Source: Opitutaceae bacterium (GTDB lineage Bacteria > Verrucomicrobiota > Verrucomicrobiia > Opitutales > Opitutaceae). From it: a stretch of DNA of 39,436 bases. A program made the translations under genes and the position numbers. Within the stretch, counting starts at the first letter, position 1, and every line of letters begins with the position of its first letter. Shown in pieces: positions 1 through 39,436 of this stretch. The DNA is taken from assembly GCA_017988885.1 (NCBI GenBank), contig JAGNQV010000007.1, positions 1 through 39,436 of the forward strand, in the 5' to 3' direction. The notes under the pieces are model-generated. The model did no database searches and was not told where the DNA came from. It saw nothing but the letters and a program-made list of their open reading frames with translations.

Positions 1-454
1 CGGTGTCCACCACGTGAATCACGCCATTGCTGGCGATCAGATCGGCGGCGATGACCTTGGCGCCATTGACGGTCACACCCATCGCATCGGCCTGCAGCGT
101 CAGTGCCTTGCCGTTGACGGTAGGCGCCTCGCCGGTCTTGACGTCGGCCGCCAGGACAACCGCGGGCACGACGTGGTAGGTGAGGATCGCGACCAGCTTG
201 GCCTTGTTTTCAGGGAGCAGGAGCATCTTGACGGTGCCGGCGGGAAGCTTGGCAAAAGCGGCGTTGGTCGGCGCGAAGACGGTGAACTTACCGGGGCTGC
301 TGAGGGTCTCGACGAGACCGGCGGCCTTGACGGCAGCCACGAGGGTGGTGTGGTCGGGGGAACCGGCGGCGATATCAACGATGGTCTTGGCCGAGGAGAT
401 GGCCACGAGACCGGTGCTGAGGAAGAGGGCGGCGAATACAGAACGGAGTTTCAT
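1..454 (-). CDS. Secreted fasciclin (FAS1) domain protein, 3' end outside the window
   Basis: The protein starts at 454 and runs off the left edge, so about 151 residues are visible. It begins with a classical signal peptide: MKLRS, then a hydrophobic stretch, with probable cleavage after the SSA near residue 22. The mature part shows the FAS1 pattern: [23 protein letters not shown] at the start, [11 protein letters not shown] near residues 55-65, LTYHVVP near residues 94-100, and a final block around GVIHVVDT (IHVVD is the second FAS1 hallmark). FAS1 domains act outside the cell in adhesion or surface association. A single-domain protein of about 155-190 residues is a usual bacterial size, so only a short C-terminus is probably missing. 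It lies downstream of, and in the same direction as, the YcaQ-type gene. FAS1 proteins often sit near ECF sigma factors, and one is encoded about 1.3 kb upstream, but no link is proven. Confidence 0.93.
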
Positions 455-572
455 GATAGGTTTCTGATTAAGGGTTGAATGCGACCGGTCGAACGGATGT
501 CCGAGGTCACATGTCTCAAACGGGCCGGTGGTGCCGGCGGATGCATCTTTTTTCCGCGCGACGGTCCGGTGC

Positions 573-1691
573 TCAGTTTCGCAGCCCCAGCCAGCGGGCA
601 AGCGACCCGACCGCGCCCGAGATCGCGTGGCCGCGTTTCACGGCACGCGCCATGACACGCAGGTGTTTATTTTCGCGGTCGGCCTTCGGGTCGATGTGGC
701 CGACAAGCTCGTGTCCGGCGAGAATGGGCAGGGCGTAGTAGCCGCGCACCCGCTTGGCGGGCGGGGTGTAAACCTCCCAAGTGTAATCGTAATCCCACAC
801 GGCTTGCGTCACGCGGCGGTCGTAAATCAACGGATCAAGCGGTGCGATCAGGAGCGGGGAGGTTTTGGCGATTTTGGCGGGCTGCGCTTGGGCGGCGGCG
901 AGCAAAGGGACATCCGAAAGCAGGCAGTGCAGCAGAGGGCCGTCCGTGATTTGCACCGGTTGCACGAGGTCGGCGACGGCCGCCAATTCGGTCCGCTTCA
1001 GCCAAGCCAGCCGGCGTTGGCGCAATTTGAGCAGTGCCTCCCAGCGATTGGTTTCGGGGCGGGTGGGTTCGGGCAGGTTGAGCACCGCGGCAGGCAGCAC
1101 GCGTTCCGGCAAATCATAGAGCCGGCGGATGCCCTGGCGCTGGGCGATGAGCAGCCGGCCGTGAAAAAAGAGTTTCTGCATCGCGGACTTCGGGAGCGTG
1201 GCCAGGCCCCAGATGCGCCGGGCACGACGATCGTCGGTAAACGCATCCGAACTGAGCGGGCCTTGTGCACGGATGGCGGCAAAGATGGTCTCCTCCAATT
1301 CGCGTTCGGCCTTGGTCAACCGGCCGGACCAAGCACTTTTGATCCGGGTGCGCGCCCGCATGGCGGCCAGCAGGTGCGGCCAGGCGTCGTGGGTAAAGAC
1401 CGCGAGGTTCCCGGTGGCAGGCTGGTGATGCTCAAACGCCACCCGGTCGGCCGCGGGCAGCGGGGTGGTGGGGCCGTGGACATGACGCATCAGGTCGCCC
1501 TCGCGGTAACCGGCGACGCGGTTGCGCAGAATGAGATCGTGCATGCGACCGGTGACATTGATCGGATCGATCTGCACAAAGCCATGATGGGCGAGGGCGG
1601 TGCCGATATCGGGGGCAGGCGTGTCGAGCAGCAGCGCGCGGCGCATGAACCGGCGGGCGGTGAGAGGAGAAATTTTTAGGGCCGATGGCAC
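573..1691 (-). CDS. YcaQ/AlkX-type winged-helix DNA glycosylase
   Basis: This 372-residue protein matches the YcaQ (HTH_42) family, whose E. coli member is a DNA glycosylase that unhooks interstrand crosslinks and removes alkylated bases. The N-terminal segment has FVQIDPINV at residues 38-46, giving the Q-x-D catalytic motif (Q40, D42) of the YcaQ/AlkX branch; the AlkZ branch has Q-x-Q. Other family-typical blocks are [12 protein letters not shown] just after it and [33 protein letters not shown] in the C-terminal third (seen as short blocks [21 protein letters not shown]). Length is normal for the family. It ends in a short tail RWLGLRN. It is separated from the upstream sigma factor gene by a terminator-like hairpin, so it is probably transcribed on its own or with the FAS1 gene. 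The family call is firm; the exact lesion is not known. Confidence 0.93.
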
Positions 1692-1727
1692 GCTGGCGCC
1701 GATTCAACGCGATCGGGTGGTAAAAAG

Positions 1728-1766
1728 ACAAGACCACGTCCGCGCGGAAAGCGGGCGTGGTCTTGT
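1728..1766 (-). terminator. Strong rho-independent terminator behind the ECF sigma gene
   Basis: Two 16-nt arms, 1728-1743 and 1751-1766, are complementary except for one position that can form a G-U pair. They enclose a 7-nt loop. Read on the minus strand the hairpin is followed directly by CTTTTT (about 1722-1727), as expected for termination of the sigma factor transcript that ends at 1803. It separates that transcript from the YcaQ-type gene starting at 1691. Confidence 0.88.
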
Positions 1767-1774
1767 TTAAGAAT

Positions 1775-1791
1775 GCGGGCCGGCGGCCCGC
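1775..1791. repeat. GC-rich REP-like palindrome
   Basis: GCGGGCC (1775-1781) and GGCCCGC (1785-1791) form a 7-bp stem with a 3-nt loop in the 3' tail of the sigma factor gene, just before the terminator hairpin. GC-rich palindromes next to GCTCCCGG are typical of dispersed intergenic repeats. Only this one copy was seen here. Confidence 0.5.
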
Positions 1792-1802
1792 GCTCCCGGG
1801 AC

Positions 1803-2525
1803 TCAGGCGTAGGCGATGGCGGGCCGGCCGTAGCCGGCGCGAGTTTGAATGAAGTATTCCGCCGGGGCGGTTTCCGGGGCGAATTCGGGGCAACTGGCGG
1901 CCAGCAGGGCGCGGAGATTTTCACGGGCGCGGGCGATGCGGCTTTTCACCGTGCCCACGTTGATGCCGAGCGATTGGGCGATATCCTCATAGGAGAGGTT
2001 GAGGACGTTGCGCATCGTGAGAACCTCGCGGTGGCGGCGTTCCAATTGCGTCATGCAGGTATTGATGAGGGTGGAAAATTCCTCGGTGGCCGTCTCCTGC
2101 GCGGGATCCTGCGCTTCGGAAGCCACGAGGTCCGCGAAGGTCGCGTTGCTTTCGTCGGAAAGCGCGTGGTCCAGCGAGAGGGAATCCTGCCGGCGGCGGC
2201 GGAAAAAATACCAGTAGCGGTTGCGCGCGAGATTGACCGCGATGCGGTAGAGCCAAGTCGCGAGGGAGGAGTCGCCGCGAAAATTCGCGAGGCCGCGGTG
2301 GGCGCGGATGAAGGCGTCCTGGACGATCTCCTCGGTGTCCGCGTGGTTGTGGAGCAGATTGAGAACCGTGGCGTAAAGTTTGGCCCGGTAGCGCTCCATG
2401 ATGGTGACGAACGCCTGATCGTCGCCGGTGTTGAAACGTTGCACCAAGGTCGCATCCAGGATGGCAGCGGCGGTGGAATCGTGGGACTTGGCCGAGGACT
2501 CTGGCGGGGAAAATTCTGTTTTCAT
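1803..2525 (-). CDS. ECF-type RNA polymerase sigma factor (RpoE-like)
   Basis: A 240-residue sigma-70 family ECF factor. Region 2 spans about residues 30-105, with the signature EEIVQDAFIRAHRGL followed by SLATWLYRIAVNLARNRYW (region 2.4, promoter -10 recognition). Region 4 lies at about 155-210, with LERRHREVLTMRNVLNLSYEDIA and the helix-turn-helix GINVGTVKSRIARARENLR that reads the -35 element. A tail of about 30 residues follows region 4. The reading frame stays open upstream to 2936, but that extension would overlap the divergent galT gene and has no sigma-like sequence; ATG at 2525 (MKTEFSPPE) gives a normal length. No anti-sigma gene is adjacent. The nearest candidate is the PAS protein at 11561-12109, which is speculative. 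Its regulon cannot be told from here. Confidence 0.95.
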   Translation of the reverse strand: MKTEFSPPESSAKSHDSTAAAILDATLVQRFNTGDDQAFVTIMERYRAKLYATVLNLLHNHADTEEIVQDAFIRAHRGLANFRGDSSLATWLYRIAVNLARNRYWYFFRRRRQDSLSLDHALSDESNATFADLVASEAQDPAQETATEEFSTLINTCMTQLERRHREVLTMRNVLNLSYEDIAQSLGINVGTVKSRIARARENLRALLAASCPEFAPETAPAEYFIQTRAGYGRPAIAYA

Positions 2526-2780
2526 GGTGATATTGGGTTGAAGTGAGACCCTTCCCTTAACTGGATGCGTGCCAACGGAGATTTGATAATTCGCAAACCG
2601 CTTGGGCGCAGGGTTTAAAATAATTTTATCGGCCTGCACACTTGGCGTTAAGCCGCCCGAAATCGTGCATTCTGAACGGCTTTGAGAAGCTAATCCGGCA
2701 TTATGCATGACACGTTGTGTAAGTGCATGGACTGCAAATCGACTCGCCATGCCGATGGGTTGCCGCACGGTTTTCGTCAC

Positions 2781-3851
2781 ATGTCGGTGCCAACGTCCGC
2801 CCCCACCCAACCCGTCATCTGGGAACAACGCTGGCACCCGCTTCGCGAGGAGTGGGTGCTTTATACCTCCCATCGTGGCGGCCGGCCGTGGATTGGTGAT
2901 ACGCACAAGCCAGCGGAAAATACTCCGCCGAGTCATGACCCGACTTGCGCGCTTTGCCCCGGCAACAAGCGGGTGCAGGGCGAAAATCCCGCCTACACTG
3001 GCGTGTATTGGTTCACCAACGATCTGCCGTGTTTTGCCAATGAGGCGCCGGCACCGCGGGTGATCGCCGGCGACGATTTTTACCGGGCGCGGCCCGCGCT
3101 AGGCACGGCCGAGGTGGTCTGTTACAGCCCGAATCACGCGAAGACATTCGTGGACCTGACCGACGCTGAGGGGGCGGCGGTGGTGGATCTGTGGGCCGCG
3201 CGTTATCGGGAACTCGGGGCGCGGCCGGAAGTGCAGCACGTGTTGATCTTCGAAAATAAAGGCTCGCTGGTCGGCACCTCCAATCCGCACCCGCACTGCC
3301 AGATTTACGCCGGCAACCTGATTTACGGATTCACGGCGCGCGAAGTGGAGAGCGGACGCAAACATTTCCAAAAAACCGGCCGCCTGCTCGGTGCGGACAT
3401 CCTTAGCCGCGAACTGGCGGGGCCGCGGGTGATTGCGGAAAACGCCGGTTGGGTGGCCTGCGTGCCGTGGTTTGCGCGTTATGCCTACGAGGTATTTATC
3501 CTGCCGCGGCGGCCGGTGCCGTCGTTGGCGGCGCTGACCACGGAGGAACGTGCGCAACTCGGATCGATGATTCGTGAGGTCACCACGCGCTACGACAATC
3601 TCTGGCGGATGCCGATGCCCTATGTGATGGCGATTCACCAAGCGCCGACGGACGGGCAGGACTACGCGTTTTATCCGTTTCACCTCGAATTCCACCCGCC
3701 GCTGCGGAAACCCGACACCTTGAAATATCTCGCCGGTCCGGAAATTGGCGGCGGTTCGATGACCAATGAGTCGAACCCGGATGAAAAGGCCGCGGAACTG
3801 CGCGCGGTCTCTTCCCGGCATTACAAATCCGAACCCTCTTCCCGCGGCTGA
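2781..3851 (+). CDS. galT: Galactose-1-phosphate uridylyltransferase family protein (GalT)
   Basis: A 356-residue GalT: it swaps UMP between UDP-glucose and galactose 1-phosphate (Leloir pathway) through a uridylyl-histidine intermediate. The active-site block SNPHPHCQIYA contains the His-Pro-His nucleophile motif. A zinc-binding C-x-x-C is present in CALCPGNKRVQGE. Other family blocks are EQRWHPLREEWVLY near the N-terminus, YTGVYWFTNDLPC, and FHLEFHPPLRK with GGGSMTNESNPDEKAAELR at the C-terminus. The frame is open from an ATG at 2703, which would add 26 cysteine-rich residues without family similarity; I prefer ATG 2781 (MSVPTSAP) because it matches the usual GalT N-terminus, although neither start has a clear Shine-Dalgarno site. 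It leads the plus-strand sugar-salvage cluster. Its partner kinase two genes downstream looks more like an arabinokinase, so the sugar 1-phosphate used may not be galactose. Confidence 0.93.
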   Translation: MSVPTSAPTQPVIWEQRWHPLREEWVLYTSHRGGRPWIGDTHKPAENTPPSHDPTCALCPGNKRVQGENPAYTGVYWFTNDLPCFANEAPAPRVIAGDDFYRARPALGTAEVVCYSPNHAKTFVDLTDAEGAAVVDLWAARYRELGARPEVQHVLIFENKGSLVGTSNPHPHCQIYAGNLIYGFTAREVESGRKHFQKTGRLLGADILSRELAGPRVIAENAGWVACVPWFARYAYEVFILPRRPVPSLAALTTEERAQLGSMIREVTTRYDNLWRMPMPYVMAIHQAPTDGQDYAFYPFHLEFHPPLRKPDTLKYLAGPEIGGGSMTNESNPDEKAAELRAVSSRHYKSEPSSRG

Positions 3852-3882
3852 CGCGAAGCAGCGCGGATAATTCCATGCTTGT

Positions 3883-3913
3883 ATCCGTGATAATCTGTGA
3901 AATCCGTGGTTAA
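3883..3913 (-). repeat. CCACGGAT-type interspersed repeat, copy 1
   Basis: Read on the minus strand the segment is TTAACCACGGATTTCACAG followed by ATTATCACGGAT, a 31-bp unit with three spaced CGGAT-like words (one degenerate). It fills most of the 64-bp gap between galT and the next gene and ends 2 bp before that gene's ATG at 3916. Related copies lie at 4930-4960, 10605-10635 and 22507-22537, with an inverted end at 10708-10719. Confidence 0.8.
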
Positions 3914-3915
3914 AC

Positions 3916-4920
3916 ATGACCGCTGCCCAACTCGAAACCGCCCGGAAACTCCTTTGCGCATTGCAGGATCATATCCGCGACACGCTCATTGCGGCGCGGG
4001 CGAAGAGTCTGGCTTCCTTCGCGAAGATCGCGGCGGTGACCGCGGCGGACACGATCTACCAGGTGGATAAGATTTCGGAGGAGGCGATTTTCCACTGGTT
4101 CGAGCGGCACTGGCCAAAGGCTTGGCCGGTCGAGCTGGTGATGGAAGGCATCGAGGACGGCGCAGTGGTCACTTTTCCGCGCGGCACACCGGCGAAAAAA
4201 ACGATTTTCAAATGCATCCTCGATCCGATCGACGGGACGCGGAACCTGATGTATGACAAGCGCAGTGCGTGGATCCTCAGCGCGCTCGCACCGCAGCGCG
4301 GCGCAAAGACGAACCTGGGCGACATCGTCGTGGCGGCGATGACCGAGCTCTCGACGAGCAAGATGTGGCGCAGCGACCAGCTGAGCGCGGTGCGCGGGCG
4401 CGGCGTGCAGGCGCGGGCGTTTGACCTGCGCACGCGGCGCTGGGCGGCGCTCAAGGTGCGGCCTTCCCGGGCGCGGAATTTCGAGCACGGGTTTGCTTCC
4501 ATTGCGCGATTTTTTCCCGAGGGCAAGGGCCTGCTCGGCACGGTGGAGGAGGCGCTCTGGCGCGAGCTTGGGGTGCTGGGGAAGAACGGCGGCCAGTTGG
4601 TTTTCGACGATCAATATATCACGACGGGCGGACAGATTTACGAACTGCTGATCGGACATGACCGCATGCTGGGCGATTTGCGGCCATTGGCCTATGCCAA
4701 GCTCGCGCTCGGGAGCGCCTCGCTGTGCTGTCACCCCTACGACATCTGCACCGCGCTGCTGCTGCAGGAAGCCGGTGGACTGGTGGAGGCGCCCGATGGC
4801 CGGCCGCTGCGGGCGCCGCTCGACACGACCTCACCCATCGCCTGGATGGGTTATGCCAACCCGACGCTGGCGCGGACCGTGCGACCGGTGCTGCAGGGGC
4901 TGATGAAGAAATATTTCTGA
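3916..4920 (+). CDS. Inositol monophosphatase-family phosphatase
   Basis: A 334-residue protein of the inositol monophosphatase/fructose-1,6-bisphosphatase/CysQ fold. The metal-binding motif ILDPIDGTRNLMY covers residues 101-113 (DPIDGT at 103-108). The first metal ligand region is VMEGIE (75-80), and the C-terminal ligand lies in HPYDICTALLLQEAGGLVEA, equivalent to the WDxAAG...EAGG block. These enzymes remove phosphate from a small sugar or nucleotide phosphate with Mg2+. The protein is longer than the usual 260-270 residues, with extra sequence around 115-175 (including ARAFDLRTRRWAALKVRPSR). It lies between GalT and a sugar kinase in one direction, so a sugar phosphate is a likely substrate; the exact one is unknown. 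The start is the only good ATG and abuts an interspersed repeat. Confidence 0.9.
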   Translation: MTAAQLETARKLLCALQDHIRDTLIAARAKSLASFAKIAAVTAADTIYQVDKISEEAIFHWFERHWPKAWPVELVMEGIEDGAVVTFPRGTPAKKTIFKCILDPIDGTRNLMYDKRSAWILSALAPQRGAKTNLGDIVVAAMTELSTSKMWRSDQLSAVRGRGVQARAFDLRTRRWAALKVRPSRARNFEHGFASIARFFPEGKGLLGTVEEALWRELGVLGKNGGQLVFDDQYITTGGQIYELLIGHDRMLGDLRPLAYAKLALGSASLCCHPYDICTALLLQEAGGLVEAPDGRPLRAPLDTTSPIAWMGYANPTLARTVRPVLQGLMKKYF

Positions 4921-4929
4921 GCGCAAATT

Positions 4930-4960
4930 TTAACCACGGATGACACGCATGAACACGGAT
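4930..4960 (+). repeat. CCACGGAT-type interspersed repeat, copy 2
   Basis: TTAACCACGGATGACACGCA with GAACACGGAT after it, beginning 9 bp past the stop of the phosphatase gene. It has the same 31-bp design as the copies at 3883-3913, 10605-10635 and 22507-22537. The weak open frame at 4940-5137 consists of this repeat and the next palindrome and is not called as a gene. Confidence 0.8.
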
Positions 4961-5001
4961 ACAAAGCTATCGAGTCCCGCGCATCAGGCTGCCGCTGGCC
5001 G

Positions 5002-5078
5002 GGTCGGGGCGGTTATCCTTAACCGCCCTGTTCAGCCGACGTTATCCCCAAGGGCCGTTAAGGATAACGGCCCCGACC
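5002..5078. repeat. REPIN-like double palindrome between phosphatase and kinase genes
   Basis: Two 27-nt arms (5002-5028 and 5052-5078) are near-perfect inverted copies of each other, separated by 23 nt. Each arm contains its own small palindrome (GCGGTTA/TAACCGC in the left arm). This nested layout, two REP-like hairpins facing each other, is that of a REP doublet (REPIN). It occupies the 218-bp gap 4921-5138, which holds no gene. It could also fold in the transcript and affect stability between the genes. Confidence 0.75.
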
Positions 5079-5138
5079 TTAATCCGGGCCAAGCTGCGAA
5101 ATCCGCAGAGAAAATATTCCGGTTGGAGCATCGCTGAT

Positions 5139-6314
5139 ATGAAAACGGTCACAGGCGAAGCCCCGGGGCGGTTGGATTTTCTGGGCGGCGTGGCCGATTA
5201 CAGCGGCTCGCTGGTGCTTGAGATGCCGCTGACGCTTACGACGCAGGTGAGTATCACGGAGACGAAGGCGCGCGAGTTGGTGTTTGTCAGCGCGGATGAA
5301 GGTTACAGTTCGCTGCCGGCTGATGCGCGGGCGGAGGAAGTGCCCAAATGGGTGCGCTATCCCTACGGCTGCTATCAGTTGTTTTGCAGCGCGCAGCGCT
5401 GGCGACCAAAGGCGGGATTGATCTTCACAATCACGTCGCGAGTGCCCGCTTCGATGGGGGTGAGCAGCAGTGCGGCACTCGAAGTGGCGACGCTGCGGGC
5501 GCTGGAAAAACTTTCCGGCAAAAAATTCAAAGGCACGGCGCTGGCGCGGCTGGCGCAACGGGCGGAGAACGAGATCGTCGGTGCGCCCTGCGGGTTGATG
5601 GATCAACTGGCGTCGGCGAACGGCGTGCGCGGTGCGCTGCTGCCGATTCTCTGCCGGCCAGATGGGTTGTCGGCGCCCGTGAAACTGCCGGCTGGCGTGA
5701 TCGCGGTCGGCTGGCCGAGCGGGGTGAAGCACGCGGTGACGGCTTCACCCTACGCCACGGCGCGCGCCGGGGCCTTCATGGGAAAAAAACTCATCGAACG
5801 CGCCACCGGCCGGACCTTGGCGTATGCGACGGAACTCACACCCTCGGAGTTGCCCGGCATCGCGTCAGCGGTTTTGCCGGAGACGATGACCGGGCGGGCT
5901 TTCCTGCAACGCTGCGGCAATGTGGATGATCCGCTTTCCAAGATCGCGCCGGGACAGACCTATGCGGTGCGCGCGGCGGTGGCGTTTCCCATCGGGGAAA
6001 ATTTTCGCGCCGCCACGGCGGTGGCGTTGCTGCGCGGAATCAATGCGCGCAACCGCGAGGAATCGCTGCGTGTGCTCGGCGAACTGCTTTACCAATCGCA
6101 TGCCGGTTATTCCTCCATCGGGCTCGGGTGTCCGGAAACAGATGAAATGGTCGACGCAGTGCGGACCGCGGGTCCGGCGCAGGGATTTTACGGTGCGCGA
6201 GTGAGCGGCGGGGGCAGCGGTGGCACGGTGGTCGTGCTGCTGAAAACCAGGGCGCTGCCAGCGTTGCGTCGGCTGGCCAAAAAACTCGGCCGGCCCACCA
6301 TGATCATCCGCTGA
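5139..6314 (+). CDS. GHMP-family sugar kinase, L-arabinokinase-like
   Basis: A 391-residue GHMP kinase that phosphorylates a sugar at C1 using ATP. The substrate motif near the start is APGRLDFLGGVADYSGS (8-24). Galactokinases have GRxNLIGEHTDY at this place; the GG-x-ADYSGSLVL form is what I recall from the kinase domain of plant L-arabinokinase (ARA1). The ATP loop is GVSSSAA (107-113), and GAPCGLMDQ (148-156) carries the catalytic Asp. The C-terminal motif is GARVSGGGSGGTVVVLL. HAVTASPYATARAGAFMGKK and VRAAVAFPIGENFRAA also match the arabinokinase pattern. It heads a tight run: the BNR protein starts 3 bp after its stop, then the ROK kinase. With GalT upstream it may feed UDP-sugar formation. 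Galactokinase activity remains possible; the subfamily call rests on remembered sequence. Confidence 0.88.
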   Translation: MKTVTGEAPGRLDFLGGVADYSGSLVLEMPLTLTTQVSITETKARELVFVSADEGYSSLPADARAEEVPKWVRYPYGCYQLFCSAQRWRPKAGLIFTITSRVPASMGVSSSAALEVATLRALEKLSGKKFKGTALARLAQRAENEIVGAPCGLMDQLASANGVRGALLPILCRPDGLSAPVKLPAGVIAVGWPSGVKHAVTASPYATARAGAFMGKKLIERATGRTLAYATELTPSELPGIASAVLPETMTGRAFLQRCGNVDDPLSKIAPGQTYAVRAAVAFPIGENFRAATAVALLRGINARNREESLRVLGELLYQSHAGYSSIGLGCPETDEMVDAVRTAGPAQGFYGARVSGGGSGGTVVVLLKTRALPALRRLAKKLGRPTMIIR

Positions 6315-6317
6315 GTC

Positions 6318-7601
6318 ATGGACACTGCCGTCTACGCCAAGGAAATCCAGCGCACCCAGCCTGATTGCGTCGTCTATCGGCCGAAGTGGGAGTGCGGGCC
6401 GAACGCGGAAAACCAGCAGGTCATCGGGATGGTGACGGCGGCGGGCCACTGGCTGCTCACCTGGACGCAGGCGACGCACGAGAACAATCCGGACCAGCAT
6501 GTGGTCGTGAGCCGCAGCGAGGATCGCGGCGCGACGTGGAGCGAGCCGCAGTGGATCGACGGGGCGACCCCGGCGCAGCAGGCGGGGCCGGAAAGCGGCA
6601 AATACCAGGCGAGCTGGGCGTTTTTTGTCGAAGCGCCGGCGTTCGGGCGGATCTATCTTTTCTACAACAAGAATATCGGCGTGAAGGATGCGCGCGACGA
6701 CACGACGGGCATATTGCGTTGCCGGTATTCGGTGGACGAAGGTCGCAGCTGGTCGGAGCCGCTCGATTATCTGCGGATCCGGCGCGGGACGATTGACCAT
6801 CCTAATCCCGCGATGCCCGTGAATTTTGTGACGTGCTTCCAGAGTGTGCTGGCGCCCGACGGCGTGCCGCTGGCGAGCCTCACGCGGTGGGGCTCGGGCA
6901 GTCCGCACCTGCTCAACGTGAACAGCGAGGTGTGGTTTCTGCGGTTTGAAAATATCCGCAGTGAGCGCGATCCGGCGAAACTGGTGCTGACGACGTGGCC
7001 GGAGGGCGGCACCGGCCTGCAGGTCCCGCATCCTTTTCGGATGAACCAAAGTCTCGCGCAGGAGGCGATGACCGTGCCGCTGCCGGATGGCCGGTTGTTT
7101 ACCGTGATGCGCACGCTGCAAGGCTGCCTCTACTGGAGCGCTTCGCAGGACAACGGCCGCAGCTGGCAGTCGCACTGGACGGATCAGGACGAGACTCAGC
7201 CGCTGCCGGTTTTCCCTTTGCGCTACAGCGACGACGGCCCGCTGGTGCACTCGCCGATCGTGTGCTGTCCGATCTTTGAATACGCGCCGAGTAAATACTG
7301 CCTGATCTATTTCAACAATGACGGCTATATTCTAGGCGCACGGCATCCGACGGACTACCAAGTCAACCGCCGCGATGTCTGGATTGTCTGCGGCCGTTTC
7401 GACGCAAATGCAGGGCAGCCGGTGGTCTTCGGCCCGCCGCAGCGCTTGGCCACGGCGGACGGCGTGAAGCTCGGGCATTACGGGCGGATTGAGCCGGTGT
7501 GCTACCCCAGCTACTTCCGGGACGGTGACGACCACTGGCTGTGGTATTCCGACCGGAAGCATTTCGTGCTCGGCAAAAAGCTGAATGCGTATCTGGAGTA
7601 A
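6318..7601 (+). CDS. BNR/Asp-box sialidase-like protein
   Basis: A 427-residue protein with the sialidase-type six-bladed propeller. Three Asp-box repeats (S-x-D-x-G-x-x-W) are visible: SEDRGATWSEP, SVDEGRSWSEP and SQDNGRSWQSHW. Between them are HPNPAMPVNF and the block MNQSLAQEAMTVPLPDGRLF. There is no signal peptide, so it probably works in the cytoplasm on imported glycan fragments; family members act as exo-sialidases or on other glycosidic bonds, and many are uncharacterised. It starts 3 bp after the kinase stop and is followed 4 bp later by the ROK kinase start, so the three are surely co-transcribed. Specific sialidase activity is not shown: I did not find the complete arginine triad. 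Confidence 0.85.
   Translation: MDTAVYAKEIQRTQPDCVVYRPKWECGPNAENQQVIGMVTAAGHWLLTWTQATHENNPDQHVVVSRSEDRGATWSEPQWIDGATPAQQAGPESGKYQASWAFFVEAPAFGRIYLFYNKNIGVKDARDDTTGILRCRYSVDEGRSWSEPLDYLRIRRGTIDHPNPAMPVNFVTCFQSVLAPDGVPLASLTRWGSGSPHLLNVNSEVWFLRFENIRSERDPAKLVLTTWPEGGTGLQVPHPFRMNQSLAQEAMTVPLPDGRLFTVMRTLQGCLYWSASQDNGRSWQSHWTDQDETQPLPVFPLRYSDDGPLVHSPIVCCPIFEYAPSKYCLIYFNNDGYILGARHPTDYQVNRRDVWIVCGRFDANAGQPVVFGPPQRLATADGVKLGHYGRIEPVCYPSYFRDGDDHWLWYSDRKHFVLGKKLNAYLE
7595..7598 (+). promoter_or_regulatory. Shine-Dalgarno site that decides the ROK kinase start
   Basis: GGAG lies 7 bp before GTG at 7606, overlapping the end of the upstream gene. The alternative ATG at 7585 has only an AAAAAG run upstream. 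This supports GTG 7606 as the true start. Confidence 0.6.
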
Positions 7602-7605
7602 ACGC

Positions 7606-8532
7606 GTGAACATCATCGGTGTTGATATCGGGGGAACCAAATGCGCGCTGAGCGTGCCGGCTGGCGCGGAACGCGTGCAGGAGGTCGCGCGGTTTGCCAC
7701 GACCGATGTGGCCGGCACGCGGGAACGGATTTTTGCGGAGATCGCCAAGCGCGCGCCCGCCGCCGACACGGTGTTTGGCGTTTCGTGCGGCGGGCCGCTC
7801 GATGCGAAGCGCGGGCTCATCCTATCGCCGCCGAATCTGCCGGGTTGGGATCGTATCGCGATCTGTGAAGAGCTGACGCAGCGGTTTGGCGGGCGGGCTT
7901 TTTTGATGAATGATGCCAACGCCTGCGCCTTGGCCGAGTGGCAGTTTGGCGCGGGACGCGGCTGCCAGAGCATGATTTTTCTGACCATGGGCACGGGCAT
8001 GGGGGCCGGACTGATTCTCGACGGCCGGCTGTATGAGGGCGTGACCGGCAACGCCGGCGAGGTTGGACATATGCGCCTCGCCGCCGACGGGCCGATGGGT
8101 TTCGGCAAAGCCGGATCGTTCGAGGGATTTTGCTCGGGCGGCGGCATTGCGCAGATCGCGCGACGGCGCGTGGCGGCGTTTGCCGGGCCGAGCCGCTTGA
8201 AGCAGCTCACCCTTGAAAAAATCACGGCGCGAGATCTGGGCGAGGCCGCCGGTGCGGGCGATACCCTGGCGCTGGCGATTTGGCGCGAAGTCGGGGAGCG
8301 GTTGGGCGAGGCGCTGGCCCTGTTTATCGACGTGCTGAACCCCGAGCGGATTGTCATCGGCAGCATTTATCAGCGGTGCGAGCGGTTCATGGCGCCGGCG
8401 ATGCAAGCGGTGATCGCCCGTGAAGCTTTGCCGGACAGTGTGCGGGACTGCCGGGTGGTGCCGGCGTTGCTAGGCGATGAGCTTGGCAGTTATGCCGCCG
8501 TGGCGATCGCCCGCTACCACGGCACCCGCTGA
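7606..8532 (+). CDS. ROK-family sugar kinase
   Basis: A 308-residue ROK protein. The N-terminal phosphate-binding loop is IIGVDIGGTKCALS, and the second ATP region is MGTGMGAGLILDGRLYEG. The sugar-binding block GNAGEVGHMRL is present. The zinc motif C-x-C-x-G-x-x-G-C that normally follows it is absent and replaced by GPMGFGKAGSFEGFCSGGG, seen in a subset of ROK kinases. No helix-turn-helix precedes it, so it is an enzyme (glucose, N-acetylhexosamine or related sugar kinase) and not a NagC/XylR-type repressor. The start is GTG 7606, chosen for its ribosome binding site; ATG 7585 would add seven residues. It completes the kinase-BNR-ROK run and suggests that sugars released by the BNR or heparinase-like neighbour are phosphorylated. 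The substrate cannot be assigned. Confidence 0.92.
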   Translation: MNIIGVDIGGTKCALSVPAGAERVQEVARFATTDVAGTRERIFAEIAKRAPAADTVFGVSCGGPLDAKRGLILSPPNLPGWDRIAICEELTQRFGGRAFLMNDANACALAEWQFGAGRGCQSMIFLTMGTGMGAGLILDGRLYEGVTGNAGEVGHMRLAADGPMGFGKAGSFEGFCSGGGIAQIARRRVAAFAGPSRLKQLTLEKITARDLGEAAGAGDTLALAIWREVGERLGEALALFIDVLNPERIVIGSIYQRCERFMAPAMQAVIAREALPDSVRDCRVVPALLGDELGSYAAVAIARYHGTR

Positions 8533-8613
8533 TTATTCCGACAGAATCGCGACTTTCGGCTGGTTTTGGAATGACAGCGTGAGGCGGGCGGCTAGCTTCG
8601 CGCCACCCTCCCT

Positions 8614-10596
8614 ATGAACACCTCCGCCCACCGCGGTCTTTTCTTTGACGAAGCTGATCTGCCCCGCATCCGGGCCAATACCACGGACCCGCGTTTTGCC
8701 GCATTTTGGCAGACCCAACTGCAGGCGGATATCGCAGCGGACACGAATTTTCTCTCGAACGAGCTGCGATTGACCAACCACACGGTGCACCTGCTGCGGG
8801 CGCAGCGGATTCTGGAGCGGGCGTCATTCATTTATCTGGTCAACCGCGAGCCGGGGCAGCTGGCGCTGGCGAAACTCGCGCTGCGCCGCATGCTCGATTA
8901 TCCCGAGTGGGACAGTTTCATCGAGGGCGGCCGCCAGATCATCGGGTTGCAACGCGCGACGGAGGGGACGGTCGCGCTGCTGCAGGCGTTGGAGTGCCTC
9001 GGCGACGCGGTCACTCCGGCCGAGCGCGAAGAAGTGGAGCAGGCGGTGCTCACCAAGGGCGTGCCGGCCTGTTACACGCCGGTCTATGGGATGAAATATC
9101 CCGACCGCGTGCAGGGCTGGAGCTGGAATCCGCGCAGCGAAGTGGATGAGTTCCGCCACATCGACCTGAAGCGCTGGCCGCTCATCATCAACGCGACGAA
9201 CCTCAAGATCATCCCGACAGCCTGCCTCGGCATTGCGGCGTGTTATTTCCGCGGCCGGCTGCCGCAGACCGAAGGCTGGCTCGAGCTGGCACGTTCAAGC
9301 GCGAAGGCGTTTGCCACCTTTTACGGCAGCGACGGTTGTTATGACGAGGGGGTGAGCTACTGGGGTTACACCACGCTCTACCTCGCGCTGTTTGCCGAGG
9401 TGCTGTGGCGCACGCAGGGCATCGATGACCGCAACCTCATCAACTATCCCGGCACGGTGCGTTACGCGCTGGGCAACACGATGCCGACGATCGACGACCA
9501 CCGCAAACTGAGCGACTTCCAGCACGTGAAGGGTTATATGATGCCGACGGTGAAGCCGGAATTCGACATTGTGAATCACGGTGACTCGAACGGCGCGGTG
9601 GATGTTTCCGTGGCCGCGTGGGTGGCACGCACGCATGGTGATGCGTTGGCGCAATTCGTCGCCCGGGAGATCGGCGAGGCGAAGCAGCTCTACGGTCTGA
9701 TCTGGTATGATCCGCAACGGCCGGCGGCGGCGCCGGAGTCCGCGATGCTCGACCGCCGGCAGTCGAACGACATTGTCATTTCCCGCACGGGTTGGAAGAC
9801 GATGGACAATGTGCTGGCGCTGCGCAGTGGCGGTCCGGGCAACCACGAGCACGCCGACCGCAACAGCGTCATCTTCAAGGCCTATGGTGAGCGCCTGTTG
9901 CACGATCCCTTCCGCGCCGCCTACATGGTGCAGAACCCGCGGTGGCGGCTGCGCCTCACCGAGGCACACACGGCGGTGCTCATCAACGGCCAGGGTCACC
10001 AGTATCACGACGGCAGCGAGGGCACGAACGCCTCGTGGGCCTTTGCGCGGGTGATCGATTATCGCACGGGTCCCGGCTGGATGGTCGTGACCAGCGATGC
10101 GACCGATGCCTACCAATTGGTCAACGCGCAGGTCACGCGCGTGCACCGCACGCTGGTTTACCTCAAACCCGATGTGGTCATTTTCCTGGATTGCGTGGCG
10201 CTCAAGGCAGCGGCAGCGGTGCAGGTGCGTTTCCAGATTTTCAACGAAGACGCCGCCGGGACGCTCGCCATCAACGACCGGGAATTCACCATCACGCGGC
10301 CGCATGCCTCCCTGCTCGGCCGGGTGGCACAGATCGCCGGCGTGCAATTGCAGGCGAACCGGCTGCCGCTGGAGGCGAAGGACGGCGAACAGCAATTTGC
10401 CGAGATCGTGTCCGCCGAAGCGACGGAGCATGAGATTCTCACGGTCTGCAGTGCGCGGCCAACGGGTGCGGCGCAGGGCAACTTGCAGCTCAGGCGCGAG
10501 GGAAAACACTGGCGCGTGCAAGGCGAGCATGGCGGCTTAAGGATCAACGTAACCTTGATGGCGGCAGGTGACGCCGCACCGGTCATCGCGGTGTGA
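8614..10596 (+). CDS. Heparinase II/III-like protein (cytoplasmic)
   Basis: A 660-residue protein with the fold order of heparinase II/III-type polysaccharide lyases: an N-terminal alpha/alpha toroid (about 1-370) and a C-terminal beta-sandwich. Family-typical blocks are DGCYDEGVSYWGY (240-252), NHGDSNG (321-327) and GNHEHADRNSVIFKAYGERLL beginning at 409, where the HADRNS stretch heads the sandwich domain (Heparinase II/III Pfam). There is no signal peptide; it starts MNTSAHRGLFFDEADLPRIRA. Such proteins cleave uronic-acid-containing glycans by beta-elimination, and cytoplasmic ones act on oligosaccharides. It follows the ROK kinase by 81 bp in the same direction. Substrate is unknown; it could be an oligo-alginate, glycosaminoglycan or other uronate oligomer, or a non-lyase homologue. 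Confidence 0.88.
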   Translation: MNTSAHRGLFFDEADLPRIRANTTDPRFAAFWQTQLQADIAADTNFLSNELRLTNHTVHLLRAQRILERASFIYLVNREPGQLALAKLALRRMLDYPEWDSFIEGGRQIIGLQRATEGTVALLQALECLGDAVTPAEREEVEQAVLTKGVPACYTPVYGMKYPDRVQGWSWNPRSEVDEFRHIDLKRWPLIINATNLKIIPTACLGIAACYFRGRLPQTEGWLELARSSAKAFATFYGSDGCYDEGVSYWGYTTLYLALFAEVLWRTQGIDDRNLINYPGTVRYALGNTMPTIDDHRKLSDFQHVKGYMMPTVKPEFDIVNHGDSNGAVDVSVAAWVARTHGDALAQFVAREIGEAKQLYGLIWYDPQRPAAAPESAMLDRRQSNDIVISRTGWKTMDNVLALRSGGPGNHEHADRNSVIFKAYGERLLHDPFRAAYMVQNPRWRLRLTEAHTAVLINGQGHQYHDGSEGTNASWAFARVIDYRTGPGWMVVTSDATDAYQLVNAQVTRVHRTLVYLKPDVVIFLDCVALKAAAAVQVRFQIFNEDAAGTLAINDREFTITRPHASLLGRVAQIAGVQLQANRLPLEAKDGEQQFAEIVSAEATEHEILTVCSARPTGAAQGNLQLRREGKHWRVQGEHGGLRINVTLMAAGDAAPVIAV

Positions 10597-10604
10597 ACCA
10601 AGCT

Positions 10605-10719
10605 TTAACCACGGATTTCACGGATGAACACGGATCAGACGCACCCCATGGCTGGGATGACTTGCGCTGGCTTGCACCAGTCGTGTCCGGAAGTTTGTTT
10701 TCACTGCAATCCGTGGTAA
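10605..10719. repeat. CCACGGAT-type repeat with inverted ends, copy 3
   Basis: The left part, 10605-10635, is TTAACCACGGATTTCACGGA with TGAACACGGAT after it, the clearest copy of the 31-bp unit. The right end, 10708-10719, is AATCCGTGGTAA, an inverted copy of the first half. ACCACGGATT (10608-10617) and AATCCGTGGT (10708-10717) are perfectly complementary, so the 133-bp gap between the two genes is mostly one element with inverted ends. Its right end lies 10 bp before the ATG of the next gene and supplies the purine-rich AAGG there. Confidence 0.8.
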
Positions 10720-10729
10720 GGTCACACCC

Positions 10730-11548
10730 ATGAACTCCGTGAAACTCCCCGCCCACTACTACCAGCAATTCGATGCGGATTACGCGCGCGATGTGCCGGC
10801 GGAAGGCTACGGCGGCTGGAAACACTCGGAGATCGAGCTGGCCCCGGCGCACACGGCGCTCGTGGTCATGCACGCATGGGAATGCGGGACGATGGAGCAG
10901 TGGCCGGGCTGGCGCAAATGCGTGGAATATCATCCACGTGCGCTGCAAATTCTTGCCGAGGTTTTTCCGCCGTTGCTTGGCGCGGTGCGCGCCTCACCGT
11001 TGCGGGTGTTTCATGTCGTCGGCGGGCGGGACTACTACTCGCATCTACCCGGTTACCAAAACACGCTCAAGCTGGCGGGCCCGTCGCCCCAACATGAACC
11101 GATCGTGAAGGACCCAGTTTACGAGCGGTTGGAAAAATTCCGCAATGACAACGTCTTTGTCGGCGCCGCCAACCGGCCCGATGTGGATGCGGGCTGGAAA
11201 TTTCTGGATTTCGCTCCGGAGGCCCGGCCGGTCGGGGCCGAACCGATTGCCGAGGACGGCCACCAGCTCGCCGCGCTCTGCCGGGCGCATGGGATCAACC
11301 ATCTCGTTTACATCGGGTTTGCCATCAACTGGTGCCTGCTTATGTCCCCGGGCGGCATGGTGGACCTGAGCCGCTATGGCGTCATCTGCTCGACCATCCG
11401 CGAGGCGGTGACGGCGGTGGAGAACCGCGAGACGGCGCGCAACGAACGCGAAAAGCAGCAGGCGCTCTGGCGCGTGGCGATCAACTCCGGCTTCGTTTTC
11501 GGGCAGGATGATTTCATCCGCGCGATGCAGACATTGCCGCGGTCCTGA
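10730..11548 (+). CDS. Isochorismatase-like hydrolase-fold protein with altered catalytic Asp
   Basis: A 272-residue protein of the isochorismatase/cysteine-hydrolase superfamily. The nucleophile region is VYIGFAINWCLLMSPGG, with the Cys where the family has it, followed by DLSRYGVICSTIREAVTAVEN, a usual helix. A Lys in IVKDPVYERLEKF could be the second triad residue. The first strand, ALVVMHAWECG, has His where the family has the catalytic Asp (ALLVIDMQ). It may be a diverged enzyme or a non-hydrolytic homologue. It is the last gene of the plus-strand cluster and faces the PAS gene with only 12 bp between the stops. Family members hydrolyse amides or enol ethers; substrate unknown. Confidence 0.75.
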   Translation: MNSVKLPAHYYQQFDADYARDVPAEGYGGWKHSEIELAPAHTALVVMHAWECGTMEQWPGWRKCVEYHPRALQILAEVFPPLLGAVRASPLRVFHVVGGRDYYSHLPGYQNTLKLAGPSPQHEPIVKDPVYERLEKFRNDNVFVGAANRPDVDAGWKFLDFAPEARPVGAEPIAEDGHQLAALCRAHGINHLVYIGFAINWCLLMSPGGMVDLSRYGVICSTIREAVTAVENRETARNEREKQQALWRVAINSGFVFGQDDFIRAMQTLPRS

Positions 11549-11560
11549 GGGGGTCGCCGG

Positions 11561-12109
11561 CTATAGCTTCCGTTCGCGTGCGACAAAATACAGCGGCTCG
11601 TTCGCGTCATCCAAGATGGGGGCAAGCCGGATGTCGGCGCGATAACGCGATCCGTCCTTGTGATAATTGACCAACTGTTCGTGGCAGGGCTGACGGTTGT
11701 GCAAGGCGGTGCGGATGCGCGTCACGCTCGCGGCATCGGTGTCGGGGCCTTGGAGCACCTGCCCGGGTTTGCGGCCGCGTAACTCGGCGAGCGTGTAGCC
11801 GCACATGGCGGTGAAGGCAGGGTTGAACCATTCGATATGGCCGGTGGCATCAGTGACGACCAAGGCTTCGGGCTCCAGGGCAGGCAAGGTGAGCAGCGCG
11901 TCCAGCAGGCGGGTCTTGAGGGCGGGGGAGGGCGAGGCAGCGGCGGTGTTCGCGAGCATGACCAAGGTTGCGGCGGCCTGGAGACTTTCGACCAGCTCGC
12001 GCAGTTCCGCTTGATAATGCAGCAGGACCTCAAAGCTATCGCGCTCCTCCGCGGGCATGGCGCCGGCGGCGTAGCAAGCCGCGCGTTCTTGGAAGAGGTC
12101 AGTAAGCAT
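11561..12109 (-). CDS. PAS-domain protein with anti-sigma-like N-terminus
   Basis: A 182-residue soluble protein. Residues about 1-50 (MLTDLFQERAACYAAGAM, then PAEERDSFEVLLHYQAELRELVESL) look like the helical N-terminal region of RskA-type anti-sigma factors, though the zinc H-x-x-x-C-x-x-C is absent. A linker of about 30 residues follows, then a PAS domain (about 80-178) with VVTDATGHIEWFNPAF, GYTLAELRGRKPGQVLQGPDTD and YHKDGSRYRADIRLAPI. The GRKPGQVLQGPDTD stretch resembles a LOV flavin-binding loop, but the photoactive Cys of GxNCRFLQ is replaced, so light sensing by Cys adduct is excluded. No output enzyme domain is present. It could be a sensor that binds a sigma factor or other partner. 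The PAS call is firm; the anti-sigma likeness is only a visual impression. Confidence 0.85.
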   Translation of the reverse strand: MLTDLFQERAACYAAGAMPAEERDSFEVLLHYQAELRELVESLQAAATLVMLANTAAASPSPALKTRLLDALLTLPALEPEALVVTDATGHIEWFNPAFTAMCGYTLAELRGRKPGQVLQGPDTDAASVTRIRTALHNRQPCHEQLVNYHKDGSRYRADIRLAPILDDANEPLYFVARERKL

Positions 12110-12183
12110 GGGTGCGAATCAAAGGTGGATGGTGTTACTGGTCAAATACGCGGCAGCAGGCGATTTGGACGCACGGGTGGCGA

Positions 12184-14589
12184 TCAGCGTAGGCTTACCG
12201 TCTGCCCGGGCCGGAGGCGGGTGGAGCGGCGGCCGACGGTGATGGTGGCCGGGGTGCGGCCATTATTGTGCGCGACCAAGGCGGTGGGTGAGGCGGTGAT
12301 CTCCACCTCGCCGGTGACCGCGACCTGCGCCAATACGGAACGTAACACGGCTTGGCCGGCGGGTAGTGCGAGGTGGTAGGTGATGTGCGCGTTGGTGATT
12401 CTCGCGGTGCCCTCAAACACCGGGATGCGGGTGAAGGCGTCGCGGCGGGCGCGCAGGCGGGCCATGACGGGAGTTGAACCGAAACAGGCCGCGGCGAGAT
12501 GGCCGTGGGCGATCAGGCCGACGCAGTCGGCCGGGGCGGTAAGTTCGAGCAGGGTGGCGCGGGCGGTTTGCCGGGCGGTCTGGCCGGGCAGGATGAGCGC
12601 ACTGAGGCTCGCGATGGTGGTGCCCGAGGCCAACCGGCGGGCCGCCGGTGTGCGGCTCAGCGTCAGATCATCCGCGGTGGCCCACCAAGTAGAGAAAAAG
12701 TGCCGGTTGTGGTAAACGGTCTCGCCGGTGCCGCGGAAAACGAAGCCGAGGCGATCATCCACGTTCAGCCAGCCGGGTTGGGCGTAGGTGTGAACGATGT
12801 CGCTGGCGGGGTCGGGGCTGACGAAGCCGGCGAAGCGGGTCGCGGCGCCCGGCGTGGTGACGATGCGGTAGCCGTGGCAATTGTCCGGCATCGCGCTAAA
12901 GTGCTCGTTGATGATGCGCAGAAAGCCTTGGGCGACGTCGCTCACCACCACGTTTTCCTGTGCGATCAAACGCTCGCAGGACAAGGCGGTGCCGTCGGGC
13001 AGGCCGGCGTAGAGCACTTGCTGCCGCACGGAGCCTTGGGCGCGATCCATCACCAAGGCGGCCGCGAAGCTGTGCTGCGCGGTGGCGATATGCACGGAGA
13101 CCTCCTCCTGGCTGTCCGGGCGGTCCTGCACCGTAACACGACCGAGCCAGGAATGAGAGGCGGGTGCCACGGTCTGGATGCCGTCGGTGGTGAGCGGCAG
13201 TGCCATCTGGCAGTTGCGCCACGAGAAGGAAGTCTGGCCGCGGGGATGGCGTTGAAACACGAAACCGGAATGCGGATACACTTTCACGCCGCGCAGCTTG
13301 CGTTCCAAGGTCGGGCGGGGCGTCGGGGCGGGGCCGTCGCCCTGCACCCGGTGGAGCAGATAGGTCCAGGTGGGATTGGCGATCACGCACTCGCGGATGA
13401 CCATGGGGTCCTGCACGTCGTGACAAACTGCGGCTACGGCCGGGTCAACCATGCGACCGCCGTGACTGGCCTGGCGTTCGGCGAGGGTCCGCACGGCCAT
13501 CCGCTCGAAACGTGCGGCATCGGAATCGCGCAGCATGACGGCGGCGGCGGCGTGGGTCATGGTGCCGGGGTCGGTGAAAAGGTAGGGCCAGTCCATGCCC
13601 TGCACCGGATGCAGGGACCCGGTGCGATCCGTGGTCAGTTTCAACTGCGCGTAGATTTTAGCGCGATTGAAGTAGGCTTGGGGCGGCAGTTTTTGTCCGT
13701 AGGCACCGAGGATGACGCCAAGGACTCCGGTGAAATGCACCGAGGCGCCGGTATAGTTGGGGTGCACCATGCCGTGGTTTTCCGCCATGAAATCGGGCAA
13801 AGCGGTGAAGGTCTTTCCGGTCCATTCCGCCACGGTCTGGCCGTCCGCCAACGGCTGCAGGTTCTTGGCGTCCTGCGGGGCGGCGGCGGTGGAAAACATC
13901 CAGCGGCGGGCAGCGGCCGCCCACGCCGGCGCGGTCGGTGAGTTGCCCAGCACGCAGGCCACGGAGGCGAGGCCGACGGAGGTCCAGCCATTTTCCTCCA
14001 TTTGCGTGTCCAGATAAACGCCATTTTTGGGGTCCATGGTGCCGAACCTCTCCGCATAGTCGGCATGCACCCGACCGATCATCGCCCAGGTTGCTTCATC
14101 CACGGCATCACCCAGCAACAGGGCCACGATGGCGAGTCCCGCCACGGTGGTGCCGCACTGACTTTCCGGGAAGAACCCCTTGCCCCGTTCACCCCACTTG
14201 CGTCCGAAGTTCTCGGGCCGGCCCAGGCCCTGGGCGGGGCGCACACAATCCGGCGGACCAGAGTCATGGGTGAAACAAAGGTAGCGCAACGCTTGGCGGG
14301 CGATCGTGCGCAGTTCTTGGCGGGAACAACCGCCGACCTTAGGATTGTATTCAGGTGAGCTGGCGGCCGCGGCAAAAGCAATGGCACCGGCCAGGGTCTC
14401 GATGCCATACCAATGACACCCGCCGAGAAAATGTCCGCAGTCGGGCCGGTCGGGCCACGTGGCGAACAGGCCGCGGCCAATGGGGATCCAGCGCTCGATG
14501 ATCCTGAGATATTGGCGGCTGAGAGCTGTTTCGGAGCGCAGCTTGAGGCGGCGTTGCTGGGTAAGAGCGGGGTCGGAAAGCGCGGTCAT
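12184..14589 (-). CDS. Large uncharacterised protein, probable alpha/alpha-toroid plus beta-sandwich lyase-like fold
   Basis: An 801-residue protein I cannot name. The first half is rich in helices with Trp, His and Tyr patches (CGHFLGGCHWYGIETLAGA, DTQMEENGWTSVGLASVACV, DFMAENHGMVHPNYTGASVH), spaced like an alpha/alpha toroid. The second half is strand-like (SGFVFQRHPRGQTSFSWRN, SHSWLGRVTVQDRP) and ends in small beta repeats. This layout is that of polysaccharide lyases of the heparinase, chondroitinase or alginate lyase type, and the conserved-looking ENHGMVHPNY block is a candidate active site. There is no signal peptide or membrane segment. The next gene in the same direction, the PAS protein, starts 74 bp downstream of its stop. 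Alternative: a glycosidase or a non-catalytic homologue. Confidence 0.7.
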   Translation of the reverse strand: MTALSDPALTQQRRLKLRSETALSRQYLRIIERWIPIGRGLFATWPDRPDCGHFLGGCHWYGIETLAGAIAFAAAASSPEYNPKVGGCSRQELRTIARQALRYLCFTHDSGPPDCVRPAQGLGRPENFGRKWGERGKGFFPESQCGTTVAGLAIVALLLGDAVDEATWAMIGRVHADYAERFGTMDPKNGVYLDTQMEENGWTSVGLASVACVLGNSPTAPAWAAAARRWMFSTAAAPQDAKNLQPLADGQTVAEWTGKTFTALPDFMAENHGMVHPNYTGASVHFTGVLGVILGAYGQKLPPQAYFNRAKIYAQLKLTTDRTGSLHPVQGMDWPYLFTDPGTMTHAAAAVMLRDSDAARFERMAVRTLAERQASHGGRMVDPAVAAVCHDVQDPMVIRECVIANPTWTYLLHRVQGDGPAPTPRPTLERKLRGVKVYPHSGFVFQRHPRGQTSFSWRNCQMALPLTTDGIQTVAPASHSWLGRVTVQDRPDSQEEVSVHIATAQHSFAAALVMDRAQGSVRQQVLYAGLPDGTALSCERLIAQENVVVSDVAQGFLRIINEHFSAMPDNCHGYRIVTTPGAATRFAGFVSPDPASDIVHTYAQPGWLNVDDRLGFVFRGTGETVYHNRHFFSTWWATADDLTLSRTPAARRLASGTTIASLSALILPGQTARQTARATLLELTAPADCVGLIAHGHLAAACFGSTPVMARLRARRDAFTRIPVFEGTARITNAHITYHLALPAGQAVLRSVLAQVAVTGEVEITASPTALVAHNNGRTPATITVGRRSTRLRPGQTVSLR

Positions 14590-14645
14590 GGGAGGTTATG
14601 CAGCGGGAGAAGCGGGGGGCGAAAAGCTGACGCAGCGCACGCGTT

Positions 14646-15743
14646 TCAGGTCTGGGCGGCTTCGCGCAGGAGCGTCTCGTCGGTGGCGCGCTCGCCTTCA
14701 TTCGTGGGCAGGGGCGGCACGTAACGATAGCCGGGGTCCTGGCGCTGGCGGTGCAAGATGGGCAGCAATTCCTGCCAAGTCGCCCAAAGCCCATGGGGCG
14801 TGGGCGGGAGGTCGTGTTTGATGGCTTCGTGCAAGTGCGGCAGATTGTAGAAAGGCACGGCGGGGAACATGTGATGCTCCACGTGATATTGCATGTTCCA
14901 GTAGCAGAAGGCCGGAAACCAGCCGCAGGTGTAGGTGCGGGTGTTCAGGCGAAAGTCAGGCACATCGGACGACAGGCCGACATGTTGCGCGGCCCCGCAC
15001 AAGAGGACGAACCACGAGCAATACATGCAGCCAAAATTCACGATCACGATGAGGAACCAGTGCCCGGTGACGATGAACGCGGTGGCGAGGGCAAGGTGAC
15101 CGAGCAAGACGACCCGGGCCCAACGGCGGATTTCGCGACGGCTTTTGGTGTCGGACTCAGGCACGACGCGCTGGAGCCATTGAGCCCGGAAGAAGCCGTC
15201 GTAGCGGAGATTGCCAAATGCGGCGGCGACCCAGAAGCGGAGGAGCTTGAGCAAGCCGGTGGGACTGAAGGTGAGCACGTTGAGGACGAATTTCACACCG
15301 TGCCAGTCGAGCCCGAGCGGCTGCATGATTTCGCCATCATGCTCGGTATGGACGGTGACCTGATGATGCCGGATGTGGCTCGCGCGGTAACCGGTGGGAT
15401 CAAACCAGCCGAGGAAAGAGTAGATTTTTAGAAAAAACGTATTCCAAAACTGGGTGGCGAAAGGCGTCTTGTGACAGAGCTCATGGCAGGCGATGCCGCC
15501 GAAGAAACTGCCGATGGTGCCATGCGCGAAGAGCGCGAGGAGCAGGAGCGGGAGGGCGGTCGGCCAGTTGAGTGAGTTGAGGTGGCGGAAGGCGAGGTAG
15601 GCGAGGGTGCCGGTGAGGACGAAAAGCGCGAACTGCGGGATGACCTGCAGGAAGGCGCGCGCGTCGCTCTTGCGCATGAGCTCGCTCATGAGGGCCTTGT
15701 CGACCTTGCAGCGATACCAGTTGATCTTGATGGATTCGGTCAT
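14646..15743 (-). CDS. Membrane fatty acid desaturase
   Basis: A 365-residue integral membrane desaturase. Three histidine boxes that hold the di-iron centre are visible: HELCH (87-91), HIRHH (123-127) and HVEHH (287-291). Hydrophobic segments lie at about 34-54, 61-86, 100-115, 212-232 and 230-252. The final region, YHVEHHMFPAVPFYNLPHLH, is typical of the fatty acid desaturase / sphingolipid hydroxylase-type family. It inserts a double bond (or hydroxyl) into an acyl chain using O2 and reduced ferredoxin or a similar donor. A purine-rich AGGGAG lies about 11 bp before the ATG. It is unrelated to the sugar genes in function. Confidence 0.92.
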   Translation of the reverse strand: MTESIKINWYRCKVDKALMSELMRKSDARAFLQVIPQFALFVLTGTLAYLAFRHLNSLNWPTALPLLLLALFAHGTIGSFFGGIACHELCHKTPFATQFWNTFFLKIYSFLGWFDPTGYRASHIRHHQVTVHTEHDGEIMQPLGLDWHGVKFVLNVLTFSPTGLLKLLRFWVAAAFGNLRYDGFFRAQWLQRVVPESDTKSRREIRRWARVVLLGHLALATAFIVTGHWFLIVIVNFGCMYCSWFVLLCGAAQHVGLSSDVPDFRLNTRTYTCGWFPAFCYWNMQYHVEHHMFPAVPFYNLPHLHEAIKHDLPPTPHGLWATWQELLPILHRQRQDPGYRYVPPLPTNEGERATDETLLREAAQT

Positions 15744-15842
15744 GGGGTAACGACTCCCTAGAACTTGGCGGTAGGTCCGTCAAGTGATTGGCGGTTTTAG
15801 GTGTTTTTTGCGGTGCGTCGCACGGGCCGATCTGGCCGCCAA

Positions 15843-16235
15843 TCAGTGCGGCATCTGGGTTTTCCGATCGCGGATCAAAATGGTTAATGCGCCGAAGCCG
15901 AAAAGAGCGTTAACCACCGTGTCGATGTAGTCCAGCGTGCCGGGTTCACCGAGCAGCGTCTTGATGTCCATGTAGAAACAGAGCAGCGATGATATGCTGA
16001 TAAATGCCAGCACGGCGATGCGCCCGAGCGAATTTTCGGCCTGGCGGGCTACGGCGCACATGACGCCCTCGGCGATGAACATGATGCCGAGAAATTGAAA
16101 GATAAGGTTACTCAGCTCGGTCGTGGCGGCACCAAAGCCGTAAGCATTGGCCGCGCCTTGCGGGGCGAGGAAATACCAACAGCCGTAGATCAGGTTGGCG
16201 ATCATGGCGATCGTGAGAAAGGGGCGAGTTTTCAT
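15843..16235 (-). CDS. Small four-helix membrane protein of unknown function
   Basis: A 130-residue protein with four predicted membrane helices: about 7-25 (LTIAMIANLIYGCWYFLA), 42-62, 70-90 (GRIAVLAFISISSLLCFYM) and 105-122. Short charged tails flank them, and it ends in RDRKTQMPH. No catalytic residues stand out and I do not recognise a named family. It is transcribed in the direction of the desaturase, 99 bp upstream of it, so the two may share a transcript. The start at 16235 follows a CCCCACTCCCT leader that lacks a Shine-Dalgarno site. Confidence 0.72.
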   Translation of the reverse strand: MKTRPFLTIAMIANLIYGCWYFLAPQGAANAYGFGAATTELSNLIFQFLGIMFIAEGVMCAVARQAENSLGRIAVLAFISISSLLCFYMDIKTLLGEPGTLDYIDTVVNALFGFGALTILIRDRKTQMPH

Positions 16236-16272
16236 AGGGAGTGGGGTTGGGGACGGGGTTAAAGATCCAAAT

Positions 16273-16395
16273 CAAAGTCAGGCGGTGGAGGCGCCAGGCG
16301 GTGGTGAAGCAGAAAGTGTTCTCAACTCTGGGGCCGGGGAAGATGCAGAATTGGGTATGTCGGGCGCTGGTCGAGCTGCGGTCGGCGGCGAGCAG
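16273..16395 (-). pseudogene. Decayed remnant of a fifth propeller paralogue
   Basis: The 216 bp between 16236 and 16451 hold no intact gene, but the minus strand encodes LAADRSSTSARHTQFCIFPGP followed directly by RVENTFCFTTAWRLHRLTL. The intact paralogue at 18356-20320 has LAADLGPIALHTQFCIFPGPGG and, about 45 residues later, GPWVGNTLYFATGWRLRALTLS. The remnant thus joins two parts of the C-terminus with the middle deleted. HTQFCIFPGP is identical (codons at 16330-16359). It has no start or N-terminal body and lies exactly where the next tandem copy would be. Confidence 0.82.
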
Positions 16396-16451
16396 TGAAC
16401 GGCAATCTGAGCGAAGAAAACGTGCCGGCGGCGGGTCATTGGCGCTGGAGA

Positions 16452-18356
16452 TTAAAGGTCCACGTAGCGGAGTTTCCACTGGGTGCCGAAAAAGAAGCGG
16501 CGGCCGACGATGGGGCCGGTGATCTCGATGGCTTCGACGGGCATCTTCCACGCGAGGGTCACGGCGCAGGTGTCGGGGTTCACTTGGTAGACCCCATGCA
16601 TCATCACGAGGTAAACGGTGCCGTCGGCGGCGCGGCGCAGGGAGTCATAGCTGAATTCGGGCAGGCGGCCCAACTCGGGCGGCACGACGGCGGAGGCGAG
16701 CACGCAGCGGCGGGCAGGGTCGATGAGCGCGACCTGCATCGGCGCAGGTTGAGCGCCGTAATCCTTCACGATGTAGTGCGGACGGGCGCTCAGCGCATAG
16801 ATGAGGCCGTCGCGACCGGCGGGGACGAACGAGCAAATGTCGGCGATGTCTTTTAGGCCGAAGTCGCCGGCGTGGACGAGTTGGTCGTTGATCGTGTCCC
16901 AGAGCGCGAAGGCGCCGGCGGGGCGTTGCACGGAGACGCCGCTGCCGGGCTCGGTGCCGAGGCCGATGAGGAGTTGCTTCAACTCGGGCAGGTAGAGCAG
17001 GCAGTTGGGCGACGTGTCGGCGAGCACTTCGCGGTGGAAGCCGCGCGTGGCAGTTTTCGGGTCATACCAACCGAGCGGGCCGCCGCGGATGCCGTAGTTG
17101 GGCGCGGAGCCGATCCAGAGTTTGCCGTCGGGGGTGGCGACCATCGCGTGCGGGCGGAAGGCGATCTCGGCGGCGTCGAGCGGGCCGATGTCGAGGGGAT
17201 TGCTGCCGGGGCCGGTGCCGAAATTGTAGGGCTTCTTGGGATCGTAGAGCGTAATGCGCGCGGCGGGGTAGGAAGAGAGGGCGATGAGGCCGTCGCCGTA
17301 GCCGGCCATGGAGTAGGCCTCGCCGAGGGCGAGGTTGCACTGGCCGAGGTTGACGAGCCCGGTGCCGTCGAGTTCGCAGCGGAAGAGGTGCTCCGGCAAA
17401 ATGCTCGAACCGTAGATGCGCTGGTCGGGGCCGAGGCCGATCATGAAGATCTGCGTGCCGCCGCCTTGCCAATCGAGCGTGAGGTGGCGGGTGGGGATGG
17501 CCGGGTCGGTGTTCGTGAGCGCGAGTTTGCGGGGCGCACCGTTGTCCTCCGCATAGGCGGCGCGCCAGCCGCCGGGCATGGTGATGTCCACCTGGTAGCC
17601 GTGCTTGTAGGTGGCGTGGATGCCGGGCATCTCGGGCGGCACGGTTTCCACGGGCGTGGCGGTGAGGCCGGTGAAACGAAACTTGCCCAGATCGCTGTCG
17701 AGGTAGAGGAGACCGTCGGTGCCCTTGAAGAAGAACCAGCGGCGGGCGTGGTTATTGGGGTCGTCGAGCACGGGGCCGACGGGGACATGCGTGCCGGTGG
17801 CCGGGTCGAACAGGATGATGCGGTGGCGAGTGGTCTTCGTCTGCGTCGCGATGGTGCCGTCGTCGCCGCAGAGGGGGTAGAGATATTTGTCAGTCTCATC
17901 GAGACGACCGAAGCGCGTGAACTCGCCGGTGGCAGGATGGTAGCGCGTGAGGCAGCAGCCGGGATAGGCGCCGATCCAGATCATGCCGTCGGGCGACTCC
18001 TGGATGCCGGTGATGAACGTCGCCTGTCCGGGATGAATGGCGCCGAGGTCCTCGATGCCGCGCTCAGGTTGGGCGGGATCGAAGCGGTGGAGGTGGCCGT
18101 CCCATGCGGTGCCGAACCAAAGCTGGCCCGTGCGCAGGCTGCGGATGGCGCTGATGGGGTAGTCGGCACCCTTGGCGGGGGCGTTGAACTGGCGGCATTT
18201 TCCCGTGGTAAGATCAATATCGATGACGAGGAGGCCGCCGTTGTTTTGGCCCATCGAGCCGATGAGCGAGGGGCGGCCGTCGGCGGTCGCGCCGGGGTGG
18301 AGGCGAATCCAGTTGATGCCTTTGACGGGCGTGCCGATTTCGTGGAAGGAGTTCAT
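16452..18356 (-). CDS. Tandem beta-propeller protein, paralogue 4 of 4
   Basis: A 634-residue protein made of about 12 beta-propeller-like repeats, enough for two propellers. Repeat cores such as RYHPATGEFTRFG and PDGMIWIGAYPGCCLTRYHP recur every 45-60 residues; they recall the Reg_prop and streptogramin-lyase-like patterns. The N-terminal signature shared by all four is G-x-P-V-K-G-x-x-W-x-R-L-H-P-G followed by MGQNNGG. The C-terminus is GPIVGRRFFFGTQWKLRYVDL. There is no signal peptide or membrane helix. The start is ATG 18356, overlapping the stop of the upstream paralogue as TGATG, so translation is coupled; the longer open frame to 18419 lies inside that gene. This copy, like paralogue 3, lacks the 28-bp palindrome insertion. 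Function unknown: a lyase, a glycan-binding or a sensory role are all possible. Confidence 0.85.
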   Translation of the reverse strand: MNSFHEIGTPVKGINWIRLHPGATADGRPSLIGSMGQNNGGLLVIDIDLTTGKCRQFNAPAKGADYPISAIRSLRTGQLWFGTAWDGHLHRFDPAQPERGIEDLGAIHPGQATFITGIQESPDGMIWIGAYPGCCLTRYHPATGEFTRFGRLDETDKYLYPLCGDDGTIATQTKTTRHRIILFDPATGTHVPVGPVLDDPNNHARRWFFFKGTDGLLYLDSDLGKFRFTGLTATPVETVPPEMPGIHATYKHGYQVDITMPGGWRAAYAEDNGAPRKLALTNTDPAIPTRHLTLDWQGGGTQIFMIGLGPDQRIYGSSILPEHLFRCELDGTGLVNLGQCNLALGEAYSMAGYGDGLIALSSYPAARITLYDPKKPYNFGTGPGSNPLDIGPLDAAEIAFRPHAMVATPDGKLWIGSAPNYGIRGGPLGWYDPKTATRGFHREVLADTSPNCLLYLPELKQLLIGLGTEPGSGVSVQRPAGAFALWDTINDQLVHAGDFGLKDIADICSFVPAGRDGLIYALSARPHYIVKDYGAQPAPMQVALIDPARRCVLASAVVPPELGRLPEFSYDSLRRAADGTVYLVMMHGVYQVNPDTCAVTLAWKMPVEAIEITGPIVGRRFFFGTQWKLRYVDL

Positions 18357-20320
18357 CAGGATAAAGTGAGGGCGCGGAGGCGCCAACCGGTGGCGAAGTA
18401 TAACGTATTTCCGACCCATGGGCCGGGCACGTCGATTTGATCGCCCTCGGGTGCGCGCCAGATGATCTCGGTTTCGCAGGTGCCGGGCTTGAGGCGGTAA
18501 AGCGTTTTCTCGGTGATGCCATAGACCCCGCCCGGTCCGGGAAAGATGCAGAACTGGGTGTGCAGCGCGATGGGTCCGAGGTCGGCGGCGAGCGGGGCGG
18601 TGGCGACGACCTTGCGAGCGGCGGGATCGATGAGAGCGAGGCGCGGCTGCAACTTGGCTGCGCCCATTGTGTCCTCGGCGAAGCGGTTGTTGGCGATGAA
18701 GGCATAGACGAGCCCGTCGGCGGCAGGAGCGAAGGCCTGCACGCTGCCGAGACCGGCGAGTCCGAAATCACCGGCGTAGAGTTGGTGGTCCCCGATGGGA
18801 TCCCAGAGCATAAAGGCGCCGTGCTGAGCGCGGATTTTCGTGCCGGTGCCGCTCTCGATACTCATGCCCACGAGCAATTGCTGTAGCGCAGGGAGCCAGA
18901 GGAGCGCGACGGGCGAACAATCGGTCACGAGGTTGCGATGGCTGGCATGCGCGCCGGTCTTTGGGTCGACCCAAGCGAGTGTGCCGCCGAACAAGCCATA
19001 GTCGGGGAGCGAGCCGACCCACGCGCGTTCAGGGACGACGGTGCCGTCGGCTTTTTTCAACTCGGGCACGATGGCGAGACCCACGGGGCGGATGCCGACA
19101 TCGTCGAGCCGGCCAATGTCACGCGGGTTGGCGGTGGCATCGGTGCCGAAGCGATAAGGCTTTGCGGGATCGAAAAGCGAAATGTGCGACTTCGGATACG
19201 ACGTGATGATCATCGTGCCGTCGCTGAAATTGCCGAGGGCGTAGGCCTCGCCCATCATCACGCTGCAGCGGCCGAGATTGACCATGCCGGAACCATCGGG
19301 CGCGGTGCGGAAGAGATGCTCGGGCAGAAAGCTGGAGCCGTAGAGGTTGCCGTCGGCACCGAGGTGGATGACGAAGAGATTTGAGCCGCCGCCTTCCCAG
19401 TCGAGTTCGAGGGTGCGGGGTGCAACGGTTGGGTTGGTGCTGGTGAGGAGAATTTTTTTGAAAAGTCCGGCGCCTTCAGAACCATCGGCCCAGTTGGCGA
19501 TCAGGCCATCGGGCATGGGCAGCACTTCCTGGTAGGCGTGTTGGTGGGTGGCGTGGATGCCGGGCATCATGGCCGGCAGGAAAGTGACGGGCTCGAGCGC
19601 CATGCCGCTGACGCGGAACTTGCCCTCATGGGTGTCGAGGTAGAGCCGGCCGTCGAGGCCCTTGAAGAACAGGATGTGCTGCGACTTGTCCTCGGGATTG
19701 ATGATCGGGCCGACCGTCTGGTGCACTCCGGTGGCGGGATCGAACACGACGAGGTGCGGGTGGAGGACTTTGGCAAGCGCGGCGATGGTGCCGTCGCTGC
19801 CGACGTGCGGGTAAAGGTATTTATCCTCGGCATCGAGCGGGCCATAGCGCTTGAACTCGCCGGTGGCCGGATCGTAACGCGTGAGGCTGCAGCCCGGATA
19901 GCCGCCGATCCAGAGTTGGCCGTCAGGCGCCTCCGCGATACCGGTGGGAAAAATAGCCTGGTCGCCATCAATGACGCCGAGGTCTTCCAGTCCGCGCTCG
20001 GGATGTGACGGATCGTAACGGAGAAGATGTCCGTCGGTGTGCGTGCCGATGTAGAGCAGGCCCGTGCTCGGACTGCGGATGGCGGAGATGGGATACTGCT
20101 GCAACTGGCCGGGGGCGTTGAACTGGCGGCAGTGACCGGTGGCGAGGTCGATATCGAGGGCGAAAAGTCCGCCGTTGTTCTGGCCCATGGTCGCGAGGAG
20201 GGAGGCCTTGCCATCGGGGCCGCGACCGGGATGCAGCCGCACCCAGTTGACGGCTTTGACCGGCACGCCGAGGTCGCGCACGGTGATGATGGAAACAGGG
20301 GAAGCAGGGGCGGCAGTCAT
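18356..20320 (-). CDS. Tandem beta-propeller protein, paralogue 3 of 4
   Basis: A 654-residue paralogue of its three neighbours. Visible repeat cores: SLTRYDPATGEFKRYG, LVVFDPATGVHQTVG, ISLFDPAKPYRFG, DGQLWIGGYPGCSLTRYD. The N-terminal signature is LGVPVKAVNWVRLHPG with MGQNNGG; the C-terminus is GPWVGNTLYFATGWRLRALTLS. Residues SYPKSHISLF and SLPDYGLFGGTLAWVDP match YPEARLSVY and SAPDYGLIGGTLAWYEP in paralogue 1. It has no export signal. The stop overlaps the start of paralogue 4 (TGATG). The 134-bp gap to paralogue 2 contains an AACCGCTAAT hairpin. It is the closest intact relative of the decayed remnant at 16273-16395. Biochemical role unknown. Confidence 0.85.
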   Translation of the reverse strand: MTAAPASPVSIITVRDLGVPVKAVNWVRLHPGRGPDGKASLLATMGQNNGGLFALDIDLATGHCRQFNAPGQLQQYPISAIRSPSTGLLYIGTHTDGHLLRYDPSHPERGLEDLGVIDGDQAIFPTGIAEAPDGQLWIGGYPGCSLTRYDPATGEFKRYGPLDAEDKYLYPHVGSDGTIAALAKVLHPHLVVFDPATGVHQTVGPIINPEDKSQHILFFKGLDGRLYLDTHEGKFRVSGMALEPVTFLPAMMPGIHATHQHAYQEVLPMPDGLIANWADGSEGAGLFKKILLTSTNPTVAPRTLELDWEGGGSNLFVIHLGADGNLYGSSFLPEHLFRTAPDGSGMVNLGRCSVMMGEAYALGNFSDGTMIITSYPKSHISLFDPAKPYRFGTDATANPRDIGRLDDVGIRPVGLAIVPELKKADGTVVPERAWVGSLPDYGLFGGTLAWVDPKTGAHASHRNLVTDCSPVALLWLPALQQLLVGMSIESGTGTKIRAQHGAFMLWDPIGDHQLYAGDFGLAGLGSVQAFAPAADGLVYAFIANNRFAEDTMGAAKLQPRLALIDPAARKVVATAPLAADLGPIALHTQFCIFPGPGGVYGITEKTLYRLKPGTCETEIIWRAPEGDQIDVPGPWVGNTLYFATGWRLRALTLS

Positions 20321-20377
20321 GAAACGGAGTTATTGAACAGGGAGGGCACGGATTGAAATGAGACAGGGCAGGGAGGA

Positions 20378-20441
20378 AACCGCTAATTCACGCTAATGAG
20401 CGCTGATGCGGATTAGCGAAAATGAGCGTTTATTAGCGGTT
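20378..20441. repeat. AACCGCTAAT hairpin element, copy A
   Basis: AACCGCTAAT (20378-20387) and ATTAGCGGTT (20432-20441) form a perfect 10-bp inverted repeat. The interior carries further CGCTAAT and AGCG words, so several nested pairings are possible. The plus strand then has AAGTTTTTTG, a T6 run, but the flanking genes are on the minus strand, where no U-run follows. It sits in the 134-bp gap between paralogues 3 and 2; a shorter relative lies at 22562-22615. Confidence 0.8.
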
Positions 20442-20454
20442 AAGTTTTTTGATA

Positions 20455-22494
20455 TCACTCCGGCAATGTGAGTTCGCGCAGGCGCCAGCCGGTGGCGAAG
20501 TAGAACTGACGGCCGACGATGGGGCCGACGACGTCGATCACATTGGGCGACGAGGCGGTGAGCCAGACGGTGCCGGAACGCTTTTTGGGCGCATCGAGTT
20601 GCCACACGCGCTCGACGTCGCAGGTGCCGGGTTTGATGCGGAAGACACAATAACCGGTGGCGCCATAAACGATGTCGCCTGGACCGACGCGCAAAGAAAA
20701 ATAGCCGTGCCACGAGAGCGGGCCGTAGTCCTCGGGCAGCCACGCGGAAGCGACGACGGTGCGCCGGGCCGGATCGATGAGCGCGAGGCGCGGGCGAATT
20801 TCCGGGGCACCGGCGGAGAGGATGTGGTCGCCGCGTCCAAGGAGGGCGTAAACGAGACCGTGGCCGTCGGGCGCGAGCGAAGTGACGTCGGCGAGGTTGT
20901 CGAGACCGAGGTCGCCGGACCAGACGAGTGCGTCCTTGGTGGGATCCCAGAGGGCAAAGGCGCCGTTGAGCCGGTCCTTTTTCACCGGCATGCCGGTGCC
21001 GGTCTCGATGCTGAGGCCGAGGAGGATCTGCTTCAACTCCGGCAGATAAAGTCCTGCCGCGGGCGATAGATCAGTGACAACAATACGGTGAGATTTTTTC
21101 TCGCCGGTCTGCGGGTTGAACCAAGCGAGCGGTCCGCCGTAGAGGCCGTAGTCGGGACTCGAGCCCATCCAGAGTTTTCCGTCAGGCGTGGTGAGCAGGA
21201 CATTGGGCCGGAAGCCGATGCCATCGAGCCGGCCGAGGTCGCGCGGATTGTCGTTGGGGCCGGTGCCGAAGTGCAGCGGTTTCGTGGGATCATAGACGGA
21301 CAGCCGTGATTCAGGGTAGGAACCGAGCCAGACCTTGCCGTCGAGGGTTGCCATCGAATAGGCCTCACCGCCGGCGAAGGTGTGTTCGCCGAGATCTTCC
21401 ACGGTGGCGGTTGCTGGGCCCTCCGTCGCCAAGCCGATGGAGGGCGATTTTTCCGCGCCGGGTGTGGCGCGGAAAAGTCGGTTAGGCATGTAGCTTGAGC
21501 CGTAGAGCGCGCCGTCGGGTCCGGGGTGGATAATGTGCAGGTTCGAACCGCCGCCGACCCAGTCGAGGTGCAGCCGGCGGCTCGGGATGAGCGGGTCGCG
21601 ATGGGTCAGGAGAATGTTTCGTGGCGTGCCCACGCCGTTGATCCCGTCGTCGAGGAAGTGCGCGGTCCAGCCGCCGGGCATTTCGGCGGGTGCCTGGTAG
21701 GCGTGTTTGTAAGTGGCATGGATACCCGGCTGCGGCGCAGGAATCTCGTCGATGGCGGTGAGGTTCAGGCCGTCGACGCGGAATTTACCGGCGTGCGAAT
21801 CGAGATAGAGCCGGCGGTCAGTGCCTTTGAAGAATTTCAGGAATTGCGCACGGTCGCTGGCGTCGGTGACGGCGGGTCCGGCCTCACGGGCCTCGCCGGT
21901 GCGTGGATCGAAGAGCAGCAGGTGGGGCCGGCCGAATTTCACGATGCCGGCGAGCGAGCCGTCATCTCCGGCGAGCGGATAAAGGTAGTTGTCCGTGTCG
22001 TCCTTTTTCCCAAAATGCGTGAAGGCTCCGGTGGCCGGGTCGTATTGGGTGAGGCTGGCACCGGGATAAGTGCCGATCCAGAGCGTGCCATCGGGCGCCT
22101 CGGTGAGGCCAAGCGGAGCGATGTCGCCCTCGGCTGGATAGATGCGACCAAGGTCTTCAAGCCCGCGGGCAGGGTGATTGGCGTCGAAGCGGTGGAGATG
22201 TCCGTCCCAGCCCGAGACGATGTAGAGTATGCCCGTCAGCAAGGAACGGAACGACGCGGCGGAAAACGTGGAGTTCACCGGGTCGTGCACGGCATATTGC
22301 GTGCAGTGGCCGGTCGCGAGGTCGATAGCGACGACGAAGAGGCCTTCGTGGTTCTGGCTCATCGAGGCGAGCAGCGAGGCGCGGCCATCGGCGGTCTGGC
22401 CGGGATGCAGGCGGGCCCAACTCACGCCTTTGACGGGGATGCCGAGGTCGCGAAGTGGAATAGGCGAAACCGGCGAAGTGCGAGTGAGGGTCAT
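20455..22494 (-). CDS. Tandem beta-propeller protein, paralogue 2 of 4
   Basis: A 679-residue propeller paralogue, closest to paralogue 1: both end GPIVGRQFYFATGWRLR-x-LTLPE and share AFALWDPTKDALVWSGDLGLD. Repeat cores include SLTQYDPATGAFTHFG, LLLFDPRTGEAREAG and LSVYDPTKPLHFG. The N-terminal signature is LGIPVKGVSWARLHPG with MSQNHEG. No signal peptide or membrane segment is present. At 21418-21445 a 28-bp palindrome is inserted in frame, giving SPSIGLATEGP; paralogues 3 and 4 lack this stretch. The start MTLTRTSPVSPI is kept because it lines up with the other N-termini. A 132-bp gap with two repeats separates it from paralogue 1. Function unknown. Confidence 0.86.
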   Translation of the reverse strand: MTLTRTSPVSPIPLRDLGIPVKGVSWARLHPGQTADGRASLLASMSQNHEGLFVVAIDLATGHCTQYAVHDPVNSTFSAASFRSLLTGILYIVSGWDGHLHRFDANHPARGLEDLGRIYPAEGDIAPLGLTEAPDGTLWIGTYPGASLTQYDPATGAFTHFGKKDDTDNYLYPLAGDDGSLAGIVKFGRPHLLLFDPRTGEAREAGPAVTDASDRAQFLKFFKGTDRRLYLDSHAGKFRVDGLNLTAIDEIPAPQPGIHATYKHAYQAPAEMPGGWTAHFLDDGINGVGTPRNILLTHRDPLIPSRRLHLDWVGGGSNLHIIHPGPDGALYGSSYMPNRLFRATPGAEKSPSIGLATEGPATATVEDLGEHTFAGGEAYSMATLDGKVWLGSYPESRLSVYDPTKPLHFGTGPNDNPRDLGRLDGIGFRPNVLLTTPDGKLWMGSSPDYGLYGGPLAWFNPQTGEKKSHRIVVTDLSPAAGLYLPELKQILLGLSIETGTGMPVKKDRLNGAFALWDPTKDALVWSGDLGLDNLADVTSLAPDGHGLVYALLGRGDHILSAGAPEIRPRLALIDPARRTVVASAWLPEDYGPLSWHGYFSLRVGPGDIVYGATGYCVFRIKPGTCDVERVWQLDAPKKRSGTVWLTASSPNVIDVVGPIVGRQFYFATGWRLRELTLPE
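21418..21445. repeat. 28-bp palindrome inserted in frame in paralogue 2
   Basis: The arms GCCCTCC (21418-21424) and GGAGGGC (21439-21445) flank a 14-nt centre containing TCGCC-AAG. Read in the gene's frame it encodes PSIGLATEG. The same element with small changes is at 23608-23635 and 31211-31238. Confidence 0.85.
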
Positions 22495-22506
22495 GAGGCT
22501 GAATTT

Positions 22507-22537
22507 TTAACCATGGATTGCACGGATGAACACCGAT
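22507..22537 (+). repeat. CCACGGAT-type interspersed repeat, copy 4
   Basis: TTAACCATGGATTGCACGGA with TGAACACCGAT after it, a diverged copy of the 31-bp unit seen at 3883-3913, 4930-4960 and 10605-10635. It lies 12 bp before the start of paralogue 2 (minus strand). Confidence 0.72.
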
Positions 22538-22561
22538 GGAGATGAAATCAGACAGGGATAA

Positions 22562-22615
22562 AACCGCTAGTCTGTGCTAATGCGGATAAGCGAAAATGCG
22601 CGTTCATTAGCGATT
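22562..22615. repeat. AACCGCTAAT hairpin element, copy B
   Basis: AACCGCTAGT (22562-22571) and ATTAGCGATT (22606-22615) are the diverged ends of a 54-bp relative of 20378-20441. Shared inner words are ATGCGGAT, AGCGAAAATG and CGTT-ATTAGCG. The same spacer sequence thus recurs behind both paralogue 1 and paralogue 2, which suggests that spacer and gene were duplicated together. Confidence 0.75.
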
Positions 22616-22626
22616 AAGTTTTGATT

Positions 22627-24663
22627 TCACTCCGGCAGGGTGAGGCTACGCAGGCGCCAGCCGGTGGCGAAGTAGAACTGACGGCCGACGATGGGGCCGA
22701 CGACGTCGATGACGTTGGGGTCGGTGGCGGTGAGCCAGACGGTGCCGGTGCGGGGCTTGGGGTAGGATTGTTGCCAGATGCGCTCGACCGCACAGGTGCC
22801 GGGCTTGATGCGAAAGATGCAGTGGGCCGTGGCGCCATAGACCATGCCGCCGGGTCCGACCCGCAGGGAAAAATGACCGTGCCACGACAACGGACCGAAG
22901 TCCTTCGGCAACCAAGCGCTGGCGACGACGGTGCGTTTTACCGGATCGATGAGAGCGAGGCGCGGGGTGATTTCGGGTGCGCCTTGGGATAGAATGTGAT
23001 CACCGCGACCGAGCATGGCATAGACTAAGCCGCCGCCTGCGGGGGCGAAGGCGGTGATGTCGGCCAGGCGGTCAAGCCCGAGATCGCCGGACCAGACGAG
23101 TGCGTCTTTCGTTGGATCCCAGAGCGCAAAGGCACCGTCGAGGCGTTTTACTTTGGTGCCGGTGCCGCCTTCGATGCTAAGGCCGATGAGGATTTGCTGC
23201 AGGTCTGGCAGGTAAAGCATCGCCGAAGGCGAGGTTTCGGGGACGATGGCGCGGTGGGATTTTTTCGCGCCGGTCTTTGGCTCATACCACGCGAGCGTGC
23301 CGCCGATGAGGCCGTAGTCGGGCGCGGAGCCAACCCAGAGCCGTCCACCCACCTTTGTCGGGCCTGCGGCGGGCAGGTCCGGGGTGGCGATCATCGCGTT
23401 GGGCCGGTAGCCGATAGGGTCGAGCCGGCCGAGATCGCGGGGGTTGTCGCCCGGAGCGTTGCCGAAATGCCGGGGTAGCGCGGGGTCGTAAACGGAGAGC
23501 CGCGCCTCGGGGTAGGAGGCGAGCCAGACTTTGCCGTCGAGCATGGCCAGCGAATAGGCCTCGCCCATGGCGAAGGTGTGCTTGCCGATGTCCTCGATCA
23601 CGGTGCTGCCCTCCTTCGCCGGGCCTACGGAGGGCACTTGTTTCACGCCGAGGGCGGCGCGAAACAAGTGATTCGGCATGTAACTCGAGCCGTAGAGGTC
23701 GCCATCGGGACCCACGTCGAAGACGAAGAGATTCGAGCCGCCGCCGACCCAATCGAGCGTGAGCAGGCGCGAGGGCACCGATTGATCGATGTTGGCGAGC
23801 AGCACCTGACGCGGCGCGCCAGCGCCCACATTGTTGTCGTCTAAAAATTGCGCCGTCCAGCCGCCGGGCATGATGAGGGGCGCCTGGTAACGGTGGGTGC
23901 CGGCGACGGGAATGCCGGCGAGCAGGGCGGGCAGCTCGTCGACGGGGGTGAGGTTCATCCCATCGACGCGGAATTTGCCGGCGTGCGAATCGAGGTAGAG
24001 CCGGCGGTCGGTGCCTTTGACGAGTTTTAGAAATTGCGACTTGTCCGTCGTGTCGAGCAGGGCGGGACCGGCTTCGCGGTGCTCGCCGGTGGCGGGATTG
24101 ATGACGATGAGGTGCGGGCGGACGACCTTGACGATGGCGGCGAGGGAACCGTCGTCGCCGGCGAGCGGGTAAAGATACTGGTCCACGTCGTCCATCTTGC
24201 CGAAACGCGTGAAGTTACCCGTGGCGGGATCGTATTTGATGAGGCGCGCGCCGTTGCAGGTGCCGATCCAGATGGCGCCGTCGTCGGCCTCGGTGAGGCC
24301 GGTGGGAAAGATGGCGCCGTCCGGGTCGAGGGCACCGAGATCCTCGATGCCGCGTTCAGGGTGGTCGGCATCGAAGCGGTGCAGGTGGGCATCCCAGGCG
24401 GAGCCGATGTAGAGGATGCCGGTGCGGGGTGAACGGTAGGCGGCGGTGGTGAAAGTCGAGTTCACCGTATCGCGCACCGGAAACTGCCGGCAGTGGCCGG
24501 TGGACAGGTCGATATCGACGACAAAGAGCCCGCCGTGATTCTGGCTCATCGAGGCGAGCAGCGAGGGCCGGCCGTCGGCGGTGCGACCCGGGTGGAGGCG
24601 GGTCCAGCAAACACCCTTGACGGGAATGCCGAGATCACGGAGCAGAAGCGGGGTGGGGCTCAT
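22627..24663 (-). CDS. Tandem beta-propeller protein, paralogue 1 of 4 (first in the array)
   Basis: A 678-residue paralogue and the first gene of the array. The N-terminal signature is LGIPVKGVCWTRLHPG with MSQNHGG. Repeat cores include LIKYDPATGNFTRFG, LIVINPATGEHREAG, LSVYDPALPRHFG and DYGLIGGTLAWYEPKTGAKKSHR. The start is ATG 24663 (MSPTPLLL); the open frame reaches a TTG at 24708, but ATG aligns with the other copies. There is no export signal. The 28-bp palindrome at 23608-23635 lies in frame (VPSVGPAKEGS), at the same place as in paralogue 2. A 12-residue segment around DLPAAGPTKVGG is extra compared with paralogue 2. It is transcribed divergently from the aminotransferase gene at 24801. 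Confidence 0.86.
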   Translation of the reverse strand: MSPTPLLLRDLGIPVKGVCWTRLHPGRTADGRPSLLASMSQNHGGLFVVDIDLSTGHCRQFPVRDTVNSTFTTAAYRSPRTGILYIGSAWDAHLHRFDADHPERGIEDLGALDPDGAIFPTGLTEADDGAIWIGTCNGARLIKYDPATGNFTRFGKMDDVDQYLYPLAGDDGSLAAIVKVVRPHLIVINPATGEHREAGPALLDTTDKSQFLKLVKGTDRRLYLDSHAGKFRVDGMNLTPVDELPALLAGIPVAGTHRYQAPLIMPGGWTAQFLDDNNVGAGAPRQVLLANIDQSVPSRLLTLDWVGGGSNLFVFDVGPDGDLYGSSYMPNHLFRAALGVKQVPSVGPAKEGSTVIEDIGKHTFAMGEAYSLAMLDGKVWLASYPEARLSVYDPALPRHFGNAPGDNPRDLGRLDPIGYRPNAMIATPDLPAAGPTKVGGRLWVGSAPDYGLIGGTLAWYEPKTGAKKSHRAIVPETSPSAMLYLPDLQQILIGLSIEGGTGTKVKRLDGAFALWDPTKDALVWSGDLGLDRLADITAFAPAGGGLVYAMLGRGDHILSQGAPEITPRLALIDPVKRTVVASAWLPKDFGPLSWHGHFSLRVGPGGMVYGATAHCIFRIKPGTCAVERIWQQSYPKPRTGTVWLTATDPNVIDVVGPIVGRQFYFATGWRLRSLTLPE
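23608..23635. repeat. 28-bp palindrome inserted in frame in paralogue 1
   Basis: The same arms, GCCCTCC and GGAGGGC, with TTCGCCGGGCCTAC in the centre. In frame it encodes PSVGPAKEG. Its position in the protein matches that of the element in paralogue 2. Confidence 0.85.
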
Positions 24664-24800
24664 GGAGAGGAAGGAAAGCGTGGCGAGGCGTTGCAAACCA
24701 AGGGTCAATCAACGCATGGCGGCAACGTGATTTCGAACGGCGCGTTGTTTATTCAACTGTGCGCTTGCCGCGGTGCGGGTTTTTCGGCCAAACCTGCTGC
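24664..24800. promoter_or_regulatory. Divergent intergenic region between propeller array and aminotransferase
   Basis: The 137 bp between two divergent starts must hold both promoters. An inverted pair GCGTTG (24688-24693) and CAACGC (24710-24715) with a 16-nt spacer could be an operator, but its arms are short. No convincing -35/-10 pair was found on either strand. Confidence 0.3.
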
Positions 24801-26039
24801 ATGCCCGCCACGCTCCGCCCCCGTCCCACGCCCGGTCTCGGTGCCGCCTTGATCGGTGCCGAAGAAGAAGCTCTCGTGCTTGATGTCTTGCGCCGCAAGG
24901 AGCCCTTCCGCTACTACGGGGCGGATTTCAAGCCCACGCCGCCCATGGTGGCGCAGTTGGAGAAAGAATTTAGGGAATTTATCGTCACCGAATACGCCTT
25001 GGCTGTCAGCAGCGGCACGGGCGCGCTCGAGGTGGCGCTGGGCGCAATGGGGATTGGTCCGGGCGATGAGGTCATCGTCACGGCCTGGAGCTGGATTTCC
25101 TGTTTCACGGCGATTGTGCGCATGGGGGCGCGGCCGGTGCTGGCCGAGATCGACGACTCGCTGAACCTCAACCCCGACGAGATCAAGCGCCTCGCGACCC
25201 CGCGCACGCGGGCGGTGTTGGTGGTGCATTATCAAGGCGTCGCGGCTGACATGGAGCGCATCGTCCTTGAGGCGCACCGGCGCGGCATCTTCGTGCTGGA
25301 AGATTGCGCGCAGTCGCTGGGCACGCGCTACCGCGGCCGGCAGATCGGCACTTGGGGAGACGTCGCCACTTTCAGTTTTCAAAACAACAAGGTCGCGACC
25401 GGCGGCGAGGGCGGCATGGTCACGACGCGCGACCAGCGCATCTATGAACGCGCCGTGCGGCTCAGTGATTTGGGCAACTACCGGCCCTATCACGCGGCGA
25501 TCGTGCCGCCACACGAACCGGCTTTTGTCGGTGGACAATACCGCATGTCGGAGCTCACGGGCGCGCTGGTGCTCGCGCAACTGCGCAAGGTTGCCGGCAT
25601 GTGGGAGCACTGCCGCAGCCTGCAGGCCCGTATTCTCCCGCGTCTAGCGGGGCTCAAGGGATTGCGGCCGCGTCGGATCCCGGATGCGGCGGGTGATTTT
25701 GGTTTCGAAATTTACCTGTTCATGAACAACGCGGACCACGTAAACCCGTTTCGGGAAAAGCTCGAAGCACGCAACGTGCCCTGCGGCGCACGCACGGGAA
25801 CCTATCCACAATACAACCGCGAATATGTGAAGACGGGGCTCGCGCACCATCCGGCGGCCTCACCTTTCCGCGAGCTCAAGCCCTGGCCGGCGGCCGGCTA
25901 TCGGGCGGAAGATTTTCCGATCACGGAGGACCTGACCAAGCGTTTCCTCGCGCTGCCCTTGGGTGCACTCTACACCGCGGAGGACGCTGAGTATATCGCG
26001 GACGCATTGGTGGCGGTGCACGCGGAAGTCTGCGGCTGA
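24801..26039 (+). CDS. DegT/DnrJ/EryC1/StrS-family PLP aminotransferase
   Basis: A 412-residue sugar aminotransferase-type protein. PLP-binding features: ALAVSSGTGALEVAL (66-80), the Asp in VLEDCAQSLGT (165-174), and the Schiff-base Lys at K197 in SFQNNKVATGGEGG. The family transfers an amino group (usually from glutamate) to a keto-sugar or a keto-cyclitol. The frame is open from a GTG at 24759, but ATG 24801 (MPATLRP) gives the usual N-terminus. It stands alone on the plus strand, divergent from the propeller array and convergent with the SDR gene. A second member of the family is cut by the right edge of the window. A role in making or breaking down an amino sugar is likely; the exact substrate is unknown. 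Confidence 0.93.
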   Translation: MPATLRPRPTPGLGAALIGAEEEALVLDVLRRKEPFRYYGADFKPTPPMVAQLEKEFREFIVTEYALAVSSGTGALEVALGAMGIGPGDEVIVTAWSWISCFTAIVRMGARPVLAEIDDSLNLNPDEIKRLATPRTRAVLVVHYQGVAADMERIVLEAHRRGIFVLEDCAQSLGTRYRGRQIGTWGDVATFSFQNNKVATGGEGGMVTTRDQRIYERAVRLSDLGNYRPYHAAIVPPHEPAFVGGQYRMSELTGALVLAQLRKVAGMWEHCRSLQARILPRLAGLKGLRPRRIPDAAGDFGFEIYLFMNNADHVNPFREKLEARNVPCGARTGTYPQYNREYVKTGLAHHPAASPFRELKPWPAAGYRAEDFPITEDLTKRFLALPLGALYTAEDAEYIADALVAVHAEVCG

Positions 26040-26049
26040 GTGGGTCCGG

Positions 26050-26090
26050 GGAGCGGAGAAAACCATCGCGGCATAAAGCCGCTCCTGCAG
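26050..26090. repeat. REP-like palindrome between convergent genes
   Basis: TCGCGGCATAAAGCCGCTCC at 26066-26085, followed by TGCAG, contains the small hairpin GCGGC-ATAAA-GCCGC. GGAGCGG (26050-26056) also pairs with CCGCTCC (26079-26085). The wording resembles the REP sequences known from pseudomonads (GGAGCGGCTT...GCCGCGA). It lies between two convergent genes (26039 and 26117), where it may also act as a terminator. Confidence 0.65.
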
Positions 26091-26116
26091 TGCGGTGCCT
26101 ACGGAAGCAGCTGCAC

Positions 26117-26896
26117 CTACTCCCGCCGCCCGAGCATGGCGCCGCCGTCCACCAACAGGGTGGTCCCCGTGATGTAAGCGCCGTCGTCGCTCGCGAGAAA
26201 CAGAAAACTGCCGGCCACTTCCTCCGCCGTGCTCATGCGCAGGAGCGGCACGACTCTGTCCACGATCTTGGCGAAGCGCTTGTCCCGGTCGTAGATTTTT
26301 TTGGTGAGGCCGGCGTAAACCATCCCGGGTGCGACAAGAGCGGCGGTGATGCCGTGCGGGGCGAGTTCCTGCGCGACAATCTTGGCGAGCATCTGTTGGC
26401 CGCCCTTGCTGGTGCAGTAGGACGCGCCGCCGGGCCACGGCATCTCCTGCACCCAAGAACCGGTGAAAAGGATCGTGCCGCGACGGGCGGTGCCCCGGCG
26501 CGGGTTCTTCAGCATGAGCCGCGCGGCGCGCTGGGCGGTGAGAAAACTGCCGGTGAGATTGACCGCGAGGGTGCGCGCCCAGTTTTTCTCCGTGACCTCA
26601 ACGAAGGGCTCGTTGACGACCATGCCGGCGTTGCAGATGGCCGTGTCGAGCCGGCCGAGAAATTTCAGCGCGGCGGCAAACGCACGGTCGAGCGAGGCGG
26701 CACGGGTGACATCGCAGCGCACATAGGCGGCATGGGTGGGATGCAGCGCCCTGGCCGCGGCGCGGCCCCGCGCTGGCGGCAGCATGTCGGCGAGGACGAC
26801 GCGGGCGCCCGCGGCCAGAAAGCGCTTGGCCACGGCCTGACCGATGTCGCCGCAGCCGCCTGTGATAAAAATACCGGTGTGGGCGATGCCTTGCAT
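26117..26896 (-). CDS. Short-chain dehydrogenase/reductase (SDR 1)
   Basis: A 259-residue classical SDR. The cofactor loop is TGGCGDIG (12-19), matching TGxxxGIG; the acidic residue in VVLADM favours NAD(H). NAG is in AICNAGMV, and the catalytic Ser, Tyr and Lys are in LFTGSW and SYCTSKGG. The C-terminus has the usual AEEVAGSFLFLASDDGAYITG with LLVDGGAML. It oxidises a hydroxyl group of a sugar or polyol. It is the last gene of the long minus-strand operon, 4 bp after the UlaG-like gene, so it probably takes part in the same sugar-acid pathway. Substrate unknown. Confidence 0.94.
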   Translation of the reverse strand: MQGIAHTGIFITGGCGDIGQAVAKRFLAAGARVVLADMLPPARGRAAARALHPTHAAYVRCDVTRAASLDRAFAAALKFLGRLDTAICNAGMVVNEPFVEVTEKNWARTLAVNLTGSFLTAQRAARLMLKNPRRGTARRGTILFTGSWVQEMPWPGGASYCTSKGGQQMLAKIVAQELAPHGITAALVAPGMVYAGLTKKIYDRDKRFAKIVDRVVPLLRMSTAEEVAGSFLFLASDDGAYITGTTLLVDGGAMLGRRE

Positions 26897-26900
26897 AAAA

Positions 26901-27731
26901 TTAGAGGGATTTGCTGCCGGTCGGACTCAGGGTGAAACCTTCGCCGACGGTCGGGATGAGCACCTGCGCGGTGCCGCCGAGTTTGCGGTAGGTGTCGGCG
27001 AAGAGCTGCGGATCGAGCGTCTCATAGGCGGGAATCTTTTCCGGAGGCCGTTCCCAGATGAGATGGTGGTGCGGAATGACGGTGCGGGCGTTGAGGTGCC
27101 AGGCGAGGAGGGCAGCCTCGTGGGCGTTCATGTTGCCGACAGAGCCGTTGATGCAGAGGGTGGCGAGCGCCAGCGGGGTGGCGCCGACGGCGCGATGAAT
27201 CCGGGCGTCGTAGTCGGTGTCGCCGGTATGGAAGACGCGCACGCCGCCAAAATCGAGAATCACGCCGAAGGCATCAGGCACTTCCCAGCCAGGCACGCCG
27301 GCTTCGTGGCGGGCGACGATGGCGGTGAGTTTGACGCCATCGAGATCGAGCGTGCCGCCGGGCACGAGTGGGGTGATCTGTTCTTTGGGCACGCCGAGCG
27401 GGATGGCGTGGGACATGGCGCCGGGCGACATGATGAATTTCGCCGTCGGCCGGTGGCGGGCGATGGCGGGAATCGCTTCGGGATCGAGATGATCTTCGTG
27501 CCAGTGCGTGCTAATGACGATGTCGGGCTCGGCTTCGGCTGGCGTCAACGGCGGCGGGAAAGCGCGGCCGAGGCCGAACATTGTCTGCACAATGTCGGAG
27601 AGATACGGATCGATCCAGATTTGGCGACCGGCGGGGGTCTTGAAGATAAAACCGGAGCCGCCGAGCCACCACGCGGCGACCGAGCCGGCGGCGGGGCGAG
27701 CAAGGGCGATCTGGGTGGCGAGCGTGCTCAT
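26901..27731 (-). CDS. UlaG-like metallo-beta-lactamase-fold protein (sugar lactonase-like)
   Basis: A 276-residue metallo-beta-lactamase-fold protein. The metal motif is THWHEDHLDP (75-84: H76, H78, D80, H81). Further ligands lie in FHTGDTDYD and IPHHHLIW. The opening WWLGGSGFIFKTPAGRQIWIDP and the ending ALLAWHLNARTVIPHHHLIW resemble L-ascorbate-6-phosphate lactonase (UlaG). Members hydrolyse sugar lactones or phosphodiesters in the cytoplasm. Its ATG overlaps the stop of the upstream enolase-family gene (ATGA), so the two are translationally coupled. It may open the lactone formed by an SDR before dehydration. It is shorter than UlaG (about 350 residues), so the same substrate should not be assumed. 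Confidence 0.88.
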   Translation of the reverse strand: MSTLATQIALARPAAGSVAAWWLGGSGFIFKTPAGRQIWIDPYLSDIVQTMFGLGRAFPPPLTPAEAEPDIVISTHWHEDHLDPEAIPAIARHRPTAKFIMSPGAMSHAIPLGVPKEQITPLVPGGTLDLDGVKLTAIVARHEAGVPGWEVPDAFGVILDFGGVRVFHTGDTDYDARIHRAVGATPLALATLCINGSVGNMNAHEAALLAWHLNARTVIPHHHLIWERPPEKIPAYETLDPQLFADTYRKLGGTAQVLIPTVGEGFTLSPTGSKSL

Positions 27732-28921
27732 GTGTGGTTAGAGAGGCGGCGCTGAATATTGGGGCGGGCGATAAAATCGTCGCGGAGCTTTACGCCAAGG
27801 CCGGGGCCGAACTGGTCGAGAAGGGCGCGGCCATTACGCAACGGAACGTCGGGGGTGGCGACTTCGCGGTAGTAACCTTCGCAGAAGCCGCGGACGGTTT
27901 CCATGATCATGGCGTTGGGCACGGCGGCGCAGAGGTGCAGGCAGGCGAACAGATTCACCGGGCCGGTGCAGTCATGCGGCGCGATGGAGAGGTGATGCGT
28001 GTCGGCGAGGGTGGCGATCTTGAGTGCCTCGCTCAGGCCGCCGGTCCAGATGACATCCGGCATGATGACATGGGCGGCATCGGCATCGAGGATGCGGCGG
28101 TAGGCGTGACGGGTAAAAAGGCGTTCGCTGACGGACTGGGGCACACGCGTCTCGCGGACGAGCCGGGCGAGGTCGGCGGCGCTCTCGGGCTGGATAAAAT
28201 CCTCCATCCACAGCACGTCGTAGGGTTCCACGGCGCGGGCGATGCGCAATGCGCAATTCACGTCCCAGCGCGAATGGCCCTCGAGCGCGATTTGCATTTT
28301 GTCGCCGACGGCTTTGCGAATCTCCTGCACGGTCCACAGGCCCTGCGCGAGCTGTTCGGACAGGAGATCGTGACCGACGGGACCGACGGCGGACCAACCG
28401 GCGGGACCGGTGATGGCGGAGACTTTCATCTGCGGGGCGAAGCGATCCCACGGCCAGACCTTCATGGCGGTGATGCCTTGAGCGAGCAGCGAGCGGGCGA
28501 GCTCGCCGGGATTTTCCAGAAAACCGGTTTGGTCGGCGTAAAGCGGGGTATTAACGCAGGTATTGTAGATGCGGATGGAGTCGCGCGTCTGGCCGCCGAG
28601 GAGATTGAGCACGGGCTGACCGGTGTGCTGGCCAAGGAGATCCCACAGGGCGATATCAAGGGCGGAGATCGCGCGCATCTCGGCGCCGGCGTGGCCGAAG
28701 AAATTGGCGTAGGAAAACAGCGCCTGCCAGTGGCGTTCACGGTCGAAGGCGGATTGACCGAGGAGGAGGGGCGCGGCGAAGTCGTGAATCACGCCCTCGA
28801 CGGCGGACGGGATGTAGAACGTTTCGCCGAGGCCGATGAGTCCGGCGTCGGTGTGCAACCGCACCCAGAGCAGATTGGGAAAATCGGGCGAGCGAACGGT
28901 CTCGATGCGGGTGAGTTTCAT
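27728..28921 (-). CDS. Mandelate racemase/enolase-superfamily sugar-acid dehydratase 1
   Basis: A 397-residue enolase-superfamily protein with the N-terminal capping domain (MKLTRIETVRSPDFPNLLWV) and a TIM barrel. The metal ligands can be placed in ALEGHSRWDV, WMEDFIQPES and SERLFTR. The catalytic His at the end of the barrel is in SIAPHDCTGP. A conserved Lys strand is TAMKVWPWDRF. Such enzymes remove water from acid sugars (fuconate, galactarate, rhamnonate and similar) by Mg2+-assisted abstraction of the alpha proton. The start matches the parallel N-terminus of the next copy. It overlaps the UlaG-like gene by ATGA. Substrate not deducible; a racemase or epimerase role is also possible. Confidence 0.92.
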   Translation of the reverse strand: MKLTRIETVRSPDFPNLLWVRLHTDAGLIGLGETFYIPSAVEGVIHDFAAPLLLGQSAFDRERHWQALFSYANFFGHAGAEMRAISALDIALWDLLGQHTGQPVLNLLGGQTRDSIRIYNTCVNTPLYADQTGFLENPGELARSLLAQGITAMKVWPWDRFAPQMKVSAITGPAGWSAVGPVGHDLLSEQLAQGLWTVQEIRKAVGDKMQIALEGHSRWDVNCALRIARAVEPYDVLWMEDFIQPESAADLARLVRETRVPQSVSERLFTRHAYRRILDADAAHVIMPDVIWTGGLSEALKIATLADTHHLSIAPHDCTGPVNLFACLHLCAAVPNAMIMETVRGFCEGYYREVATPDVPLRNGRALLDQFGPGLGVKLRDDFIARPNIQRRLSNHT

Positions 28922-28951
28922 TTGGGATCTTTAGCCTGGGTAGTCCACTCG

Positions 28952-30133
28952 CTACGTGGCCTTGCGCTTGGCGGTTTTATGGTTGGTGCCGAGGCGTTTT
29001 TCCCAGCCTGCAGCATGGATGTTCAGGAAAGCGTTCGGATCATAGGGGTGGGCGCGAGCGACGTCGAGGTTGAGCTTAAGACCGAGACCGGGCGCGGTGG
29101 GGAGCGAGAAATGGCCGTTGGCGGGATTGAGCGTGGGCGTCCACGAGACGAGGTCGCGAGTCCAGGCGTCGTTGAAGTAATCGAAATTTTCCTGGATCAG
29201 AAAATTTGGGACGCACGCGGCGAGTTGCAGGCAGACGGCGGTGGCGACGGGGCCACCGCTCTGGTGCGGGGCGATCCATGAACCGTGGGCCTCGGCGAGG
29301 TGGGCGACGGCGAGTGTCGGCAGGATGCCGCCGAGCGACATCGGCTCGGGTTGGAAAATATTTACGCCGCCGCCGTGCGCGAGCGTGTAGAACTGGCCGA
29401 GCGTATCGAACATCTCGCCGGTCGCGACGCGAATGGGTGAGCGGTGGCCGACGGCGTTGGCGGGTGCCTCGCGTTCGCGGGTGGTGGGCTCCTCCCACCA
29501 GTAGATGCCGATGGGTGCGAGTTTTTCAGCGGCGCGCAGGGCATCGGCCTCGGTGAAGCGGGCGTGGACATCGATCAGGATGTGGAGCTTCGGAAAACGT
29601 TTCCGGATCGCGGCGAGGATGTCGTAGGAAAGTTGAAGTTCAGCATCGCTGATGAAACCCTGCGCAGTGCCGAAGGGATCGAGCTTCAATGCATGGAAAC
29701 CACGCGCGACGACTTTCTCCGCCGCAGCGACGAAGTGTTTTGGGGTGCGCTCGGTGCGATACCAGCCGTTGGCGTAGGCGAGGATGGATTCACGGGCGCG
29801 ACCGCCGAGGAGTTGCCAGATCGGCACGCCAAGGTGCTGGCCGAGGATATCCCAGCAGGCGACCTCGACGGCGGCGACGGCGGTGCGGTGGATGTGGCCG
29901 CCATCGAGTGAGACACTCTCGAGCATGCGCTTGGCCACGGCGCGGACTTGCGTCGGGTCCTGGCCGAGAGCGAATTGGGCGAGCTCCTGCACGGCGGCCT
30001 CGGTGGTCTTGATGAAGCCGTTGAGCGTGCCTTCGCCGAGGCCGACGAGGCCGGTGTCGGTGTGCACGTGCACGAAGAGAAAATTCTTCCAACCGGCACC
30101 GACGGTGATGGTTTCGATGCGGGTGATTTTCAT
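28952..30133 (-). CDS. Mandelate racemase/enolase-superfamily sugar-acid dehydratase 2 (galactonate dehydratase-like)
   Basis: A 393-residue enolase-superfamily protein, N-terminus MKITRIETITVGAGWKNFLFV. Metal ligands: IDVHARF (Asp, with the adjacent His as general acid), WWEEPT and ATGEMFD. The second catalytic His is in IAPHQSGGP. The D-x-H plus later His pattern is that of D-galactonate/D-mannonate dehydratases (DgoD, ManD), where the first His donates the proton. The strand that has K-x-K in mandelate racemase is ALKLDPFG. The protein is expected to dehydrate an aldonic acid to a 2-keto-3-deoxy acid. It is 30 bp upstream of dehydratase 1 and about 100 bp behind the transketolase genes, with a hairpin in that gap. 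The precise sugar is not fixed. Confidence 0.93.
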   Translation of the reverse strand: MKITRIETITVGAGWKNFLFVHVHTDTGLVGLGEGTLNGFIKTTEAAVQELAQFALGQDPTQVRAVAKRMLESVSLDGGHIHRTAVAAVEVACWDILGQHLGVPIWQLLGGRARESILAYANGWYRTERTPKHFVAAAEKVVARGFHALKLDPFGTAQGFISDAELQLSYDILAAIRKRFPKLHILIDVHARFTEADALRAAEKLAPIGIYWWEEPTTREREAPANAVGHRSPIRVATGEMFDTLGQFYTLAHGGGVNIFQPEPMSLGGILPTLAVAHLAEAHGSWIAPHQSGGPVATAVCLQLAACVPNFLIQENFDYFNDAWTRDLVSWTPTLNPANGHFSLPTAPGLGLKLNLDVARAHPYDPNAFLNIHAAGWEKRLGTNHKTAKRKAT

Positions 30134-30182
30134 TCGGAATCTAGGATCTGAGAGCTGAGGTCTGGAGCTCTAACTCTTTCTT

Positions 30183-30222
30183 GTTATCGTTCTCTTGGAC
30201 TGTGAGGCGAGAGAACGATAAC
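30183..30222 (-). promoter_or_regulatory. Perfect 12-bp hairpin between transketolase and dehydratase genes
   Basis: GTTATCGTTCTC (30183-30194) and GAGAACGATAAC (30211-30222) are perfectly complementary with a 16-nt loop. On the minus strand the stem is followed by AAGAAAGAGTTAGAG, with no U-run, so it is not a typical terminator. It could set mRNA stability between the two halves of the operon, or be a dispersed repeat. It is 11 bp past the stop of the transketolase gene. Confidence 0.65.
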
Positions 30223-30232
30223 GATTTTGCGG

Positions 30233-31285
30233 TTAACGGAGGAGGGATTGAGCGGCGGCGGTGAGGTGGGCGGGGGTCAGGCCGTAGCGCTCCGCGAGGT
30301 AGGGCAGGGAGCCGCTTTCGCAGAAGGTGTCGGGGATGCCGACGCGCTTGAGTTTGATGGCGAGACCCTCGTCCACGGCGAGGTCGGCGACGGCGCTGGC
30401 AAGTCCACCGGTGATGAAATGGTTCTCGGCCGTGACGACGCGGGGCACACGAGCGAGGAGGGTGGCGACGGCGGCGCGATCGAAGGGCTTGAGGGTGCTG
30501 ACGTGGAGCACGGCCGCGCGGATGCCGGCGGCGGCGAGCGAGCGTGCGGCTTCGAGGGTGCGCGAGGTCATGAGGCCGGTGCTGATGAAAGCGACGTCGG
30601 CGCCATCGCGCAGCAGCTTGGCGCGGCCGATTTCGAATTGGTAGTCAGTCGCGTCGAGGGTGACGGGGACGATGCCGCGCAGGAGGCGCATGTAAACCGG
30701 TCCGTCATGGGCGGCGATGGCGGCAGTGGCCTGCGTAGTCTCGGTGGCGTCGCAGGGATCGATGACCGTGAGGCCGGGGATGCTGCGCATGAGCGCGAGA
30801 TCCTCGATGCCTTGGTGCGTGCCGCCGTAGCCGGTGGTGAGGCCGGGGAGGCCGGCGATGATCTTCACGTTGGCGCGGCCGAGCGCGGCGCCGATGGCAA
30901 TGAAGTCGTAGGCGCGGCGCGTGGCGAAAACGCAGTAGGTCGTGGCGAAGGGCACGAGGCCGGTGCGGGCGAGTCCGCAGGCGGCACCCACGAGGCTTTG
31001 TTCGGCCATGCCCATTTGGAAAAAACGGGTGGGAAATTTTTCGGCGAAGACGTGGATGTCGGTGTATTTGCCGAGGTCGGCGGTCAGACCGACGATGCGG
31101 GGGTCGTGTGCGGCGGCGCGGACGAGGGCGTGGCCGAAGGGAGCGTTCTCGGTCTGGGTGGCGCCGGCGGTGTCGGAAGTGAGGATGGTGCCGGTGACGC
31201 CGCGGGGCTTGCCCTCCTTCGCCAAGGCTACGGAGGGCGTGTCCAGTGGCTGCGCCACAGGCGCGGGGGTGGTTGGGGTGCTCAT
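30233..31285 (-). CDS. Transketolase, C-terminal (pyrimidine-binding) subunit
   Basis: A 350-residue subunit with the transketolase middle and C-terminal domains. Key blocks: FQMGMAEQSLVGAACGLA, containing the conserved Glu that activates thiamine diphosphate, FATTYCVFATRRAYDFI, TTGYGGTHQGIEDLALMRSIPG, and the C-terminal VVTAENHFITGGL. Together with the next gene it makes a split transketolase, moving two-carbon units between sugar phosphates. Start is ATG 31285 (MSTPTTPAP), overlapping the partner's stop by ATGA; the open frame to 31321 lies inside the partner gene. Its first 35 residues hold an in-frame 28-bp palindrome (31211-31238) that encodes PSVALAKEG, outside the folded domain. Split transketolases are known in sugar and glycan gene clusters. 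Confidence 0.92.
   Translation of the reverse strand: MSTPTTPAPVAQPLDTPSVALAKEGKPRGVTGTILTSDTAGATQTENAPFGHALVRAAAHDPRIVGLTADLGKYTDIHVFAEKFPTRFFQMGMAEQSLVGAACGLARTGLVPFATTYCVFATRRAYDFIAIGAALGRANVKIIAGLPGLTTGYGGTHQGIEDLALMRSIPGLTVIDPCDATETTQATAAIAAHDGPVYMRLLRGIVPVTLDATDYQFEIGRAKLLRDGADVAFISTGLMTSRTLEAARSLAAAGIRAAVLHVSTLKPFDRAAVATLLARVPRVVTAENHFITGGLASAVADLAVDEGLAIKLKRVGIPDTFCESGSLPYLAERYGLTPAHLTAAAQSLLR
31211..31238. repeat. 28-bp palindrome inserted in frame in transketolase gene
   Basis: Arms GCCCTCC and GGAGGGC flank TTCGCCAAGGCTAC. It encodes PSVALAKEG in the N-terminal linker. It differs from the copy at 23608-23635 by two bases within the centre. Confidence 0.85.
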
Positions 31286-32118
31286 GCGGAGGCCTCCAAT
31301 TGCGCGCGGGCGAGGGCCCATTCATCAGCGGCGACGCGAATGAAGTGATTTTTTTCGCGTTCCTCGAAGGCGCGGACGCCCTTGCCCATGAGTGTGTCGA
31401 CGATGATAGCGTGCGGTTTGCCGCTGATGGCGCGCGCGGCGGTGAAGGCGGCGAGCAGCGCAGGGATGTCGTGGCCGCTCACGCGTTGGGTGTGCCAGCC
31501 AAAGGCGGACCATTTTTCGTGGAGCGGCTCGATACCGAGGATGCGCGCCGGCGGGCCGTCGGCCTGCTGGTTGTTGCAATCGACGACGGCGATGAGGTGG
31601 TCGAGCTGGTGATGCGCGCCGGAGAGGACGGCTTCCCACGTGGAGCCTTCCTGGCACTCGCCGTCGGAGAGGAGGTTGATGACGCGGGCGTCGCGGTTTT
31701 GCAGGCGCAGGCCGAGCGCCATGCCGACGGCTTGGGTGAGACCGTGGCCGAGCGAGCCGCCGGTCATCTCGACGCCGGGCGTGGTTTCAGGTGCGGACAT
31801 TTCGAGGCGGGAACCGTCGGCGCCATAGGTGGAAAGTTCGTCGAGTGGAATGATGCCGGCCTCGGCGAGTGCGGCGTAAAGTCCGATGGCGTAGTGTCCG
31901 ATCGAGAGGACGAAGCGATCGCGGTCGGGCCAAGTGGGCTCAGCGGGGCGTGTGCGCAGTTGGGAAAAATAGACGACGGCGAGCAGGTCGGCAATGCCGA
32001 GGCCTTGGCCGACGTAGCCCTGGCCGACGATTTCCGCCATGTGGAGCACGTGGCGGCGCAGGGCCTTGGCGCGGGCGCGGAGGGCAGTGGGGTCTTGGGT
32101 GAGGGGGAGGAGGGACAT
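31282..32118 (-). CDS. Transketolase, N-terminal (diphosphate-binding) subunit
   Basis: A 278-residue subunit carrying the thiamine diphosphate-binding domain. GSLGHGL is at 121-127. The SDGECQEG motif (151-158) and NNQQ (182-185) form the GDG...NN signature that binds Mg2+ and the diphosphate. SIGHYAIGLYAAL is another family block. Start is ATG 32118 (MSLLPLTQDP); the open frame continues to 32271, but that part overlaps the upstream SDR gene and has no family likeness. It ends in ATGA overlap with the C-terminal subunit, so the pair is made in equal amounts. In this operon it may handle the pentose or tetrose phosphates that come from a sugar-acid pathway, or a related ketol transfer. Confidence 0.92.
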   Translation of the reverse strand: MSLLPLTQDPTALRARAKALRRHVLHMAEIVGQGYVGQGLGIADLLAVVYFSQLRTRPAEPTWPDRDRFVLSIGHYAIGLYAALAEAGIIPLDELSTYGADGSRLEMSAPETTPGVEMTGGSLGHGLTQAVGMALGLRLQNRDARVINLLSDGECQEGSTWEAVLSGAHHQLDHLIAVVDCNNQQADGPPARILGIEPLHEKWSAFGWHTQRVSGHDIPALLAAFTAARAISGKPHAIIVDTLMGKGVRAFEEREKNHFIRVAADEWALARAQLEASA

Positions 32119-32164
32119 GGACTGAAGTAGCGAGTGGTGAGTAGTGGCTAGCGAGTAGGTGGAC

Positions 32165-32938
32165 TCAACCGAGTTCCATGCCGCCGGTGAAGTTGAAGCG
32201 CTCGGCGGTGACGTAGGCGGCGGCATCGCTGGCGAGCCAGACAGCGGCTTGGGCAACCTCGGCCGGATCAACGCGGCGTTGCATCGGCAGGCTTTGCGTG
32301 CGGGCGGCGGTGAGGGCGGCGAGATCCTGGCCGGTGAGTTTGGCGAGATCGCGGTCGAGAGCGTCGACCATGCCGCCAGTCATGCGGCCGGGGACGAGGG
32401 AATTGACGGTGATGCCGTGGGGGGCCCAAGCGCTGGCGCAGGATTTGGTGAAGCTATCCACGGCGGCCTTGCTCGCGCCATACGTCGCAAAGTTGGGCAC
32501 GGCGAGGCGCGTGGCGGGGGTCGAGATGGTGAGGATGCGACCGAATTTGTGCGGCAGCATCACGCGGGCGGCTTCGGTCATGCAGAAGAACGCGCCGCGG
32601 GCGTTGACGTTGAAAACCTGGTCCCAGCGTTCGGGGGTGACCTCGGTCAACGGATCGACGAGACAGATGGCGGCGCAGTTGACCATGATGTCCAGCTGGC
32701 CGAAGCGCTTGGTGACGGCTTCGATACCGGCGCGGATTTCGGCAGGGTGGGCGATGTTCATCGCGAGCGCGAAGCCGGCGGTGGCGTGGCCGGCGAGGGA
32801 GAGAGTTTCTTGCGCGGCGGCGGCGGTGAGATCGGCGACGGCGAGTTGCGCGCCCTCCTTGGCGTAGGCGAGGGCGATGGCGCGGCCGAGACCGGCGCCG
32901 CCGCCAATGATGAGTGCGGTGCGATTCTGCAAAGTCAT
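32165..32938 (-). CDS. Short-chain dehydrogenase/reductase (SDR 2)
   Basis: A 257-residue SDR. The cofactor loop is IGGGAGLG (11-18), a variant of TGxxxGIG, and the acidic residue in LAVADL favours NAD(H). VNCAAI replaces the usual NNAG. The catalytic Ser lies in LTISTPATR, and Tyr and Lys in TYGASKAA. The C-terminus is PAEVAQAAVWLASDAAAYVTAERFNFTGGMEL, of the classical type. It probably oxidises a sugar, polyol or sugar acid for the dehydratases that follow. It is 46 bp upstream of the transketolase subunit. A gap of 142 bp (32939-33080) to the GNAT gene holds the GC palindrome CCGCCGGCGG and no gene. Confidence 0.94.
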   Translation of the reverse strand: MTLQNRTALIIGGGAGLGRAIALAYAKEGAQLAVADLTAAAAQETLSLAGHATAGFALAMNIAHPAEIRAGIEAVTKRFGQLDIMVNCAAICLVDPLTEVTPERWDQVFNVNARGAFFCMTEAARVMLPHKFGRILTISTPATRLAVPNFATYGASKAAVDSFTKSCASAWAPHGITVNSLVPGRMTGGMVDALDRDLAKLTGQDLAALTAARTQSLPMQRRVDPAEVAQAAVWLASDAAAYVTAERFNFTGGMELG

Positions 32939-33080
32939 GCGGGGAATTGGGGTGAGGGCGCGCGACGAGGAAACCGCGCACAGAGAGGGGAAGACATCTC
33001 ACGCCTACTTGGCAATCATCCACGGGCAAATGCGGACTGAATAATCCGCTGCCTGATTTAACCCTACCCCCGCCGGCGGT

Positions 33081-33575
33081 TCAGCTCCGAGGATAAATGA
33101 AACGCCCGAGCAGTCCATCCTCAGGATCAAGGGCAATGCCATCGCGGGTGAAGCCGCATTTTTCAAGGACGCGAAGGGAAGGGAGGTTGTCGGGGCGCAC
33201 GGTGGCGAAAACCAATGGCGTGGGGGAAAGAGCGAACGCATCGGCCACCAGCAGGCGCACGGCGGCCGTGGCATAGCCGCGACCCTGATGGCGCCGGGCG
33301 ATCCCGTAACCGATTTCCACTCCGATCATATCGCCGGGAGAATTTTTAAACCCGCCGGAGCCGACGATGGCGTGCACGGTCTCTTCCCAGAAGAGGCGCG
33401 GGGCAAACCAAGGGGCGAGCGCAGGTTGGGCCGTGATGAAAGCAACGGCGCGTTGCAGCACAAAAACCGGCGGCAGCGCATCGTCTTCACAGGCGCAATC
33501 CGGCCGGCGCCAGAAATCTCCGCCGCGGGTCATGCTGGCGTGGAGTTCGGCCACGGTCGGGACGATGAGTCGCAT
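33081..33575 (-). CDS. GNAT-family N-acetyltransferase
   Basis: A 164-residue GNAT protein of the RimJ/RimL type. The acetyl-CoA loop is RRHQGRGYATAAV, and the C-terminal half has ATVRPDNLPSLRVLEKCGFTRDG, the usual hallmark of this group (asparagine followed by the S-x-x-V-x-E-K-x-G-F block). It transfers an acetyl group from acetyl-CoA to an amine on a small molecule or protein. It is 9 bp after the last PhyH gene, so it is probably co-transcribed with the dioxygenases. There is no clear partner; substrate unknown. Confidence 0.9.
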   Translation of the reverse strand: MRLIVPTVAELHASMTRGGDFWRRPDCACEDDALPPVFVLQRAVAFITAQPALAPWFAPRLFWEETVHAIVGSGGFKNSPGDMIGVEIGYGIARRHQGRGYATAAVRLLVADAFALSPTPLVFATVRPDNLPSLRVLEKCGFTRDGIALDPEDGLLGRFIYPRS

Positions 33576-33584
33576 CGGTCTGCT

Positions 33585-34379
33585 TCAACCGTAGGCGCCG
33601 ATGCCGTGGAAGCCGAGGAGGCGTTTGCGGCGCGGAGTGGCGCGGGCGATGATAGCCTCGGGCATGCGATAGTTCACAAAGGGATAGAAGCGTTGGGAGA
33701 TCCAGCGGCGGGCGAAGGCTTTTTGCACCGCCCAGCGGATGCGGCCGTTGGAAACATTGGGTCCGCCGCGATGCCAGACTTGATCGTTCCAAAGCACGCA
33801 GGTCCCGGCCTGGCCCGTGGCGCTGACCACGCCTTGCCCATTCCATGCCGGGTTGCCATCGGCGTCCATGTCGGTGGCATCAGGCATACGTCCACTGCGA
33901 TGGCTGCCGGGGATGAACTGCGTAGGGCCGACTTCCTCGTCCACGTCCGCAAGGTAATAATGAGTGTTGATGATGTAGGGCGGCATTTCGATCCGCGGGT
34001 CGAGCATGACCTCACGGGGAATGGGAAAGCGCACGCATTCGTCGGCATGCCAGCCGGAGATGGTTTTGCCGGGTGTGGTGCGGAGGGCGTTGTTGGCGAT
34101 GATATGGCAATCCTCGCCCAGGAGGTGATCAATGAACTGCGCGACGCCCGGGTGGTCGATGAGCGCTTCGAATTCCTCGCCCTGTTCAAACATCCGGGGG
34201 CGCCAGATTTCCTCGCTATGGTAGAGCGCGGCTTCCGGGCTGGGCGTCGAAAAGACCCGCTCGATCCCGGCACGCAACTTAGCGACTTCGGCGGGTGATA
34301 ACACGTCGGGCGCAACGAGAAAACCGGCGCGCTGGAACTGTGCCACCAGGGCGGGGGTGGGCAGGAGAACGGTGTGCAT
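33585..34379 (-). CDS. Phytanoyl-CoA dioxygenase (PhyH) family protein, tandem copy 1
   Basis: A 264-residue iron(II)/2-oxoglutarate oxygenase. The facial triad is H-x-D in ISGWHADECV and the distal His in QVWHRGGPN. The Arg that binds 2-oxoglutarate is likely in NGRIRW. Conserved blocks are EVGPTQFIPGSHRSGR and the C-terminal PRRKRLLGFHGIGAYG. It hydroxylates a small molecule. This copy is the most diverged of the three (HSEEIWRPRMFEQGEEFEAL, MPPYIINTHYYLADVDEE). It is followed by the GNAT gene. The three copies have the same length; the previous gene lies 51 bp upstream. Confidence 0.93.
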   Translation of the reverse strand: MHTVLLPTPALVAQFQRAGFLVAPDVLSPAEVAKLRAGIERVFSTPSPEAALYHSEEIWRPRMFEQGEEFEALIDHPGVAQFIDHLLGEDCHIIANNALRTTPGKTISGWHADECVRFPIPREVMLDPRIEMPPYIINTHYYLADVDEEVGPTQFIPGSHRSGRMPDATDMDADGNPAWNGQGVVSATGQAGTCVLWNDQVWHRGGPNVSNGRIRWAVQKAFARRWISQRFYPFVNYRMPEAIIARATPRRKRLLGFHGIGAYG

Positions 34380-34387
34380 GGATTTCG

Positions 34388-34436
34388 GGCTGAGCTTAAT
34401 CGAGGTGCGACCGGGCTGGGCGACTTCCGCTCAACC
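34388..34436 (-). repeat. Spacer hairpin between PhyH copies 2 and 1
   Basis: GGCTGAGC (34388-34395) and GCTCAACC (34429-34436) pair with one mismatch. The 51-bp spacer, with the words TAATCG-GGTGCGACCGGGC, is a close copy of the next spacer at 35226-35275. Confidence 0.7.
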
Positions 34437-35225
34437 GTAGGCGCCGATATTGTGAAAGCCGAGGAGGCGCTTGCGGCGCGGGTTGGCGCGGGCAATGACG
34501 TCCTCGGGCATGCGGTAGTTCACAAACGGCCAGAAACGCTGGGCGACCCAGCGGCGGGCGAAGGGGGTTTGGAGAACCCAACGGATGCGACCGTTGGAAA
34601 GATTCGGACCGCCGCGATGCCAAGTCTGGTCGTTCCAGAGCACGAGGGTGCCGGCCTTGCCGCAAGAGTTGACGAGCGAGCGACCCGCATAGGTCGGATT
34701 GCCGCTGGCGTCATTGTCCGACTCCCGCGGCACGCGGCCGGCGCGGTGGCTGCCGGGGATGAACTGCGTGGGTCCGAGTTCCTCGTCCACGTCACACAGG
34801 TAATAGTTCATGTTAATGGTGAACGTGGGCATCGGGATGCGCGGGTCGAGCTGGAGTCCGTCGGGAATGGGAAACCGGCAATGATCGTCCTGGTGCCAGA
34901 AACCAAAGACCTTGCCGGGGGAGGTCTTTAGGCCGGTGTGGGCGATGAGATGGCAGTCGTCGCCCAGCACGGCGTCGATGAACTGTGCGACCCCCGGATG
35001 ATCAATGGAACTGTCGAACTCCGGGCCGTGTTCGAAGAGTTTCGGCCGCCAGATGGCCGGCATGCCGTAGAGTTCGGCATCCGCGTTGGGCACCGCGAAG
35101 ACGCGTTCCAAGGCGGTCCGGTAGGTGGCGACTTCGGCGGGCGTGAGGACATCGGGAACGATCAGGAAACCGTCGCGGTTAAACTGCGCGAGGACTTCAG
35201 GGGTGGGGAGAAGGACGGTGCTCAT
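34431..35225 (-). CDS. Phytanoyl-CoA dioxygenase (PhyH) family protein, tandem copy 2
   Basis: A 264-residue iron(II)/2-oxoglutarate oxygenase, nearly the same as copy 3 over long stretches: LGDDCHLIAHTGL, TFVINMNYYLCDVDEELGPTQF-type block, SCGKAGTLVLWNDQTWHRGGPN. Iron ligands: GFWHQDDHCRF (H-x-D) and TWHRGGPN. The start is ATG 35225 (MSTVLLPTPEV), by likeness to the other copies; the open frame to 35483 lies inside copy 3. The stop codon overlaps the spacer hairpin. The copy-to-copy distance is 845 bp, so gene and spacer were duplicated as a unit. A small-molecule hydroxylase; the substrate is not known. Confidence 0.93.
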   Translation of the reverse strand: MSTVLLPTPEVLAQFNRDGFLIVPDVLTPAEVATYRTALERVFAVPNADAELYGMPAIWRPKLFEHGPEFDSSIDHPGVAQFIDAVLGDDCHLIAHTGLKTSPGKVFGFWHQDDHCRFPIPDGLQLDPRIPMPTFTINMNYYLCDVDEELGPTQFIPGSHRAGRVPRESDNDASGNPTYAGRSLVNSCGKAGTLVLWNDQTWHRGGPNLSNGRIRWVLQTPFARRWVAQRFWPFVNYRMPEDVIARANPRRKRLLGFHNIGAYG

Positions 35226-35233
35226 GGATTTCA

Positions 35234-35281
35234 GGCTGAGCGTAATCGCGGTGCGACCGGGCGGGCGATTTCCGCTCAGCC
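35234..35281 (-). repeat. Spacer hairpin between PhyH copies 3 and 2
   Basis: GGCTGAGCG (35234-35242) and CGCTCAGCC (35273-35281) are perfectly complementary. The right arm overlaps the stop codon of copy 3. The stem is conserved in the other spacer with one change, which hints that it may be functional. Confidence 0.75.
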
Positions 35282-36070
35282 GTAGGCGCCGATGTTGTGG
35301 AAGCCGAGAAGGCGTTTGCGGCGCGGGGTGGCGCGGGCGATGACGTCCTCGGGCATGTGGTAGTTCACGAAGGGATAGAAGCGTTGCGCGACCCAGCGGC
35401 GGGCGAAGGGAGTTTGGATGACCCAGCGCGTGCGGCCGTTGGAAACATTCGGACCGCCACGGTGCCAAGTCTGGTCGTTCCAAAGCACGAGGGTGCCGGC
35501 CTTGCCGCAGGAATTCACAAAGGTGCGGCCTTCATAGGTCGGATTGCCGTTGGCGTCGTTGTCGGCCTCGGTGGGCGAGCGTCCCGCCCGATGGCTGCCG
35601 GGCAGAAACTGCGTGGGTCCCAGTTCCTCGTCCACGTCACACAAATAGTAATTCATGTTCATGGTGTAGGTGGGCATGGGGATGCGCGGGTCGAGTTGCA
35701 CGCCGGCGGGAATGGGGAGGCGGCAGGCATCGTCGAGGTGCCAGAAGGAAATGGTTTTTCCGGGCGAGGTCCGCAGGCCGGTGTGGGCGATGAGGTGGCA
35801 GTCGTCGCCGAGCACGGCGTCCACAAAATTGGCGATGCCGGGATGATCGATGATGGCGTCAAATTCCGGGCCGTGCTCGAAAAGCATCGGGCGCCAGATG
35901 GCCTGCATATGGTAGAGGTCGGCGATCGGACTGTGCTGCGCAAAAACGCGTTCAAGGCCGGACTTCAGGCCGGCGACTTCGTCGGGCGACAACAGGTCGG
36001 GCAGGACGAGAAAGCCATCGCGGTGGTATTGCTCAAGAATCGCGGGAGTGGGCTGGATGATATTGCTCAT
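35276..36070 (-). CDS. Phytanoyl-CoA dioxygenase (PhyH) family protein, tandem copy 3 (first in transcription order)
   Basis: A 264-residue PhyH-family oxygenase with the H-x-D in SFWHLDDACRL and the distal His in TWHRGGPNVSNGRTRW. It is very like copy 2: PGIANFVDAVLGDDCHLIAHTGLR, YTMNMNYYLCDVDEELGPTQFLPGSHRAGR and IIQTPFARRWVAQRF-type block. It is the first gene of a long co-directional run that continues to 26117. The 122-bp gap upstream, 36071-36192, has no gene and no clear promoter. In bacteria, tandem PhyH genes often act on secondary metabolites, ectoine or phosphonates, none of which is indicated here. Confidence 0.93.
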   Translation of the reverse strand: MSNIIQPTPAILEQYHRDGFLVLPDLLSPDEVAGLKSGLERVFAQHSPIADLYHMQAIWRPMLFEHGPEFDAIIDHPGIANFVDAVLGDDCHLIAHTGLRTSPGKTISFWHLDDACRLPIPAGVQLDPRIPMPTYTMNMNYYLCDVDEELGPTQFLPGSHRAGRSPTEADNDANGNPTYEGRTFVNSCGKAGTLVLWNDQTWHRGGPNVSNGRTRWVIQTPFARRWVAQRFYPFVNYHMPEDVIARATPRRKRLLGFHNIGAYG

Positions 36071-36192
36071 GGCAGGGGCAAAGGCGCAGGATGGGGGAAT
36101 TGGCCTTACGGGGGTTGAAACGAGGTGGAGCGCGGGGCGCTGGTCGTCAATGGCGCAATCGCATATGCCAGCAAAACAGGGCTGGGGCGCGC

Positions 36193-37719
36193 TTACGGGG
36201 TGGTGGTGCGGAGGATGAAGCGGGTGGCTTCGCGGTATTCGACTTCGATGTAGTCAGCGCCGGGGGTGATGGTGAAGACGTTGGCGTCGGTGGTGACGTC
36301 CACGATCAGGCCGGGGAGCGTCCAGCGGTCGCGGGTGAGCGCGGCGGCGGAGAGGCCGGGGGCGGAGAGGCGGAAGATCGAATCGCCGATGGCGGTGATG
36401 GTGAGGGTGTTTTTCGAGGCGGTGGCGTCGATGCGTGGGGTGTCGCGGAGCCAGACCCAGCCGATGGTGCCCGTGGGTGTTTTCCAATGGATGGTGGCGG
36501 GATGAAAGAGCGTGCGCGAAGTGGCGCCGGCGGAGCGCGAGAGCGAGGTGTGTTCGCCGCCGAGCATGAGGTTGGCGCCGAGCCAAGCGGTGGCGGTGCG
36601 CTGCGGGGTGATGATGCGGGTGATCTGGCGCTCACCTTGGAAGCGCAGGAAATGCGGGAGGGCGTCGGCGGGGATTTTAGGTCCGAGGATAGCGTAGCTG
36701 GAGGTGCAGACGAAATCGAAGGCGTGATCCATCGGGCCGTTGACGTCGGGCAGCGGCGCGATGGTCGGGTCGAGTTCGAGGCCGAGCCACACGCCGGTGA
36801 GCGCTACGTAGCGGGTCAGGTCCATGCCATAGGAGCGATCGTAGGGGCCGGCCATATTGCGGAGGCCGGCGTGGTAAAACGCGGCGATGTCGCGCCACAG
36901 GTCGGCTTCCATCTCGGCGCCGAGCTGGCGGAGATGATCGGTCGGGCCGAGGGCGCGCCAGAGGGCGAGGCCGTGGAGATCGACGCCGTAGTAGGTGGGC
37001 GAGTTGTATTCCTCGAAGGTTTGATGGGTTTTGAAACCAGCGTGGACGGCGGTGGCCCAGGCTTCGCCGGCAGCGACCCAGTCGGGGCGATGGAGGCGCT
37101 GGCCGGCGAAGGTCCAGAGGAAGCCGTGCATGAGCGCGATGTTGGTGTAGCCGGGCGTGAGACGCTGGTCGTGAATCTCGCCTTCGACGGCGCGGCGGAT
37201 GGAAGTTTCTAGGCGCGCGCGCAGTTCGGCGGGCAGGCGGTCGGGATATTCCAGCAGCATGACGGCGAAGGTGACGCCGATGAACTGGCGCCAGTTGGGA
37301 TCGTAGTGCGTCCAGCGTTCGGAAAATTGTCCGGGCTGCGGTTCTTCGGGGGCGCGGAAAAAGGTGCCGTCCCACGGCTGGCCCGGATCGTCGATCTGCT
37401 GGCCGACAACAGTCTCGATCGCGCGGAGCGAGCGGGCGCGATCGCCGGGGCCGTCGCGCAGCATGAGGCCGAGGGCATACCACGCGGTTTCGCGCACGCG
37501 ATGTTTCCGGCCGGGGGCGGTCGCAGCGGGCGGCGTGAGGGAATCCCAGAGGAGGGCGGCGCGGTCATCCCAAAGGCTGTCGCCGTAACGGAGAGAGGCG
37601 GCGAGGAGGGCTTGGCCGTGAGCGTTGAGCACGGCGGGGGCCGCGGAAGCGCCGGGAACCGCGAGGTGCAGTGCGGCGAGCAGGAGAAGAAGCACGGCGC
37701 GGGGTGACGCTGATTTCAT
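36193..37719 (-). CDS. Secreted protein of unknown function, helical toroid-like
   Basis: A 508-residue protein with a signal peptide: MKSASPRAVLLLLLAALHLA, then PGASAAP, probable cleavage after ASA near residue 26. The mature part is mostly helical to about residue 400, with aromatic-rich patches (ETAWYALGLMLRDG, SERWTHYDPNWRQFIG, EEYNSPTYYGVDLHGLALW, GPYDRSYGMDLTRYVALTG), then strand-like to the end. This is the shape of an alpha/alpha toroid with a C-terminal beta domain, as in polysaccharide lyases and some glycoside hydrolases. I do not recognise a named family. It is the only clearly exported candidate enzyme in the window besides the FAS1 protein, so it may cut a polymer outside the inner membrane before the cytoplasmic proteins act. 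Confidence 0.75.
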   Translation of the reverse strand: MKSASPRAVLLLLLAALHLAVPGASAAPAVLNAHGQALLAASLRYGDSLWDDRAALLWDSLTPPAATAPGRKHRVRETAWYALGLMLRDGPGDRARSLRAIETVVGQQIDDPGQPWDGTFFRAPEEPQPGQFSERWTHYDPNWRQFIGVTFAVMLLEYPDRLPAELRARLETSIRRAVEGEIHDQRLTPGYTNIALMHGFLWTFAGQRLHRPDWVAAGEAWATAVHAGFKTHQTFEEYNSPTYYGVDLHGLALWRALGPTDHLRQLGAEMEADLWRDIAAFYHAGLRNMAGPYDRSYGMDLTRYVALTGVWLGLELDPTIAPLPDVNGPMDHAFDFVCTSSYAILGPKIPADALPHFLRFQGERQITRIITPQRTATAWLGANLMLGGEHTSLSRSAGATSRTLFHPATIHWKTPTGTIGWVWLRDTPRIDATASKNTLTITAIGDSIFRLSAPGLSAAALTRDRWTLPGLIVDVTTDANVFTITPGADYIEVEYREATRFILRTTTP

Positions 37720-37785
37720 GGAGGCATGAGTTCAGGCGGAAGCCGACGGCTTGCAAGCGATGAGCGAAGGGGGAGAGCTTCTCCC

Positions 37786-38007
37786 CTAGGCACCAAGAAG
37801 CCGCCGCACTGCGGGCTTGCCGTGCGGGAAACGGCCCGCGACTTCCGGGTTCAACCAGATTTCCACGCCACCCGGGTAAACTCCGTCTCTCTTGGGGTCC
37901 TGAATCATGGGGTTGGCTTGGGTAGCTGTGCCGTCGCGCAGAAAGCCGGCGCAAAATCCCACGGCTGAGCAACCGCAGGCGAAAATGGGACGGCGCATGA
38001 TTACCAT
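37786..38007 (-). CDS. Possible small protein, 73 residues
   Basis: An open frame of 73 residues: MVIMRRPIFACGCSAVGFCA at the start, then PMIQDPKRDGVYPGGVEIWL and AGRFPHGKPAVRRLLGA. The third codon positions are GC-rich, in line with real genes here, and the PKRDGVYPGGVEIW part looks like protein. The first 20 residues could be a weak signal or a membrane anchor with four Cys. No ribosome binding site is seen, and I know no family. It occupies the 369-bp gap between 37719 and 38089, which otherwise shows nothing. It may be non-coding. Confidence 0.42.
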   Translation of the reverse strand: MVIMRRPIFACGCSAVGFCAGFLRDGTATQANPMIQDPKRDGVYPGGVEIWLNPEVAGRFPHGKPAVRRLLGA

Positions 38008-38065
38008 GGGTGGACGCGCTGAGGCAATGCACTCGCACCGACCAGGCCAGTCCTTGGATGGAGAA

Positions 38066-38089
38066 TTTTTTTTTTGCGGCCCGCGGGCC
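38066..38089. repeat. T10 run next to a 12-bp palindrome
   Basis: Ten consecutive T (38066-38075) precede the perfect palindrome GGCCCGCGGGCC (38078-38089), which touches the stop codon of the membrane protein gene. On the minus strand the palindrome is followed by A10, not U, so this is not a standard terminator in the gene's direction. Confidence 0.6.
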
Positions 38090-38547
38090 TATTTATGCCT
38101 GAGGTCGCGATACACCACGGCATCGATACCCGTGGTGGTGAAATGTTCGATTTCAGCGAGACGTTTCAACTCCGCGGCCGCGGTGGCGGTGCTGTCGCGC
38201 GCGGCCTTCAACGTGGCGGGATCCATGGCCGGGCAGTTTTCGGCCTCGAGCGTGAGCAGCTGCATGGAGTTCAAGTAATTCATGAGGATGTGATGCGAGC
38301 CCTCGATGGTTTTGTGGAAGAGTTGCTCGCGCTCCCGTTGTGCGGCGGCCTGTTGCTCGAAGGCTTTGCGCGACAACCCGTAGACGAGGGCGGCCGACGC
38401 CAGCACATAAAACGCACCCTTCATGGTTTGGAAATGCGAGAGACTGAGCGAATCGCGCGCCACGGCCGCGACGACCTGATCGGAAACCAGGATCCAGGTG
38501 ACCCCGAACACGGCGTAACCAAGGGTGACTCGCAGGTAAGGCTTCAT
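38089..38547 (-). CDS. Membrane-anchored protein resembling a histidine-kinase N-terminus without catalytic domain
   Basis: A 152-residue protein. Two membrane helices lie at about 6-25 (VTLGYAVFGVTWILVSDQVV) and 42-60 (MKGAFYVLASAALVYGLSR), the layout of the short two-helix module found at the front of many sensor kinases and diguanylate cyclases. A helical linker rich in Q, R and E (AFEQQAAAQREREQLFHKTI) continues into HHILMNYLNSMQLL and a second helix ending RDLRHK, like a dimerisation helix pair. No ATPase, GGDEF or receiver domain follows; the stop is clean. The start is ATG 38547 (MKPYLRV); the longer frame upstream is inside the next gene. It may be a truncated kinase or a stand-alone dimerising anchor. 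Confidence 0.72.
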   Translation of the reverse strand: MKPYLRVTLGYAVFGVTWILVSDQVVAAVARDSLSLSHFQTMKGAFYVLASAALVYGLSRKAFEQQAAAQREREQLFHKTIEGSHHILMNYLNSMQLLTLEAENCPAMDPATLKAARDSTATAAAELKRLAEIEHFTTTGIDAVVYRDLRHK

Positions 38548-38590
38548 GGTGTTGGATGCGAAGGTGGCGCGGAGGCGCTTTCCGTCGGTG

Positions 38591-39436
38591 CTACCGGGCG
38601 CACTGGTGCGCGACGGTGTGGAAAGCGCGGGCGACCTTTTCGATGTAGGCGTCGGACATCGCCTCATTGAGCGGGAGGGTGACGCCGTCGGTGAGGATCG
38701 CCTCGGCCACCGGACAGCTGACTTGGCGGTAATCCATCGTGGTGACGCCGAAATCGCGCACGGGCCACGTGCCGCCGAAAAAATTGTGATTCTGAAAAAC
38801 CTTGTAGCGGTAAACGGGCATGGGGATGTAGCCGGCATTGGCCGCCACGCCCTGGGCTTTGAGCTCGGCGACAAATTCGCTTCGGGTGACCTTGAACTGC
38901 GCCAGATCGAGCCGCAGAAAGTAAAACCAGTAGGTGTGGAAGTCGCCGGGCCGGGTGACGGGTGGCAGCACGCCGGGGAGATTTTGCAGCCGCTCGGTGA
39001 GGAGGGAACCGGCGCGGTTGCGACGGGTAACAATGTTTTCGAGTTTGGTGAGCTGGGCGACGCACACGGCGGACTCGGGCTCGCTCATGCGGTAGTTGGG
39101 CGCGAGTTCCTCGGGATCGCGCGTGCCGGAGACGCGGTCGTAGGATTTGTCGCCCCACTTGGAGAGACCGTTCCCAAGGTCGTCCCGGTTGGTGCCGACT
39201 ATGCCGCCGTCACCGCAGGCGATGTGCTTGAAATCGTTGAACGAGTAGCACCCGAAGTCACCCATCAGGCCGACGGGGGTGCCTTGGTGGCGTGCGCCCC
39301 AGGATTGGGCGCAGTCCTCGATCACCACGAGCTGGTGCTCGCGCGCGATGGCCAGCAACGCGGTCATGTCGCAAGCGTTTCCGGCGAGGTGCACCGCCAT
39401 GATGGCGCGGGTCTTCGGCGTGATGGCGCGGCGAAC
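38591..39436 (-). CDS. DegT/DnrJ/EryC1/StrS-family PLP aminotransferase, 5' end outside the window
   Basis: The frame is open from the right edge to a stop at 38591, giving 281 visible residues; the N-terminus with the first PLP-binding loop is missing. Visible: RAIMAVHLAGNACDM, the Asp of VVIEDCAQSWGARH, the PLP-binding Lys in SFNDFKHIACGDGG, then NYRMSEPESAVCVAQLTKLE and the C-terminal YWFYFLRLDLAQF. This is the sugar aminotransferase family. The visible part resembles the other member at 24801-26039 only in general family features (the Lys strand here is NDFKHIACGDGG compared with QNNKVATGGEGG). It is the upstream neighbour of the truncated kinase-like gene, 43 bp apart. Confidence 0.93.
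   Translation of the reverse strand, partial: VRRAITPKTRAIMAVHLAGNACDMTALLAIAREHQLVVIEDCAQSWGARHQGTPVGLMGDFGCYSFNDFKHIACGDGGIVGTNRDDLGNGLSKWGDKSYDRVSGTRDPEELAPNYRMSEPESAVCVAQLTKLENIVTRRNRAGSLLTERLQNLPGVLPPVTRPGDFHTYWFYFLRLDLAQFKVTRSEFVAELKAQGVAANAGYIPMPVYRYKVFQNHNFFGGTWPVRDFGVTTMDYRQVSCPVAEAILTDGVTLPLNEAMSDAYIEKVARAFHTVAHQCAR

Follow-up and report, generated by a model that had tools for sequence, protein, structure and literature searches.

We asked what is encoded by four tandem genes for large proteins that lie in a sugar-gene cluster of an Opitutaceae bacterium. In the window (the whole 39,436-nucleotide stretch that was analysed), they occupy 16452-24663 on the minus strand and encode proteins of 634, 654, 679 and 678 aa. 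Copy 1 (22627..24663) has 678 aa from an ATG, or 693 aa from a TTG at 24708; copy 2 (20455..22494), chosen for modelling, has 679 aa; copy 3 (18356..20320) has 654 aa; and copy 4 (16452..18356) has 634 aa from its ATG, with a 655 aa reading open too. The stop of copy 3 and the start of copy 4 overlap by one base (TGATG), which indicates one transcript for both. Pairwise identity among the four is 49-72%, with 72% between copies 1 and 2, and the other copies align to copy 4 end to end at 49-50%. All residues of an N-terminal signature (G-x-P-V-K...W-x-R-L-H-P-G...M-x-Q-N) and a C-terminal signature (G-P-x-V-G...T-x-W-x-L-R) are invariant in the four copies. Open reading frames and alignment agree with the initial annotation, which had claimed four co-directional paralogues of 634-679 residues sharing both signatures. 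These identity levels, together with orthologues that span the full length in tens of further genomes, exclude chance resemblance.

In the family tree, each copy falls in an ancient orthologue group, whose gene order is shared by other genomes: copy 1 groups with L033 copy 1, copy 3 with L017 copy 2 and copy 4 with L007 copy 4, while copy 2 is 84% identical to L027 copy 1. A recent tandem duplication was therefore rejected. Arrays of the family hold one to four old paralogues.

Profile searches pointed to a propeller fold related to sugar sensors. Reg_prop exceeded the Pfam cut-off (20.4 bits) in copies 4 (30.9 bits) and 2 (25.5 bits) and stayed below it in copies 1 and 3; it was the only family to pass in Pfam and NCBIfam searches of the window copies, the NCBIfam search returning nothing. 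Vgb_lyase reached 13.8 bits at most (cut-off 50), SMP-30/gluconolactonase (Pfam SGL) had no match in these copies, and no Pfam match to PL22 oligogalacturonide lyase was listed up to E = 10, a range in which HMMER filters remove most weak matches. A PDB sequence search with a single copy found nothing; BT4663 was the top PDB match for two independent profiles, that of the window family (3.3e-9) and that of the Gram-positive family (6.6e-8). Membrane-helix, kinase/regulator and Y_Y_Y domains were absent among the Pfam families listed for 65 members. Zero matches were found in the phage records searched, and no description of this family in the literature searched.

The AlphaFold2 model of copy 2 was confident (pLDDT 92.2, pTM 0.91). 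Read from its strand order, the chain appears to form a 6-bladed ring (approximately residues 24-312) and then a 7-bladed ring (approximately 319-676), the last blade ending at residue 676 of 679, and an N-terminal strand would close ring 2, as in PorZ. Ring 2 superposed on virginiamycin B lyase (Vgb) over 289 residues (rmsd 2.4, Z 29.4), the match covering model residues 11..679, as expected if the N-terminal strand closes this ring. Insertion of the second ring into the first was also considered and rejected: residues 206-536 folded alone gave a pTM of 0.75, with ~170 residues matching known rings, because this fragment cuts across both rings, and the inserted-ring reading was therefore replaced by the 6+7 order. 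Of the earlier proposal of about 12 repeats in two propellers per chain, the two propellers were upheld by model and Foldseek; the repeat number was not, since 13 blades (6 + 7) read better. Structures of PL24/PL25/PL42 and SMP-30 were missing near the top of the fold-search lists, which does not count against them.

Foldseek with the model was led by BT4673 and BT4663, periplasmic sensors, and the resemblance to a Reg_prop sensor without its kinase, noted at the outset, was thus recovered by both profiles and fold. These sensors share with the window family two propellers per chain, Reg_prop repeats and a sugar-related setting, at ~12% identity. Unlike them, the window family has no detected kinase, membrane helix or Y_Y_Y domain, occurs as gene arrays beside a catabolic module, and appears from the model to have one ring of 6 blades. 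PorZ, the soluble glycan-binding protein of the Porphyromonas type IX secretion system (PMC8545088), has two propellers, the second closed by an N-terminal strand (PMC5121618), a likeness that the modelled strand order and the 11..679 span would fit. However, PorZ is built of 7+7 blades, carries a C-terminal sorting domain and acts in a secretion system, whereas the window family is predicted to be 6+7 and has no sorting domain, copy 2 ending with its last blade. PorZ was not among the listed sequence or fold matches.

Residue conservation was scored over 23 very divergent members from several phyla. The only invariant polar side chains (23/23) were Tyr170, Tyr393, Arg429 and Tyr449 in copy 2 numbering, and in the model all four are assigned to ring entry faces; a search for conserved polar residues on one propeller face had been suggested at the outset. 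Tyr170 (codon at 21985..21987, minus strand, as for the other three) would lie in a D-A loop of ring 1; on ring 2 are Tyr393 (21316..21318), Arg429 in a D-A loop (21208..21210) and Tyr449 in a B-C loop (21148..21150). Strand order suggests that they may be close to one another, and they probably mark the site of function. Among the same 23 members no His was invariant, invariant Asp was confined to turns, no Asp, Glu or His was invariant outside turns (PDG/WDP-type), and no catalytic signature of known propeller enzyme families was found. PL24, PL25 and PL42 have the propeller fold in common with the window family, but they are single rings that rely on a His-His-Asp motif (PMC10951650), which the window family lacks. 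Two-propeller glycoside hydrolases (e.g. GH74) use a catalytic carboxylate pair and SMP-30/gluconolactonase metal-binding acidic residues, whereas the window family has no invariant acidic residue outside turns. In PL42, Arg and Tyr serve as charge neutralisers (PMC10951650). The invariant Arg/Tyr set resembles those that lyases employ. The invariant Tyr and Arg fit a lyase or a ligand binder alike.

The four window copies showed no signal peptide and no membrane or hydrophobic helix, and by sequence they appear cytosolic. The cytosolic location initially claimed holds for these copies and not for the family: about half of the relatives have a signal peptide, and targeting changed in at least 11 switches on the family tree. 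A signal peptide, named beforehand as evidence against that claim, was present in close orthologues of the window copies (e.g. L027 copy 1). Streptomyces, Mesobacillus and Paenibacillus have a secreted propeller homologue; of the three Gram-positive members, two possess an extra C-terminal region, with a CBM_4_9 in the Paenibacillus one. An own-genome relative is fused to a glucuronoyl-esterase-like domain.

The propellers stand among sugar genes, consistent with the glycan cluster initially described. Downstream of copy 4 on the minus strand are genes for a hydrophobic small protein of 130 aa (15843..16235; also in L035), an FA_desaturase-family membrane enzyme (14646..15743; PF00487, 1.4e-30) and an 801 aa protein without Pfam match (12184..14589), common to L007, L016 and L035. 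The plus strand carries a ROK-family kinase/regulator (7585..8532) and a heparinase II/III-like protein (8614..10596; PF07940, 7.8e-11) with local similarity to oligoalginate lyase 3a0o. Divergent from the propellers is a DegT/DnrJ/EryC1 aminotransferase family protein (DegT-1; 24801..26039, plus strand; PF01041, 1.1e-77). Beyond it, all on the minus strand, lie an SDR oxidoreductase (26117..26896), a UlaG-like metallo-beta-lactamase-fold hydrolase (26901..27731), an enolase-superfamily protein of the sugar-acid dehydratase type (27728..28921), a second enolase-superfamily protein (28952..30133; nearest NCBIfam models gluconate/galactonate dehydratase, under cut-off), transketolase C-terminal (30233..31321) and N-terminal (31282..32118) subunits, another SDR oxidoreductase (32165..32938), a GNAT acetyltransferase (33081..33575), three tandem PhyH-family dioxygenases (33585..36070) and a second DegT protein (DegT-2; 38591..39436), cut by the contig end. 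In G001, of the same genus, two amidohydrolase genes precede DegT-2.

Across genomes, the propeller-linked module consists of the divergent DegT, two amidohydrolases, an SDR-type 'epimerase' (EPIM) and a DHDPS-family aldolase (DHDPS). DegT-1 is divergent from the propellers in 23 loci (the window and 22 others), and EPIM is present in 32 of the 34 propeller genomes of the phylum, versus 96 of 388 genomes overall. EPIM and DHDPS (44-60% identical) adjoin propellers in Streptomyces, Mesobacillus and Paenibacillus, and of the module genes shown for the first two, only the propeller gene codes for a candidate enzyme that is secreted. One contig of a distant genome (L088) bears propellers, two amidohydrolases, DegT, EPIM and DHDPS along its length.

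Our best guess, which we hold tentatively and at somewhat less than an even chance, is that these proteins handle an acidic sugar bound between the rings, on balance with cleavage by a Tyr/Arg lyase. Starting from the double ring, the module, the invariant residues and the changing export signals, which sequence or model establish, the stand-alone double propellers would handle the substrate of the sugar-catabolism module. An acidic sugar or oligosaccharide would sit between two facing entry faces, its carboxylate paired with Arg429, in a pocket lined by Tyr170, Tyr393 and Tyr449. Beta-elimination with tyrosine as base/acid would then, in the version we favour, cleave the sugar, and the product would be handed to the DegT, amidohydrolases, SDR-type enzyme and DHDPS-type aldolase. 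The old paralogues, with the same core and different surroundings, may serve different linkages or compartments. The most specific form of this proposal is an undescribed double-propeller enzyme family, probably acidic-sugar lyases with a Tyr/Tyr/Arg/Tyr site between facing rings, whose reaction would open an uncharacterised DegT-amidohydrolase-SDR-aldolase pathway present in several bacterial phyla, with paralogues on both sides of the membrane; we advance it with considerable reserve. If the proteins are enzymes, the phylum Verrucomicrobiota, specialised in polysaccharide degradation, would harbour a new family of propeller enzymes.

We rate a pure binding protein nearly as probable as binding with lyase cleavage, and regard it as a real possibility that these soluble sensor relatives bind an acidic sugar, ferry it or present it without any chemistry. 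The closest architectures, BT4663 and PorZ, are glycan binders and non-enzymes (PMC5121618, PMC8545088), and PorZ offers an analogy in the delivery of anionic LPS; the lack of invariant classical catalytic residues also speaks for binding, as do the top profile and fold matches, which are the sensors BT4663 and BT4673. Against it, the window copies look cytosolic from their sequence and lack any domain for signalling or transport, and the esterase-like fusion (one case) and extra C-terminal regions are habits of enzymes. In weighing our best guess, substrate handling with probable lyase cleavage, we counted in its favour the model, Foldseek, the Vgb fit of ring 2, the invariant Tyr/Arg, module linkage, secretion, CBM_4_9 and the esterase-like fusion, and against it the non-enzyme BT4663/PorZ, the missing His-His-Asp motif and the occurrence of EPIM-DHDPS without propeller.

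Another enzyme acting on small molecules of the module, be it a lactonase, isomerase, esterase or C-O lyase like virginiamycin B lyase, seems unlikely. Matches to Vgb_lyase (33/65 members) and SMP-30/gluconolactonase (12/65; best E 6.7e-4) hint at it, as do the superposition on Vgb and the UlaG-like and amidohydrolase-type hydrolases of the module, but these matches fall under curated cut-offs, and no invariant Glu, Asp or His could act as metal or acid-base residue. Vgb has similar repeat wording, but it is a single ring, and many unrelated propellers superpose about equally well (Z 27-29). It is more improbable still that the proteins are scaffolds or regulators holding pathway enzymes or the membrane desaturase together, like many WD40 propellers. 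Numerous eukaryotic scaffold propellers appear in the Foldseek list and the desaturase follows the propellers in 19 loci; yet a cytosolic scaffold would not tolerate the gain and loss of export signals, and conservation is limited to a few polar entry-face residues and does not extend over broad surfaces.

Known double propellers of such architecture are a sugar sensor (BT4663) and a glycan carrier (PorZ); here a stand-alone, arrayed family is linked across phyla to a set of catabolic genes, which points to a pathway undescribed in the literature searched, and the invariant residues give a short testable list for its key step. In PDB searches, EPIM matched zero chains at 1e-3, DHDPS nothing beyond generic DapA-type enzymes and the module amidohydrolase only ACMSD/resorcylate-decarboxylase-type proteins. 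An oxidative uronate pathway (uronate dehydrogenase, galactarolactone isomerase, KDG-type dehydratase) for EPIM, amidohydrolase and DHDPS was unsupported by these matches. A sialic-acid-like pathway is possible (BNR_2, SSF, DHDPS, GlcNAc 2-epimerase and ROK nearby), with nothing specific for it. The EPIM-DHDPS pair was also found without a nearby propeller, beside amino-acid-type transporters, and the pathway therefore need not begin with a glycan.

The four propeller genes lie on the minus strand as copy 1 (22627-24663, 678 aa), copy 2 (20455-22494, 679 aa), copy 3 (18356-20320, 654 aa) and copy 4 (16452-18356, 634 aa). End-to-end alignment gave ~50% identity among the four proteins, with copies 1 and 2 sharing 72%, and the N- and C-terminal signatures described in the initial annotation were invariant in all of them. 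The 654 aa gene shares its last base with the first of the 634 aa gene (TGATG), so the genes are probably co-transcribed. Copy 4 is followed, also on the minus strand, by genes for a 130 aa hydrophobic protein, an FA_desaturase-family protein and an 801 aa protein (12184-14589). The last is conserved, had no match in Pfam or PDB, and adjoins the propellers at three further loci (L007, L016 and L035).

An AlphaFold2 model of copy 2, computed from 65 family sequences, reached a pLDDT of 92.2 and a pTM of 0.91. As suspected earlier, each chain appears to hold two propellers: by strand order, we assign six blades to ring 1 (residues 24-69, 75-117, 125-163, 171-205, 219-247 and ~263-309 of copy 2) and seven to ring 2 (319-370, 377-422, 432-469, 477-527, 537-585, 601-631, and 655-676 together with strand 14-18). 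The N-terminal strand would close ring 2, since a single-ring match to virginiamycin B lyase (289 residues) spans model residues 11..679; the same closure has been described for PorZ (PMC5121618). The proposed likeness to Reg_prop sensors was borne out by Foldseek, which ranked BT4673 and BT4663 at the top (E 2e-14 to 1e-12, 11-13% identity). Independently, BT4663 was the best PDB match of the family profile (3.3e-9) and of a profile of three Gram-positive relatives (6.6e-8). BT4663 is reported to bind disaccharides at the entry faces of both propellers (PMC5121618). Apart from the generic Reg_prop repeat, no family model above cut-off named these proteins. The double-propeller architecture is already known from sensor ectodomains and PorZ; what is new is its occurrence in stand-alone form, in arrays, with labile targeting and tied to an uncharacterised pathway.

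A profile built from the four copies matched 39 loci in named genomes, nearly all from Opitutaceae or Opitutales MAGs. The few outliers were from Kiritimatiellota and from single contigs assigned, perhaps wrongly, to Bacteroidetes and Acidobacteria bins. A tree of 72 members placed the window copies in four separate, well supported groups, each with orthologues in other genomes, and array order was preserved (for example, window copies 2, 3 and 4 group with copies 1, 2 and 4 of L007). This rules out recent duplication and identifies the four as old paralogues. The window's genome encodes a fifth, distant relative as the C-terminal region of a 979 aa protein (L005:379-3318), whose N-terminal part is an alpha/beta hydrolase with a GHSLGG motif that matches glucuronoyl-esterase/dienelactone-hydrolase families. 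A class III aminotransferase gene adjoins this fusion.

The description of the propellers as cytosolic held for the window but not for the family. None of copies 1-4 has a signal peptide; stop codons lie 0-4 codons ahead of the starts of copies 1-3, and no possible upstream reading of copy 4 contained a signal peptide. A simple rule, used in place of SignalP, found a Sec-type signal peptide immediately ahead of the conserved domain in 35 of 72 members, among them L027 copy 1, despite its 84% identity to window copy 2. Five arrays are mixed (L009, L010, L018, L019 and L020), the state changed at least 11 times on the tree (66 scored rows), and all three Gram-positive homologues have clear signal peptides. 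Because signal peptides come and go among close relatives and within arrays, the fold would function on both sides of the membrane, and the label 'cytosolic' would fit the copies of the window's lineage alone. The heparinase II/III-like partners show a parallel change: in several other genomes they carry signal peptides of the twin-arginine type, but the one in the window (8614-10596) has none.

In the window (24801-26039, plus strand) and 22 other loci, a divergent DegT of one subfamily (motif VLDVLRRKEPFRYYG) faces the propellers, and a desaturase lies downstream of them in 19 loci. Other recurrent neighbours are a 272 aa protein, an SSF symporter, one or two heparinase II/III-like proteins, ROK, PhyH, two enolase-superfamily enzymes, a UlaG-like hydrolase, an SDR and GH38. 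In a genome of the same genus (G001), the order is GlcNAc-2-epimerase, M20, a DHDPS-family aldolase (DHDPS), an SDR-type 'epimerase' (EPIM), amidohydrolases c9 and c8, DegT-2, DegT-1, four propellers and desaturase. The window breaks off within DegT-2 (38591-39436, minus strand), and another contig of its genome (C143, 6.3 kb) starts with c9, followed by EPIM, DHDPS, M20 and GlcNAc-2-epimerase. The module is therefore very probably complete in the window's genome and split by assembly. The EPIM on C143 (L082:417-1678, G000:C143) reads as two pieces (417-1196 and 1301-1678) and is therefore frame-shifted or mis-assembled; it is intact in relatives. In a distant genome (G180), propeller pieces, c9, c8, DegT, EPIM and DHDPS follow one another on one contig.

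The association extends across phyla. Streptomyces, Mesobacillus and Paenibacillus carry plasmid-borne propeller homologues, 24-38% identical to a window copy, each with EPIM and DHDPS genes nearby; the products of these genes are 44-48% and 55-60% identical, respectively, to those of Opitutaceae. A count over 388 genomes from the phylum found the propeller in 34, EPIM in 96 and DHDPS in 85; EPIM is present in 32 of the 34 (Fisher p 1.6e-19, relatedness ignored in the count). EPIM, which almost always travels with DHDPS, is also paired with it in Alphaproteobacteria, Planctomycetota and other actinomycetes at sites where no propeller was seen close by; the pair is accompanied there by GNAT, Gfo/Idh/MocA, sugar isomerase or ABC genes. 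SDR enzymes usually carry YxxxK; EPIM (L024:3262-4299 and relatives) keeps a GxGGKMG nucleotide-binding motif and has EYAxxC in that place. PDB searches of EPIM, DHDPS and amidohydrolase gave absent or generic matches and no named pathway.

In the simplest reading, the propellers are the part of this module that handles its substrate. Across 23 distant members (Opitutaceae, Kiritimatiellota, other Verrucomicrobiota, Streptomyces, Mesobacillus and Paenibacillus), Tyr170, Tyr393, Arg429 and Tyr449 were the only strictly invariant residues other than glycine and proline; Asn416 was kept in 22. Blade assignment puts all four on entry sides. Tyr170 precedes blade 4 of ring 1, in a D-A loop; the other three belong to the adjacent blades 2 and 3 of ring 2, with Tyr393 where strand b ends, Arg429 in the D-A loop and Tyr449 in the B-C loop. 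No His or Glu was invariant in these members, and the conserved Asp residues lie in PDG or WDP turns, which argues against a two-carboxylate glycoside hydrolase and an SMP-30-type metal site. The same pattern likewise argues against the His-His-Asp motif of PL24/25/42 (PMC10951650).

One Arg with several Tyr would suit carboxylate recognition, and possibly Tyr-based beta-elimination. Whether the propellers are Tyr/Arg lyases or pure binders is nearly balanced. An enzyme is favoured by the cytosolic copies that lack signalling parts, by the fusion to an esterase-like domain, by the extra C-terminal regions of two Gram-positive members, and by the propeller being the only secreted enzyme candidate in the Streptomyces and Mesobacillus stretches. 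A binder is favoured by the nearest architectures, which belong to proteins that bind glycans, and by the absence of any invariant residue of the standard catalytic kinds.

Three tandem PhyH-family dioxygenases of 264 aa each (33585-36070) occur as single copies with the module in other genomes. The window also encodes a BNR_2 (sialidase-like) protein without a signal peptide (6318-7601), and a different BNR_2 protein adjoins the DegT-propeller block in L009, L010, L019 and L020. Seven loci have, upstream of the module, a response regulator and a 650 aa protein (L036:4271-6223) that contains a cyclic-nucleotide-binding domain and weakly matches the family 2B encapsulin shell.

Follow-up and report, generated by a model that had tools for sequence, protein, structure and literature searches.

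The window analysed here is a 39,436-nucleotide stretch of DNA from an Opitutaceae bacterium, three genes of which carry the same short palindrome. The features concerned are as follows:

20455..22494, minus strand: gene for a propeller-like protein (weak PF07494 match), carrying element copy 1
21418..21445, minus strand: element copy 1 (26-bp unit 21419-21444; R1 35.8 bits), encoding PSIGLATEG
21445..21480, minus strand: hairpin adjoining copy 1 (X' 21445-21459, loop 21460-21465, X 21466-21480; DNA fold z -5.7)
22627..24708, minus strand: gene for a propeller-like protein, carrying copy 2 (insert at residues 354-367)
23608..23635, minus strand: element copy 2 (26-bp unit 23609-23634; 41.8 bits), encoding PSVGPAKEG
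23635..23670, minus strand: hairpin adjoining copy 2 (X' 23635-23649, loop 23650-23655, X 23656-23670; DNA fold z -4.4)
30233..31285, minus strand: transketolase C-terminal half (Transket_pyr PF02779 and Transketolase_C PF02780), with copy 3 in its N-terminal linker
31211..31238, minus strand: element copy 3 (exact consensus match; 47.5 bits), encoding PSVALAKEG
31243..31261, minus strand: short imperfect hairpin beside copy 3 (CCAGTGGC-TGC-GCCACAGG; weak)

The three 28-bp palindromes described in an earlier note on this DNA are present, and the peptides it gave are encoded in frame on the minus strand (the coding strand, which in copy 1 is also the GTAG-equivalent strand). Two of them match the consensus with at most three mismatches, as did no sequence in 100 shuffles, and a degenerate consensus finds 3/3 window copies at 0 mismatches. 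The length of 28 bp must, however, be revised: the conserved element is a 26-bp hairpin with covarying 6-bp arms around TTCGCYRARGCTAC, which reads GTAGCYTYRGCGAA on the opposite strand. This follows from the behaviour of arm position 7, which pairs no better than in shuffled sets (22 of 82 copies not chosen for pairing, versus a shuffle mean of 28.0) and thereby rules out a conserved 7-bp arm. Positions 3, 4 and 6, by contrast, pair in 59, 72 and 77 of these 82 copies, versus shuffle maxima of 48, 55 and 55, respectively.

Insertions into protein-coding genes

A 28-nt unit is not a multiple of three, and the in-frame inserts are longer than the palindrome. Those of the propellers consist of about 12 codons before a host Asp-Gly and variable codons after it, and that of the transketolase gene amounts to 54 nt relative to the shorter gene of G019, which has an empty site. 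The claim of insertion had been based on two propeller paralogues without the stretch; this was confirmed for the genes at 16452-18419 and 18356-20320, and empty orthologous sites were found, the propellers of G001, G003, G004, G025 and G041 also being without the insert. The third host protein, which the earlier note called unrelated, is a transketolase C-terminal half. In the AlphaFold model of the 22627-24708 product, the insert is a low-pLDDT coil between the strands at 347-351 and 371-376, in agreement with a tolerated short loop that is predicted to be disordered. Most likely, the insert is a tolerated flexible loop without any further role for the host. It could be argued that the segment is an ancestral functional protein loop or motif, palindromic by chance, with its hairpins under selection, given that it lies in frame in several genera and that the hairpin arms are still complementary in diverged genes. 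This seems highly improbable: most orthologues and paralogues are without the residues, disorder is predicted for the loop, and copies of the same DNA, in either orientation, are found in intergenic regions, at the ends of tRNAs and within proteins that are not related. An ancestral functional segment is contradicted by these intergenic copies and by the empty sites.

The two window propellers do share the insertion position, as the earlier note had stated, but a single old insertion does not simply account for it. Insert-bearing propeller genes are scattered on the tree, the starred branches of which force at least three changes, and one ancestral insertion inherited vertically is not supported; one gain followed by several precise losses may nevertheless have occurred. 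The same codon has been hit in different genera in both the propeller and an HrpA-like helicase, and empty helicases already carry the host half-site. In the helicases of G019 and L125, the host PRW has become PPW or TPW, and the DNA is now complementary to the element-side CAAGG, a change that we read as homogenisation of the arms.

In-frame palindromes in protein genes with empty homologues are a hallmark of the Rickettsia palindromic elements, to which the element had been likened. RPE-1, RPE-4 and RPE-6 are likewise palindromes found in frame, at tolerated sites in unrelated proteins (PMC3733652). The likeness is fair in these respects, but it does not extend to genomic location, as the element, unlike the RPEs, lies mostly between genes and occurs in many phyla. 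RPE-4 and RPE-6, which were compared with the element by description rather than sequence, are CGTC-tagged and have other hosts.

Copy number and genomic distribution

A census by pattern and covariance-model searches gave 36 covariance-model matches in the bacterium's own genome and 0-84 copies per genome in other Opitutaceae, the largest number being found in G021 (97% complete). The distribution is patchy, with 33 of 76 relatives lacking the element. An exact 22-mer of the element occurs at no fewer than 114 loci in about 15 phyla, versus 0.03-0.07 expected by chance, and viral contigs hold nine exact matches, several of them on one contig. In G021, pairs of elements in opposite orientation lie about 20 nt apart (L290, L293 and L296), and a further pair (L332) is separated by about 84 nt. 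Both the many dispersed, mainly extragenic copies per genome and the close inverted dimers are typical of REPs.

Only 9/28 copies in the bacterium's own genome lie in genes, versus a coding fraction of about 80%. The enrichment in genes raised as a check in the earlier note is thus absent, and the element is to be regarded as a mainly extragenic, REP-like repeat; the rest of that picture, of a dispersed palindrome that preserves the reading frame, occupies tolerated loops and linkers and is missing at some orthologous sites, stands. So does the expected use of stop-free frames: 25 of 30 genic copies are read in two of the six frames, both stop-free (PSVALAKEG and PSFAKATEG). Signal-peptide junctions of sulfatases carry the element in L352 and L355.

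Insertions crowd at the 3' ends of tRNA genes and in known Opitutus GTAG-REP hairpins. Of the 113 tRNA genes of three genomes, at least about 13 have an element within about 60 nt, a count restricted to cases that the model confirms or that can be read clearly. Together with the intergenic preference and the covariation of the arms, this could indicate an element acting at the RNA or DNA level, as a terminator, RNA-processing site or nucleoid site, that is kept by selection, with the genic copies as by-products. We consider this unlikely, given the patchy distribution, the ordinary terminators (or nothing in common) at most tRNAs without the element, and the fact that hairpin-dependent spread or arm correction also predicts covariation. 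Rfam, moreover, has no curated family at the element, the search returning only tRNA and sub-threshold chance matches.

Adjoining hairpins and relationship to GTAG REPs

In both propellers, the insert is composed of the palindrome and an inverted copy of neighbouring host codons, a feature that the earlier note had overlooked, as it had the association with tRNAs and the occurrence in many phyla. Beside copy 1, X corresponds to the host codons N-R-L-F-R-A, and the inserted inverted copy, X', encodes part of GAEKS; beside copy 2, X corresponds to N-H-L-F-R-A and X' encodes GVKQV. The 15-nt X/X' pairs of the genes at 20455 and 22627 and of G002a each match their own host codons, and in the G004 helicase the X' CAGCGGGGCAAGCG faces the host CGCTTGCCCCGCTG. 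These four genes thus hold a reverse complement of adjacent sequence that is missing at the empty site, as expected of template switching, and in at least two of the three window genes the element stands beside a reversed copy of adjacent gene sequence. The hairpin beside copy 3 lies within the 54-nt segment that G019 lacks. At a score threshold of at least 8, an adjoining host-specific hairpin was found on one side of 27/253 elements and on the other side of 0/253, versus 0.25% of random sites.

The closest known system is that of the GTAG-type REPs; judged by their description, the element is probably distinct from the published families. A literature search with its sequence string returned no relevant match. 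The published families are palindromes of 20-40 bp with covarying stem residues and many copies, mostly extragenic and sometimes intragenic in frame (PMC3733652). Intragenic copies in Opitutus terrae have thus already been published; this species has the most, including those in both uvrA genes and in RNA helicases (PMC3733652). The uvrA REP was also observed in G007 and G021. The O. terrae REPs that we observed have other sequences (GTAGCCGGGGTC... and GTGGCACGGGCG...), and the element is nested in some of them. GTAG in the published families is a terminal tag before the stem, whereas in the element it is common in the loop, between the covarying 6-bp outer arm and an inner stem, rather than at one end of the stem-loop. 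The one-sided inverted host copy is not described for GTAG REPs in that source.

These likenesses raise the question of whether the element is strictly a REP mobilised by a tyrosine transposase of the REP-associated kind (Y1, HUH), which would recognise the GTAG strand of the hairpin in single-stranded form and insert beside or inside other hairpins. REP transposases act on such hairpin strands and require GTAG (PMC8266576), and the GTAG-bearing strand of the element also carries inner stem-loops. Copies do occur in or beside hairpins (6 of 11 element copies read lie inside O. terrae GTAG-REP hairpins, and the adjoining hairpin is one-sided), the close opposite-orientation pairs resemble REP dimers, and element and Y1_Tnp counts are weakly correlated within the family (rho 0.29, p 0.04). 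However, no Y1_Tnp gene was found in G021, despite its 84 copies, or in G078 and G083, while G045 has 14 such genes and no element, and none of the 40 Y1_Tnp loci read adjoins an element. A RAYT as an obligatory partner that accompanies the repeat, as in a REPtron, is thereby rejected for G021, and a flanking one for the loci read. An internal GTAG flanked by 6-bp arms also fits poorly, and the copying of X' from host codons is left unexplained. Transposition of this kind is, on balance, rather doubtful.

A possible origin by fold-back template switching

The explanation that we prefer, with a probability of roughly 0.55, takes the palindrome to be one copy of a REP-like, non-autonomous hairpin that is spread by fold-back template switching, the enzymology of which is inferred. 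The element would spread within and between bacterial genomes and settle mostly between genes; genic copies would survive only if the insert preserves the reading frame and falls in a loop, a linker or a terminus. A nascent strand at a replication fork would fold back, copy its own last 15 nt or so into X', switch to a donor element able to form a hairpin, and rejoin the host at a microhomology with the element's outer arm, which may be GAYGGC in propellers, GCGAAGGCSGAGG in the helicase and CCA at tRNA ends. Such an origin of X' would place the copy on one side only, matching the observation, and the arms could subsequently be kept complementary by template switching from one to the other.

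Quasipalindrome and template-switch mutations similarly produce reverse-complement copies of adjacent sequence, including coding sequence, and homogenise hairpin arms (PMC8794818, PMC7202029, PMC8604942), but known events copy local sequence only, whereas the copies described here adjoin a hairpin that is both dispersed and conserved. The coding palindromes of Nematomorpha mitochondria are also hairpins in protein genes with both arms encoding protein; unlike the element, they are long, mitochondrial and without a dispersed conserved core (PMC6649704).

Several observations weigh against template switching. A clear adjoining hairpin is kept in only about 11% of copies, that of window copy 3 is weak (z -1.4), the tRNA-side arm of the hairpin at tRNAs is not obviously old host sequence, and copies inside the hairpin loops of O. 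terrae REPs could just as well reflect an enzyme's choice of target. That the 22-mer is exactly identical in different phyla suggests recognition by a sequence-specific factor, for which pure template switching has no need.

REPs are among the commonest repeats of bacteria, and their mode of spread is unsettled. The element offers a readable insertion-site signature (a one-sided inverted host copy, reuse of a host half-site, element nested in element, and an element-rich genome in which no Y1 transposase gene was detected), by which the mechanism can be tested directly. A hairpin spreading through about 15 phyla by template switching at the fork, with no dedicated transposase, a one-sided inverted target copy and new in-frame loops arising repeatedly at identical codons of different genera, can be proposed only tentatively. 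A non-coding 22-mer has been kept exactly across many phyla, and dispersed, selfish-looking DNA has given rise to loops at matching positions of proteins from separate genera; having landed in frame in three window genes, it now encodes extra loops in their proteins.

Structure of the element and its copies in the window

Three palindromes lie on the minus strand of the window at exactly the coordinates reported by the earlier note, and their translation gives the three peptides it had listed:

21418-21445, minus strand: copy 1, PSIGLATEG, in the propeller-like gene 20455..22494
23608-23635, minus strand: copy 2, PSVGPAKEG, in the propeller-like gene 22627..24708
31211-31238, minus strand: copy 3, PSVALAKEG, in the gene 30233..31285, encoding the C-terminal half of a transketolase

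The remaining two propeller paralogues lack the inserted stretch and the third copy occupies an N-terminal linker, both as previously described. The consensus is matched in the window with at most three mismatches, and had no match in 100 shuffles of the window. Among 82 Opitutales copies collected by loop sequence alone, arm positions 3, 4 and 6 are paired in 59, 72 and 77 copies, respectively (shuffle maxima 48, 55 and 55), pairing at position 7 being no higher than chance. The covariation score is 0.335 in a 57-sequence alignment versus 0.096 after shuffling, and all slid versions of this alignment fail the test. The element is thus defined as a hairpin of 26 bp, in which the loop, TTCGCYRARGCTAC, is conserved and the 6-bp arms vary in sequence yet stay complementary. 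The loop reads GTAGCYTYRGCGAA on the opposite strand, and GTAG is therefore internal to the hairpin. The window also contains the following repeats:

3879-3914, 4929-4964 and 10604-10635, both orientations: dispersed repeat TTTAACCACGGATTTCACGGATGAACACGGAT, intergenic
5002-5078: inverted repeat with 28-nt arms, 93% complementary and 21 nt apart, intergenic
20378-20441: palindrome AACCGCTAATTCACGCTAATG... / ...TTATTAGCGGTT, upstream of the gene ending at 20455
33572-36070: three paralogues in tandem, at intervals of ~845 nt

Copy number, spread and genomic location

The covariance model has 36 matches in the 3.17-Mb genome of this bacterium and 0 to 84 per genome among 75 relatives; 33 of these 76 genomes have none. 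The exact 22-mer core is present in at least 114 loci (0.03-0.07 expected in that collection), from Verrucomicrobiota, Kiritimatiellota, Patescibacteria, Desulfobacterota, Nitrospirota, Bacteroidota, Planctomycetota and others, and also from Alphaproteobacteria. These loci come mostly from metagenome-assembled genomes, so contamination may account for isolated cases, but not for the overall pattern. Several exact core matches lie on a single 33.8-kb putative viral contig, IMGVR_UViG_3300037755_001324 (loci L562, L566 and L567).

The element is mainly extragenic and REP-like, because only 9 of 28 copies in its own genome are in genes, against ~80% coding in the sampled sequence (codon-usage gene caller); the enrichment in genes that the earlier note had put forward as a test was not found. 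The reading frames agree with the earlier note: among 30 copies located within genes at Opitutaceae loci, 25 use one of two frames (PSVALAKEG, 17; PSFAKATEG, 8). The element directly follows the signal peptide in two sulfatases, and its other genic hosts include an amine oxidase, an aldehyde dehydrogenase and a DEAH helicase. An AlphaFold2 model of propeller 22627, from four sequences only (mean pLDDT 70), predicts an all-beta protein in which the insert (residues 354-367) is part of a coil of low confidence flanked by two strands, a position that fits the tolerated surface loop proposed earlier but falls short of proof.

The association with tRNA 3' ends is strong: three genomes have 113 tRNA genes in all, and at least ~13 of these have a copy within ~60 nt, versus a rough expectation of <1. 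Some tRNAs are directly followed by a ~100-nt unit beginning CCA-NCCTTCGC and finishing GCGAAGGNTGG (L318, L320, L326, L289 and L506), which consists of two facing elements around variable DNA, CCA being part of the arm. In one relative (G007), 6 of the 11 copies read sit within hairpins of the known GTAG-REP.

Empty sites, inverted host copies and a possible mechanism

The transketolase orthologue of relative G019 lacks 54 nt and is 89% identical elsewhere. Insert-free propeller orthologues (G001, G003, G004, G025 and G041) read ...LFRxxxDGS..., and inserts are found at that one site in genes 20455 and 22627 and in the propeller genes of G002 and G019. Genes with an insert are dispersed over the protein tree, forcing at least three changes, so the site was either hit repeatedly or precisely vacated several times. 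In gene 20455, host CGACTTTTCCGCGCC is followed by 6 nt, GGCGCGGAAAAATCG and then the element; in gene 22627, host CACTTGTTTCGCGCC is followed by GGCGTGAAACAAGTG, and in the G002 propeller, where a second element is nested within the first, host CGACTTTTCTGCGCT by AGCGCAGAAAAGTCG. The second arm is, in all three, the reverse complement of the gene's own codons, and is absent from the empty genes; the hairpins in 20455 and 22627 fold far better than shuffled sequences (z -5.7 and -4.4). A strong hairpin abuts the 3' side of the element (CTTCGCC orientation) in 27 of 253 copies with distinct flanks, and the 5' side in none of these 253, versus 0.25% of random sites.

An HrpA-like helicase carries the element at two sites. 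At the first, the conserved host codons K-R-L-P-R-W are present in G004 also as an inverted copy. In the helicases of G019 and L125, the host Arg codon is changed and the DNA now matches the element-side CAAGG, the outcome expected of template-switch correction. At the second, the element is present in G019, G004, G021, G007 and G034, and empty genes already hold GCGAAGGCSGAGG-like host DNA, which forms the element's 3' half. The own-genome helicase (L534) has SSPAKSAGG at the first site, where relatives have the element; this is apparently a modified remnant that contains another palindrome.

The one-sided inverted flank copy, the reuse of host half-sites and the preference for hairpins lead us to infer an origin by fold-back template switching: the nascent strand would fold back on itself, copy its own last bases, jump to a donor hairpin and rejoin the host at microhomology. 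Template switching of this general kind has been documented (PMC8794818, PMC7202029). Spread by a REP transposase (PMC8266576), the main rival, seems less likely given that G021, with 84 copies, and two more element-bearing genomes have no Y1_Tnp transposase gene, that G045 has 14 such genes and no element, and that the element is near none of 40 Y1 loci, although element and Y1_Tnp counts are weakly positively correlated (rho 0.29 within the family) and a since-lost enzyme may have acted in the past.

Relation to known REPs

REPs inside genes are an already known phenomenon in Opitutaceae, since GTAG REPs within genes of O. terrae, among them both uvrA genes and those for RNA helicases, have been published (PMC3733652). 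The uvrA GTAG REP was seen again in G007 and G021. This GTAG-REP dimer, GTAGCCGGGGTC...GAGCCCGGCTAC, encoding VAGV.DPGPGSASP, lies in frame at the same uvrA site in these two genera (L362 and L361, respectively). The present element is of the same REP kind, but it lacks the terminal tag of GTAG REPs and the partner transposase of a REPtron, and is therefore filed as a variant within the REP kind that is neither. Its sequence had no match in the text, as distinct from the figures, of the papers searched. What is new is this element, with GTAG inside the hairpin and arms that covary, the wide range of phyla that carry it and the one-sided inverted copy of host DNA.
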